Shown here piece after piece: positions 1-64,000 of a stretch of DNA of 64,000 nt. The notes below the pieces were generated by a model, which worked only from the letters and a program-made list of their open reading frames with translations, was not told where the DNA came from and made no database searches. Both the position numbers and the translations under genes were made by a program. Source of the stretch: Dysidea avara. Taxonomy: Eukaryota > Porifera > Demospongiae > Dictyoceratida > Dysideidae. The DNA is taken from positions 31,868,973-31,932,972 of the forward strand of contig NC_089273.1 in assembly GCF_963678975.1 (NCBI RefSeq). The letters run 5' to 3'. The first letter of the stretch is position 1. Each line of letters begins with the position of its first letter.

Positions 1-433
1 TAATCTATCCCCTTTATGATCCCATCCATGTTATCTTCCATATTTTGCTCAAGTATAATTAAGTCTTTACAAACTTGTTACATATGGTGATCTTTGTACA
101 GAGGTGGTCACTAAGCATTTTTACTCTATATAGCATGTATATGAAGATTGACTATCTCAATTGGAAATGATTAAATCTTTATGCTTTCTTAGTGGACACC
201 TCTGTGTTAAGACCACATTGCACTTATAGCTTATTTCCTAGATGATCTCATTAATAAGACCACTTCATAGTAGTGGCCACCTTTGTAATAGCTAAGTTCC
301 AAACATGTCATGTATTAACATTTCAGTATATCATCAGCTCAAATGGTTAGCAACTTAGTCATCTCCTTACAGTAAAACCTTACATTGTGATCACCTCTTC
401 AAAGAGACCACCAATGATTACCTCAACATTTCC
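1..433. repeat. Intergenic; relics of a 'gtggtcact' repeat family
   Basis: No gene is supported here. The sequence repeats short phrases such as 'gaggtggtcactaa', 'ggacacctctgtgttaag' and 'aagaccact' in both orientations. The same phrases recur near 16690-16745 and 49560-49680, where they lie in or next to small inverted-repeat elements. I read this as degraded copies of one miniature-transposon family; ends and target duplication are not resolved. Confidence 0.45.
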
Positions 434-669
434 TACTGCTTGAAGGTTCTTAGTTTACTAATTTGTTAAGATGCCTTACTGTAGTTATACTGATAGTAAA
501 GTGTCAGTAAACTTAAGTATATGGAACATAATTATTTTACTAAGTTTTAAACTCTCAGTAAAACATCAGTAATGCGGGTTTACTGAAAAACTACTAAAAT
601 AACAAACAATTAACTGTTCCATATACTGGGGATATACCACTGTAGTAAACTAAGATACTTCAAGCAGTG
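434..669. mobile_element. CACTG-ended miniature element (MITE A, copy 1)
   Basis: A 236-bp element. The left end TACTGCTTGAAGGTTCTTAG and the right end, read in reverse CACTGCTTGAAGTATCTTAG, form terminal inverted repeats. It is flanked by a 3-bp direct repeat TCC (431-433 and 670-672). A second copy lies at 17312-17553 with flanking ATG. CACTG-type ends with a 3-bp duplication resemble the CACTA/EnSpm (CMC) superfamily. It is non-autonomous, with no ORF. Confidence 0.75.
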
Positions 670-958
670 TCCACTTTATTAGTGACCGTATCAAGTATAG
701 GACCCAAGAACAGCTGAGTCATTTCACTAGGTCTGCAGTACCTTTCATGACCTAGCTTGTATCGTAATTTAGGGGGTTACACTACTCACGTGTATCAAAT
801 CCCACAAACAAAAGAATATCAACTTTTTAAAAACAACACCTTATAGAACATGTTAAGTCACATAATATTGATAAGAAAATGTTAAGTCACATAATATTGT
901 AAGTACCAAGTAGTATCTGAGGGGTGTTAAATAGTAGAAATGCCAAACTCTGTCTTAT
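670..958. other. Intergenic, nothing recognised
   Basis: Between MITE A and the start of the segmental duplication I see no coding exon, only AT-rich sequence with one short local repeat ('atgttaagtcacataatattg' occurs twice near 850-900). Confidence 0.5.
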
Positions 959-1204
959 GTACTCTAGGCGTACCACTGAGAGGCGATCTTTGACATCACC
1001 GTAAATCTTCAAGTCGGTTGCAGGATCAAAGTGATTGTTTCATTTCTACACATCTCCTGTGAGCATGGTAGTACACATTTCTTAAATCTGATGACATCTG
1101 GTGACTACCAGTACGTGGGTTTGCAAACATGACATACTCCTTATGTTGCAAGCATAAATCATAAGGAGGAGGCAGGTATAGTCAAATTCCAAAATCGGAT
1201 GCTT

Positions 1205-2024
1205 TTTGACCTCACATTTTCATCCAAATATGGATGATACTTCACTAAATCATCCATTTTGGATGATTATTACTCATCTCTCTTATAGTTACATAAGCAA
1301 ACATCATCCAAAAGTGGATGATTATTGCTTGATTCTCTATATAGTGAGTGCTTATGTAAGCAAATATCATCCAAAAGTGGATGATATTTGCTTGATTCAC
1401 TATATAGTGAGAGATGTATGCAAGAAGCATCCAAAATCGGATGTTTCTAACCATCCAATATTGGAATGTAAACTTAGCCTTCCAAAATCGGATGTTTCTA
1501 ACCATCCAATATTGGAATGTAAACTTTGCCTTCCAAAATCGGATGTTTCTTGCCATCCAATATTGGAATGTAACTTCTGTCGTCCAAAATTGGATGTTTC
1601 TTGCCATCCAATATTGGAATGTAACTTCTGCCTTCCAAAATTGGATGTTTCTTGCCATCCAATATTGGAATGAAATTTCTGTCGACCAAAATCGGATGTT
1701 TCTTGCCATCCTATATTGGAATGTAATTTCTGTCGTCCAAAATTGGATGTTTCTTGCCATCCTATATTGGAATGTAATTTCTGCCTTCCAAAATTGGATG
1801 TTTCTTGCCATCCAATATTGGAATGTAATTTCTGTCGTCCAAAATTGGATGTTTCTTGCAATCCAATATTGGAATGTAACTTCCGCCTTCCAAAATCGCA
1901 TGGTTTTTGCCATCCAATATTGAAATATAAGTTTTGCTTTCCAAAAATGGATGTTTCTTACTATCCATTATTGGAATGTAAGTTTTGCTTTCCAAAATTA
2001 GATGGTTCTTGCCATCCAATATAG
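1205..2024. repeat. Left-arm satellite array, 51-bp units
   Basis: About eleven tandem units of 51 bp, preceded by three looser units (1205-1420). Each unit holds two near-palindromes, CATCCAATATTGGAATG and TTCCAAAATTGGATG. Because 51 is a multiple of three and the units lack stops, several frames on both strands stay open for 60-220 codons. These are not genes: all frames are equally open and give the same low-complexity repeats. Confidence 0.85.
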
Positions 2025-2036
2025 ACTATTTCCGAA

Positions 2037-2573
2037 ATGACGTCTTGCAAACTCTATTTAGGGGACTCTTACGTTTTCGAGTACAGCTTCCCACGAAGAA
2101 TACTTCTAAGGACCTATCATGCGACTTCTAGAGATAATTTCGAAATGAAATCACCAGGTATTGTTAAAGAAATGCTAATTTACCTCTACTCGGAAAAACA
2201 GGCGAAAAATTTAAACCCGAGTAAAAAAAATTGTGTTATTGCCTTATAGCTGTACTTGTTAGTTTTAGCTCGATATCTTCTTCCTGTAGTACACTAACAA
2301 GTCGACCTCCATTTACGGCCCATAGAAACAGTACTCAAAAACATTGGAGTCTCCCAAATAGAGGTTATTGAAACCTCAATTATTTTAAGTGAGATTGGTA
2401 GCATACAGCTGCAGATGATCAGTTTCTGTGGAATTTTCAGTATGTGTAGGGATCACAATAATAAAAGCACTGAAACAAGAAGATAGCAACACAGTGCCAC
2501 TGAGTGCATTCTACTTCAAAATGGCCCAAAAAGCATCCTATGAGTTTCTCCAACTTTTTGGATTAGAAATTTT
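2037..2573. other. Core of the satellite-armed hAT element
   Basis: Single-copy-looking sequence between the two arrays. It holds a 70-codon open frame (2037-2249, +) with no recognisable domain. Around 2438-2490 there is a phrase ('gtagggatcacaataataaaagcactgaaacaag') related to the arms of the fold-back element at 20468-20739. This suggests the core derives from, or captured, another miniature element. Confidence 0.4.
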
Positions 2574-2578
2574 TCACC

Positions 2579-3046
2579 ATGAGTAGGGATCATCCAAATT
2601 TGGATGGCAAGGAATGTATTCCATTATTGGATGGCAAGAAACATCCAAATTTGGATGGCAAGGAATGTATTCCAATATTGGATGGCAAGATACATCCAAA
2701 TTTGGATGGCAACAAATGTATTCCAATATTGGATGGCAAGAAACATCCAAATTCGGATGACCAGAAATGTATTCCAATATTGGATGGCAAGAAACATCCA
2801 AATTTGGATGACCAGAAATGTATTCCAATATTGGATGGCTAGAAACATCCAAATTTGGATGGCAACAAATGTATTCCAATATTGGATGGCAAGAAACATC
2901 CAAATTTGGATGATTGTTGCATAAATCTCTCACTATATAGAGATATGAGCAATAATCATCCACTTTTGGATGATTTTGTTCCTTTGCAATAATCATCCAA
3001 TTGTGGATGAAAATGTGAGGTCAATAAACATCCAAAAATGGAAACG
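2579..3046. repeat. Right-arm satellite array, 51-bp units
   Basis: About six to seven units of the same 51-bp repeat as 1205-2024, in opposite orientation ('GCAAGAAACATCCAAATT', 'GTATTCCAATATTGGATG'). The outermost part (2915-3046) matches the reverse complement of 1185-1330, including the 'tatatagtgag' segment, so the inverted symmetry extends well beyond the short terminal repeats. Confidence 0.85.
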
Positions 3047-5500
3047 AACCATACCTCGGAGGAGGATGTGGTTTTCCATCTTCAGAACGTAAATTACGGA
3101 CTCTGCATCCTGGACACCTTGAAATGTTTCCTTTTACAAAAACAATACAAAATGACAAAGGAGAGTGTGAATCAGGCAGGTATGATTGAGTCTGTTGAGC
3201 TGGTAGTGTGATAGGAGCATAAACAACAGGGGAATAGAGTAAGGAAATATTTTGTGTGACAGATGGTATTATAGGGGAGGAGGTAACAAAGAGTACTCTG
3301 TAGGGGCATGGGGAAACATGGAGTAGAGTGGCAGAGGAGTTTAACTAGGCCCAGGTTCTGAAAATCTATCACATCTTGAGGTTTCATCTACAAAGGAAAC
3401 TTTGGATCCACCTGGTTGCACTCTGTACTTATGCTTACCAATGTTACCTTCCAATATTTGCTTGATGTGTTTCATATTTTTTTTCTGTGAAGCCTTTCGA
3501 CGCGTGTGAGCTTTTCTCCAACTGCTCTTAGGCATATCTATGGTTGCAAGTTTAGACAAGTTAGTTGGCAACCCTTTTTGTTTACTCATCCATGTCATGT
3601 ATTTGTCAAGCTGATTAGTTTTTCTAGCAACAGCAATAATATGAACACAGGTCTTACTACACTTAAAGACACCACAGTTTTGTTCACACACTATTTGGCC
3701 AGTTTGACAACATTCCACAAAATAAGGAGACTTACGGTGCAGATTAGTACTCTGGACCAGCCACTCAGATCGATTCCTGCAACCAGGAGACAAGCAAACA
3801 CTATCTTTTTGGCTTAATATCTTTGTGGACTCACTCCAGACTTTGTCTGCCAGATACGAAGGGACTTGAAGCTGATATAAAACATTTGTAGTACCTGAGC
3901 TTGACACTATTGAAGCGGAAGACATGGACGTTTCCTCAAACTGCTCTGACATGGCTGTTTCCTCAAACTGCTCTGACATGGTTGTTTCCTCGAACTGCTC
4001 TGACATGGCTGTTTCCTCGAACTGCTCTGCTTCAATGTGATCATTGAGAAGAGATGAAAACAAAGCTTTGACTATTCGTTCACGCTGCTTTTCTGACATT
4101 TGGAAAAAAGTGTGTGCATTAATGGCAAGATTTTGATAGTCACTTTTCAATCTGTATTCACCGATGCTTGCAGCAGCCTTTTCAATTTCTTTCTTTTGAT
4201 CAACCATCATTTCGTTCATCAAAGAAATGAAATCAGGTAGTTCCTGAGCTCTGTAGTTCACTTGATGCTTAATAACCTTGTTCTGAGACTCAACATCATT
4301 TGTATAGAATGGCTCTGGAGGGTTTCCAAGACCAGCCTTAATCCTGTACTCTTTTAACATCGTCTTCTGAACTTCTGCTTTACAGTTGTTAATAAACCAC
4401 TCATAAAATTGAGGAGGATTATTATACATCATTTCCCTATCATTCCTCCAATGAACATATACTTCCTTCAAAATCTTCATCAGAGTCAGCATCAACCAGG
4501 CCATCTTCAGCACTACAAGGATCCCCAATACGTCTCTTAAAAACTCAACTTACATGTACTTGGGAATATTGAATTCCCTCAGTTTTGACTCAAGGTTACC
4601 CTTGAAGTGAAGGAAGCAGCAACAATGTACAGCATTAAAAAAGACCGTTGAGAATGCTGTAGATAGTGCTTTTTCACCATCAGTGCCAAATGCCACCAGC
4701 CCACACAATGAAGGCTTGAGACCAACTAAAGAGGATGCAAAAAAGTAATATGTTTCAAACTTCTTTTGCTTATGCACAAAAATTGGACCCATTATAACTG
4801 GATGATTTCCACAAGAATTTTCCAACAACAGATGATGGTAAGTGGTGACAGTTACGTAGAAGTCACTGAGATTAAAAGTAGGGTCAACACTAAGCACTGT
4901 GCATTGTTGATTGGTACTGTCTGTCAAAATCTTTCCAGGTCATTCAATGACCAGTTAAAGCTCAGAACTGCCATTGGTTCTGGAGCACCCGACACAATTC
5001 TAACAAAAGCATTTTCTGTTTTCCCTCCCTCACTTTCCTTGCACATCAATATAACTGAAAACAGTGGATCCTTCTGCTTGCCTTGAATTGCACACTCTGT
5101 TACATTTCTACGTCTCCTCACATCAGCTGCTTGTTGTCTGTTGTGTGGTATTGCACCAGCACTAGAAGCAGTTAACAGGCTATCATCTGAAGTGTATTTA
5201 CTAACTGCAAACTTGGCAGTTAAATTTTGTGTTACAACTTGGCATAGTATGAACATAACTTTCAGATTGCTTAGAATTAGCATGAGGGCGAGTGGTCACT
5301 TTATGTTCTTCCTTTTCAAAACAATATTGGACAAGTGCAAGGTTCAATGTGTCCTCTTGATGATCTATAAACACACCAATTTTGATATGATTACACAAGT
5401 CACAGAGAATAAGATATAGTTTCGAACATATTATTAATTTTGTGTATTATAGTGAGTTTTCCATCTTACCCTGGCATATACAATGTAACCAATTATTATA

Positions 5501-6148
5501 TGTGACTGGATTTTGGAAAAACGATCCAAATCGCACATTAGAAGTTTCGAGATAAACGGTTTTAAAGAATTGAAGGCAGCATAACTCTCCAAGGATAGCA
5601 AGCACGCGTATGAAATTTACACAAAAGATGCATCAATCTGTTACCTTTCAAGCCACTTCCAGTATTTGTAGCTGCTTGTACAGTTTCCCGCCAAATAAGA
5701 TAGAAACTCTGAGCAGTTGGACGAGCGAAGTAGTATCACGAGTGCTCACAAAGGGGTGGAGGCTGGGGGGTGGCGGGGAAGGCAAAAGATGGGCCTCAAA
5801 ATGGAGGCAGACCACGATTGGAGTCCAGACACGAGATTACAGGGCTGTGCTGGCTCCTTAGTGGGTGATATGTAGCAAAATCTACAGAGAACACGTCTGG
5901 CCAACATTATAAAGCTGTCCACCAGTAAACCACCGATTCTTGCCAAGCCAGGTCCTTCACAAGGCCTGAAACCGCCATTTGGGCACTCCACACCACCCAG
6001 AAAAGACGTCTATTAAAACCAGCCTCGTGTAGTTTGAGTAGTGCTGAGGGTCATAACTTGTAGTACGATAGTGTAGCTATCCACTGGTGGTGTTAGTTTG
6101 ATTTTGCCTGATGTGCGATTTGGTTCGGTTCTGTAAAATCTGGTCACA
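5501..6148. mobile_element. TA-flanked inverted-repeat element
   Basis: A 648-bp insertion present only in duplicate copy 1. Copy 2 has the empty site (about 20218-20235, 'attatatgtatatttg'). Termini TGTGACTGGATTTTGG and, read in reverse, TGTGACCAGATTTTAC continue into about 40 bp of imperfect inverted repeat containing 'CCAAATCGCACAT'. The flank is TA on both sides (5499-5500, 6149-6150), consistent with a Tc1/mariner-type element, although an ATAT duplication cannot be excluded. Short open frames inside (for example 5610-5861) have no recognisable product. Confidence 0.75.
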
Positions 6149-6704
6149 TATGTATATTTGAAACCAACATATTATTCTGTTCAACTTATACCCACTGTAG
6201 AAATTGGATGAATGCAAACACTTGAGACATTCATTAAGGACTTTGGATAGTAAAATTCAAAATCAGTATCAATCTTTCGCTTAAAATTCTATACAAGCTG
6301 CATGTAGCTGCAAATGTGGTTGCAAGTTGGCACACAAATCATTTTTACATCCCATTTGTATATGCTACCAAGAGTACTCTTAATGCTATATACCTGTAAA
6401 CCATCATTCATTTTGGTACCACCCCCTCTTTGCATAAAGTAAGGGTTTTGTGAAATACAGATATCATATTAGTTCAAAGAAATTAATTCAGTCAGACAAT
6501 GGCTTAAATACAATTGTCCTTCAATTTAAATAAAAAGCATTGCATTGCCAAGGTGATTTGTGTGAACATCTTTGGCATGCATTACTTGCCTATAGAGCAG
6601 AATGTCTTTGCTAGAACTGATAACGTGATCTATATTTCACCAGACACTTTTTTGCAAAAGGATGGGTGGTGCCAAATTAATTCCATTATTCAATTACTTG
6701 TTAA

Positions 6705-7203
6705 CAGTGTTGGGAGTAACGCGTTACGTAATATTATTACTTTTGTGGTAACTAAGTAATATAACGAAATGCGCTATAAAAACAGGTAATATAACTCAAG
6801 TTACTTTACTTACAAATGTAACGCATTACCTAAGTAATATAGTTACTGTAACGAGTATAATATTATGTAATATTATTACTACAAGTAACGAAGTTACTAA
6901 TCTTGTTAGTAATCCACTGAGTAATGCCTAGCCACAACAAAGTAATGAAGCCTACTGAATGAAGCTTATTCACCAGCTTCTTACTTATTACCAAGATTTG
7001 CACATTGTCCAACACTGCAATCATGTCATGTGATAAGGTGGTAGTTTCACATGTGACAACTTAAGGCTGTGGACACAAAGTAATACAATATGTAATATTA
7101 TTACAGTTACTTTATTTTATGGGTAATATGTAACTGTAACTAAATAGTTCAGTTGCAAGTAATATGTAACTAGTTACTTTAAAAAGTAACTTGCCCAACA
7201 CTG
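6705..7203. mobile_element. hAT-like MITE, 'gttgggagtaac' family (copy in duplicate 1)
   Basis: A 499-bp element with ends CAGTGTTGGGAGTAAC and, read in reverse, CAGTGTTGGGCAAGTTAC, flanked by the 8-bp duplication CTTGTTAA (6697-6704, 7204-7211). The interior is rich in 'gtaatat' and 'gttac'. The same insertion is at the same site in duplicate 2 (22474-22967), so it predates the duplication. A third, independent copy is at 45557-46024. Confidence 0.9.
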
Positions 7204-7429
7204 CTTGTTAAGATCATGTGATCCTTTACGTCAGCTCACACAATGCATTCGTCAACTGATGGACAATACCTTAGAATTTTAAAAAATACATCCATAAACA
7301 TTTGAGTACCCATGTGTAATTTTCATAGCATTTGTCTAGGTATTGGACATCATCTTTCATATATATCTCTTCAACATTTTCCCCATATATATTATATCAA
7401 TATCACACAATACAGTAGTATTGTATATA

Positions 7430-7930
7430 AAATTAGGGTTGGACTTTTCTGGCCAAAATTTTCACCCTAAAACCAGCCTTACAATACCTTCGTGGCACCT
7501 TGGCAATATCGTTTAGGTATAACCAAGTCCAAAAGTGCCTTCAGTATGACCTAAAATATTTCCAAAAAGTTGCTACAAAATTTTAAAAAATTATTTAGCA
7601 GAATTTTATATACTGACTGACTTACTGACTAATGCCCTCAGACAAGCGCAACTTGATAATGGCTAAGACTATAGGGTTGATGTTTTCTCTGTTCAACATT
7701 GCTTCATCCTGAGACATACCTTTGGCATACCGCAGTATGTACAAATGCATGCATCATAGACTTATCTTGTCCTCCTTTTTGTCCCATTTCTTTTTGTTGA
7801 CAGCCCATGGTGTCAATTTGCAGTTGCGTGGCTTCCCTACGTTTGTAAACAGGAATTGTCAGAACCTTCCATGGTGACTGTAGAGACACTTCTTCCACTG
7901 TTCATTTGTAATGCTGTGAAACAGCCTGAG
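7430..7930. repeat. Dispersed repeat ('cttggcaatatcg...ggtataaccaag')
   Basis: Phrases such as 'cctaaaaccagccttacaat', 'caccttggcaatatcg', 'ggtataaccaag', 'cataccgcagtatgtacaa' and 'tgtcctcctttttgtccca' recur in the same order at 23210-23700, 60090-60430, 62480-62680 (left part) and 63680-63790 (right part). This is a dispersed repeat of about 450 bp. Termini and class are not resolved. The minus-strand open frame 7704-7898 belongs to the repeat. Confidence 0.65.
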
Positions 7931-8172
7931 CATAGCTTGAAGTGAATCATAATGGTCACTTCACTTTCAAGTCAGCTGGGATGTACATTCAGACAAAAAC
8001 ATTAACTTTGGTGCTTTCCTTTCTGTTGATGTGGTAGTCACCACTCATAATAAAGTTACAGAAAAAGTAGGGGAAAAAAGTATAAGGAAAGATTAGGAAT
8101 TTTAAGTTTAACTATAATACGGATTGTAGAAAAAAGTAAGGAAACAAGGGAGGTTGCCTAATGATATTGTAG

Positions 8173-11100
8173 TGAAATATTTGACAATGTCAAAGATTTA
8201 TTTATTCAGCTTGAAGATCTTGTGAAAGTTCCAAATATCATTCTGATAGAAGGAGCACCTGGAATAGGAAAAACTATTTTGTGCAAGGAAATTGCTATGC
8301 ATTGGGTATATTCCACCATACTTAGCAATACCAAGTTGTTATTTTTAATCTTTATAAGTGACCCTCAAGTTAAGAACATTAACAGTATTTTGTTTCTTGT
8401 TAACTACTTTTACAAGAATGATGCATTATCTGGTATAGTAACTGATTGGCTTATTGAAACTGATGGTGAATATCTCACAATTGTGGTAGATGGATATGAT
8501 AAAATTTACCAAGACAATGTTATAACTGATTTGATCAACCGTAAGCTGTTACCAAAATGTGGCTTAGTAATCACATCTCGTCCTGGTGCTTCATCACACA
8601 TCTGTACTAATGTAGACTGCAGAATAGAAATGTTGTACTTTAGTGAATGTAATCGACAGAATTTTATCCGGTATGCACTGAGAGATGAACAAAGTCACCA
8701 GATTAAAAAAATTGAAAAATTTCTGCAGTCTAATGTCTATATTGATGCTTTATGCTGCATTCCATTGAACCTGAATCTATTGCTTACCCTCATAGATTCA
8801 GAAAATATCAATGACTTGCCTAAAACCGAAGTAACTTTATATGAAATATTTATTATAAAAACGATCACTCATTTTCTTCAAGCAAACAATGAGGATGTGT
8901 CTTTACTAACTGTTAGTTGCCTCGTTGATCTCCCACAGCCATATTATCAGTTTGTTGTGGAACTGTGTCAATTTGCTTTTTTAGCATTACAAAATCATGA
9001 ACTGGTATTGTCACTCTCTGAATTTGAAACTGCCTGCCCTAAACTCAGCTGTGTTTATAAAAATGGACTGGGGTTATTAAAACCAACTCCACTTTTAAAA
9101 TTACAGGAACATTTTAAACAGAAAACACTGCAATTTATTTATATTGCCATTCAGGAATACATGGCCGCTTATTACATTGCCTTACTACCAGATCAAGAAC
9201 AAACAGAAATATTAAGTAGAATATTTTGGAAAACTTGTTATTTTAACACTGTTGAAAAATATTTTTCAATAACTAATGGCAAAACTATTAAATTTAATTT
9301 TCTATTGGGAAAACATAGTCAACTACATGAAACTTCTGCCAATTTAATGGAAATATTGAATAATAAAACTCACGCTCTTCATCTTCTCCAGTGTTTGAGA
9401 GAAGCTGACAAACTAATGTTGACAAATGATGACATATTCCCAGAAGGTGTTCTTGATTTTAGTGGTCACTCTCTACTACCACTAGATATACATGCACTTG
9501 CTGTTTTACTGTTAAGATCACAAAATAAACAGTGGAAAATGCTAAATTTATCGTACTGTATGATTGACGATAAATGTTGCAACTTGTTATGTGAAATGCT
9601 GAATGATTCCAAAAGTAGTGAAATAAACATCGACACTGTAAATATTGCTTGTAACATCTTCAATAATAATACACTTGCAAAATTATGCAGCATTCTTAAA
9701 CATTGGAAAATTAATGATCTCACTGTCTCTGCTTGTCATATATTGAATAGTGAACTATTAAAGATGATTGATACCTTTACAAATGCAATGGCAAATGCCA
9801 CTATGCAAAACAAAGAAACAAATTTGCTTAATGGAAAATTATCTATTAATTACATAACAGCACAAAATATAATGGTTGCCATTTATGCAGATAAGCAAAC
9901 CATTAAATGTGGCCATTTTGAACATTTTAATACAAGTGATGACGTGTTTGAAACTCTTCAGTGTTGGCTAAATGATATTGCAAGGGTTACGAATGTTGAT
10001 TTTACTGTTTACTTTGCAGGTGATAATGCAGTTAACATGCTGTCTGTGCTTTCTTTTAGCTTAAACCATATAAAGCTTCATACAGTCAGGGGTACATACC
10101 TGTTGAACATGGCTAAAACATCAACTGATTATAAGAAATTTTCATGGGATGAAAAAGTAGCAGATTACTTATCAACAATTGTAAGTCACAGCCTCTCAAA
10201 CTCATACAAAATAGTGCCTTCTGAAGCATATTCTTTGAAGTTTGGAATTTTTCAGAACCTGAGGCATAATATTTTGCTTCAAATGGAATTAGCTAAAATT
10301 ACTACTGACACTCCAATAATCAACATCGCTGATAACCCAGAGCTACAAGAGATAAATTTATTCGTTAATAATTTACCAGCAGCAATTACCAATACAATAA
10401 TCAATGCAATGCTTTTTTGTTCTACTTTGACAAATTTCAGCATCAAAAGCAATGTATTTGATGATGTAGCTACTGATGTTGCAACATTCTTATCTCATAA
10501 TCCTAACCTTCAAGAAATACAGCTTGGTGAAAATAGTTGGAAAGTGTCTAGTGTTATTAAAATTGCAAAAGCTTTAAAAAACAATTCAGATTTTAAAGTG
10601 ATTAACCTACGTGAGACTAACAGCATCAGTGGTGAAGCAGCAGACCATATCTCTACTCTATTGTCATCTAATACCAAGCTTCAAATTTTAGATTTATGCA
10701 GTGGCAATTTACAAACTTCAGGTGCCATTAAGATTGCTAAAGCTTTACAAAATACTACACACCTTATGAACTTTAATATGCAAAACAACAATATTAATGA
10801 TGAAGCAGCAGATGATATTGCAACTGTTTTATCTCATAATACTGGACTACAAGAGCTACATCTTGGTAAGAATACTTTAAGAACTTCAGGTGCCATCAAG
10901 ATAGCAAAAGCTTTACAAAATACTACACATCTTACAATATTTGATATGCAAAACAACAATATTAATGATGAAGCAGCAGATGATATTGCAATTGTTTTAT
11001 CTCAAAATACTGGACTACAAGAGCTGTGGCTAGGTGGAAATAATTTCCAAACTTCAAGTGCCATAAAGATGGCAATAGCTTTACAAAATACTACACATCT

Positions 11101-14100
11101 TACAATATTTCATATGAGAAACAACAATATTAATGATGAAGCAGCAGATGATATTGCAATTGTTTTATCTCAAAATACTGGACTACAAGAGCTGTGGCTA
11201 GGTGGAAATAATTTCCAAACTTCAAGTGCCATAAAGATGGCAATAGCTTTACAAAATACTACACATCTTACAATATTTCATATGAGAAACAACAATATTA
11301 ATGATGAAGCAGCAGATGATATTGCAACTGTTTTATCTCATAATACTGGACTACAAGAGCTATGTCTAGGTGGAAATAATTTACAAACTTCAGGTGCTAT
11401 CAAGATAGCAAAAGCTTTACAAAATACTACACATCTTACAATATTTGATATGCGATACAACAATATTAATGATGAAGCAGCAGATGATATTGCAACTGTT
11501 TTATCACATAATACTGGACTACAACAGCTGTGGCTAGGTGGAAATAATTTACAAACTTCAGGTGCTATCAACATAGCAAAAGCTTTACAAAATACTACAC
11601 ATCTTACAATATTTGATATACAAAACAACAATATTACTGATGAAGCAGCAGATGATATTGCAACTGTTTTATCTCATAATACTGGACTACAAGAGCTAGG
11701 TCTAGGTAGAAATAATTTACAAACTTCAGGTGCTATCAAGATAGCAAAAGCTTTACAAAATACTAAACGTCTTACAATGTTTGATATGTCAAACAACAAT
11801 ATTAATGATGAAGCAGCAGATGATATTGCAACTGTTTTATCTCATAATACTGGACTACAAGAGCTAGTTCTAGGTGGAAATAATTTACAAACTTCAGGTG
11901 CTATCAAGATAGCAAAAGCTTTACAAAATACTACACATCTTACAATATTTGATAAAGGAAACAACAATATTAATGATGAAGCAGCAGATGATATTGCAAT
12001 TGTTTTATCTCATAATACTGGACTACAACAGCTGTGGCTAGGTGGAAATAATTTACAAACTTCAGGTGCTATCAAGATAGCAAAAGCTTTACAAAATACT
12101 ACACATCTTACAATATTTGATATGCAAAACAACAATATTAATGATGAAGCAGCAGCAATTGTTTTATCTCATAATACTGGACTACAACAGCTGTGGCTAG
12201 GTGGAAATAATTTACAAACTTCAGGTGCTATCAAGATAGCAAAAGCTTTACAAAATACTACACACCTTACAATATTTGATATGCAAAACAACAATATTAA
12301 TGATGAAGCAGCAGATGATATTGCAACTGTTTTATCTCATAATACTGGACTACAAAAGCTAGGTCTAGGTGGAAATAATTTACAAACTTCAGGTGCTATC
12401 AAGATAGCAAAAGCTTTACAAAATACTACACATCTTACAATATTTGATATGCAAAACAGCAATATTAATTATGAAGCAGCAGATGATATTGCAGCTGTTT
12501 TATCTCATAATACTGGACTACAAAAGCTGTGGCTAGGTGGAAATAATTTACAAACTTCAGGTGCTATCAAGATAGCAAAAGCTTTACAAAATACTAAACG
12601 TCTTACAATATTTGATGTGTCAAACAACAATATTAATGATGAAGCAGCAGATGGTATTGCAACTGTTTTATCTCATAATACTGGTCTACAAGAGCTAGGT
12701 CTAGGTGGAAATAATTTACAAACTTCAGGTGCTATCAAGATAGCAAAAGCTTTACAAAATACTACACATCTTGCAATATTTCATATGCGAAACAACAATA
12801 TTAATGATGAAACTGCAGATGATATTGCAATTGTTTTATCTCATAATACTGGACTACAACAGCTGTGGCTAGGTAGAAATAATTTACAAACTTCAGGTGC
12901 TATCAAGATAGCAAAAGCTTTACAAAATACTACACATCTTACAATATTTGATATGCAAAACAGTAATATTAATGATGAAGCAGCAGATGATATTGCAACT
13001 GTTTTATCTCTTAATACTGGACTACAAAAGCTAGGTCTAGGTGGAAATAATTTACAAAACTTCAGGTGCTATCAAGATAGCAAAAGCTTTACAAAATACT
13101 ACACATCTTACAATATTTGATATGCAAAACAACAATATTAATGATGAAGCAGCAGATGATATTGCAACTGTTTTATCTCATAATACTGGACTACAAAAGC
13201 TGTGGCTAGGTGGAAATAATTTACAAACTTCAGGTGGTATCAAGATAGCAAAAGCTTTACAAAATACTAAACGTCTTAGAATATTTGATATGTCAAACAA
13301 CAATATTAATGATGAAGCAGCAGATGATATTGCAACTGTTTTATCTCATAATACTGGACTACAACAGCTGTGGCTAGGTGGAAATAATTTACAAACTTCA
13401 GGTGCTATCAAGATAGCAAAAGCTTTTCAAAATACTACACATCTTACAATATTTGATATGCAAAACAGCAATATTAATGATGAAGCAGCAGATGATATTG
13501 CAACTGTTTTATCTCATAATACTGGAGTACAAAAGCTAGGTCTAGGTGGAAATAATTTACAAACTTCAGGTGCTATCAAGATAGCAAAAGCTTTACAAAA
13601 TACTACACATCTTACAATATTTGATATGCAAAACAGCAATATTAATGGTGAAGCAGCAGATGATATTGCAACTGTTTTATCTCATAATACTGGACTACAA
13701 CAGCTGTGGTTAGGTGGAAATAATTTACAAACTTCAGGTGCTATCAAGATAGCAAAAGCTTTACAAAATACTACACTTCTTACAATATTTGATATGCGAA
13801 ATAACAATATTAATGATGAAGCAGCAGATGATATTGCAATTGTTTTATCTCATAATACTGGACTACAACAGCTGTGGCTAGGTGGAAATAATTTACAAAC
13901 TTCAGGTGCTATCAAGATAGCAAAAGCTTTACAAAATACTGCACATCTTACAATATTTGATATGCAAAACAGCAATATTAATGATGAAGCAGCAGATGAT
14001 ATTGCAACTGTTTTATCTCATAATACTGGACTACAACAGCTGTGGCTAGGTGGAAATAATTTACAAACTTCAGGTGCTATCAAGATAGCAAAAGCTTTAC

Positions 14101-15893
14101 AAAATACTGCACATCTTACAATATTTGATATGCAAAACAGCAATATTAATGATGAAGCAGCAGATGATATTGCAACTGTTTTATCTCATAATACTGGACT
14201 ACAACAGCTGTGGCTAGGTGAAAATAATTTACAAACTTCAGGTGCTATCAAGATAGCAAAAGCTTTACAAAATACTACACATCTTACAATATTTCATATG
14301 CGAAACAACAATATTAATGATGAAGCAGCAGATGATATTGCAACTGTTTTATCTCATAATACTGGACTACAACAGCTGTGGCTAGGTGGAAATAATTTAC
14401 AAACTTCAGGTGCTATCAAGATAGCAAAAGCTTTACAAAATACTACACATCTTACAATATTTGATATGCGAAACAACACTATTAATGATGAAGCAGCAGA
14501 TGATATTGCAATTGTTTTATCTCAAAATACTGGACTACAACAGCTGTGGCTAGGTGGAAATAATTTACAAACTTCAGGTGCTATCAAGATAGCAAAAGCT
14601 TTACAAAATACTAAACGTCTTACAATATTTGATATGCGAAACAACACTATTAATGATGAAGCAGCAGATGATATTGCAATTGTTTTATCTCAAAATACTG
14701 GACTACAAGAGCTGTGGCTAGGTGGAAATAATTTACAAACTTCAGGTGCTATCAAGATAGCAAAAGCTTTACAAAATACTACACATCTTACAATATTTGA
14801 TATGTCAAACAACAATATTAATGATGAAGCAGCAGATGATATTGCAACAGTTTTATCTCATAATACTGGACTACAAGAGCTAGGTCTAGGTGGAAATAAT
14901 TTACAAACTTCAGGTGCTATCAAGATAGCAAAAGCTTTACAAAATACTACACATCTTACAATATTTGATATGCGAAACAACAATATTAATGATGAAGCAG
15001 CAGATGATATTGCAACTGTTTTATCTCATAATACTGGACTACAACAGCTGTGGCTAGGTAGAAATAATTTACAAACTTCAGGTGCTATAAATATAGCAAA
15101 AGCTTTACAAAATACTACACATCTTACAATATTTCATATGCAAAACAACAATATTAATGGTGAAGCTGCAGATGTTATTGCAACTGTTTTATCTCATAAT
15201 ACTGGACTACAACAGCTAGGTCTAGGTGGAAATAATTTACAAACTTCAGGTGCTATCAAGATAGCAAAAGCTTTACAAAATAGTAAACGTCTGACAATAT
15301 TTGATATGTCAAACAACAATATTAATGATGAAGCAGCAGATGATATTGCAACTGTTTTATCTCATAATACTGGACTACAAGAGCTAGGTCTAGGTGGAAA
15401 TAATTTACAAACTTCAGGTGCTATCAAGATAGCAAAAGCTTTACAAAATACTACACATCTTACAATATTTGATATGCGAAACAACAATATTAATGATGAA
15501 ACAGCAGATGATATTGCAACTGTTTTATCTCATAATACTGGACTACAACAGCTGTGGCTAGGTGGAAATAATTTACAAACTTCAGGTGCTATCAAGATAG
15601 CAAAAGCTTTACAAAATGCTACACATCTTACAATATTTGATATTGAAAACAACAATATTAATGATGAAGCAGCAGATGATATTGCAATTGTTTTATCTCA
15701 TAATACTGGACTACAAAAGCTATATCTAGGTGGAAATAATTTACAAACTTCAGGTGCTATAAAGATAACTAAAGCTTTACAAAATAGTAAGCGTATTACA
15801 ATATTTGATATAAGAAATAACGGTCTTAATGACAGAGAAGTAATCAATATTACATCTATTATATCAAATAACACTGCACTTCAAATACAGTAA
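8173..15893 (+). CDS. NLR receptor: NACHT domain with about 31 double-LRR units (5' end missing, frameshifted)
   Basis: An intracellular pattern-recognition receptor of the NLR family. The frame opens at 8165 after a stop at 8162-8164. An AG at 8171-8172 is a plausible splice acceptor, so the start at GTG 8222 is not used as a real start. With 8222 as codon 1: Walker A GAPGIGKT at 11-18, Walker B VVDGYDKI at 88-95, sensor 1 TSRP at 118-121, and the winged-helix motif FIYIAIQEYMAAYYI at 305-319. A divergent linker and LRRs follow to about residue 830, then about 31 near-identical units of 56 residues (two ribonuclease-inhibitor-type LRRs each) to the stop at 15891-15893. One extra A at 13056-13059 shifts the frame, ending the first part at 13120; the second frame continues to 15893. 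Total about 2550 residues. No DEATH, CARD or other N-terminal domain is visible upstream. Walker B has Lys where Glu is usual, and the winged-helix His is Tyr. Regulation cannot be read. Confidence 0.93.
10709..15893 (+). repeat. Tandem array of about 31 units x 168 bp coding for LRR pairs
   Basis: Each unit encodes SGAIKIAKALQNTTHL... then DEAADDIATVLSHNTGL..., 56 residues. Units are nearly identical at the DNA level, including silent sites, which indicates recent expansion or gene conversion. One unit (about 12125-12185) lacks 9 bp (residues DDI). Amino-acid changes cluster at the strand positions: D/H and Q/R/S in 'FDMQNN', and E/Q/K and W/G/C/V/H/Y in 'LQELWLGG'. The last unit is diverged and ends the protein. 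Confidence 0.95.
13056..13059 (+). other. Single-base frameshift inside the LRR array
   Basis: The sequence reads 'tttacaaaacttcagg' where every other unit has 'tttacaaacttcagg', one extra A. The frame then stops at 13118-13120, and the downstream frame picks up the array without loss of register. It could be a real null allele or an assembly or sequencing error in a homopolymer. Confidence 0.92.
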
Positions 15894-16905
15894 TTTGGCA
15901 GCAATAAATTTTTGCCTCCATGAGATAGTCCAATAGACATTTTGATACAATATCCGAAACTATAATAATTATATGTAAAAATTGTAAAAACTGTATATAT
16001 GTATGGTAATTTTAAAGTCAACATAATTAAAGGTGTTAATAAGGTTAATATATTATTAGGGTGTTACTTGAAGCCATCTGGAAAAGTTGAAACTAAAACT
16101 TTGTGGAATAATGTAGAAAAAATCAGATCCAGTAGTGACTTGATTTCAATCTATATAGGTATGCACCAAGAGCCACAGCAGCTGGGGCCTGTATAGAATC
16201 TTCTTTGCCAAAGCTAGAGCTGTGGATTTTCAGGCCAGCTTTACACTGCAATCTAACTCCTGTTATACAAGCTTTCACAAAGTAGCCTTCTCGCATTCAG
16301 GTCATGCTATGTACTAGATTAATAAACCCAATGAAACAAGAAGCCATGTTGTTTAAGGATCCCAGGCTGTACATGTGTGGACTTCACAGGTACTTGCAAG
16401 CAGTCTATGAATCAATTATAGTCTGTTTGCGTTCACCTGAACCCTCGTTTCTTGTTAATAACTCTTGTTACATGGGCCAGCTGCCCAAACATTTAGTAGT
16501 GCTGTGAAGCCCTTTAAATGCCGGAAACGTTAATCAAAAAAGTGCTTTGATGCGGGCAAGAACAAGTGAGTTATGAGGCTTTAAAAATATCCCATACATT
16601 TAGTGGGGAATTGGAAACAGTGGAAATGGAAACTGGAAACGGAAAATGCGGAAATGGTCAAATTTTTATATACATGTATCCTAGAGAAAAACCTCTACTT
16701 TGTGGTCACATTTTCAATAAAGACCACCTCTGTATAAGACCACTTTTCAGAAAGGCTTAATTGCAAAAATAGCAGTTACAAATAATATGTATTGCATGAC
16801 AGCTATATATATATAGGCACTTAAGAGAATGCATTTTTTTGATATAGCTAGTACAGGTTATATAACTAGATGGACACCCAACTAAATGATTTATGATATA
16901 GGTAG
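15894..16905. other. Intergenic 3' of the NLR gene
   Basis: No convincing exon. Two AATAAA-like signals (15902 and 16320) could serve polyadenylation of the NLR transcript. Around 16690-16745 there is a 'gtggtcac...gaccacctctg' relic of the family seen at 60-430. A short TA microsatellite lies near 16806-16814. Small open frames (15999-16196, 16304-16507, 16566-16760) look like chance. Confidence 0.45.
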
Positions 16906-17311
16906 GTACTCTAGGTGTACCACTGAGAGGCGATCTTTGACATCACTGTAAATCTTCAAGTCGGTTGCAGGATCAAAGTGATTATGTTTCATTTCTACAC
17001 ATCTCCTGTGAGCATGGTAGTACACATTTCTTAAATCTGGTGACTACCAGTACGTGGGTTTGCAAACATGACATACTCCTTATGTTGCAAGCATAAATCA
17101 TAAGGAGGAGGATGTGGTTTTCCATCTTCAGAACGTAAATTATGGACTCCGCATCCTGGACACCTTGAAATGTTTCCTTTTACAAAAACAATACAAATTG
17201 ACAAAGGAGAGTGTGAATCAGGCAGGTATGATTGAGTCTGTTGAGCTGGTAGTGTGATAGGAGCATAAACAACAGGGAAATAGGGTGAGGAAATATTTTG
17301 TGTGACAGATG

Positions 17312-17553
17312 CACTGCTTGAAGGTTCTTAGTTTACTAATTTGTTAAACTACTTTACTGCAGTTGTACCCAGTTATACTGATGGTAAAATGTCAGTAACT
17401 TTAAGTATATGGAACATAATTATTTTACTAAGTTTTAAAGTCTCAGTAAAACATCAGTGAGTGTGGGTTTACTGAAACTAAAATAACAAACAATTAACTG
17501 TTCCATATACTGGGGTTATACCACTCTAGTAAACTAAGAAACTTCAAGCAGTG
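17312..17553. mobile_element. CACTG-ended miniature element (MITE A, copy 2)
   Basis: A 242-bp element, ends CACTGCTTGAAGGTTCTTAG and (reverse) CACTGCTTGAAGTTTCTTAG, flanked by ATG (17309-17311, 17554-17556). Duplicate copy 1 shows the uninterrupted site around 3260-3275. It is closely similar to 434-669. The 3-bp duplication fits CACTA/EnSpm-like elements. Confidence 0.82.
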
Positions 17554-17558
17554 ATGAT

Positions 17559-18003
17559 TAGGGACCCGCCGATTATGCTGGCATAATTATGAGCATAATA
17601 GGTGCCTGAAAGCATTGAGCATAATGCTAGCATAATAGATAGAATATTTGTGTAATAGTATGAATTCTTGCTTATTAAAATAGCTATCACAGAAAGATCG
17701 ATATACTCTAATAGAACAGTTAGTAACTCTAATAGAACAATCACATAGCTGACTGTTCTATTAGAGTATATCGATCTTTTCTGTGATATGCATTTTGACA
17801 AGTAAGTTTGTGCTTCAGCCACTTATTATTTATCCATAAACTGGAAATTATTAGTAGAGTATGAGAACTGAGGCATAAATAATTGGGTAAATTTGAGCAT
17901 AATAGGTAAGTGTTGAGCATAAATTTAAGCATAATAGGTAAATTTTTGAGCAGTGCAGCATAGCATAATAGGTAAAATTATGAGCATAATAGGCGGGTCC
18001 CTA
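17559..18003. mobile_element. hAT-like miniature element (MITE B, 'gcataatagg' family)
   Basis: A 445-bp element with ends TAGGGACCCGCCGATTATGC and (reverse) TAGGGACCCGCCTATTATGC, flanked by the 8-bp duplication GTGATGAT (17551-17558, 18004-18011). Its target is the right end of MITE A plus flank, so it inserted later. The interior carries 'gcataatagg' copies and an inverted repeat around 'actctaatagaac' / 'gttctattagagt'. Related elements are at 25411-25847 and 41028-41279. Confidence 0.9.
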
Positions 18004-20154
18004 GTGATGATATTAGGAGAGGAGGTAACAAAGAGTACTCTGTAGGGACATGGGGAGACATGGAGTAGAGTGGTGGAGGAGTTAGCCCAGGTTCTGAAAA
18101 TCCATCACATCTTGAGGTTTCATCTACAAAGGAAACTTTGGATCCACCTGGTTGCACTCTGTACTTATGGTTACCAATGTTACCTACCAATATTTGCTTG
18201 ATGTGTTTCATAGTTTTTTTTTCTGTGAAGCCTTTCGACGCATGTGAGCTTTTCTCCCACTGCTCTTAGGCATATCTATGGTTGCAAGTTTAGACAAGTT
18301 AGTTGGCAACCCTTTTTGTTTACTCATCCATGTCATGTATTTGTCAAGCTGATTAGTTTTTCTAGCAACAGCGATAATATGAGCACAGGTCTTACTACAC
18401 TTAAAGACACCAGTTTTGTTCACACACTATTTAACCAGTTTGACGACATTCCACAAAATGAGGAGGCTTACGGTGTAGATCAGTACTCTGGACCAGCCAC
18501 TCAGATCGATTCCTGCAACCAGGAGACAGGCAAACACTATCTTTTTGCTTAATATCTTTGTAGACTCACTCCAGACTTTGTCTGCCAGATACAAAGGGAC
18601 TTGAAGCTGATATAAAACATTTGTAGTACCTGAGCTTGACACTATTGAAGCGGAAGACATGGACGTTTCCTCAAACTGCTCTGACATGGCTGTTTCCTCA
18701 AACTGCTCTGACATGGTTGTTTCCTCGAACTGCTCTGCTTCAATGTGATCATTGAGAGGAGATGAAAACAAAGCTTTGACTATTCGTTCACACTGCTTTT
18801 CTGACATTTGGAAAAACGTGCGTGCATTAATGGCAAGATTTTGATAGTCACTTTTCAATCTGTATTCACCGATGCTTGCAGCAGCCTTTTCAATTTCTTT
18901 ATTTTGATCAACCATTATTTCTTTCATCAAAGAAATGAAATCAGGTAGTTCCTGAGCTCTGTAGTTCATTTGATGCTTAATAACCTTGTTCTGAGACTCA
19001 ACATCATTTGTATAGAATGGCTCTGGAGGGTTTCCAAGACCAGCCTTAATCCTGTACTCTTTTAACATCATCTTCTGAACTTCTGCTGTACAGTTGTTAA
19101 TAAACCACTCATAAAACTGAGGAGGATTATTATAAATCATTTCCCTATCATTCCAGATTTTCTCCAATGAACATATAATTCCTTCAAAATCTTCGTCAGA
19201 GTCAGCATCAACCAGGCCATCTTCAGCACTACAAGGATCCCCAAATATTTCTCTTAAAAACTCAACTTGCATGTGCTTGGGAATAATGAATTCCCTCAGT
19301 TTTGACTCAAGGTTACCGTCGAAGTGAAGGAAGCAGTAACAATGTATAGCATTAAAAAAGACCGTTGAGAATGTTGTAGATAGTGCTTTTTTACCATCAG
19401 TGCCAAATGCCACCAGCCCACGTAATGAAGGCTTGAGACCAACTAAAGAGGATGCAAAAGAGGAATATGTTTCAAACTTCTTTTGCTTATGCACAAAAAT
19501 TGGACACATTATAACTGGATGGTTTCCACAAGAATTTTCCAACAACAGATGACAGTAAGTGGTGACAGTTACGTAGAAGTCACCGAGATTAAAAGTAGGG
19601 TCAACACTAAGCACTGTGCATTGTTGATTGGTACAAAAGCTTTCCAGGTCATTCAATGACCAGTTAAAGCTCAGAACTGTCATTGGTTCTGGAGCACCCG
19701 ACACAATTCTAACAAAAGCATCTTCTGTTTTCCCTCCCTCACTTTCCTTGCACATCAATATAACCGAAAACAGTGGATCCTTCTGCTTGCCTTGAATTGC
19801 ACACTCTGTTACATTTCTATGTCTCCTCATATCAGCTGCTTGTTGTCTGTTGCGTGGTATTGCACCAGCACTAGAAGCAGTTAACAGGCTATCATCTGAA
19901 GTGTATTTTCTAACTGCAAACTTGGCAGTTAAATTTTGTGTTACATCTTTTAATTTCTTTAAAGTACTTGGCATAGTACGAACATAACTTTCAGATTGCT
20001 TAGAATTAGCATGAGGGCGAGGGGTCACTTTATGTTCTTTCTGTTCAAAACAATATTGGACAAGTGCAAGGTTCAATGTGTCCTCTTGATGATCTATAAA
20101 GACACCAATTTTGATATGATTACACAAGTCACAGAGAATAAGATATAGTTTCAA

Positions 20155-20464
20155 ACATATTATTAATTTTATGTATTATAGTGAGTTTTCCATCTTACCC
20201 TGGCATATACAATGTAACAAATCATTATATGTATATTTGAAACCAACATATTATTCTGTTCAGCTTATACCCACTGTAGAAATGGGATGAATGCAAACAC
20301 TTGAGACATTCATTAAGGACTTTGGATAGTAAAATTCAAAATCAGTATCAATCTTTCGCTTAAAATTCTATACAAGCTGCATGCAGCTACAAATGTGGTT
20401 GCAAGTTGGCGCACAAATCATTTTTATATTCCATTTGTATATGCTACCAAGAGTACTCTTAATG
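20155..20464. other. Upstream region of MULE copy 2
   Basis: AT-rich sequence shared with 5399-5500 and 6151-6390 of copy 1. It probably carries the 5' part or promoter of the transposase gene, but I cannot identify an exon or a TATA element with confidence. Confidence 0.35.
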
Positions 20465-20467
20465 CTA

Positions 20468-20739
20468 CAAGTGGAACAAAAAATTAGGAATTTTCAATAT
20501 GAGTAGGGATCAAAGTAATAAAAAGTACTGAAACAAGAGAGATTATCTACCACCTGAAGTCATGCTAGTACACACATAATCGCTACTTCAGTTGCCAAGA
20601 TTTAAGATATAATGGCACTGAAGTAGGGATTACGTGTGTACTAGCATGACTTCAGGTAGTAGATAATCTCTCGTTTCAGTACTTTTTATTACTTTGATCC
20701 CTACTCATATTGAAAATTCCTAATTTTTTGTTCCACTTG
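20468..20739. repeat. Fold-back palindrome
   Basis: A 272-bp inverted repeat. CAAGTGGAACAAAAAATTAG at the left is matched by its exact reverse complement at the right end, and the arms pair over about 115 bp with few mismatches ('gaagtcatgctagtacacac' pairs with 'gtgtgtactagcatgacttc'). The loop is about 40 bp. It can form a long hairpin as DNA or RNA. Related arms occur at 24655-24885 and in part at 8088-8160 and 2438-2490. Confidence 0.85.
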
Positions 20740-20865
20740 TTTGTGTACTTTTTACAAACATTGCATGAATCTTATCTTTTATGTGCATGCAGTTTCTATT
20801 ACACAGGACACTAAAGTTACTATTTCTTCAATGTCCATGGTTTGCTAGCTATGTTATAGACAACA

Positions 20866-21336
20866 TTACCTGTGTTTAGATTCTTTGCACAGTTTCTCAA
20901 TATTAGAAAAGTAGTACTTGCTGGTTGAGGATCTAGTAGCAGCACGGGATTTGGCAACATCCTTGCGGTAATGTTCTTTAGTGCTCTCTGCAGAATCCAC
21001 ACGAGACTTTTCCAAGTCTTGATGGTAGTGTTCCCTTTTCTTTTTTGCAACTTCAGTGCGAGACTTTTCCAAGTCTTGATGGTAGTATTCCCTTTGCCTT
21101 TCCGCTGACTCAATGCGAGACTTTGCCAAATCTTTGTTAAATGATGTTTTGGTGGCTTCAGCTGATTTCTCACGCGACGCTGTTACATTTTTGTAGTACT
21201 CATTAGCATGACGCTGTGATCGGCATTCACTGCTGTACTCCTTTCTCTCTGAGAGTATAGACTCTGTATGAGCTTCATAGTACGCCCTGTTATTCTCCTT
21301 CTTTCTACTCTTCCGTGCCGCTTCCTTCGAAGGCAT
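20866..21336 (-). CDS. Charged helical repeat protein fragment, unrecognised
   Basis: A 156-codon frame from the ATG at 21336 (a longer open frame reaches 21387). The N terminus is basic ('MPSKEAARKSRKKENNRAYY'). Then come about five imperfect 19-residue repeats built around 'DLxKSRxxSAExxxxxYY', predicted to be strongly helical and highly charged. It ends in 'NIEKLCKESKHR'. No enzymatic motif is visible. Similar charged repeats occur N-terminal to domains of some large transposon proteins in invertebrates; that link is a guess. The DNA is less AT-rich than its surroundings. It could equally be the first exon of a longer captured gene. Confidence 0.5.
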   Translation of the reverse strand: MPSKEAARKSRKKENNRAYYEAHTESILSERKEYSSECRSQRHANEYYKNVTASREKSAEATKTSFNKDLAKSRIESAERQREYYHQDLEKSRTEVAKKKREHYHQDLEKSRVDSAESTKEHYRKDVAKSRAATRSSTSKYYFSNIEKLCKESKHR

Positions 21337-22473
21337 TGCCACACCCAATATTGCCTCAGAGAAAACACACAAAGCAATAATAACCACAATACCCTTAGCT
21401 AACGCTATTTTGCTACGAATTATTTCTAATATCGCTCAAATACTTGAGGTAGATACGTTGTTTACAGCAAAGAAATGCGTTTACAAACGCAAGCAATATT
21501 AATTTTGCCGGTTAACTTTGCCAGAAACAAAAGATATAAGTCGCTAAATATATTCACTTACACGTACAAAGCTTCCCGATTGTGAACAGCTCGCTCTTCC
21601 TGCTCAAAATCAACTTCGAACTTTCAACCACGCGTATTCGAATATTTTACCGCGAAGATTATGATTACTCTATTTAGCGAGCACTCTTATTGAAACAAAC
21701 TGCGCCGTACATTGAAGTCATTTGTGGAGTTATTAACACTACCTGTAGTGAATCCAGGACGATGGCGACATTAAAGAACGATGAAAGGTAAGACCCTAGC
21801 GCAAGGATTGTATTTCTATCGGTGTAGGAAAGGTTTAATCTATAGGCAAAGCGAGCCGTTTTCATGCAAGAAGTAGGACTGTAGCTGTTGCCATCTTCCC
21901 GCTAGGCCTGGCTGAAGGCATCAGTTAGGGAGTCAGTCACTAGAAAATTCGATCAGATAGAATTTTTTTTAAAATTCGTGGAAACTCATAGGATGCATTT
22001 CGCGTCGTTTTGAAGGCGAAATCGTGCTTCACTTTTGTAATACAATACTGTTGAATCGCCGAGATGGTTTTGCAAGTCTGCTTTTGGTGCGTAATTTTTT
22101 GGCGGGAAATCGTGAACCTTGACGATCCCTACCATTAAGTACTACCGTACTTAATGATATACCTGTAAACCAGCATTCATTTTGGTACCACCCCCTCTTT
22201 GCATAAAGTAAGGATCTTGTGAAATACAGATATCATATTAGTTCAAAGAAATTAATTCAGTCAGACAATGGCTTAAATACAATTGTCCTTCAATTTGAAT
22301 AAAAAGCATTGCATTGCCAAGGTGATTTGTGTGAACATCTTTGGCATGCATTACTTGCCTATAGAGCAGAATGTCTTTGCTAGAACTGATAACGTGATCT
22401 ATATTTCACCAGACACTTTTTTGCAAAAGGATGGGTGGTGCCAAATTAATTCCATTATTCAATTACTTGTTAA

Positions 22474-22967
22474 CAGTGTTGGGAGTAACGCGTTACGTAA
22501 TATTATTGCTTTTGTGGTAACTAAGTAATATAACGAAATACGCTATAAAAACATGTAATATAACTCAAGTTACTTTACTTACAAATGTAACGCATTACCT
22601 AAGTAATATAGTTACTGTAACGAGTTATTATGTAATATTATTACTACAAGTAACGAAGTTACTAATCTTGTTAGTAATCCACTGAGTAATGCCTAGCCAC
22701 AACAAAGTAATGAAGCCTACTGAATGAAGCTTATTCACCAGCTTCTTACTTATAACCAAGATTTGCACATTGTCCAACACTGCAATCATGTCACGTGATA
22801 AAGTGGTAGTTTCACACGAGACAACTTAAGGCTGTGGACACAAAGTAATATAATATGTAATATTATTATAGTTACTTTATTTTATGGGTAATATGTAACT
22901 GTAACTAAATAGTTCAGTTGCAAGTAATATGTAACTAGTTACTTTTAAAGTAACTTGCCCAACACTG
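22474..22967. mobile_element. hAT-like MITE, 'gttgggagtaac' family (copy in duplicate 2)
   Basis: A 494-bp element with the same ends and the same 8-bp flanks CTTGTTAA (22466-22473, 22968-22975) as 6705-7203. It is at the orthologous position in the duplicate and is therefore older than the duplication. Confidence 0.9.
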
Positions 22968-23209
22968 CTTGTTAAGATCATGTGATCCTTTATGTCAGCT
23001 CACACAATGCATTCGTCAACTGATGGACAATAGCTTGGAATTTAAAAAAATGCATCCATAAACATTTGAGTACCCATGTGTAATTTTCATAGCATTTGTC
23101 TAGGTATTGGACATCATCTTTCATATATATCTCTTCAACATTTTTTCCCATATACAATATATCAATATCATACAATACAGTAGTATTGTATATAAATTAG
23201 GGTTGGACT

Positions 23210-23712
23210 TTTCTGGCCAAAATTTTCACCCTAAAACCAGCCTTACAATACCTTCATGGCACCTTGGCAGTATCGCTTAGGTATAACCAAGCCCAAAAGT
23301 GCCTTCAGTATGACCTGAAATATTTCCAAAAAGTTACTACAAAATTTTAAAAAATTATTTAGCAGAATTTTATATACTGACTGACTTACTGACTAATTCC
23401 CTCAGACAAGCGCAACTTGATAATGGCTAAGGCTATAGGGTTGATGTTTTCTCTGTTCAACATTGCTTCATCCTGAGACATGCCTTTGGCATACCGCAGT
23501 ATGTACAAATGCATGCATCATGGACTTATCTTGTCCTCCTTTTTGTCCCATTTCTTTTTGTTGACAGCCCATGGTGTCAATTTGCAGTTGCGTGGCTTCC
23601 CTACGTTTGTAAACAGGAATTGTCAGAACCTTCCATGGTGACTGTAGAGACACTTCTTCCACTGTTCATTTGTAATGCTGTGAAACAGCCTGAGCATAGC
23701 TTGAAGTGAATC
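23210..23712. repeat. Dispersed repeat, copy in duplicate 2
   Basis: Duplicate of 7430-7930, carrying the same 'caccttggcagtatcg' and 'cataccgcagtatgtacaa' phrases. Open frames 23468-23662 (-) and 23509-23709 (+) are parts of the repeat. Confidence 0.65.
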
Positions 23713-23769
23713 ATAATGGTCACTTCACTTTCAAGTCAGCTGGGACGTGCATTCAGACAAAAACATTAA

Positions 23770-24588
23770 GGTGGCGGTTACCTGGAAGTCGTGGTTTTTG
23801 AAGCCGTTGCAAACGAAGCCATACTTCCTGCCACAAAAATTTATTTATTGCGTGATGTGATTAGTGTTTACGTTATAATTAAAATGGCAGCTGCACGTAC
23901 TAAGGCCCATTGCCTTGCAACAAGAAGAAATTTGTTGCTATTGTGCGAGTATTATTAAAGAAGACATTCACTAAAGTAAGTAGAGTAGTTTAGATGCTTT
24001 GTTTACGGGGATTCGGGTGGTTCGCGTGAAACTTAGGCGACATACGTCATTTCTGGTTTTGTATGGTATGTTAAAGTGTTAGTACAACTTTCTGCGTCAG
24101 TTTTTTCTTGTATACTAGTGAGGGAGACCTCTGTATTAATGTAAAATAAGCGATTGCTTATTGTAGTAGGGCCGCATGTTGAGAAAAAAAGATTTTGTAC
24201 TGCCTGTCGATGGTACAGCAGGTTTTAGGTCCCTTCGGGGTGGCCAAAAGGGTTTCAAAATCCCGTAGCTGTGTTTCAACCTGGCATAGGCTAAAGTTGT
24301 GTTGATTGCAACCTGCTTATGCTGCTAAAGAATAGATTACACGTTTTACTTCGCCATAATGTGCAACAAGCTTTGCATAAACTGACGCTGAAAATATTTT
24401 TGCATGCTCTTACAATCGGCTCTATAGCATTATAGTTCAGCATCTAATGGCTGTACAAATCATCATGTAGGTAGAGGAAGAGCTGGTCTACAATGTAGCG
24501 GTGTTTGCTTTCGCGTAGCTCTACAAATGCATTCACAACTGAATTTTAAAAATATCCTTCAACCGGAAATTGTGAGGTAACCGCCACC
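23770..24588. mobile_element. TTAA-flanked element (piggyBac/Kolobok-like, non-autonomous)
   Basis: An 819-bp insertion private to duplicate 2. The empty site in copy 1 is 'aaacattaactttgg' (about 8000). Ends GGTGGCGGTTACC and its exact reverse complement GGTAACCGCCACC, flanked by TTAA (23766-23769, 24589-24592). TTAA targets are typical of piggyBac and Kolobok elements. No transposase is present. The interior is noticeably richer in G+C than its surroundings. Confidence 0.85.
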
Positions 24589-24654
24589 TTAACTTTGGTG
24601 CTTCCTTTCTGTTGATGTGGTAGTCACCTCTCATAATAAAGTTACACAAGTATA

Positions 24655-24885
24655 AGGAAAGATTAGGAATTTTAAGTTTAACTATAATAGGGATTGTAGA
24701 AAAAGTAAGGAAACAAGGGAGGTTGCCTACACCTGCAGATATACCAGTAGACGTTTAATTGTTAATTCAGTCATGGGTATAGACTATTTTATAGGGATTA
24801 AATGTCCACTAGTATATCTGCAGCCTCCCTTGTTTCCCTACTTTTTATCTATCTTAAAATTCCTAAATTTACCTTAAAATAAAGC
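24655..24885. repeat. Fold-back element, full copy
   Basis: The left arm 'aaacaagggaggttgccta...ctgcagatatacc' pairs with the right arm '...agtatatctgcagcctcccttgtttcc'. Arms are about 100 bp with a short spacer near 24765-24790. Only the left arm (8088-8160) exists at the corresponding place in duplicate copy 1, where the NLR exon begins instead. Confidence 0.75.
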
Positions 24886-25402
24886 CACAAAAACCAGAAT
24901 ACTATATTTGTATGTAGCCACAGGAATATTGTACCTGCTATCAATGACACAGTCTTTTTCAAATCTGCAGACATTTTAGGAGTGAAATACTTTTTAGTTA
25001 TATAATAAATATTAGCCTAAAATATGCTGGCTTTGATTTTCCATGCGTGGTAACAAAGCCCGAGAAATCCACATCAATCCAAGATCTGTATACACCATTA
25101 CATCGCCATGAGCCCATGTCATCACAATATAGGTCTTTGATTCACCCAAGTTTTGAAATATTGACAACAAAAGCAGCACTGTGCTCAACATTAGCAGGCT
25201 GCATTTGACAAATCTTTCCATTATTTAGTTCAGGCCAGGGTCTATCAAAATGTTTACTACTTCTTGTGTATCAAATCTTGTACTGCTCCGTGAATATACT
25301 GGCAATTTATGATTTCCATTATAATAATCATCTTTAGGAGATTGCTTCACAGTAGATACAACCTTCCTAAATGAATCATTCGCAGTTTAAAAGACCAATA
25401 AC
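24886..25402. other. Intergenic, nothing recognised
   Basis: AT-rich. A short minus-strand open frame (25012-25221) shows no domain and no splice context that would support it. Confidence 0.4.
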
Positions 25403-25410
25403 ATTAGAAC

Positions 25411-25847
25411 TAGGCCTGAGCCTATTATGCTTTTGAAATTGCCTATTATGCTTTTGAGCATTGCTCTAAAATTTCCCCTATTATGCTCCAATTATGCCCA
25501 GTTGTGTACCATTATGCTCCAAATATGGTCATATAAAATTGTGTCTTGACTGCTCTATTAGAGTACCTAATGCATCTGTGAACGTTCTATTAGGATATTT
25601 CATTATGCGGTGACTGTTCTATTAGAGTATATCGATCTTCAACTAATCTTTTCTTCACAACGTAGCTGTAAATCTGATTTTTATCCTGTTTGCACACTAT
25701 CCCATTCTGCAACATGCAAAATAGGCAGAGTTTCAGCTTCTCACATAACCAATACACAAAATTTTTGCCTAATATGCTGGCATTATGCTGATGCTTTTGG
25801 CTTCGTATTACGCCCCAAATTATGCTGGCATAATCGGCGCAGGCCTA
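25411..25847. mobile_element. hAT-like miniature element, 'gcataatagg' family
   Basis: A 437-bp element with ends TAGGCCTGAGCCTATTATGC and (reverse) TAGGCCTGCGCCGATTATGC. Flanked by the exact 8-bp duplication ATTAGAAC (25403-25410, 25848-25855). The interior includes 'gactgctctattagagta' and 'gactgttctattagagtata', as in MITE B. Confidence 0.9.
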
Positions 25848-25855
25848 ATTAGAAC

Positions 25856-26842
25856 AACAAAATATTCCATACACATAACTTTTATGTGACCACTGAGCAA
25901 AGCACGTATTTTCTTAATTTTTTATGATTTCTTTGTTGTCTAAAGAGAAAGAACAATGGCTTGTTAAAGTTTCAGCCTTTCAATTGCTGTGCAAAAACAA
26001 CTTGCAGGTGCTTATTTATTCAATCATGACTCCTGAGTGCAACAGTTTATGAAGATACAACTTGTCTCATTCTGTTCACCACGAATGGGGAATTCATACA
26101 ATCTAAGTTGTTGAAAAATGTAACTACATTGTCAGCCTTTTTGCTCACTGCGACAAACAAGGGTGTAGCTATGTAGGCTAAATACTGTACAAACAAACAT
26201 GTGCAACTCACAATTGTCTTACGGTAAAGAAAAATAATTTTTATATTATACTCTCTATGATGAGGCAAATTTAGTGGTATATAACTTTATGTACCACTCT
26301 GCATGGGCAGTTTAATAGTACAGCCAGTGCCATAATTTGTATATGGCACTGTTGCAGACTGCAGTGAGTGCATTATAAGGTTTTGTAGACTGCAACGAGT
26401 GCATTATGAGTTATATTGCACCTACCGCAGTACACAGATATTGCACTGGCTGCGGTTTAGTACACCATTGCACAAGTGCCGGCAGCCGAGAACGCTACAA
26501 CACCTCACCTAATAGGTGGAAAGACACCTCACAGATCACTCGAATTCTTTTATAGCCTGACAAGTAAAAGTTGATTGTAGGCCATAACATCACCAATACG
26601 TATGATGTTTACCAAGCAGCCAATGGCAATCAAAAAAACCAATGTGGTGGCAACAACTCTAGTCTAGTTATATATATAAATGTCTTATACACCTTACTAG
26701 TCTGGTGCCATCTGAGTCCAGATTAAACCGCAGCACTTTGACAATGGCTCAATAAAACTATTATATTCTAAATAATACTCACCATTATGTTTGATTGTGG
26801 CAACCAGTTTTTGTCATGCCACCACATTCAAGTTTAGCCAGT
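25856..26842. other. Intergenic, nothing recognised
   Basis: Contains a local repeat near 26370-26415 ('gactgcagtgagtgcattat' and 'gactgcaacgagtgcattat'). No coding exon is supported. Confidence 0.4.
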
Positions 26843-26845
26843 GTA

Positions 26846-27173
26846 CACTGTGAAAAATGAGGGATATAAGATGGTATTTCCAGTGGCTTATTGAATGCAA
26901 AAAAGCTTGATATAACCTGTAGTATACTAACAATCACATGTAAGGCTTTAGTTAATGTGTTAAACATACTGAAACCACATATGTGATGGTATAGTGTGGG
27001 AGTTATATTAGATATAAGCTAATGTGGTAAATAAACTGAAACCATATATGCAATAGTATAGTATGGATTATACTAAAGTATACAATGAGTATAATAAAGG
27101 ATTTATATTAAGCCTTATTTGTATTCAATAAGCCACTGGAAATACCATATTATATCCCACCTTTTTCACAGTG
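26846..27173. mobile_element. CACTG-ended miniature element
   Basis: A 328-bp element whose ends are inverted repeats of about 55 bp: left CACTGTGAAAAATGAGGGAT, right (reverse) CACTGTGAAAAAGGTGGGAT, continuing through 'ggtatttccagtggcttatt'. Flanked by GTA (26843-26845, 27174-27176). Same end type and duplication length as MITE A, consistent with CACTA/EnSpm-like elements. The interior has a local repeat ('aaactgaaaccacatatg', 'aaactgaaaccatatatg'). Confidence 0.82.
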
Positions 27174-27176
27174 GTA

Positions 27177-28104
27177 GATAGTAAGAATTAGACTAGTATT
27201 GTTTAGTAGTTAGGTTTTGTTTATCCAAACCGTCTATTAGCTGCTTTTTTCGTTCGAGAAAATCACGGGCGATTGAGTGATCATGTATGTTGAGCACTAC
27301 ATAATGAGAGTCGAACAGATGCAGATTAGTGCTATAGACCATAGCATACTAGCTTTCAATATCTCAGATGGCTGAGATATTGTAGAGGCATATGGTAGAG
27401 AAACGTCACCACAGCGTTTGGCTCTGTCAACCACAATCAATATTAGAAACCTGGTCTTTATAAGAGGTGAACTGTCTTGTGAGACTCTCCCCACCCATTA
27501 GGTGAGTGATACATAACAGTTATACAATGTGCACTTGTGTTCTGCCTGTATAAATGCACTCGTACCCCTTGTATAACTATATTAAAAAATTGAGTTGTGT
27601 TTTACTCTTTGCTAAAAGCAATAACAAAACATGTGTAAAATTATTTTTGTAGTACATAAATATGCTCAATGCATTATGCTTCAAAAACAGAATTTCACTC
27701 AGTGGATCACATATGACAACCATATTGTAGCTATATAATAAACTATGTCATGGTCAAATTGGCAAATATTGTGAACCATAACTATTAACTAAAGCAAATC
27801 TACTGGAGACATATAACATTTTAGAATTACAGTATTATGTACACATATGTGACTAGAACTTTCATTCTACATTCCACCTGAGTAGGTTCAAGATATACCT
27901 AGATGCTAATCTCAGGTAGTAAGCCGTTGTATGAAATTTTCACCAAAAAGAATTTAATACACTGTAGAGCATTCACTGTACTATTAATGTTCAACCATTT
28001 AAGGATATTATAATATAACCACAAGTGTTGACACTGGTGGTAGAGGGATGGGCATTATGTAATAGATGTAGCACAAGCAAAGCCTGAATACCCTGCATTA
28101 CAAC
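27177..28104. other. Intergenic, nothing recognised
   Basis: AT-rich with no supported exon or RNA gene. Open frames here are short and have no domain. Confidence 0.4.
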
Positions 28105-28259
28105 TACCGTATAGAGGGAAACTTTGGCATGGGGAAACTTTGGCGATTTGCTACAAATTCGCCAAAGTTTAACCTGCCAATTACTCGTAGCGCCTGAGAT
28201 TAGCATCTTCATAGCTACAGATTAAGCTTGGATTCGCCAAAGTTTCCCTCTATATGGTA
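28105..28259. mobile_element. Short 'taccgtatagagggaaa' MITE
   Basis: A 155-bp inverted-repeat element. TACCGTATAGAGGGAAACTT at the left and (reverse) TACCATATAGAGGGAAACTT at the right. 'cgccaaagttt' occurs again inside. Termini abut TA, so a TA duplication is possible but cannot be separated from the end sequence. Confidence 0.7.
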
Positions 28260-30039
28260 ATATGTAACACTTTCCATCTGTATCAAGCTGATAGCCTGCA
28301 CAAGGCAATCAATCACCTAAGCCACCCACTGGATATATTATATATGTACGCCTAAAAAAATCATCAGAAGATTCAGAGCTGTTCCAAACCTCCCACTGAG
28401 AACTTTGGTCAATTATTGAGTCCGGCAATTCTAAAAAAAAGAACAATCTTAAATATTTATAGGTTAATAAAAAAAAACTTTAAACACATTGCCTCGATGT
28501 CAGAGTTTTCTCCAGCAAAATAAAGTGGAGTGGTAAAATTGTCATTTTACTACCAACATCAAAGTCAATTTGTTAATTATATACATTCTTTTCACCACAT
28601 CATGTACAATAGCCTCTAATGATTATTCTAATAAATTAGTGCATACACTACCTTCGTGACGTATAAGGGAAAGCTATAACCAGCAATTGTAGCATCTTCA
28701 GCACAAGATGCATGCACACACCTACACACACACACACACACACACATGCAGTAAACAGCTTGAAAATGTTTGATGTCAATTACATGATATAATAATGGCT
28801 GACACCATGATAGTCTTGACTTGTGGTCAACAAATTAGCACATGTTAACAGAATAGTGTATGTGTGTTGTGTATGGGACCTCTTAATATTAGGCCAGTAA
28901 TTTTGCTCCATTTAAAGTACATCTAAAGCAGCACTACTACTGACTTGGATGACCTACTGACCCAGATCACCAAGAGCTACAATTTGGTCACTCTGCAGGC
29001 ATATCAAGCTATACCATAACTAAACTTTATAACTAACAATCAGTGTGTGCAGCATGGTTCAAAGTAAGCTCACAGACTACAACAGATTCGGTGTAAATGG
29101 GTGTGACTTTGTGCATACCTACAAACTTTACTAATATAAACTAACATACAGTAGCTGCATACTGATAGACAATTCTACGCATTCTCACTAAGTGGGCATG
29201 GCTCATAAAAGAAGCTAGTTGGCTACATGACTGAACTATTGACTTGTACAATAACTGTACATTTATAATAACCATGCATATAATTGTACAACACAACTGA
29301 TTATTGGGCATGGCTAAAATGGGTTGTGCATACCGTCAACAAACTGGGTTAATACAAATGGGTTGTGTATCACCGTCAACAAACTGTTTGATACGATACT
29401 GTACCTCGATACTACAATGAAGTCAAGGCTAGTATTGACTGGCATATTAGCTAACAATATCCAATTTATCTGTAACTTAAAGAGCTGACACCGATTCTAC
29501 ATTCACTGTGACAACTATGTATTCAGTAAGCTACAGTTTTATATTGATGTGACAATTACAGCTTGTTTACACTACAGGTCGCTCTGGATGAGATCGCTTC
29601 AGTTCGATCCAGTTTGATTTTTTTAGCACCATTTATACTACGAAGGCCAAACCCGCTCCAATCACCAAAAAAACTTAAACCCACAACCATAATTTTTATT
29701 AAAGTAGAGATTGTTGATGGAGTTAAAGGATCTGTGTGCTCTGTTATCGTAAAGTTAGTAGGCACAATAAAGTTTTCAGTGTTGGCGACAACCTCTCAAA
29801 TCTATGGAGTTAGTTAACTGTTCATTCGCACGCGTACCTGTTTGTTTTTGAGTCCTTTTGTTGTTTTTGAGGCTGGCCTTCCATATTGTCCCCTAAATAC
29901 TTCGCTGTTGCTTCATTTCGTCTTTACAGTTCCCATTTTAGCTGTAGTTCTCCGTATCTTTATCCCGCTTATTAGAGCCAAATCGAACTGCATGTTTGCA
30001 ACTATTTATACTGGGTGAGTAGTGCAAACTAGTTATATC
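28260..30039. other. Intergenic with a CA microsatellite
   Basis: A CA run lies at about 28725-28745. A duplicated phrase ('gggttgtgcataccgtcaac' / 'gggttgtgtatcaccgtcaac') lies near 29320-29385. An 84-codon open frame (29563-29817) has no recognisable domain. I support no gene here. Confidence 0.4.
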
Positions 30040-32146
30040 ATCTTGAATTGAACAAATCATCCTGTAGAACAAATCATCTTGTAGAGAACTCAGCTACAAA
30101 CAAATATGCCCTGTAAAAAGATCAGCTAGAAGAAGTTACCTTGTAGCGAGTTCAGCTACAAAAAAACCACTATGTAGAGAGTTCAGCTGCAAACAAATCA
30201 CCCAGTAGAAAGTTCAGCTATGAACAGATCACCCTGTTGAGAGTTCAGTTAGAAACAAGTCATCCTGTAGAGAGATCAGCTAGAAGTATCACCATGTAGA
30301 GAGTTCAGCTACAAACAAATCACCCTGTAGAGAGATCAGCTAGAAGAAGTCACCTTGTAGAGAGTTCAGCTATAAAGAAACCACCATGTAGAGAGTTCAG
30401 CTGCAAACAAATCATTTGTAGAGAGTTCAGCTAGAAACAAATCACCCTGTAGAGAGATCAGCTAGAAACAAGTCACCCTGTAGAGAGTTCAGCTAGAAGA
30501 AGTCACATTGTAGAGAGTTCAGCTACAAAGAAGCTACCATGTAGAGAGTTCAGCTGCAAACAAATCACCCTGTTGAGAACTCTGCTACAAACAAATATGT
30601 CCTGTAAAAAGATCAGCTAGGATAAGTTACCTTGTAGAGAGGTCAGCTACAAATAAACCACCATGTAGAGAGTTCAGCTGCAAACAAATCACCCAGTAGA
30701 AAGTTCAGCTATGAACAGATCACCCTGTAGAGAGTTCAGTTAGAAACAAGTCATCCTGTAGAGAGATCAGCTACAAACAAATCACCCTGTAGAGAGATCA
30801 GCTAGAAGAAGTCACCTTGTAGAGAGTTCAGCTATAAAGAAACTACCATGTAGAGAGTTCAGCTGCAAACAAATCCCCTGTAGAGAGTTCAGCTAGAAAC
30901 AAGTCACCCTGTAGAGAGATCAGCTACAAACAAATCACCCTGTAGAGAGATCAGCTAGAAGAAGTCACCTTGTAGAGAGTTCAGCTATAAAGAAACTACC
31001 ATGTAGAGAGTTCAGCTGCAAACAAATCCCCTGTAGAGAGTTCAGCTAGAAACAAGTCACCCTGTAGAGAGATCAGCTACAAACAAATCACCCTGTAGAG
31101 AGATCAGCTAGAAGAAGTCACCTTGTAGAGAGTTCAGCTATAAAGAAACCACCATGTAGAGAGTTCAGCTACAAAGAAACTACCATGTAGAGAGTTCAGC
31201 TGCAAACAAATCACCCTGTAGAGAACTCAGCTACAAACAAATCGCCCTGTAGAAAGATCAGCTAGAAGAAGTTACCTTGTATGGAGTTCAGCTACGAACA
31301 TATCACCCTGTAGAGAGTTCAGCTACAAACAAATCACCCTGTAGAGAGTTCAGTTACAAAGAAACTACCATGTAGAGAGTTCAGCTGCAAACAAATCACC
31401 CTGTAGAGAGATCAGTTAGAAGAAATCACCTTGTAGAGAGTTCAGCTACAAAGAAACCATTATGTAGAGAGTTCAGCTGCAAAAAAATCAATCAATCTGT
31501 AGAGAGTTCAGCTAGAAGAAGTCACCTTGTAGAGAGTTCAGCTGCAAAGAAATCACCCTGTAGAGAATTCAGGTACAAACAAATCACCCTGTAGAAAGAT
31601 CAGCTATAATAGAAGAAGTTACCTTGTAGAGAGTTCAGCTACAAAGAAACCTACAAGGAAGAGAGTTCAGCTGCAAACAAATCACCTGTAGAGAGTTCAG
31701 CTAGAAACAAGTCACCCTGTAGAGAGATCAGCTGGAAACAAGTCACCCTGTAGAGAGTTCAGCTAGAAGAAGTCACATTGTAGAGAGTTCAGCTACAAAG
31801 AAACTACCCTGTAGAGAACTCAGCTACAAACAAATCGCCCTGTAGAAAGATCAGCTAGAAGAAGTTACCTTGTAGGGAGTTCAGCTACAAACAAATCACC
31901 CTGTAGAGAGTTCAGCTACAAAGAAATCATCATGTAGAGAGTTCAGCTGTAAAGCAAATCATCCTGTAGAGAGTTCAGCTATGAAAAGATCACCCTGTAG
32001 AGAGTTCAGCTAGAGTCAAGTCACCCTGTAGAGAGAATCCTGTAAAGAGTTCATCTACGTACAAGCAAATCACCCTGTAGAGAGTTCAACTACATTTCAA
32101 GTCACCCAGTAGAGAGATCAGCTGCAAATTATCCTGTGGGGATTAA
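30040..32146. repeat. Satellite array, about 30-bp monomers with 153-bp higher-order repeat
   Basis: About 70 tandem monomers of the type 'gtagagagttcagctacaaa' + 'caaatcaccct'. Monomer variants differ at fixed positions ('gagatcagctagaagaagtc', 'gttcagctataaagaaac'). Between about 30720 and 31150 the variant order repeats every 153 bp: the deletion variant 'aaatcccctg' is at 30871 and again at 31024. This indicates a five-monomer higher-order repeat. Non-coding. Confidence 0.93.
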
Positions 32147-32169
32147 TTGACATGTAATAAATATATGCG

Positions 32170-32170
<1 letters not shown>

Positions 32171-32204
<34 letters not shown>
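32171..32204. repeat. TA microsatellite
   Basis: About 17 uninterrupted TA dinucleotides just after the satellite array. Confidence 0.95.
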
Positions 32205-32208
<4 letters not shown>

Positions 32209-32311
32209 GTACATTTACTGATAAAATCAGAATGAGTTAAAGTATTTATAAAATCTGCTTCATCTTTTCCCTGTGGTAAAGAAAAAAATATAGGTTTAAA
32301 AGCCTTGGGAT

Positions 32312-32667
32312 TAGAGGTGTGCGATTATCTAGATATATTCGATTATCGAGATATCATAAGACTTATCGAGATAAGGATGATAGGTTTATTAATCTAGATA
32401 ATAGTAAACTTCCGTAAATTATTTGTATACTTGATGGTATAGGCACCTCCTGGGGGCCCCAACTCTCCTACCACTTGGGAACAGTGTTAAGAGAACATTA
32501 TTCACTTTTTTATAGTCTTCAAATTTCAATTTGCTTACGTTACTGGTTACAATATTGGCAGTTTACTAAAATAAATAAATGCTTCAGTTATCGAGATATG
32601 TTAGATAATCGAGATAAGTTCAAAGGAAATATCGAGATATGTCTAATTTAGTCATCGCACACCTCTA
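32312..32667. mobile_element. hAT-like miniature element ('tagaggtgtgcgatta')
   Basis: A 356-bp element with ends TAGAGGTGTGCGATTA and (reverse) TAGAGGTGTGCGATGA, flanked by the 8-bp duplication CTTGGGAT (32304-32311, 32668-32675). The interior repeats 'ttatcgagata' in both orientations. It interrupts the sequence joining the satellite to the fold-back element. The related block at 33600-33660 lacks it. Confidence 0.9.
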
Positions 32668-32679
32668 CTTGGGATATAC

Positions 32680-33023
32680 AAATACAAAAAGAAGTGAAAT
32701 GTAATCAAAAACAGCCAAGCTGTAAAAAAAGGGTTGTGCCCTTGAAAAGGCTATGGTGAAAAAAGATGTGAAATCCAAGGTGGCGGCCAAGAAATGGTTG
32801 TGATGGTAGGTTAATGGTGAAAATTTTAATAACGAAAATTCAGGTGAATTTTGTGCCAATACCAAGCGGCACCAAATTCACCTGAATTGTCGTTATTAAA
32901 ATTTTACCATTAACCTACCATCACAGCCATTTCTTGGCCGCCACCTTGGATTTCACATCTTTTTTCACCACAGCCTTTTCAAGGGCCACACCCTTTTTAT
33001 TACAGCTTGGCTGTTTTTGATTA
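32680..33023. repeat. Fold-back element 1 beside the satellite
   Basis: Arms of about 160 bp. 'taatcaaaaacagccaagct' at 32701 pairs with 'agcttggctgtttttgatta' at 33005, and the pairing runs through 'gatgtgaaatccaaggtgg' to a short centre near 32860-32870. A close relative is at 33660-33967. Confidence 0.88.
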
Positions 33024-33204
33024 GATAGCTAGGTACATGAAGCAATGTAAAGATAATATTTAGCAGGTCAAGCAGTACTTTTCAACTACAAACAAAAGCT
33101 GAGCAGGCAGATTACTTCTACTTCTTAATACTACTTCCTTCTATTTCTACTAATTCCTTCCTTCTTCTTCTACTTGCTAATCTACTTCCTATTTCATACA
33201 AATT

Positions 33205-33480
33205 TAATTTGTAGTCCAGGTCAAGCAGTACTTTTCGACTACAAATAAATCACACTGGAGAGAGATCAGCAGAAACAAATCACTCTGTAGTGAGTTCAGC
33301 TACAAATTAAACAAATCACCTTGTAAAGAGATCAGCTAGAAACAAGTAACCCTCTAGAGAGAATCCTGTGTAGAGTTCAGCTACAAGCAAATCACCCTGT
33401 AGAGATTTCAGCTACATTTCAAGTCCCTTAGTAGTGAGATCAGCTGTGAACAAGTTATCCAGTAGGGAATAATAGACATG
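33205..33480. repeat. Short second block of the 30-bp satellite
   Basis: About eight diverged monomers ('gagagatcagcagaaacaaa', 'gttcagctacaagcaaatc'). They are followed by the same downstream sequence (TA-poor spacer, 'tgataaaat...aatctgct', 'cctgtggtaaagaaaaa') that follows the main array at 32220-32290. So satellite end, spacer and fold-back element were copied as a block. Confidence 0.8.
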
Positions 33481-33659
33481 TAGTAAATATATGTATATGA
33501 TTTGTATAATTACTGATAAAATTAAAAAAACAAAGAACAGTTGAAGTATTAAAAATCTGCTTTGTCTTTTTATTCTTCCTGTGGTAAAGAAAAAGGATAG
33601 GTTAAAAAAGCCCCAAAGCCGGCCTATGGCTGGCTTTGGGGTATACAAATACAAAAAGA

Positions 33660-33967
33660 AGTGATATCTAATCAAAAATAACCAAGCCGTAAAAAAGGTG
33701 TAGCCCCTAAAAAGGCCATGGTTAAAAAAGATGTGAAATCCAAGGTGGTGGCCAAGAAATGGCTGTGATGGTAGGTTAATGGTAAAAATTTTAATAACGA
33801 CAATTCAGGTGAATTTGGTGCCGAAACACAAATTCACATGAATTGTTATTAAAATTTTTACCATAACAGCCATTTCTTGGCCGTCACCTTGGATTTTACA
33901 TTTTTTTCACCATGGCCTTTTTAGGGGCCACACCTTTTTTTACGGCTTGGCTGTTTTTGATTAGATA
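33660..33967. repeat. Fold-back element 2
   Basis: Same family as 32680-33023: arms start 'atctaatcaaaaataaccaa' and end 'ggctgtttttgattagat'. The centre is near 33820-33835 ('ggtgccgaaac'). Arms are slightly shorter and diverged. Confidence 0.85.
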
Positions 33968-36594
33968 TGCTTTACTGCACGCTCTGTACCTATGTACAGC
34001 AAGGAGTATATTTATGTATAACTTGGTATGAGTATTTCTTATTATACAGGGAAATCTTGTGGATAGTAATGAATCAGAATTATCAGATAATGTGTTGAAA
34101 GTTGAGCCCGTGCATCAGGCATGCATGCTACCTCACTACCTGCTTAATCATAAAGAGGAGAAATTAGCACAACAACATGCATGTGTGTCTATCATAGAGG
34201 CAAGCAAAATTTAAACATTGGCTTGTCCAGGTTTAATATCAAAGATTTAAACAAGTTGGCTACCATCTTCCCGGGTTGATTAACCTTAACTTGGTTTTCA
34301 ATTGCCCTAGTTTGGCTGCTTTGGCATTGATATACCAGCTGGATATTTAGAAGTATGTAAAGTGAGGCATCATTACTATCCATCATTGTCAGTTATGCAA
34401 ACTTAATTGTAGTGGCCTTCTACATTAATATTTTAATTTGATTGAATCATGAGGTATCATAATGTACATAATAGCTACTGTTGTTTCCATCCTTCAGGAC
34501 TAGATATGCCAGCGTAATAAACAGTTAATAGGCTGGAGTGCTATGTCAGCATAATTCTAGTATAGTAGGTGATTATATTATTTCAAACTATGGCCATGAA
34601 AATTATAAATTGTACACAGCTCCTTAGATTGATACCTCTATTATAATGACCACTTTTGTAGTGAAATACTCTAATAGAGCATTCACTGATTGGAAGTAGC
34701 TCCTGCCACTGTAATATTGAAGTGTGCCTGGCAGCAATCCTGTACACCAAAATTAATGTCACAATAGCTAACTTAACTAGTATGAAGTATCGATCTATTT
34801 TCAGGAATTAATTAATGAAATATTCACCTAATTAATATGTTAGCATCATGCTGCCATAGCACTCTAGCATATTATGCTTTTTGGCATTTTGAACAGCATT
34901 GCAGGCCTACAAATAGGCCTGAGTCAAATGTGCTCAAAATTTTGCCCAAAAATTTAATGCTTTTGGGAATTTTCCAAAATTTCATGCTCTTCAGTGTTCC
35001 CATTATAGTTACATTATGCTTCTAGGTTAACAATATTTCTTACAATACTTTTAGAACATTAATTTTAGCCCACTTTCTAAATATTGCACCCTTGCTGCAA
35101 AAAAAAGTTAGCAGTTTCTTGGCTTGCAACACGGAGAATGTACCTTCATAATTTTCACTCATTTGCAACAGAGAACTGTAGCATAGAATGAAACTAAGTG
35201 ATAATAGTAACTGAAACGTCATTTCCATCACTCCCAACAAGTATAGGGTAGTAAAGGTTTAGTGTACTATACACACTAAGATATAAGTTTCATCCTGTTT
35301 ACATAATTACTTGCATTAGGCCATGACCTTCAAAATTTGGGCTATAGTGGAGTTGTTCTCATGTGGTTGAATACAATGGACACCATGTGTTTTGTTGTCT
35401 GTAAACTCTGTATATGCCTGCATAGCTACCACACAACATAATTTTAACTGCACTAGCTATTGGTTTCCATGCATATAAAAGAACATTGAACAACTGGATG
35501 TGAAAACCAGAACTGAAATTAAAAGCAGAAAGTGTGATAAATTTTAAAACAACAGTATTATATAATTACGATATTAAATATTTTGTAGTTTGATTTTCTG
35601 TTTGTATTTAATGCATACGGAATGCTTATAAGACAGATTTAAACATTATCATAATTAAAGAGTTTGACTGCTCTATTAGAGCATATCAGTACATAAATAC
35701 ATAAATTGTAACATATCACTTGTCAGTTATTTACAAGCCTGTTGTGTCATCCTACATTTCCAGGGTGGTTTTGTTGGCACAAGTTGAGTCATCCATAATA
35801 ATATTGTCTTTTCTTTTTACTTTGACAAGATGATATAATATACTGGAACTTATAAGTGTTTGGCTAATGGGCTGAGACAATACCATTTATACTCCATATC
35901 ATAATTATGCCACCCCTGTTGGGTTGCAATCCAAATCTCTACCTCAAAAGATATGATGTTCCTATTTTATAATCATATAAAAGACTGTCACTACCATGCC
36001 TGTCAAGATGCCATCAATGCCTATCTGGAGAAGAATTTGAACTCAGAAGTAGTGCCTGAGGAAAGAGATTCTATAATATATAAAACACTTTCCAAAGTCT
36101 ACCTGTAAAGTATTGTAACATTGCCACAAGAGGTGTTGTTGTAGACCATGCTCGTGAGCATGGAGCTATCACAGTATATTCCTTGCAGCAAAGTGATGCC
36201 TCGTAAACTTCCTTCCCCTTTTAGCATTCTACAAAGACCACCCGCTTTGTTGAAATAAATTAATTATCATGTCGCCGCTGGAAAACCCCTTGGATAACCC
36301 CTTCCTAACCACAAAAACACGCATGCTGCCGCTTAGTTGAAGGTATTCTACAAATATAATTTTTATTTCAACACTTTTCAGTATATTTTTTTATCACCAG
36401 TTCTCCAATACTTAAAGTCATTGTAGAGACTAGCTACTTTCCCCAAGCCCACTAAAATAAAAGCAAATTTGGTTAACATGACAAGGTAAGCAATAAATTT
36501 ATTTCCACTGACCTTAACATTATACATACAGCTCCATACATTCTTTTCTTCATTCTTGTGACCTAAGAACATGTCACCTAAGGAAGCTGTCAAA
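33968..36594. other. Intergenic with degraded hAT-like relics
   Basis: No exon is supported. Degraded 'gcataat' family fragments occur at about 34500-34690 (with 'actctaatagagc') and 34850-35040 ('aggcctgagtcaaa'). The motif 'gactgctctattagagc' is at about 35666. A minus-strand open frame of 71 codons (36378-36593) has no recognisable domain. Confidence 0.4.
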
Positions 36595-36798
36595 AGCAGA
36601 AATGCATTGTGAATTCTTAGTTACCTGACTATTGAGAATACTATTGTCAGAGTCTCCTGGAATTCTGAACAATGTCGCAGAGTTCCGTCTACCATCTTCT
36701 CTCTCACCAATCACCTCTTAACACATATCATAACTTACTACAGTATTAAAATTAAACGTTTTATTAATAACATTTTTTTCTCTCCACCACACAAGTAG

Positions 36799-36934
36799 CA
36801 TTAATGAAGACATGGATAGTAGTCTCCTGGATGTGTCTACGGATATCATCGGTGAGACCCCCGAAAAGAAGCCTATGTCCCCGAGGTTGTTTGCCAAGGA
36901 TGTTGTTGAACGCCTTGCAATCGTAACACCATCA
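36799..36934 (+). CDS. Candidate internal exon, unit 1 of a tandem duplication (unrecognised)
   Basis: 136 bp bounded by an acceptor-like 'cacacaagtag' and a donor-like 'ccatcag|gtagag'. The frame reads INEDMDSSLLDVSTDIIGET followed by PEKKPMSPRLFAKD... with no stop. A sequence with the same layout follows about 390 bp downstream. I do not recognise the family. The acidic, Ser-rich composition suggests a flexible linker. Supporting evidence is only the splice-like borders and the conserved frame between the two units. Confidence 0.4.
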
Positions 36935-37191
36935 GGTAGAGTCGATGCCACCGAATCCTTAAGTTCCAATACTGAAGCTATAGAAGCAGAAGTGCATTGT
37001 GACTGCTATAAAGTTCTTAGTTACCTGACTATTGACAATACCATTGTCAGAGTCTACCGGAATTCTAAGTGTCTTTACAGATTTACAGTTTCTCTTTAGT
37101 CTTCAATTTATTCTCTGCACCAACATAATATAATATAAACAAGTTTATTTGCATATAAACTAACTTGATATTTTATTTCCATAAGTAGAAA

Positions 37192-37345
37192 CTACGAGGA
37201 CTTGTATGCCTCCAGTCTTCTGGATGAGTTTACCGACGTGATCACAGAGACACCATATAAACTGAAATCTCGACAGTCATTCTCCAGGGATACTGAATAT
37301 ACCTTGGGTCTGTAACCACTTAATCAGGTAGAGTCGATGCCGCTG
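37192..37345 (+). pseudogene. Second copy of the candidate exon, with stop
   Basis: Aligns with 36799-36934: 'ASSLLDEFTDVITETP' against 'DSSLLDVSTDIIGETP', and the same 'tcag|gtagagtcgatgcc' end. A TAA in frame follows 'TLGL', so this copy is not functional as an exon. Flanking non-coding sequence is duplicated too ('cttagttacctgactattg' at 36617 and 37017), giving a tandem unit of about 390 bp. Confidence 0.45.
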
Positions 37346-38873
37346 AACCAAATATTTCCCCTCATAAGTAGCACAAAGCTATCCACGGTAGATAGTTAAG
37401 GCATAGACATAACTTTTCTAGTCACATACTTGGTTATACCATTTAAAATCTTTTGTTTGCATAATCATCATTTTTACCTGGTAAGACCTTCAAACTTGAG
37501 TTAATGTGCAGCTGTGCTCATGTGATATGCGTGTCATATTTTGCATATGAAATACTACATACATAATTATGAGTTAGTCATGTTCTTTAATAGTGCAAGG
37601 TAAATAATTATTCGTGAGTTAAAGCAGGAATCTTTTTTCTCTAAAAACCATACCTGCACAATGTTATGCCCTATAGATCAGAAACACTTTATTTCTGATT
37701 GTGCTTTTTATTATTGTATGTGACTGGTTGTGGTTGAACTATTTGAAGACCATTTGCTACTTGGCACTTAATTATATGCTTTTATATTCTGCTAGTAATT
37801 TTAATGATTTACTTTGTGCATATTAAAATGGTCAGAAGATTTTTAAAATGCTGTGAATTATTCACAATGTATAAATTTTTAATTAAAAAATAATAACATC
37901 ATAGATTGGTGTAAAACTTGGTTGATGTTATAACTGGTATTTTAAATTATTTCAAAGTTGTGATTGTGACATGCCATTGACTCAGCAATGCTTGCAACGT
38001 CTTATATATAACAGCATATTGACCTATTTTTATTATGTAAGTTGTCATGCATATGTTGTATTGATTGTGCTGGTTATATTAATTTCTTACTGTATGGCCA
38101 TATCTAAGCAACCATTTAAAAGTAAATATTTATCAATAAAATATTATTTTTATTTTTTGACAACTTATAGATCAATAGTACAGTCATGACTACCTCAAAG
38201 CTCTATTAAATATCCTGAATGTTCTATTAGAGTATTTTCTGCCTATTTGCCAGTTAGCTAACTACATTTTATGACATACACATAATTTTTATGATCTTGT
38301 TTAATTTCATGCATTATGTTGTAGTCAGTCTTTTCTTGCACAGTTTCAGATGTAAAGTAAGTATATATAGTATCACCAGCTGCAGCACTTAATGCAGGTC
38401 ACCTTTAAAACCAAGTAAGGTGTTTTGTATATAAACAATCACAAATCATGTCAATCACATTGCATTTCTAGACCAGGCTGGTAATAGCAGGCCATGTGGG
38501 CACACAAAGTTTTTGCCTTCTTTTTCGAACCCTTGTGACTCGTAGGATTTTTTATGTCATTACACTATACCTGTGCAATTTCATCCATTATTAAACACTA
38601 AATTGGCATTGTTACTAAATGCAAACATTTTATTTCAGCACTGAGATATAGCTTGTGTGATGGGGTGTAGTTTGTGCTTACATTCAGGGCCTTGTTACAG
38701 TTAGATTAATGCTGCCCTGGCATGCAACAATGCAATTAAATCAAAGAGAACAATCAAAAATATGTACTTTGTACATTATGTGTTCTGTGATATAAGATGC
38801 TACATACATAGCTACATAGAAAAAATGCATGCATACACTAAAACTTTCAAATTGAAAGCTATAACATGATGGG
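37346..38873. other. Intergenic, nothing recognised
   Basis: AT-rich. 'gaatgttctattagagtatt' at 38217 is another copy of the recurrent 'ctattagag' motif. The open frame 37971-38189 is Tyr/Ile-rich and looks like chance. Confidence 0.4.
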
Positions 38874-39810
38874 TCACTGCACATATAGCTCTAAGTGCTC
38901 AACAGGTGTATCTTCATTATCATTATTTTCCCAGTGACAGTTTTGTACTTCAAGGTTTTCCCCTGTTACAGATCTAGCCAGTTGACGATAGAACCATGGC
39001 ATGTCAGGGTAAGCACGGCAGTTATTTTCGGACCCAACACATTGTTTTCCATCCCACAAAACATCACTATGGTGATATATAGTGTGATCATAGCCCCCAG
39101 CATTTCCAGACTCACAGTAGTAGTGGTCACCAACAAATAATGGAGGATTGGTACCTGGAGTGTCTGCACATGGGCAATTAAAGTTAGGATAGTTCCCATC
39201 ATCACCTGTTCCTGTAGCATATGTCCACACATGTTTCCGAGATTTACCAAATGTTATTGATATTCCATCCATATATACCAACTGTCAATTGATTGACTGT
39301 GCCACTTAGAAGCTTGGAATGCTTCTGGAGATCCCCTTTGATAGCTGCTCACTTGACCACAGATCTTGTTATAGACAACTCCATATGTGGAATAAAAGAT
39401 AGAGTGACAACCTTTAGGAAAGGAGATCAACATACGTACTTAGAAGTACCTGACATTACAATTCTACTCCATGGTGAAGGACAAGAATGTCCCTGAGTCA
39501 TATTGAGATAAGCTATCCTCCCTTAACACTACCACACTCTAGTTCCATATCACAGTAAATTTTACATAGGGAAGTGGTATCACTTCTTATCCAGTAGAAT
39601 GCCGATCTTCCCCTACTATCTTTATTGATCTGGTAAATATGTATCAGCACATGATTTGCCTGGCAAGAAAGATTCAGTTCCAAGTCTACTATAAAATGTG
39701 TAAGACACTTCACTATCATCACACAACACCATTCTCCCTACACATCCCATCAACACTATGACAAGACACCAAATGAACATCCTTAGACTCTTTAGTACGT
39801 ACGTATGCAT
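38874..39810 (-). pseudogene. Secreted fibrinogen-like protein, broken copy
   Basis: Same family as the intact gene at 46793-47713. The N-terminal piece (39810-39622) starts with a hydrophobic signal-like stretch and ends in 'GKSCADTYLPDQ'. A frameshift leads to 'CKIYCDMELECGS' (to 39513). Another frameshift and a TGA fall in the middle ('RIAYLNMTQGHSC', 'YNKICGQVSSYQRGSPEAF'). The last piece (39281-38874) is open: 'GISITFGKSRKHVWTYATGT', 'NCPCADTPG', 'YYCESGNAGG', 'VLWDGKQC', 'PWFYRQL', ending in 'VEHLELYVQ'. At least two frameshifts and one stop make it a pseudogene, unless the assembly is poor here. Confidence 0.85.
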
Positions 39811-40009
39811 AATATTCTGTTTGCTGTGTTACTTGTAGCTGATTTTATAGTTACTGTTAGTTTCTACACATACCTAATTGAGGTAGTAGGTCTTAGGTGA
39901 ATTGTAGCTATAACTCAATAAAGCCACTAATATAATTGTTTAACCTGTATGAAAGCTGTACATAGTTAAGTGATGTTACAGTGCCACTACATTATTAGCA
40001 TGGCTGTAG

Positions 40010-40875
40010 CAGGGGCGGATCTAGGATTTATAAAAGGGGGGGCTAACTCAAGTTACTAATCTGTTGGGTATAGGTGTGTGAAGCACACTTCCCAGCATGC
40101 AAAGCATGCTGGAACTAGGGGGGTCTGGGGGCATGCCCCCCCAGGAAAATTTTTGAAAAATAGATGCTAAAATACTGCAATTTGGAGACATTTCCACATA
40201 AAATTCATACCTGTAGATATTTTATATACTGCCTTTAGATTATAGGTATTGCTCTCTGAAGCATTTTACTAATGGAAAAGTTTGGGTAGGTACAGACAAC
40301 CAAGTACATGATGTACCCCTCTCACAATTGCACAACACTGAATAGGTGCATGTTAGAATAAGAATGTTGAAAGTGGAAAATTTTGAAATTTGAACAATAC
40401 AAGATTGAATCTGAGAGCAAATTAAGTATTGCCATACACATTGACTACACAAGTAGATGAATGAAGCCCTTTAAACAGACCTATGCACTTCATTGTATGT
40501 ATAGTGCAGGCAGATTTGGAAAAATTCCATAACAGAACCAACTACATGTTTCTAGTGAATGTTCTATTAGAGTAGTTAGCTGACTGCTCTATTAGAGTAT
40601 CTCGATCTTGTACACCTCCAATGCTGATCAGGGTCCTTGTTGCATAAACTTTAGCATAAATCCACTGATGATACCTTGGAAAGATGTTTATAAGGTGGTT
40701 TTATGAGTATTTGTATTATTAGTGATCATATAATTATGCTAAGACAAAATTTCATTATAATACTCAGTATATTGATCACGTAAAGCCTAAATATGAAGGG
40801 GGGGGGGGGGGGGGGGGGGGGGGGGCTTCAGCCCCCAAAGCCCCCCCCCCCCCCCCCCCCCTGGATCTGCCCCTG
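40010..40875. mobile_element. hAT-type element with CAGGGGCGGATC ends
   Basis: Left end CAGGGGCGGATCTAGG and right end, read in reverse, CAGGGGCAGATCCAGG. CAGGGGCGGATC-type ends are widespread in animal hAT miniature elements. The 8-bp flanks do not match (ggctgtag / tatagggt), so the copy may be rearranged or recombined. The right part holds a 28-G run (40798-40825), a short 'cttcagcccccaaag' and a 21-C run (40841-40861). Two 'ctattagag' motifs lie at about 40561-40610. Confidence 0.65.
40798..40861. repeat. G28 ... C21 homopolymer hairpin
   Basis: 28 consecutive G, 15 bases, then 21 consecutive C. The runs can pair as a hairpin, and each strand can form a G-quadruplex. Run length in an assembly is unreliable. 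Confidence 0.85.
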
Positions 40876-41027
40876 TATAGGGTGTTATGGAGAATAGACA
40901 CCTGGCTAGCTATACATGATCCATATTTGGCTTGTTTTTGAGTTTTGTAAAAATCACCCTGAAGTACATGCACTTGCATGTGCAGCAGTAGCTATGAATT
41001 AAAGCAAATGCTGTTATAAGATAAAAC

Positions 41028-41279
41028 TAGGCTTGAGCCAATTATGCTTTGAAAATAGCCTATTATGCTTTTGAGCAGTGCTCAAAAATCCAGCCTATTA
41101 TGGTCAAAATTATGCTCTCAAAATCAAGATTATGCTTGAGAGCTGACTGTCTCAGTATTTTTGGCGTGTGCATTGTGCACTTTCATTCAGTAAAATTCTT
41201 GAAAATTGTCCTATTATGCTGGCATAATGCTTGATGCTTTTGTGCTCGAAATTATGCTGGCATAATTGGCGCAAGCTTA
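41028..41279. mobile_element. hAT-like miniature element, 'gcataat' family, diverged
   Basis: A 252-bp element. Ends TAGGCTTGAGCCAATTATGC and (reverse) TAAGCTTGCGCCAATTATGC. Flanks gataaaac / catgaaac match at 6 of 8 positions, suggesting an aged duplication. Related to 25411-25847. Confidence 0.75.
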
Positions 41280-42439
41280 CATGAAACCAAAGTGTTTAAC
41301 AGCTAGCATTATGTTACATGTACATATCTCAGGCTGAGATGCAGTGCGTATTTGAAATTACAACCAGGTAGCTGTACAGGTAGTATAGCCACATTAAGGA
41401 CATAATTAGATCACCTGATTGGGTAGCTGAAAGACTTGGGAATTAACCATAGCTAATAGCATCCAGCATAGAATTGCAATCATTACAGTAAAATTGTCGT
41501 TGACATGGTGTTGAGTAAACTCCCATGAGCTATGTAGCTAGCTCCTCATTGATGTTTACTAATATGCAGCCATATTATGTCGCTATGTATAGGGACTAGT
41601 TTTAGCACGGCGCAACTGTATTATAACCTGGCCACCATTTTACGTTTTACCATGCACTTTGGGGGCAATCAGTGTCATTTTGTTCATACTACAAGAGCTA
41701 CAGTAGTTAACCTAGATAGTGACTTTCACTATAATTATTCTTGTATGTATGTTTTGCATGGTGCCTCTACTATAAAGCTGCATGCTGTGTGAGTTAGCTA
41801 TGGCTAGCTATTCAAGCATCTGAAAAATTAATGGTTAAATTGATGAGTTTGCACTATGATCCTAGCACTCATGTATCATGGTGTAGCTACAAGGGTCGAC
41901 ATGCTGTGATTGTAACAGACTGAGGCTGAGATTTTTGATAAAGCTAGCTATAGCTATGATCGCTCAAATAAAAGCACCATGAACATACTGCAGGACTTGG
42001 CTTGGGTATACCAGACCTTGAAGATACTCAGCCCATGATGCTTCTAGGCCACAAATATTATTATTATTGTAAATTGCACATGATTGGATATAACCTGAGC
42101 ACACCAGCAGGGTTCACTGCTCAGTAATAATAACAATAAATGAAGAATACCATGCACACACATGCTACCATAGGCATGAGTATCAGTGAGGGGTGTAAAG
42201 AGTGGTTGAGTTGTTTAACAATTTTTTTTTAAAAAACCATCATTAAATAACGAGATAATATATATGTATATATATATATATACACATCCTGAAAACCTCG
42301 GTCACATATGACCACAAAGACTGGTTCAGAAATGAGATCAGTGTGGGCATGGCACAGGTGGAAAATACAAAAACAATATAAGGCTATAACTACATATACA
42401 TGCGTCTAAAATTAAAACTACAATAATTACATAAGTACT
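41280..42439. other. Intergenic, nothing recognised
   Basis: No supported exon. A short TA/TG microsatellite lies at about 42257-42285. Confidence 0.4.
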
Positions 42440-43330
42440 AAGTAGGTCACAGCCACTCCCTGCAGTCTCTTGCCATAAAAATCCTCTGGGATGCCGCAAT
42501 GTGTATCTTTGAGGCACTATCCAGCATTTGTCTCACTGACAACTTGATTATGGACAAATCCTTATAAACAAAAAGGTGTACATTGCAAGTGTTCGTAACA
42601 GAAAATTGATGGTTATGACCCAGCACGCTGATCTCAAGGGTCTCATAATAGTTAGCTGATCAAGTTCTGATAGTATTTGGTGGTACTCGATTTTATTTTG
42701 CTTACGAGACCTCAAGTTGGGGAGCACTGTCTAATGATATAACAGTAAACTAGAAGTGATGGAATAACAGTAAACTGGAAGTGATGGTATTATGTAACAA
42801 TGTCTGGTCTAAAAGGAGTCACCATTACATTAGTAGTTGGACTGGTTCGCAAGTTGGACAGGTCAGCATAGATACGGACAAATGGCAAATTGACAAAAAT
42901 TTCCATAAAGCTGGTGACCAAAGAATGAAGTACCAAGTCATGTCGGTACGTATACCTATGTTGTGATAGAACAACTGGACAGCCACTTAAGACATGAGCA
43001 GTAGTCGGATGTGAAGAATCACATAGTGTACATTTTGCATTATACTGAATATTCTACTGGTGCAAATTCATCGCAGTTGGTAATGTATCAGATGTTGCCC
43101 GTAAAAGAAAGGACAATTGACCAGGATGGAGACCAGACAATAATCGGTTCCAGGTTCTATAGGAGGTCTCAAGTTCAGCAGAGTCTGTGAACTTAGAAAG
43201 TGTTTGTAGTTGGTCCTCACAGGTGGATTTTACTTTATGGAGCAGTTGACTCTTAGCCTTCACATACAGAGAAGTGACTAGCTGATGGCAAAGAAGAGAG
43301 TTGCTTTCTAGTAGACATTAATTATGAGTT
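42440..43330 (-). pseudogene. Retrotransposon 3' fragment (reverse-transcriptase C-terminal region)
   Basis: Minus-strand frame from about 43263: 'WNRLLSGLHPGQLSFLLRAT', 'LPTAMNLHQ', stop, then a CCHC-like cluster 'CTLCDSSHPTTAHVLSGC' and 'HRYTYRHDLVL'. This block (C-x2-C, then His and Cys, then RHD) is typical of the C-terminal end of non-LTR-type reverse transcriptase ORFs and their degenerate relatives. Downstream (to about 42450) weak similarity continues through many stops. It is a dead 3' fragment about 140 bp upstream of POLH, on the opposite strand. Confidence 0.6.
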
Positions 43331-43473
43331 ATCAGGAGCCATGCATTCTGAGCTAGGGGATGGGGCTTAACTACCCCCGGCAGAACGGTTGTAGATGAAA
43401 TTAATTGGGCGTTGGGCGCGCGCCAACGCACTGGCAGCACGTGCCAAATAAAACCATCTTATTAACGCCCAAC

Positions 43474-46400
43474 ATGGATAAAATGCAGGAACAACAAAGG
43501 AGCAAGATTATCCTATTAGTTGATATGGACTGCTTCTATGTTCAGGTGGAACAGCGCGACGAACCCAGCACACGCGGTAAACCCTGCGTCGTAGTTCAGT
43601 ACAAGAAGTTCAGAGGTGGAAGGTACATTTTTTTGTCACTGGCGCGTAGAGTTTCGTAAGTGCCCCTACTGCAATACAGATAGTTATTTATTAAGAACGG
43701 TTGATGATATATTAACATCCTCTGTGCCGTGGAGGCATTTTAAAATAGTTTTCTCACAATTTTTTATCCATCATAAACACCACCATGAAAAGGTATTGAT
43801 TGGGAGACTTGGGTAATTTCTTTTTAGAGTGGTTTCAACTACAGTTAGCAGCCACCCATCTTCTAGAATGGCCAACTTGATCCCCTGTTGAGACATTTCT
43901 ATACTAACCCAACTGAATAAAGCAGCCACATGCATATTAAAGTCCATAAATTTTGGCCCAAAGGTCACACTGTACACGTGTAGTATGTGAAAATTGTGTC
44001 ATTGATATACAGAATGTAATAAGGTTACATGTCTACACTAGCTGTTGAGCTTCAAGTGTATGTATATAAAGTGTGGCCACTTGCTTAATAAAGTAGTCCA
44101 TAACAGGTTGTTATCACATTTTGTCTAATGTATATACATTTTGCACATCGTATGTTACATCGTAATGTTTAGAAAGCATTTAGATTACATTACATATAAG
44201 ACTGTGGTTATGTAACTAGTACAATCTGTATTGTGTTATTGTATGAGCGATGCAACAATCAATTTTGAAAATTAGGGCTGAGTGATACTGCCATTTTAGT
44301 ATCACGATCGATACTAAAGTCACTATTCACGATACAGATAAGTCAACCATTGCTGGTGCTACATAGTTCAGCATGTTCAACTAGCCACTATCATCCTTGT
44401 TTACAATACTTATTGTAACACATGCTTTGAGATTTAATGACAGTAATGTAAGGGCATGGTATCACGATAGTTAATAACAAATATCACAATATCGATACTT
44501 TCAAAATATTGCGATATATTGCTAAAACGAAAATATCGCCCAGCCCTAGCTTCAACATGGTTTTTGATCATCAAGTGGTGATCAAATTCGAATAGTCACC
44601 AAATTGATTTGGTATTTACTGTAAGACTAAACCAAACAAGCAGTGTATTGTAATGCTGTAAAAGAGCTTGTATCACAAGGGAAAAGCTGTTTTGCCTAAA
44701 ACCTAGCAATATGATTTAACTATTACTTGTGCATTGCCAAATTACATGGCAACAAGGTGTACCATATAGGAGGACATTTTTACGGTAGGAAAAGTTGGCA
44801 AATCCACCAGCATTGTGGCGAATAATTAATGTTCACGAAATCATCAAAATTTCCAGTGATTTATATAATGTTGCATTTCAATATAAGGTTCCCAATGTAC
44901 AGGTGTACGCATTAAAACTTATTCTGTGCGCAGGTAATACATATAGATGCTTGTGTTGTGTTTGTGTGTGTGTGTATGATGTATTATGTACATGTCTGTA
45001 TTTCCCTAGTATACTAGCTGTTGGTTATGAGGCTCGCAAGTTTGGGATCAGTCGTATGTTGCGAGGAGATGAAGCTAAAGAAAAGTGTCCTGATATTACC
45101 TTGTTTCAGGTACCAGAGAAAAGAGGTAAAGCTGATCTTACTAAATACAGGCTGGCTGGATCTGAGGTATGTAGTGCTGTGAATTACTGGTATTCTTGGT
45201 GTGGCATACTTGTAAGTAAAAGCTGATAGAAACAGCAAATAGTTTATAATGACAGAAACACCATGCTCAGTTGTTAAGTCTAGTTTAATACGCACAGTAT
45301 AATGATCCTTAGAAATTCAACAGTTTCTAACAGGCGGGCCTTTTAACTTATTAACACAATGAACTATCTCAGAAGTGTATGCTTAGTCTCCAGATTGATT
45401 TTTTACAATACATATCAACATCACAATGTTCAGAAACAATCACGATTAATCCCAGAATCGATGCAATCTCCCAGACCTACATAAGACCATCTCGTAATAG
45501 TGACCATGTCAAGTCAAACATAGCTAAGGTGTGCCTCTTGAGTTCATTAATAGGACCAGAGTTGGGGGTAATGCGTTACAAATGTAACGCATTATGTAAT
45601 AATATTACTTTTACAGTAACGAGTAATATAATGCATTACATGACAAAGTAGCAATTAATATATAACGGGTATTACTTCCGGAAATTGTAACAAATGAAAT
45701 GCATTACTTCTTTTTAAGGCGCATTGTATCCAGGCACATGATTGATTGCATTTTGGGTCTGGAGATAGCGTTATAGGCATGGACAAAGAGTGATAGTTTA
45801 ATAGGAGTCCCCTTGAGGCCAAGATACAACAACAAAGTATGTATTTGTGGCTGAACTACACCAGAGAAACACCTGTCTCACTGTTGTAGGCTGGTAGCTT
45901 GTATTTAGAAGGTTGGACTTACTTTATAGTTTGTAACAAATAAATGTAATATGTAATATTATTACTAGTTACAGCCCTGTAGATGTGTAACTAGTTACAT
46001 TTTTTGTGTAACGACCCAATTCTGAATAGGACCACCTCATGATCATGTTCAAGCTACTGTATTGAAGTTGTATTTTGTCCCATGGGTACTTCCTTTAATG
46101 GTATCACTGTTCTTGTTCTTCAGGTAATAAAGGTTTTATCTCGTTATTGTGACTGTGTGGAGAGGGCCAGTATTGATGAAGCATTTCTTGATGTCACCTC
46201 TGTTGTCATGGAGAGGATTAGACAACATCATGAGGGAAATCCCCTCATTACATCCACCATGTTACCTGGAACACATATAGCCGGCTATTCTGCTGAATCT
46301 ACAACTGATGGTGAGTCACTGTACAATACAATACTTGTTCAATCATAATTCCTATACTGTATGTCCAGGTGAACCATTTCGTGATGGATCATCAAGAGAC

Positions 46401-49400
46401 GGATGGAACTTCAATAATGATGATGGTAAGTTTGAGTGTGTTGTTTATAGTGTTATTGTATGTAATTTGAGTGTGCAAAAGTTACCGTATTTCTTTGGTT
46501 AAACGCCACACCTTCAATAGCTGGCCTGTACTAAAATACAACAAAGTGTAGTCTTGTCAGTTAATTAGAAATAATTGCAACTGAAACAAACCAACAAATG
46601 ATTCGAGATAAGAATGTCTGATTTGTGTTCATAATAATCACAAGCTATTACCATATCACAATGATAGAACTCTGTGATGTAATTATCATACTATCGATAT
46701 AAAGTTTTACGTAGTATACAATATACAGTATGTATTTGTATTCTGACACAATGTACAGTAGATGACAAGTTGACATACAATTGCCTCATTGTTTATTGTA
46801 CAAAAAGCTGTAGTTGTTCTATCCCAACACCTTCATCACTAAATGCCTGATCACGACAAATTCTTATTTCAATGGCTCCGTATTGCTTTGTAATAAAGTG
46901 ACGGAAGAACCATGGAGCATCGGCTTGAGAACAGCAACCATTTTCTGAAGTGCACTGTTTACCGTCCCACAAAGGATCATCATAATAGAGTGAGTTATAA
47001 CCAAACTCACCAGTTGTACCAGACTCACAATAATAGTCCTGTCCAACATATACAGGAGGGCTTGGTCCAGGATGTACGGCACAGGGACAGTTTGTGAGGT
47101 AATCTTTGTGGTCATCACTAGTGCCTACAGCGTATGTCCATATGTGTTTACGAGGGCTTGTGGTCGTGATTGACACACCATCAACGTACACACCATCCAG
47201 GGCTCGTGACACAGTATCTGGCTTGTAGTAATTGATGTTGCCATGTGCATATGCGTGTGGGTAAAATGCGTCAGTGCTTCCTTTCTGATATCCCTTCATC
47301 TGGCCACAAACCTTTGTGTAATGTGTGTCAATGGTTGAAAAGTTTGCTGAGTAACATCCTGCTGTTACACCACCTGTACAGAGAGATTTGTATGCTGTAT
47401 TCTTTACCCATCCATCAGGGCAGTCATCTCCCTTAGTTGTGTTGAGGTCAGCAATCCTCATCCATCCTTTGTGCCCCTTGCAGTCTAATTCCATGTCACA
47501 GTAGACAAAATAAAGACGATCAGTTTTGATAATGTACTCTCCAGAGTTTCCACAACTTGCTGGGTTTTTGCTATAGATGTCTGCACAGGAAATACCAGGA
47601 GTGCTAGCCTTTAGTCCATAGTCAGTGATGGTGCAATTGTCTTCAGCCATTCCTCCAAGAAATTCCCCCAATAGAATCATTACCATGAAAACACAAAACC
47701 TAGGAGATTCCATGTTACTGTTCCTCAAAATGTATGTATCTCAGCTGAACAAATAATCTGAAGAAAATGAGCACTGCACTGCCTCTTACAGTTGGACTTC
47801 AAACACTGTGTACAACTGATCCTTTCTTTGTAAAAAGCACACAATATTTATACACAGATGATTGACCACAAAGCCTCTGTTGTAGAACAATGTCTGTTAG
47901 TAGGTGGTTGAATACTAAGCCAAAGGAGGGGAATACATTGGTTAATACACAAAGAAACTTACACATAACTATGTGTCTATGTACTTTGTACAGTCCTCCA
48001 ATATTGTTTATTACTGCACACTACAAATAATATGACCATTTATGGTTTTGTTTTTTGTTTACACCATTAGCTGAGCTAGCAATTTTTCTAATCAAGTTAT
48101 AGCAAGCTCCAAACTGTCTGTATGTGAAGGAGGTTGTACATACACATGGTTGTATGAATACATATATTTGTCCTTATAAGGACTTATGTCAATGCAAAAC
48201 AAAACCTTGTGGAACACAACTGCCCATTGAGCCAGCACTGGGATGCCTGTGCACCACTCAGGAACTTGAGCCTTGTGCAGGCAAACCCTCCTGGGGCAGG
48301 GCTAGTAACCCGCAGGAGGACTGTCCAGGTCTCATGGAGAGGTCGCAGAACCTAAAGTTCCACAACGACCTCAACACTGCTAAGCAAGACAAGGACAGTT
48401 TGGCATTTACTTCCTCAGTTAACACAGATATACCCGTTGGTGTTACAGCTCAGCTGAGTTGGCTGCTTCCCTAGTTGACACCAGGCCATTTCTTACAGAA
48501 AGTAATTGCACGATTACTCACAAATTTATATCATTACCATCTTGATACTCCTGGCTAATATTCTAGTTGTAAAGTGTGTCCATATTTCAAGGTGTTGTTT
48601 ATGTGAGGTCCCCAATGAACACTAAGTACAGTAGTTAGTAGAGCTGTAGTGATACTGTGTTTGGGGTTGTGTCAGTATAGTGGTCTTGTTACAATACTGT
48701 GATGTGTTGTGCTTGTAAAGTGGACAACCGGTGCGTACAGTAGGTCCATGTTGTTACTCACTAGCCCTTTCTTGAGTCTCTCTAGCAACATACCTGTAAT
48801 TTTAGGACACAGTGAGCTTGTTAATGAGGATATAGTCTCCCTTCAGTACCTGTGCAATTCACTAAGGTCCCAAAGTATTCCATGCACACCAGAGGGAGGT
48901 ATGACATATGTTACAGTACACACTACCATTTGATGTATGTATATGGTTATTTATTTCACAACATGAACCTACAAAACAAAACTGGAACATATTTTGTTAA
49001 CTGTGTTGTATGTGTAAGCTTCAACTGTTTGTATAGTAGTAGTACATTTGTAAAAGTTTGGTGACATGGGTACTGTAAGTCATTGTTTTGTATGCCAAAT
49101 CAAACTGTACAGTGCCATGAAGCTTACAGTATGGGAACACTATCTGAATATCTAGCTAGTCCCATTATTTTACTGTGATTATTGTGAGATTTCTGTGACA
49201 AAATAGAAACATGCAATTACAGAAAGCAGTGTTGGCAACACATGCATGTTGTAGATAGCTCCACTATGCACCGTGTAAATACTACATACATGACCCATAG
49301 GTGATTAATATTATGCACTCTTATTAGATTTGTTGGAAGAGGATGTATTGCTTCAGGACATGATTGAGTGTGGTGATGATGGCTCGTCTGATTGGCTGGA

Positions 49401-52340
49401 TCCCTCTGTTGTTACCACTGATCCCAATTATCCACGTGAAACAGTTTCATTGTCCACAGAGGCTAACACTTCTAAAAATGGTAAAAATATATTACAGTGG
49501 AAGCTTGAGTTAGTCGTTCATCATTGAGCCATTTTTTCTTGGCCTTAATAAGCAGGTGGCTGTATTAAACAGGTGGATTAGTGTGTATAATTCTCACTTT
49601 ATTTGGGAGAATTATAAAATTGGCCTTTTTAGAGTGGTGGCTTTTCTATAGAGGTGGCCACTAAGACAACTTCCACTGTATAAAACATTATACAGGCCTT
49701 AATTTAATTTTTAAGGTGCTGAGGATAAATGTCCTTACATATTCACAAATGTACAGACATAGCTTCAAATTGTACAGACATGAGCTAGAGGAGCACTTTG
49801 TATAGACTGCTGGAATTGGAATAGGGAGTTTCCATTGAAAGTTTTGAAGTTAAACACAACCACATAGCTGCAACATATCACCAGACTGTGGTCATAACAG
49901 CTGCTGGTGATAGCAGTACACAAAGGGGAGGTGGCATTGGTAAATCCTTGGGTTGGGAAAATGTAGTATCTCCTAGCAACCAAGTGACAGTTATTGTTAG
50001 CACTACAAACAAACATGCACACATCAGCTTTTATGGTAGCACTATTGGGTTTGCGGTTTTGCAAGGACATGGGTGTCCGTCTAAAACTAATTATGTGCAG
50101 ACATTGTGCTATTTGTGCGGATTTTGTCCGTTGTATTTTGTCCGTTGTCCTTTGTCCGTTGACCGCACATTAATTTAAGGCCTGTTATAGAAATTCATAT
50201 GTAAGTGACAATGGTGCACCCATGAATGTTGCCCATTTTGTGAAGTGCACTGTTTGCTGTCCCACAAAGGATCATCATAATAGTGTGGGTTACATATAAC
50301 CAAATTCACTGGTGTTGCCAGACTTGCAATAATAGTGCCGTTCAATGATGGCTTGAATACCCTCAGGTCAGGTATTGGATTTATAAAGGATTTGTCGTCA
50401 AATATCATCCCCAGGGTGGAGCATTTGAACCTAATGTAGAAATTATTGGGATAATACAAGTGATGGGTATTTCGTCATGTTGTGTTTTGTAATTCCTTGT
50501 CCTTGATCTTGCACTTTTGGGAATTATACCATATTGTAAAATACTGTATGTTATATAGTACATTTAGTGGGGTGAGTATTACACATGTGATCACATGTTC
50601 ACAGACACAATGTGTTAAGTACTAAACTCAAACCCACAATCACTTCTCACAGGTACTACTATATATTTACAGCTGGTCCAGTCAGCTAGTTAGTCCGAGT
50701 CCAAGTCTAGTCCGGAAAAAGTCCAAATTATCATTTTTTGGAGAGATCCCACAAGCATATGTGTGGTGTGGATCTTGATTGACCCTTAAACTCATGAAGA
50801 TCTTTTTGGGTAATCAATAGGAAGGTTAAATGAGCACTGTAACTATAGCGGGTTACTTGTTATGAAGCAATGAACAACAGTGAGTCGTGTCTCCATGTTT
50901 CAAAATTCTTGCATTTCAATTGTTGGTTTATGCACGCAAGTCATGTATAGCCTGATAAAAAAAGTAAGGATAAAATGAACGGAACTTTTTGCAAGTTTAT
51001 AGGAGTAACCACCATCAAGTTATGGATCACTTTATAAAGGTATGTTAAGGGTTTGTGTGTTTCCATACTGAAAAGTTATTTGCACGGCTAGTTTTGGCCT
51101 CACTGTTTGGCGTTGAGGAAAACCCCTAGGTATCATTTTAATCCTTGTTACATCACAAGTAAATTACGTAGCCATAGAACAGACACTCACACTTTGAAAG
51201 TTACAGCACTTTGTGCAAAGTATGCATATTTGGCCCAGTTTTTTGGCCTATGTCGGTTTAACGGTTAAACATAATCTGTCTGCTGTGTATAAATTTATCC
51301 ATAAAGATTTTGTACTTCTAAATACAGTGTATGCCTCTATGTACCTATTATTACTACTATAGATGCTCAGGATACATCCCATAATAATCATACAAACCCT
51401 GAGGCTAATGGGGACGAGTTGTTAACACATTGGTTGTGTACACAAGGAGCTAATGAGGATCAACTATTAGCTGTTGCTGCTGTCCTTACCAGTGAGATCA
51501 GGGAGGCTGTCAGGAAGGAAACTGGTTTTACCTGCTCAGCAGGAATTTCCCACAATAAAGCAAGTGAATATACTAGACATTTGTCCATAGTCCCATTTGC
51601 AACACCTGTATTAGTATACAATACACATGTACGTTTAGACCGGTGAAACTAGGACATGGTACCAAGGTGTCAGGAATACATTTACTAAGATTGTTTAAAG
51701 AAATATATACTGTATGTATGTTTTCTGAGTCTTGTACTGTATTTGAAGAGCTTTGAAAGGAGTGTTCAATACATATAAATATTATACAAGTGTGGGTGCG
51801 TGCGTGTGTGTGTCTTCACTAACCGTTTATCTATTGTTAGATGTTAGCCAAGCTTGCTGCAGGCATGAACAAGCCTAACCAACAAACCATTGCTCCATTC
51901 AGCAGTGTGGATAACCTCATGGATAACACTCCTATTAGAAAAATGTGAGTACACAAAATACACAAGTAGTACATGTGTGATTGTTGTAAACAATGTACAG
52001 TGTATGTGGTACATGATACTACATAGGTTGTTGCTGAATTTAACCTTCAATTCATGTTTTTAAAATTTATTTTATTTGTTTATAATTTTTATTGTTTTAA
52101 TTTTTGTTAGTTGATGAACCAACCTTGTAAGAACATGGGAGAGTTTGTGATAAAGTGTGAATCCATTAACTGTGGTGTTTGTAATATGTGTGTATGTAAC
52201 ACCAGTAGCCCATGGGTGCTGAGCACAATAGTGAACCTCACTGACGCAATACATTCAAAATTTCTCTTATACACTGCTTAAAAACTTACATATTAAGACC
52301 CAGCAGGTCTCATACATGTTATTTTATTTGTGTACTAGAT

Positions 52341-52437
<97 letters not shown>

Positions 52438-52628
52438 CATGCATGCATGCACATACACACACACACACACATACACACACGGTTATATGAGATTCTTGTT
52501 TACTTCAGACGACATCTCGGTGGTAAATTTGGTCAACAGTTGACTACTGAACTAGGAGTGATTAATGTAGGTGAACTGAGAAGGTTTAGTGAAGCTGAAC
52601 TGCAGACCAAGTTTGGATTAAAACAAGG
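43474..52628 (+). CDS. POLH: DNA polymerase eta, eight 5' exons (3' part not found)
   Basis: Y-family translesion polymerase that copies past UV photoproducts in the nucleus. Exons: 43474-43622, 45010-45166, 46124-46310, 46369-46425, 49328-49480, 51363-51559, 51841-51944, 52509-52628. Phases join correctly to give 374 complete codons. Visible features: metal-binding 'LLVDMDCFYVQVEQR' (D17, M18), eta-type 'PCVVVQYKKF', 'GYEARKFGISR', catalytic 'ASIDEAFLDV' (D120, E121), 'SAGISHNK' and 'LAKLAAGMNKPNQQT', then thumb 'IRHLGGKFGQQL'. ATG 43474 is chosen because it fits the human N-terminal length; the frame extends upstream without an ATG. Between palm segments, exons 4 to 6 add an acidic, Ser/Asn-rich linker longer than in human POLH. 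All introns are GT-AG except intron 6 (GC-AG). Little-finger, UBZ and PCNA-binding parts were not found downstream; the gene is either truncated or continues beyond the window. Introns hold transposons and an antisense gene. Confidence 0.92.
44273..44548. mobile_element. hAT-like miniature element in POLH intron 1
   Basis: A 276-bp element, ends TAGGGCTGAGTGATAC and (reverse) TAGGGCTGGGCGATAT, with 'cacgat' repeats inside. TAGGGCTGGGC ends are common in hAT miniature elements. The 8-bp flanks no longer match. Confidence 0.7.
45557..46024. mobile_element. hAT-like MITE, 'gttgggggtaat' family, in POLH intron 2
   Basis: A 468-bp element with ends CAGAGTTGGGGGTAATGCG and (reverse) CAGAATTGGGTCGTTACAC, flanked by the 8-bp duplication AATAGGAC (45549-45556, 46025-46032). 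Third copy of the family at 6705-7203 and 22474-22967. Its right end is about 100 bp from exon 3. Confidence 0.9.
46793..47713 (-). CDS. Secreted fibrinogen-like extracellular protein, nested in POLH intron 4
   Basis: A single-exon frame of 306 residues from ATG 47713 (open frame starts at 47728 without an upstream ATG). Residues 1-22 form a hydrophobic signal peptide (MESPRFCVFMVMILLGEFLG), so the protein is probably secreted. A fibrinogen-like start follows: 'GISCADIYSKNP', 'GEYIIKTDRLYFVYCDMELD', 'GWMRIADLNTTKGDDCPDGW'. Then come 'GCYSANFST', 'VCGQMKGYQKGSTDAF', 'YVDGVSITTTSPRKHIWTYA', 'NCPCA', 'DYYCESGT', 'DPLWDGKQC', 'APWFFRHF', 'IEIRICRDQAF' and the end 'IEQLQLFVQ'. More than a dozen Cys suggest disulfide bonding. 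Ligand unknown. I regard it as a sponge family related to fibrinogen or collagen C-propeptide folds. It lies antisense between POLH exons 4 and 5. Relatives are the pseudogene at 38874-39810 and the fragment at 50205-50345. Confidence 0.85.
   Translation of the reverse strand: MESPRFCVFMVMILLGEFLGGMAEDNCTITDYGLKASTPGISCADIYSKNPASCGNSGEYIIKTDRLYFVYCDMELDCKGHKGWMRIADLNTTKGDDCPDGWVKNTAYKSLCTGGVTAGCYSANFSTIDTHYTKVCGQMKGYQKGSTDAFYPHAYAHGNINYYKPDTVSRALDGVYVDGVSITTTSPRKHIWTYAVGTSDDHKDYLTNCPCAVHPGPSPPVYVGQDYYCESGTTGEFGYNSLYYDDPLWDGKQCTSENGCCSQADAPWFFRHFITKQYGAIEIRICRDQAFSDEGVGIEQLQLFVQ
48120..48400. repeat. Dispersed repeat fragment ('gcaccactcagg...gcaggcaaaccctcctgg')
   Basis: The phrases 'tgtgcaccactcagg', 'ttgtgcaggcaaaccctcctgg' and 'acccgcaggaggactg' recur in reverse orientation at 52690-52785. 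A dispersed repeat, possibly SINE-like, with no resolved ends. The open frame 48124-48474 belongs to it and is not supported as a gene. Confidence 0.5.
49493..49680. mobile_element. MITE starting 12 bp after POLH exon 5
   Basis: A 188-bp element with ends TACAGTGGAAGCTTGAGTTA and (reverse) TACAGTGGAAGTTGTCTTAG, flanked by TA-containing sequence. The interior has 'gcaggtggctgtattaa' and 'gaggtggccactaa', linking it to the relics at 60-430. The left end lies 12 bp inside intron 5, next to the donor at 49481. Confidence 0.7.
50205..50345 (-). pseudogene. Fragment of the secreted fibrinogen-like family in POLH intron 5
   Basis: Reverse-strand pieces 'YYDDPLWDSKQCTSQNG' and, in another frame, 'HYYCKSGNTSEFGY' match consecutive parts of the protein at 46793-47713. 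Only about 140 bp remain, so it is a relic of a tandem or dispersed copy. Confidence 0.75.
50460..51362. other. Remainder of POLH intron 5
   Basis: No exon, element end or RNA gene could be supported in this stretch. The phrase 'agtccgagtccaagtctagtcc' near 50692 is a local imperfect repeat. Confidence 0.4.
51556..51564 (+). other. GC-AG donor of POLH intron 6
   Basis: Exon 6 ends 'cacaataaa' (HNK) and the intron begins 'gcaagt'. Exon 7 starts after 'attgttag' with 'ATGTTAGCCAAG'. Only this junction keeps the frame across the conserved 'SHNK-LAKLA' block. 'gcaagt' is the typical sequence of the rare GC donor class. Confidence 0.85.
52341..52436. repeat. Long CA microsatellite in POLH intron 7
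   Basis: About 47 CA dinucleotides, then a second shorter CA stretch to 52480. It ends close to the acceptor of exon 8 (52508), so repeat length could influence splicing of that exon. Confidence 0.95.
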
Positions 52629-54849
52629 GTGAGCGCGCGCGTGTGTGTGACATAGTAAATGTGGTTCATGTGTGGGACTTTTGGGTATCCACACCTTTAC
52701 CTGTGAGACCTCCTGTGGGTCACTGGTCCTTACCCAGGAGGATTTGCCTGCACAAAACTTGAGTGCCTGAGTGGTGCACATGTATAGAGACACAAAACTA
52801 TAGCTCACAATCACTCATGTGGAGTTGGTATATAAAATAAAACAATTTAGTTTAGTGACTAAGCAAGAGAAAAAGGCACTCGTTTTATTTGTAAAAATCA
52901 AGCAATTTTTTGGAAGATCCTTACACTATTGTGAGGGATCCAACATATGTATGGTGTTTTGAACAGGCAAATATTTCATAACCGAGACAAAGAGCTCATC
53001 ACTGTGATTATTCACTTGTGTGTTCCTACAGTCACTTGTTAAAAGAGGTGCCGTCATCCTGACATATAACCTTTTATCATGATTGACCCTGATTGATACA
53101 CAATCACATGTTGAGTTGATTTCTCATTCCAGCCTCTCAGCAGAAAGGATTAATATGGCAAAATAAAATAAAATGCAAAATAAAATAAAATGTTACTTCT
53201 CGGCATTACCACAATGTGACAACTTCGTTCATCTAGCTTAGGGTCTGATCAGCACTAAAGAAGGGGATAAGAGGATCGTACATTTTTGATAAATGACACT
53301 TGTGTTTCAAAAGGTTCTGTAGTTCTATAGTATTTGTGAAATTTTCTAGCACAGTTAGGCAATAGTTAGTACATATCCATTGTACAAGTTTAGACCCTTA
53401 ACAATAGTGTAAGGGTCTTCCAAAGAATAAATCATTTCTTTGTAGAAACAGCCTTCTTCTTCCTTTATGGTGTACGAAGTTATTCATTTATATACCACTA
53501 CATCACAACTGATTGTGGGTTATAGTTTTGTGTAATTATGTACTTGCCTGTCAAACACACTGCTCCCTTCGTTTATTGTTTATCTTCTTTTGGCATAAAC
53601 AGTCCCAGAGTATTATTGAAAAAACGTAAACGGAAGAATGCTTATTTATTTTACGTAAGCAATTTCAGTCTGATAGTGTGTGTGACTTTGTAAATCATTA
53701 AAACTAGCCAAACTAATCCTACCAGTTTGTTCTATGGTTAGAAATAGATTATACGAACATTTACTGGTATTCTGATTGAAGTGGCTTATATGAATCAGAT
53801 GAATATAAAACACAATATATCCCTTTAAAGTGCTGTTACATGTGTGTACGATTAATGTAGCACTCAGGGGGTATCTCATGACCAATACAGCACTTGGTTT
53901 TTCCTTGTGATGTAATAATTTCTTGACAGTTGACACTGTCCCTGTGTTGTGCATGCTATATCCATACATGCTGTAGTGATAGCCAATAGATAATATTTTA
54001 TACAAACGAAGACTGCCATTATATCTTCTGAATACAGTATAAGTACACCTGTATGTGACTGTTGTAATTGCAAAGAGACCATGGATTCAGTGCAAGTACA
54101 TACAGTACATGTGTGTAGTGTATGTTTAAAAATATACATAATTAGAACCCACAATCGGTTGTGAGGAGGTGGTGTATAAAATGATTTGGGTTTAGTTCAA
54201 GCTATGATGGATGAAGAGACAATCGTATAATGATTATGGGATTTTTTGGAAGATCCTTGCACTTTTGTTAAGGATCTAGCTCTGTGTGTCTATAAGTCAT
54301 CAGTGTGTAGTTTGTTTATAATCCATGGTGTTGTGTTGACTTCACGTTTTGTTTGTAGTAGTCTTTCTTTTCTCAAATTACAGTCTCAAATACCTGATTG
54401 TCTGGCTGTATGTGTCAATAGTAATATCACGACTTATTCATCATGGTTACAGAATGTATGTGTTTGGTTGGTTGTATGAAAACAGGTCATACGGATACAA
54501 CCTTCACTCTGTCACATAACAGGGCATATCCAAGCTGGGGTAAATAATCCTACATGTGTTCTAAAAATTACCTGCAGTTTTCAGTATTGCAAGATAGTGA
54601 GAGGTGTAACTATTACGTCAACTGCTTTATCATGTACAATTGTACTCTATATTAGGGATCTGGGCTTTTCTGGTTGGTACTATTATACTAAACCATAGTC
54701 TGGCCTTTAAAAAAATTAAATGTCTGGTATGCCTAGTATCGGGCACTCGTACAAAATTACGAGAATCCTGTAAAACCAATCAGATTGTAGCATTCACTAT
54801 TAATGCATAATCCGCATGAAATTGTTTCGTGAGTCCGATACTTTTAAAC
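52629..54849. other. No further POLH exons found; dispersed repeats
   Basis: The next expected POLH block (little-finger domain) was searched for by eye and not found. Recognised repeats: reverse copy of the 48120-48400 repeat (52690-52785), and copies of a repeat containing 'tttttggaagatccttgcac' at about 52790-53150 (partial), 53400-53430 (reverse, partial) and 54140-54480. A fuller relative is at 61870-62110. Confidence 0.5.
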
Positions 54850-56012
54850 ATGGCTACTTCGCGTGCTGATATCGATATATGCTCTGAAGCGGCAGCCAGT
54901 TTTTTTGGGGTATCGCAGTTTGAAACAGGAGCAGAAAACGGTTATTAATCAATTTCTCTCTGGAAAAGACATATTTGCTGTTCTTCCAACTGGATTTGGA
55001 AAATCTTTGTGCTAAACATGTTTGCCATCTATTTTCGATGCTATTCTCGGCACTGATTGCTCCATTGTAGTAGTGGTTAGCCCTCTCGTGTCCATTATGA
55101 AAGATCAGGTGAGACAATGGTAATACTGAAAAGGTGATAATGCTTTACACTGAAATTAGACCGAAACTTTCAATCTATAAAAATATTTTTACGTTTTGCT
55201 GCTTTATTTGTATAGCTATAGGGGAGATAGCTTCAGGAAAGTTGTGCAAAGGATTGTCGAAGTACGGAGCTTGATGCCACTATCCGTGCATATGATGTGC
55301 TTAACAACAACAGCAACGAAGTCACTTCGAGAAGAAGTTATGACCATTTTAGGATTGAGAAATCCTGAAGTGATTGCTGTGTCACCATCCAAACTAAATA
55401 TAACTTTTATGATCAAAAAGTATTACCGTATACAAGAAGCGTTCTCATGTTTGGTTAGTGGATTGTTAAAACAGAGAACAGAGAGAACAATTTCCATGAG
55501 TAATCATTTATTGCCAACGTTTGGCAGAGTGTGGCCGTCTGTATCGACATCTGCGATATTGTCTTAATAAGCACTTTACTGAACCAGTTGGTGCTCCAGA
55601 TTTGCCTGAATTCAGACTTGTGGATATGTTTCACAGTTCAGTGGATATTGAGATAAAGGAACACATTTTAAATTCTTTCGTAAAACCCTCACATCTGAGA
55701 GTTGTTATTGCCACTGTGGCATTTGGGATGGGAATTAATTGCAATGATGTTCATCAAGTCATCCATGTTGGCCCACCTGAAGATATAGAATGCTACATTC
55801 AAGAAACTAGTAGGGCAGGCCAAGATGGTGGTGAGTCACTTGTACTTTTAATGCTGATCAAAGAGATAAGAATGATCCTAATAAATGCAAACATGCAAAA
55901 TTACATTATAAGCACCACATGCAGAAGGGAGTGTCTTTTTCATAAATTTGAAGGATATAATCCCAGCAAAACCACTTCTTGTCTGTGCTGTGATGTACTG
56001 TATGCAGTTTAG
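54850..56012 (+). pseudogene. RecQ-like DNA helicase pseudogene
   Basis: A superfamily-2 helicase relic. From ATG 54850 an extra base in a T run (54900-54906) breaks the frame. The shifted frame reads 'GYRSLKQEQKTVINQFLSGK' and motif I 'AVLPTGFGKSLC', followed by a TAA. 'VVVVSPLVSIMKDQ' then runs into a donor-like 'gtgag'. The DEAH-box motif is missing. The next piece (about 55206-55410) gives 'RSLMPLSVHMMCLTTTATKS', the RecQ motif III region. The last (about 55521-56012) has 'RLVDMFHSS', motif V 'ATVAFGMGINC' and motif VI 'QETSRAGQDG', where RecQ proteins have QE-GRAGRDG, so the arginine finger is lost. A Cys cluster 'CLCCDV' ends it. Frameshift, stop and missing motif II make function unlikely. 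Confidence 0.82.
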
Positions 56013-56404
56013 ACCAATGTGAAGAACTCCAGCAATTCAGTATTAACACTGTGTTATAAATATAGTCATTTCCGTTAAATATTGTAAAGTTATAACCCTC
56101 TGTATATGTTTTGTTCACTTACATGTTAGTAACCTGACAATGATTTTATAGTACAATAGAATTTATCCCTCACACACTATAAAGTTGATGTTTTCAGAAT
56201 TCTAGGAAATAGGATAGACAATTGTCTCTGTGTTTTACTGTGTTCCATTTGAGAGACCATGCATGCAACAAATAGTCTAGCATAGCCAATCCGAAAAAAT
56301 TAAAGGGTCAGCTGTGTCAGACTAGACAATATATGGAGTTTTACAGTCAGAGAAAAAGGTTAAGTACAGTACTACACAGAATGCTGTTACATTAGTGAAG
56401 TCAG
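56013..56404. other. Intergenic, nothing recognised
   Basis: AT-rich spacer between the RecQ-like pseudogene and the convergent DUF6589 pseudogene. Confidence 0.4.
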
Positions 56405-56884
56405 TTATTTCTTCTTGTAGTAGCGACTTGTAAGATGATCTGCTACCCAAGAAAGTATCGCTGAGACTGACTTAATATGTACAACACTGACAGGTTTGTT
56501 AAACGAAGGATGCTTCCGTCCCTGTATAACTTCAAATACTTTGTGGTCCAGTAACTCTTTGATTATTAATTCTAGCTCCTTTTTGCTCTCAGGCACATTA
56601 TGAACCCCACTTAATGAACTAACATCATTACTCTCATCAAACCTTGACAGTATTTCATTCATCACACCAAGTGCTTTGCTACGTCTAACGATACCTTCTG
56701 AGGTTTTGTTTGAACCTAGGCTTTTTATCGTCCCCTTTAAAACTTTATTCAGGTGTTGATCACAAGGTATATTCCTTCCCTTCACACCAGCAGTGTTGAT
56801 AAATCTGCACAGTATTAACTGCTGGGTCATTCTAGGTGGCAAAGTAATACTGACAAAGCAAGTTCAGGCTTTCATTAGTACTAG

Positions 56885-57300
56885 TAATAGCATGGGTAGC
56901 AGTGAAATTTGGGATAAATACCACGAGTGCTGTATTGGAAATGGGGATAAATTTCATGAGGCAAAAAATACCACGAGTGTTGTATTGGAAATGGGGATAA
57001 ATTTCATGAGGCGAAGCCGAGTGAAATTTACCATTTCCAATACAACACTCGTTGTATTTATCCCAAATTTCACTGCTATACCCATGCTATTCCCAGTTGA
57101 TACCATACTCGCTGCATATACGCATGCTGTGCATTAGCGTTGCTATGTACGCAATTTGTCACTATGTACTAAACATGCGTAAACAAATTCTAGCCAATGA
57201 AATTGCAATAACAACTTTTTCACTGCTACCAGTGAAATACGGGATAAATTTCACTGCTACTATTGAGACTTTTGTATGGGCAGTGAAACAGGTATGGTAT
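56885..57300. mobile_element. Inverted-repeat element inside the DUF6589 gene
   Basis: The outer pair AATAGCATGGGTA (56886) and TACCCATGCTATT (about 57081-57093) encloses two tandem copies of 'gtattggaaatggggataaa' and an inverted copy ('ccatttccaatacaacactc'). More related sequence ('gtgaaatacgggataaattt') continues to about 57300. It sits between the last two exons. Target duplication not resolved. Confidence 0.55.
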
Positions 57301-58833
57301 TAGCATAGTTACGACATCCAGCATTGATGAAAAGGGGCAAGAAGTACCGATAGTATAAAAGCACTCTACTGCCATCACCCTCCTTTATTGCGTCGCTGAA
57401 CAGCATGCACATACAGCCTATGCTCATCAGGTAGTTTGTGGAATTGTGTACATAATCACCACTTGAAGATTGATGTATTTCTCCACAACACTTCTGCTCA
57501 ACTGCTCCAACAAACATTTCCGTTCATCATCAATTAGTGTCCATGTATTTTCTGGGCAAGGAAGGATGTCTTCAGATGGTTGACTATCTAGCGTTGTCAT
57601 TCCAAACGTGTCCTGTTATTGTGATGTCAAGAAAATCATTACAAGCATTAAAGCAATGTTTCGGTGATTTCCCAACATTCTGCTGGTTGATTAGATTTCG
57701 AATTTGGTAAAGAGTACAGTGCTCTCCAGCAGAATCGGTATCATAAAGGTATTTCCAAATAACCTGAAAAACAAAAAGTATATAAATAATTCTAGTTAAA
57801 CCCCACCACGAGCAGGATATCGCTGTTATCAACCATTCGAAGTCAAAGTGAAGCTGAGGTATTGATAACTGAGATATCCTACGAGTGTAGGTAGGGCTTC
57901 TATCCACACTTTGGAATTATAATTCAGAAGGCTCAGTCTCATATCAATATGTATTTTGGCAAGATTATGTCAGCCATTATTGTTATAACATGCCTTTTTG
58001 CTCACCTTAATGTGATGACAATAACAAGTTATGTATGGTTTCAGAGATGTTGTGCTGATAGTTTTAGATCATATTATGTCTTCATGTAGCTTTTAGTCTA
58101 GCTGCTGAATTATCACTACCTTTCCCGGGGTTTAACTACCATATACTCCTAGTATTTTACTTTGATGTATGGCTCCAGTGGGATAGAAAGTATATTATTC
58201 ACACAACCAATAACCTCAACCAGGACGACTTCCACGTGCCAGTCTTCAATTACTGGAACGAGTCCATCAAATCTCTTTGATGAGGATACAGAGTTGGACT
58301 TTGCCCCTTGGGCACCTCTCACACGAGCAGTTGTCAATTGGTCACCACCAAATAACAATGAGTGGAGCCTAGAGACTGATTGTGAAACGGTCCTTCCATT
58401 CCCAATATCTACTTCATGCCCATATTCCACCACCGGCACAAATTGGTGTACATTGGATAATATCTTGATCATCTCGTCCCCTTTATTTTCATTGTAAAGA
58501 AGTATACCTAATGGGGTCTACAACAAAAACCTTGTAACTTACTTTACAAACAAGTGAAAAATACATGCTTACCACCTCAGACTTTTCACTCATTTCTTTG
58601 TAGTTTGGATGGTCAATGTGCCAAGAAACAACATCAGAAAAGTTGAAATGGAAATAAGGCATGTGTGGCACTATAATGTGAGACACCATAATGTGAGACA
58701 CCAGAACAGCAAGATGATTAGTAAGCTGTTCATCAATTTCTTTAGTTGGGAAGAGAAACTTTGCCATATCATCTGCACTGTTCAAACAAGTGTCAGCCTT
58801 TTCACTAGATCACTCACTAAAGTCAATTCGGTC

Positions 58834-58852
58834 ACACACACACACACACATG
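58834..58852. repeat. CA microsatellite inside DUF6589 coding sequence
   Basis: The CA run reads on the minus strand as 'CVCVC' between 'HYFHYM' and 'DRIDFS'. Both flanks are conserved family sequence, so the microsatellite lies in the open frame. Confidence 0.75.
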
Positions 58853-60089
58853 TAATGAAAGTAGTGTACAGAGTGATCTTTTGAACTGTCACTCCGACTG
58901 TACCGAGCCTTAACTGAGAAGTCAATGTTATCTCCAACCAACTTGTATGTTGTAATAACAGGAGATTCTGCACTAACTGATGAAGTATTACTGGTAGGTG
59001 GTTGTTGATGCAGAACTACTAGTGATTCAGCTACAGGATGGGTGATTACAGTTCCCTCATCTTCAAGATTAGTTTGTCTTTTTAATGGTGTTAATGGAGA
59101 GAAACATGGAACAACAAGACTGGAAGATTCTGAGCATGACGAGCATTCAGTAGACCATTCAGAACTCTCTGAATCTGGGTATTCAGACTCTTCTTCACTT
59201 CCAGAATCAGTCAAGTCATCTTCTGATGTCAATGGCAAAACTGGTGGAGAGCTGAAGGATGGTTCTGGACAGGATGACAATTCATTGGTAATATCTGAGT
59301 CAGGATATTCCATCTCAGAAGATGGCACGTAGGATAATCCATCCTGTGGTTGATCATCAATCTATAATAAACTTCTAATACTACAACTCCTGCACCCACC
59401 ACCATTTATTACCTCATTTAACGTGTTAAGAAATAAGTTTCTCCACTAAATGTTATCAAACTTCAGTCCCACCTTCGAAATGATTGAATTTAAGGTTTGG
59501 TGGGAAATGCATACATTAATCATTTAAGCAAAAAAGGTTTACAATTAGGTAGCATCAGCAATTTGCTTACCTTAACTTCTGGTGACTGTCCTTCTTGCTG
59601 ATCTGACAATCTGGGTCTTTTGGGGGTGGATGGAGCATCACAGCGATGAGGAATGGTAGCAAGGGGTGCGTTATGTGGAACATAAGCATCTGCTGCTTTA
59701 ACAGTATCTATTTTAAGACCCTGCCACAACTTGGATGCCCTTTCGAACATGTTAAAGCAATGCCTGCACATTTTCCCTACATTTTCAACCAAAGACTGGG
59801 AAGTCACTGATGCTGAATGCATGTTGTAACTCTTCCTTCATTAGTAAACTCCATAGAGGTAAAACATGCTGTGATGATGACGTCTTTATCAGTCTGTTTC
59901 CTTTCTGATTCGTTATATTGCTTCCACATCCTAAACAGAATATCGTCAGAAGAGAAGCCATAATTACTACTTTATTGATAATGCGAAACACATAGAATAC
60001 GATACAAGATTTGACGTAATACCGTAAATCACTTGCACAAGTGCCCAATGCTAGGCAGACCAGACCTTTCATTTTTTTAAAAGGCCTGT

Positions 60090-60430
60090 GCTATGCCAGA
60101 CTAACTAAACCCAGCCTCACAACACCTTCATGGTTCCCTGATGGTATTGGTTAGGTACAACACTTCCAGTAGGCTTGCCACAATTTTTTCACTGTTGACT
60201 GACTGACTGATGCCTTCAGACAAGTGTAACTTGATAACGACTAAGGCTACGGGCTTGATTTTTGTTGCTGTTTGATATCGCTTCAGCTCGATAGGTGCCT
60301 TTTGACATACCGCAGTGCATACAATGCATGTGTCGTCAACTTGCCATTGTCCTCCTTTGTGTCCCATTTATCTTTGCTGACAGCACAAGGTGTCAATTCG
60401 TGTTAGCTGTTTCTAGTGATCAAACCCACC
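60090..60430. repeat. Dispersed repeat, third copy
   Basis: Matches 7430-7930 in order: 'ccagcctcacaacacctt', 'ggtattggttaggtacaa', 'gactgactgatgcc', 'cataccgcagtgcat', 'tgtcctcctttgtgtccca'. Open frames 60128-60367 and 60295-60486 are parts of it. Confidence 0.65.
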
Positions 60431-61276
60431 AATTGATTGTGATGAAATGCGAGCTTGGTAGTCACTCATTTTGGAGACAGTTATAATTATTTTGAAGTGG
60501 TATGACATCAGACATACCAAGTCTCACACATTGGGCGTGAGTCTCGCTCAACTGCATGCAATCTCACACTCACATGCATGGAACTGCTAATCTCACACAT
60601 TGCAGAGTGGCTATACTCTTCTTCAACATTTGCCATCAATTACAAGTTCCAAGTCTAACTACATGCGCTTATAACTGAATACAGTAATTATACTTATAGG
60701 TGCTTGCTTCTATTTTTAAACATTTAAGTTATAAATAGCACTAAAGTAGGCATTAGATCAAGTTTGGCGGGATTACAAGGATGGACTATGTGGCAGTACT
60801 ACCATTCATTGTGTGATGGGTTCAATCTAAAGCTGAGAGCTAGCCATGAAGTGACTGCAGCTGAATTTGAGGAAAAGTAGTTTAGCTATCCAACTGCACT
60901 AATATAATAGATGCATTAATTTGTATTATGGAAACTTCCAGCTATTATCCATTACACCATTACATCCTGTAAATGACAATTACTCTATTAACTTGTATGT
61001 TGCTTTGTGCATGGTAGCTAACTTGCTTCCTAAGATAACAATGGGGGCTCTGTTGCACATTAATTGTAAATCTACATCCCGTCAGGGAAATCTCACTCCG
61101 AACCTTGGCATCTCTGTGACATGTCAATCCTTACAAAAATGCACGCCTTTTCTAGTGGGGTTTGGGGGTATCCCCCCTTCTCCCCAGGAAGTCTTTGAAT
61201 AATGAGTACTGTGAGATTGATCTTTTTCAAATTTTTTAGACATATTATTGATAACAAGTCAGTCATTTCCATACAG
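60431..61276. other. Intergenic, no gene supported
   Basis: Near 60530-60620 the phrase 'tctcacacat' and variants recur. Near 61150-61195 'ggggtttgggggtatccccc' resembles a G-rich phrase at 40120-40140 ('gggtctgggggcatgccccc'), so a shared repeat fragment is likely. The 93-codon frame 60921-61202 has no domain. Confidence 0.4.
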
Positions 61277-61546
61277 TCATAGCTGGTGCATGCTCTCAAG
61301 TTCTATAATTGCAGGGCATTTGGTAAGTGAGATGGTTTCCTTAGCCATCATATAGCAAATTATCTGCCTAGTACCATCATCAAGATTCAAAAGGGACTGA
61401 CCAGTGGCTAAGCTTAACACTATAGCTGAGCCACTTTTTCTTGCGTGCTCATCCTTCAGTTTCGACATAGCAGCCTTGCTTGTCAACAGTAGCTCTTGAG
61501 AGTCTTTCACTTTCTGGCTTGAAATTCTGGATGATTCTGTTACAGA
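61277..61546 (-). CDS. Candidate terminal exon, unrecognised protein
   Basis: On the minus strand an acceptor-like 'ttctctgtaacag' precedes an open frame that reads 'ESSRISSQKVKDSQELLLTS', 'KLKDEHARKSGSAIVLSLAT', 'DDGTRQIICYMMAKET' and stops after 'ELESMHQL'. Composition is protein-like (charged, few rare residues), and the stop is 270 bp from the acceptor. I cannot name the family. It could be the last exon of a gene whose other exons lie in this strand further right, or chance. Confidence 0.3.
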   Translation of the reverse strand, partial: SVTESSRISSQKVKDSQELLLTSKAAMSKLKDEHARKSGSAIVLSLATGQSLLNLDDGTRQIICYMMAKETISLTKCPAIIELESMHQL

Positions 61547-62479
61547 GAAACTATGGTTCCTACTGTAAATCAGGAAAATATCGGTGTAGAAAATTTTGTC
61601 TTAAAATTTTGACGCAACATATTTTCGTCACTGGCATAATCAACAGAAAAAAATTGACAGAATAACTATACGTTATGCACAAATTATTCATATAGGTGAA
61701 AATAATTTGTCATTTTAATTTTCGTCAATTCAGCCAGCAACAAAAAAATTTTGACAACAAATTTTCCTGTACTTGTCATTTCAATATCATACAGTACGAT
61801 AGAACTGTATAGTAGGGGTTGGTAAGAGATCACATAGTTTCGTGGATTTTTCATACCTTAAAAAAACAGCAGTTGTGAGGAGGTGGTATATAAAAATGGA
61901 TTTAGTTCAGATAGTGTTGAATGAGAAACAAATGTATAATAATGACGGCATTTTTTGGAAGATCCTTGCACTATTGTTGAGGATCTGTCTATGTTTGTAA
62001 GTCATCAGTGTGTAGTTTAAGCTTTCTAATCCATGGTGTGTAGACTTATTGTTTTGTTTGTGGTTCTCTCAAATTATAGTTACCTCAAATAGAATGTCTG
62101 GCCGTCTATCATACAGTACAATAGTACTAGTACTGTACACCAGTGCCCAATTAACCAGTTAAGCATTAACTGGTTAATCATTAACTGATGTTGTCTAGGT
62201 CAGCCAATAACAGGTGAAGAAACCTTTAAACTGGTTATTGGTAAACCATAAATTACCCCTGCTGACAAGTGTTAACATCATAACATAACCTCAAAGAATG
62301 TGTAAATATGTGATTGTAATAACTGTTATTGCAAGACAGGATGTTGATGGTCACTTTGGTACCACCCTAAACCTTCCAGCAGGCTTGTTCAGTCCTAGTA
62401 TGCCTGCCAGTTATTACCAATTATTGGTGGCAATTAACCAGTGACAATAATTTTGTAGGTGTACAGTACTAAATAGTAC
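61547..62479. repeat. Intergenic with dispersed repeats
   Basis: 61870-62110 matches 54140-54480 ('ttgtgaggaggtggt', 'ttttttggaagatccttgca', 'cagtgtgtagttt', 'aatccatggtgt'). At 62155-62200 the phrase 'attaactggttaa' and its complement form a short inverted repeat. No gene supported. Confidence 0.5.
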
Positions 62480-62667
62480 TGTATATTATTAGGGATCATG
62501 AAGGTTTGGGCTTTTCTGCGCAAAAGTATCACCCTAAAACCATCCTCACAATACCTTTCGTTGCACCTTGGCAGTATTGGTTAGGTATAACCAAGCCTTC
62601 AGTACAACCTGAAATTCTTCCAATAGGTTAACGCAATTCAAAAATAATGACTTAACTGACTGATGCT
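62480..62667. repeat. Dispersed repeat, left-part copy
   Basis: Contains 'cctaaaaccatcctcacaat', 'caccttggcagtattgg' and 'ggtataaccaag', the left half of the repeat at 7430-7930. It stops abruptly near 62667, just before the putative retrotransposon. The right half appears at 63680-63790, suggesting the retroelement interrupted one copy. Confidence 0.6.
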
Positions 62668-62978
62668 GTCATGGAATGAGCTATATTTATATGTATTATT
62701 GTGTTACGTAATATTAATGTTGTATGTTATTAAGAATACTTTGTATAAATTGTGACAATTCATTATTATTGAGAGTCACCTAAACCATTAACAAATGGAA
62801 GAATAGTGAAGTAGAGCTGAGTCTAAGACAAAGGTGGCGCAGTTACAGTAGCAGGGTCCTAGAAAGGCTTGAAATTTTTGCAAGTTGCTTGGCCCTACCA
62901 GGGCTCGTATACCAGGATACATTAAGAACGCTAGGCTTATCTTCATGGCACCTATGATATGGACTTAAACAAAAAAAA
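62668..62978. other. Possible LTR and leader of the BEL/Pao relic
   Basis: A stretch beginning 'tgtcatggaatgagc' right where the dispersed repeat breaks, followed about 165 bp later by 'ggtggcgcagttacag', which could be a primer-binding site. No second LTR is visible, so this is inference from position only. Confidence 0.3.
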
Positions 62979-63539
62979 TGACCTCGTTCATCAAATGGAG
63001 ACTTATGTAGCCCTGTTAGAACGGTGCAATGACAGGTAGAAGGCACTACTAAAAGAGCTAAACGGTGAGTCAAAGTCGAAGGAAAAGAAAGAGTATTTTT
63101 GGGTAGCTGAAGGCCAAGTCCACCTGTTATTGGATTCGAAGGAGACTGTCGCTCGCCTGCACGCACGTTTAATTAAGATAGCAAGAAAAGCCAGAGAGAT
63201 GATCTCTGGTGGCTCCTGGGAAACCAGAACAACCACTGCAACCGAACCATAAAACTACCAAAACTGAATTTACCAACTTTTGGTGATAACCTCTTGTATT
63301 GGCAGGAGTTCTGGAATATTTTCGACTCATCTATTAATCAACCCAACATCTCTAATGTTTCTAAGTTCAGTTACTTGAAGAATTCTCTTCTAGGTGCTGC
63401 AGTATCGGCTGATATTGGGATATCAGTTACTAATGACAGCTATTTGACAGTGATACAATTCTTAAAAGAGAAGTTTGGAAATAGGCAAGCTATTATAGAA
63501 GTGTTATATTCTCAGTTACAACATTTCCGATTGCCATAA
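62979..63539 (+). pseudogene. BEL/Pao retrotransposon gag fragment (DUF1759-like)
   Basis: Frame 1 (about 62979-63245): 'LVHQMETYVALLERCNDR', a TAG, then 'ALLKELNGESKSKEKKEYFW' and a charged helical stretch. After a frameshift near 63245, frame 2 reads 'LPKLNLPTFGDNLLYWQEFW', 'VSKFSYLKNSLLGAAV' and 'YLTVIQFLKEKFGNRQAIIE', the hallmark of the DUF1759 gag-like domain of BEL/Pao LTR elements. It ends at 63537-63539. Only part of gag is present. Protease, reverse transcriptase and integrase are absent, so the copy is dead. Confidence 0.82.
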
Positions 63540-64000
63540 ATTGATTCATAGAAATAAGCATACCCATGAAGCTGAATTGAGAAGATATTGAGGTAGTTAA
63601 ATTCTCAGAAGGAGAGTATTACACATCAGAGAATTATAATTCAGCAGATCTTGTCAGAGTTTCCTATGCAAGCGTAACTCAAGTGTTCTAAGCCTACGGG
63701 CTTGATTTTTTAATGTTTGATTTTGTTTCATTCTGAGTCATGCCTTTTTATATACCGCAGTACATACAGTGCACACATCATTCACTACCTATAAATTATA
63801 TTTGCTATAGCTATAGTGGTGGTAAAACTACTGATAAGACCTCTGAAGGCACAGCCAAGCTGAAGTTATTGCCAAAAACCTACAGTATATTGATCTAAGT
63901 AGCTACACATGTACTTCATTAAGAATACCAGCTAAATACTACACAACAAAGGACCATATCGAGTGTAATAGTGTACTACGAGCAAGAATAGAGATACGAG
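63540..64000. repeat. Window edge; right-part copy of the dispersed repeat
   Basis: 63680-63790 carries 'aagcctacgggcttgattttt' and 'ataccgcagtacatacagtg', the right half of the 7430-7930 repeat. Nothing else is recognised up to the window end. Confidence 0.5.

Follow-up and report, generated by a model that had tools for sequence, protein, structure and literature searches.

A truncated NLR gene of the sponge Dysidea avara and its intact tandem neighbour: leucine-rich repeat arrays with probable concerted evolution and selection on a predicted binding face

A tandem pair of NLR genes

The window, i.e. the whole stretch of 64,000 nucleotides analysed here, contains an NLR gene in which a NACHT domain is followed by ribonuclease-inhibitor-type (RI-type) leucine-rich repeats (LRRs), with a long array at the 3′ end of the gene. 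The NACHT domain is recognized by PF05729 (E 1.5e-15, 57.9 bits against a cut-off of 26.7) and an LRR_6 profile matches C-terminal of it; together with the predicted structure of the repeat unit, these matches support the gene class proposed in the initial annotation. The features of the locus are:

956..8160, no strand given: first flank copy (A), which follows the upstream paralogue and aligns with 16903-24729 in six collinear pieces at 86-97% identity; the truncated exon lies right at its end
8165..10714, + strand: NACHT domain and diverged LRR stretch, a 5′-truncated exon copy (PF05729; homology to the upstream paralogue)
10715..15893, + strand: LRR array, in which 30 complete units of 56 residues are followed by a degenerate 31st that carries the stop codon
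12155..12157 (approximate), + strand: in-frame 9-nt deletion in unit 9 (12059-12217), from the unit length of 159 and alignment
13048..13058, + strand: a run that closes unit 14 carries one A too many, which shifts the frame, and frame 1 stops at 13120
16903..24729, no strand given: second flank copy (B), which follows the window gene and matches flank copy A

No other NLR pieces were listed when 210 related proteins were compared with the rest of the window (tblastn, 1e-4), and no relative was found in the viral contigs scanned.

The window gene is the downstream member of a tandem duplication, its neighbour copy lying 18.6 kb upstream (C2:31858263-31867460). The upstream paralogue is intact, with a single 3065-aa frame and 37 full units, the frame being kept through 38 units with no indel. 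The two copies can be aligned beyond the stop of the window gene, to 16877, and differ at 39 of 2550 bases in the exon part before the array (98.5% identity). The window exon is without its 5′ part, homology starting at 8165, 94 residues into the frame of the paralogue, and the extra base in unit 14 splits the reading frame into 8165-13120 and 13041-15893. An N-terminal effector domain (CARD, DEATH or PYD), which is optional in animal NLRs, would have lain in the lost 5′ part. Since the window array lies in a 5′-truncated, frameshifted duplicate, the upstream neighbour is the better example of the two. The window copy itself, which lost its 5′ end in the duplication, probably has no activity unless a new 5′ exon allows its expression, and it may serve as a unit pool for its neighbour. 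Protein P0001, considered as an array-less allele, was rejected as such: all 874 of the 874 residues compared (the last three lie outside the comparison) are those of the upstream paralogue and, as the protein ends just before the array, it is probably a gene model cut short.

Variation along the repeat unit

From 10715 on, 31 unit starts follow each other at a spacing of 168 bp, with two exceptions (TRF: period 168, 30.4 copies, 93% matches). Units 1 and 31 are diverged ends, with 22 and 49 differences from the consensus, so that the homogeneous part comprises 29 units; units 2-30 are near-identical tandem repeats, with a mean DNA identity of 94.5%. The array of about 31 near-identical units initially annotated does exist, but with 30 full units, a degenerate 31st and divergence at both ends. 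The predicted structure of the unit has strands at residues 19-21 and 47-49 and helices at 2-10 and 29-40, and Foldseek matches the model to NLRP9, NOD2 and NLRC4, with RNase inhibitors among the best matches; the array is thus predicted to adopt an RI-type LRR fold, with 28-29-residue repeats alternating strand and helix.

The ten predicted concave-strand codons (positions 2, 3, 5, 7 and 8 of LxxLxLxxN in both LRRs; 18% of codons) are hereafter the strand codons, and the remainder the framework. Among units 2-30, the variants named in the initial annotation are largely present: D24/H5 at codon 21, Q12/R10/S5/G1/E1 at codon 23, Q14/E9/K6 at codon 47, W18/G8/C1/V1/Y1 at codon 49, G25/R3/E1 at codon 52 and TH, replaced by KR in 5 units, at codons 15-16. 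However, codon 49 is H, and codon 52 K, in unit 1 only, and codon 23 is never K, unit 8 reading D-K-G with its K at codon 22. Variation had also been described as almost confined to ligand-facing positions, with helical and silent positions nearly constant. The enrichment is real, mean entropy being 0.70 at strand codons versus 0.22 at the others (permutation P 0.002), but the strand codons account for 42% of pairwise amino-acid differences and the remaining 58% fall elsewhere. Codons 37 (T19/I9/A1), which falls in a helix of the predicted structure, 25 (N23/S6), 15-16 and 41 also vary, as does codon 48 silently (CTG 18/CTA 11).

In the window array pN/pS is 2.9 (1.1-6.5) at strand codons and 0.75 (0.38-1.67) elsewhere; in the upstream array it is 2.66 (1.21-5.65) on the strand face and 0.39 (0.15-1.02) elsewhere, although single framework sites vary widely there (codon 43 in 12/36 units, codon 37 in 8/36, codons 25 and 50 in 7/36). 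The 61 substitution types of the window array (49 replacement, 12 silent) are overall in neutral proportion (P 0.09-0.33). This proportion, which extends to the singletons (24:8), is what a young and loosely constrained coding minisatellite would give, i.e. a recent amplification with neutral differences, the strand being the least constrained part of the LRR; the framework interval reaching 1.67, the frameshift and a non-significant deficit of stop changes (P 0.08) are in keeping with it. Such an origin is nevertheless unlikely. Strand enrichment is stronger in variants that have spread among window units (9/14) than in singletons (7/24; P 0.047), the upstream frame is intact and indel-free over its 3065 residues and 38 units, and relaxed constraint cannot yield, in intact arrays of this genome, a strand pN/pS above 1 together with a low framework value.

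Homogenised runs were present in 6 of the 17 NLR loci examined, which were taken by rank, with gaps, from 52 other scored NACHT places (53 of 1610 candidates having been scored) and surveyed as 10-kb stretches beyond which arrays may extend. Strand enrichment was found in all six (P <= 0.0002), with a pooled pN/pS of 2.40 (1.54-3.57) on the strand and 0.38 (0.26-0.55) in the framework, the intervals being bootstrapped over codons and ignoring recombination; the pattern of the tandem pair is thereby seen again in five other homogenised arrays. Individually, the strand interval of C9_2492 spans 1 (0.92-2.26) and the framework interval includes 1 in 3 of the 6 arrays. Among the 210 related proteins, strand enrichment was found in 18 of 26 arrays and was absent in 8/26 arrays and in 5/11 framework clusters. 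Units are homogenised within each array, and in arrays with an intact frame replacement falls below silent change in the framework and exceeds it on the predicted concave strand face.

Probable exchange between units

The tandem copies differ in unit number and have no identical unit in common. Only 1 of 28 best matches between the arrays is consecutive, 6 strand barcodes (of 21 and 23) are common to both, and, of 42 variant types counted in the upstream array from the comparison table, 18 recur in the window array. The end units, instead, correspond (1 difference in unit 1, 13/147 bases in the terminal unit). A complete loss of order between the arrays would be too strong a statement, as permutation detects a weak residue (P 0.065, 0.0075 and 0.0175 under three score settings). 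Interior unit correspondence is almost gone in copies that are still 98.5% identical before the array, which supports an exchange of units in the germline sequence; the largely different unit orders point to an inherited receptor that would rewrite its own binding surface.

That similar units were mis-joined in assembly, making unit number, order and the extra base unreal, is very improbable. Short-read assemblies are described as unreliable for comparable fungal repeats (PMC12222747) and the window frameshift sits in a homopolymer, but the 550.8 Mb in 108 contigs of this genome suggest long reads, the upstream neighbour remains in frame through 38 units, the first and terminal units correspond between the copies, and mis-joining would not create replacement changes focused on the strand.

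The upstream array bears the marks of multi-unit block exchange: its units include 21 identical pairs, exact repeats reach 568 bp and similarity at lag 3 is significant (P 0.004). In the window array neither identical unit pairs nor similarity between neighbours was found, and linkage between variants falls from 0.44 below 6 bp to 0.12 at 6-12 bp. The proposed mosaic of variant cassettes therefore does not describe this array: exchange of whole units was rejected, simulations of whole-unit unequal exchange having given zero identical pairs in 0/60 and 0/60 runs. Simulated tracts of 30-100 bp do better on the absence of identical pairs and on linkage beyond 6 bp, although they leave linkage below 6 bp too low (0.16-0.25 versus 0.44) and singletons too few; no simulated model reproduced both the linkage of 0.44 below 6 bp and the 32 singletons. 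Short-tract conversion is the better fit for the window array. The idea of a germline receptor diversifying by unequal exchange is hence supported by the tandem copies and the long upstream repeats, but not for window units exchanged whole.

There is almost an even chance that the window gene is simply a pseudogene in decay, its diversity a residue of that of its parent and exchange having ended. Its missing 5′ part, frameshift, lack of identical units and neutral-looking singletons would all be expected, as would the 32 singletons against simulated averages of 7-20. On the other hand, the recurrence of upstream variant types in its array speaks for the contrary, and pN/pS before the array since the split is 0.26, below expectation for an unconstrained window copy (P 0.004-0.02), which argues against an old pseudogene.

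The pseudogene question touches the window copy only, and the explanation for the family stands regardless of it.

Related proteins were also paired where their NACHT domains were at least 80% identical. Across these 65 pairs, greater homogenisation goes with less conserved order (Spearman -0.69) and a larger difference in unit number (0.47), best-match order being biased where units are alike and proteins being reused across pairs. When 26 pairs without overlap are used, the trend in unit number is not significant (P 0.13) and the gap between framework and strand is (P 0.004).

The window gene is, with good probability, the truncated half of a sponge NLR tandem pair whose LRR arrays evolve in concert under selection on a predicted binding face. 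Blocks of one to several units would be exchanged out of register and short tracts passed on by gene conversion, so that units would overwrite each other; changes in the framework would be purged and those on the binding face retained and spread, which would yield receptors with both a new length and a new surface. A ligand bound on the array surface would then lead to NACHT oligomerisation and signalling.

Known systems and significance

The lamprey variable lymphocyte receptors (VLRs), to which the array had been likened, share with it LRR units, a variable concave surface and a conversion-like exchange of modules (PMC3900441). However, the germline gene of VLRs is described as incomplete, the receptor being put together from it somatically, by cytosine deaminases, as lymphocytes develop, and VLRs as extracellular proteins without NACHT (PMC3900441), whereas the upstream sponge paralogue is a complete 3065-aa frame in the assembly. 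The parallel is better drawn with het-d, het-e and NWD genes of Podospora anserina, as presented in PMC1805685, PMC4986451 and PMC12222747: NACHT proteins with near-identical tandem repeats, concerted evolution, replacement changes favoured at few positions of an interaction face and damaged repeat-bearing family copies. The sponge arrays appear to work like het-d/het-e, combining concerted evolution with selection on the predicted binding face, for which the pooled strand pN/pS, calculated ignoring recombination, speaks. Repeat number is variable in the fungal genes, and in the sponge was compared between two paralogues of one genome; the fungal repeats are WD40, ANK or TPR and those of the sponge LRR, in an animal, LRR not being among the fungal NLR repeats found in PMC4986451; and fungal incompatibility partners are known, whereas the sponge ligand is only presumed.

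Highly variable plant NLRs also carry their variable residues on concave LRR strands, but between alleles of diverged LRRs (PMC8226289) rather than between near-identical units of one array. The PRDM9 zinc-finger array similarly consists of homogenised coding repeats in which replacement changes are favoured (mean dN/dS 2.7), but it binds DNA and is no immune receptor (PMC5120217). By term search, a paper on the NLR repertoire of Dysidea avara (PMC12909245) does not treat unit homogeneity, positional selection or exchange, and a literature search, outside which the Amphimedon NLR study of Yuen et al. (2014) falls, returned no report of such repeat turnover for sponge NLRs.

The locus provides a mapped germline pair in which array turnover is visible between copies otherwise 1.5% apart, and the genome of the species is available at chromosome scale. 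More tentatively, sponges may possess a class of germline self-rewriting NLRs, in which homogenised arrays would be recombination-ready, unit number, order and face residues would outpace the rest of the gene, the receptors that recognise microbes, or self and non-self, would vary from one individual to another, and truncated tandem copies would act as donors. If so, these genes would be to animals, with LRRs, what the incompatibility NLRs are to fungi. A principle described for fungal WD40 NLRs would then also hold for LRRs, and in an early-branching animal, with a bearing on recognition diversity in animals without lymphocyte receptors and on the basis of sponge allorecognition.

The window gene and the predicted fold of its array

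The repeat array proposed in the initial annotation is real and its pattern unusual, being built from 56-residue double leucine-rich repeat (LRR) units downstream of a NACHT domain (PF05729, E 1.5e-15, Pfam). Across units 2-30, pairwise identity at the DNA level averages 94.5%; the two end units (1 and 31) are diverged. Unit 9 is 9 nt short, which leaves the frame intact, and a single additional base in unit 14 divides the gene's reading frame into 8165-13120 and 13041-15893.

Features of the window and of the neighbouring copy (window positions unless contig C2 is named)
8165-15893, + strand: single long exon with NACHT and C-terminal LRR array (ORF and Pfam)
from 10715, + strand: LRR array, 31 unit starts spaced 168 bp, with two exceptions
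30068-32035: 31-bp unit in tandem, about 64 copies, strong AT skew
1430-2022 and 2591-2912: 51-bp unit in tandem (11.6 and 6.3 copies), several frames open on both strands
46793-47740, - strand: 315-aa ORF, no match in a Pfam search
55500-56012, + strand: helicase C-terminal fragment (PF00271, E 1.5e-10)
C2:31858263-31867460, 18.6 kb upstream: upstream copy, 3065-aa uninterrupted frame, 37 full units plus terminal unit

Sequence matches of the array include ribonuclease inhibitors and NLRP proteins. When six units (336 residues) were submitted to AlphaFold as a single sequence, the best model reached a pLDDT of 83.8 and a pTM of 0.82, the remaining four having mean pLDDT values of 59.8-76.3; the modelled unit has strands at residues 19-21 and 47-49 alternating with helices at 2-10 and 29-40, and Foldseek groups the six-unit model with ribonuclease inhibitors, NLRP9, NOD2 and NLRC4. 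Ten strand codons, namely positions 2, 3, 5, 7 and 8 of LxxLxLxxN in both LRRs, were fixed ahead of testing, the remaining codons forming the framework. In NLR LRRs, such positions are described as exposed at the concave surface (PMC8226289), and their residues would here contact a ligand.

Variation within the window array

Variation had been claimed to fall almost only at ligand-facing positions. Strand enrichment is indeed found, with a mean entropy of 0.70 at strand codons versus 0.22 at the others (permutation P 0.002) and a pN/pS of 2.9 (1.1-6.5) versus 0.75 (0.38-1.67) elsewhere; ‘almost only’, however, is too strong, because strand codons hold just 42% of the amino-acid differences. 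The enrichment belongs to the variants that have spread, as 9 of the 14 replacement types present in at least three units lie on the strand versus 7 of 24 singleton types (Fisher P 0.047); the singletons, 24 replacement to 8 silent, are near neutral. At codons 47-49 of the window units (11051-15746), CTG-TGG is found in 18 units, all W, and CTA-NNT in 11, encoding G, C, V or Y; the former class may reflect the recent spread of one variant.

Linkage between variants falls from 0.44 below 6 bp to 0.12 at 6-12 bp, and is about background beyond 60 bp. The array contains no identical unit pairs, and adjacent units are not significantly more similar than others. Whole-unit unequal exchange was rejected, as none of 120 simulated runs was free of identical units; simulated conversion tracts of 30-100 bp gave a better fit, although no model reproduced the 32 singletons together with the linkage at distances under 6 bp.

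A probable tandem duplication and turnover of units

In the genome assembly (550.8 Mb, 108 contigs), taken to be that of the sponge Dysidea avara (Demospongiae, Dictyoceratida), the window (C2:31868973-31932972) follows an intact paralogue. The copies are homologous from window position 8165 onward, 94 residues into the upstream frame, and the sequence directly before the window exon (956-8160) recurs at 16903-24729 as six collinear segments with 86-97% identity. This arrangement is most simply explained by a tandem duplication of the gene and its downstream flank, which removed the 5′ part of the window gene, including a pre-NACHT stretch common to relatives (consensus). In the 850 codons that precede the array, 19 replacement and 20 silent changes separate the copies (pN/pS 0.26, pS 0.037), and this low ratio suggests that the truncated copy was either under constraint for part of its life or corrected by conversion.

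Within the duplicated flank, a long ORF region, transposon-like in appearance, is present in two copies (3341-5446 and 18427-20175, - strand), 93% identical over 3262-5503 and 18006-20232; the two longest ORFs have no Pfam match at 1e-3. The segment 24586-24860 comprises a stretch in common with 7999-8160 and then its inverted copy, resembling by eye a small inverted-repeat element with one end at the duplication junction (8160).

The end units correspond between the copies, with a single base difference in unit 1 and 13 differences over the 147 bases of the terminal unit. The interiors (30 full units in the window versus 37 upstream) have no unit identical between arrays; of 28 steps from one best match to the next, 1 is consecutive, and common order survives only as a faint trace (P 0.0075-0.065, depending on score setting). 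Six strand barcodes are in common, out of 21 and 23, and of the 42 variant types present upstream, 18 are found in the window array as well (count from the variant table). In the upstream array, 21 pairs of units are identical, exact repeats extend to 568 bp and similarity is raised at lag 3 (P 0.004), together a signature of recent multi-unit block exchange. In P0211, a diverged 23-unit relative, three units (868-1035) are repeated near-unchanged at 1036-1203, on its sequence a block duplication.

Other arrays of the genome and known systems

Besides the window, 52 NLR places of the same genome were scored and 17 of these examined; homogenised runs, 6 to 37 units long, are present in six, the upstream copy included, and absent from 11. 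Strand enrichment holds in each of the six (P <= 0.0002), with pN/pS of 1.44-4.08 on the strand and 0.25-0.60 in the framework; the single-array intervals are wide, 1 being included in one strand and three framework intervals. Pooled values are 2.40 (1.54-3.57) versus 0.38 (0.26-0.55), the intervals being bootstraps over codons with recombination outside the model. Among 210 related proteins, 26 arrays have runs of at least four units at 75% identity, 18 of them strand-enriched at P<0.05 and eight not; by framework cluster, enrichment holds in 6 of 11, window counted in. The more homogeneous the arrays, the stronger the enrichment, the median ratio of strand to framework entropy going from 1.9 (threshold 0.5, 79 arrays) to 5.1 (0.85, six arrays). 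Frameworks are array-specific (identity 0.88 within versus 0.64 between, 27 arrays), as expected under concerted evolution.

One NLR place, L016+L015 (G000:C8:7985664-8005663, - strand), has a frame open over at least 5724 aa (5806 in the genome scan) and 88 recognisable LRR units, 20 of them in the longest homogenised run, and may be among the longest NLRs known.

The pattern is clearest in the intact neighbour and the other arrays of the genome, not in the window copy. The evolutionary part of this account rests on computed results; receptor function, a ligand and variation between individuals are what we infer.

The D. avara NLR repertoire has been described as 126 NACHT+LRR genes with repeat counts up to 30 (PMC12909245), and a search of that paper by term found no treatment of unit homogeneity or selection. 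In the literature accessible, mainly open-access, no report of concerted LRR arrays in NLRs of sponges or other invertebrates was found. In the fungal NWD family, NACHT proteins carry near-identical WD40 repeats under concerted evolution, with positive selection at a few interaction-face positions and pseudogenes keeping intact repeats (PMC1805685, PMC4986451, PMC12222747); LRRs are not among the fungal NLR repeats as covered in PMC4986451. This family is the closest system, and the sponge genes are an LRR version of it in an animal, working alike without being members.
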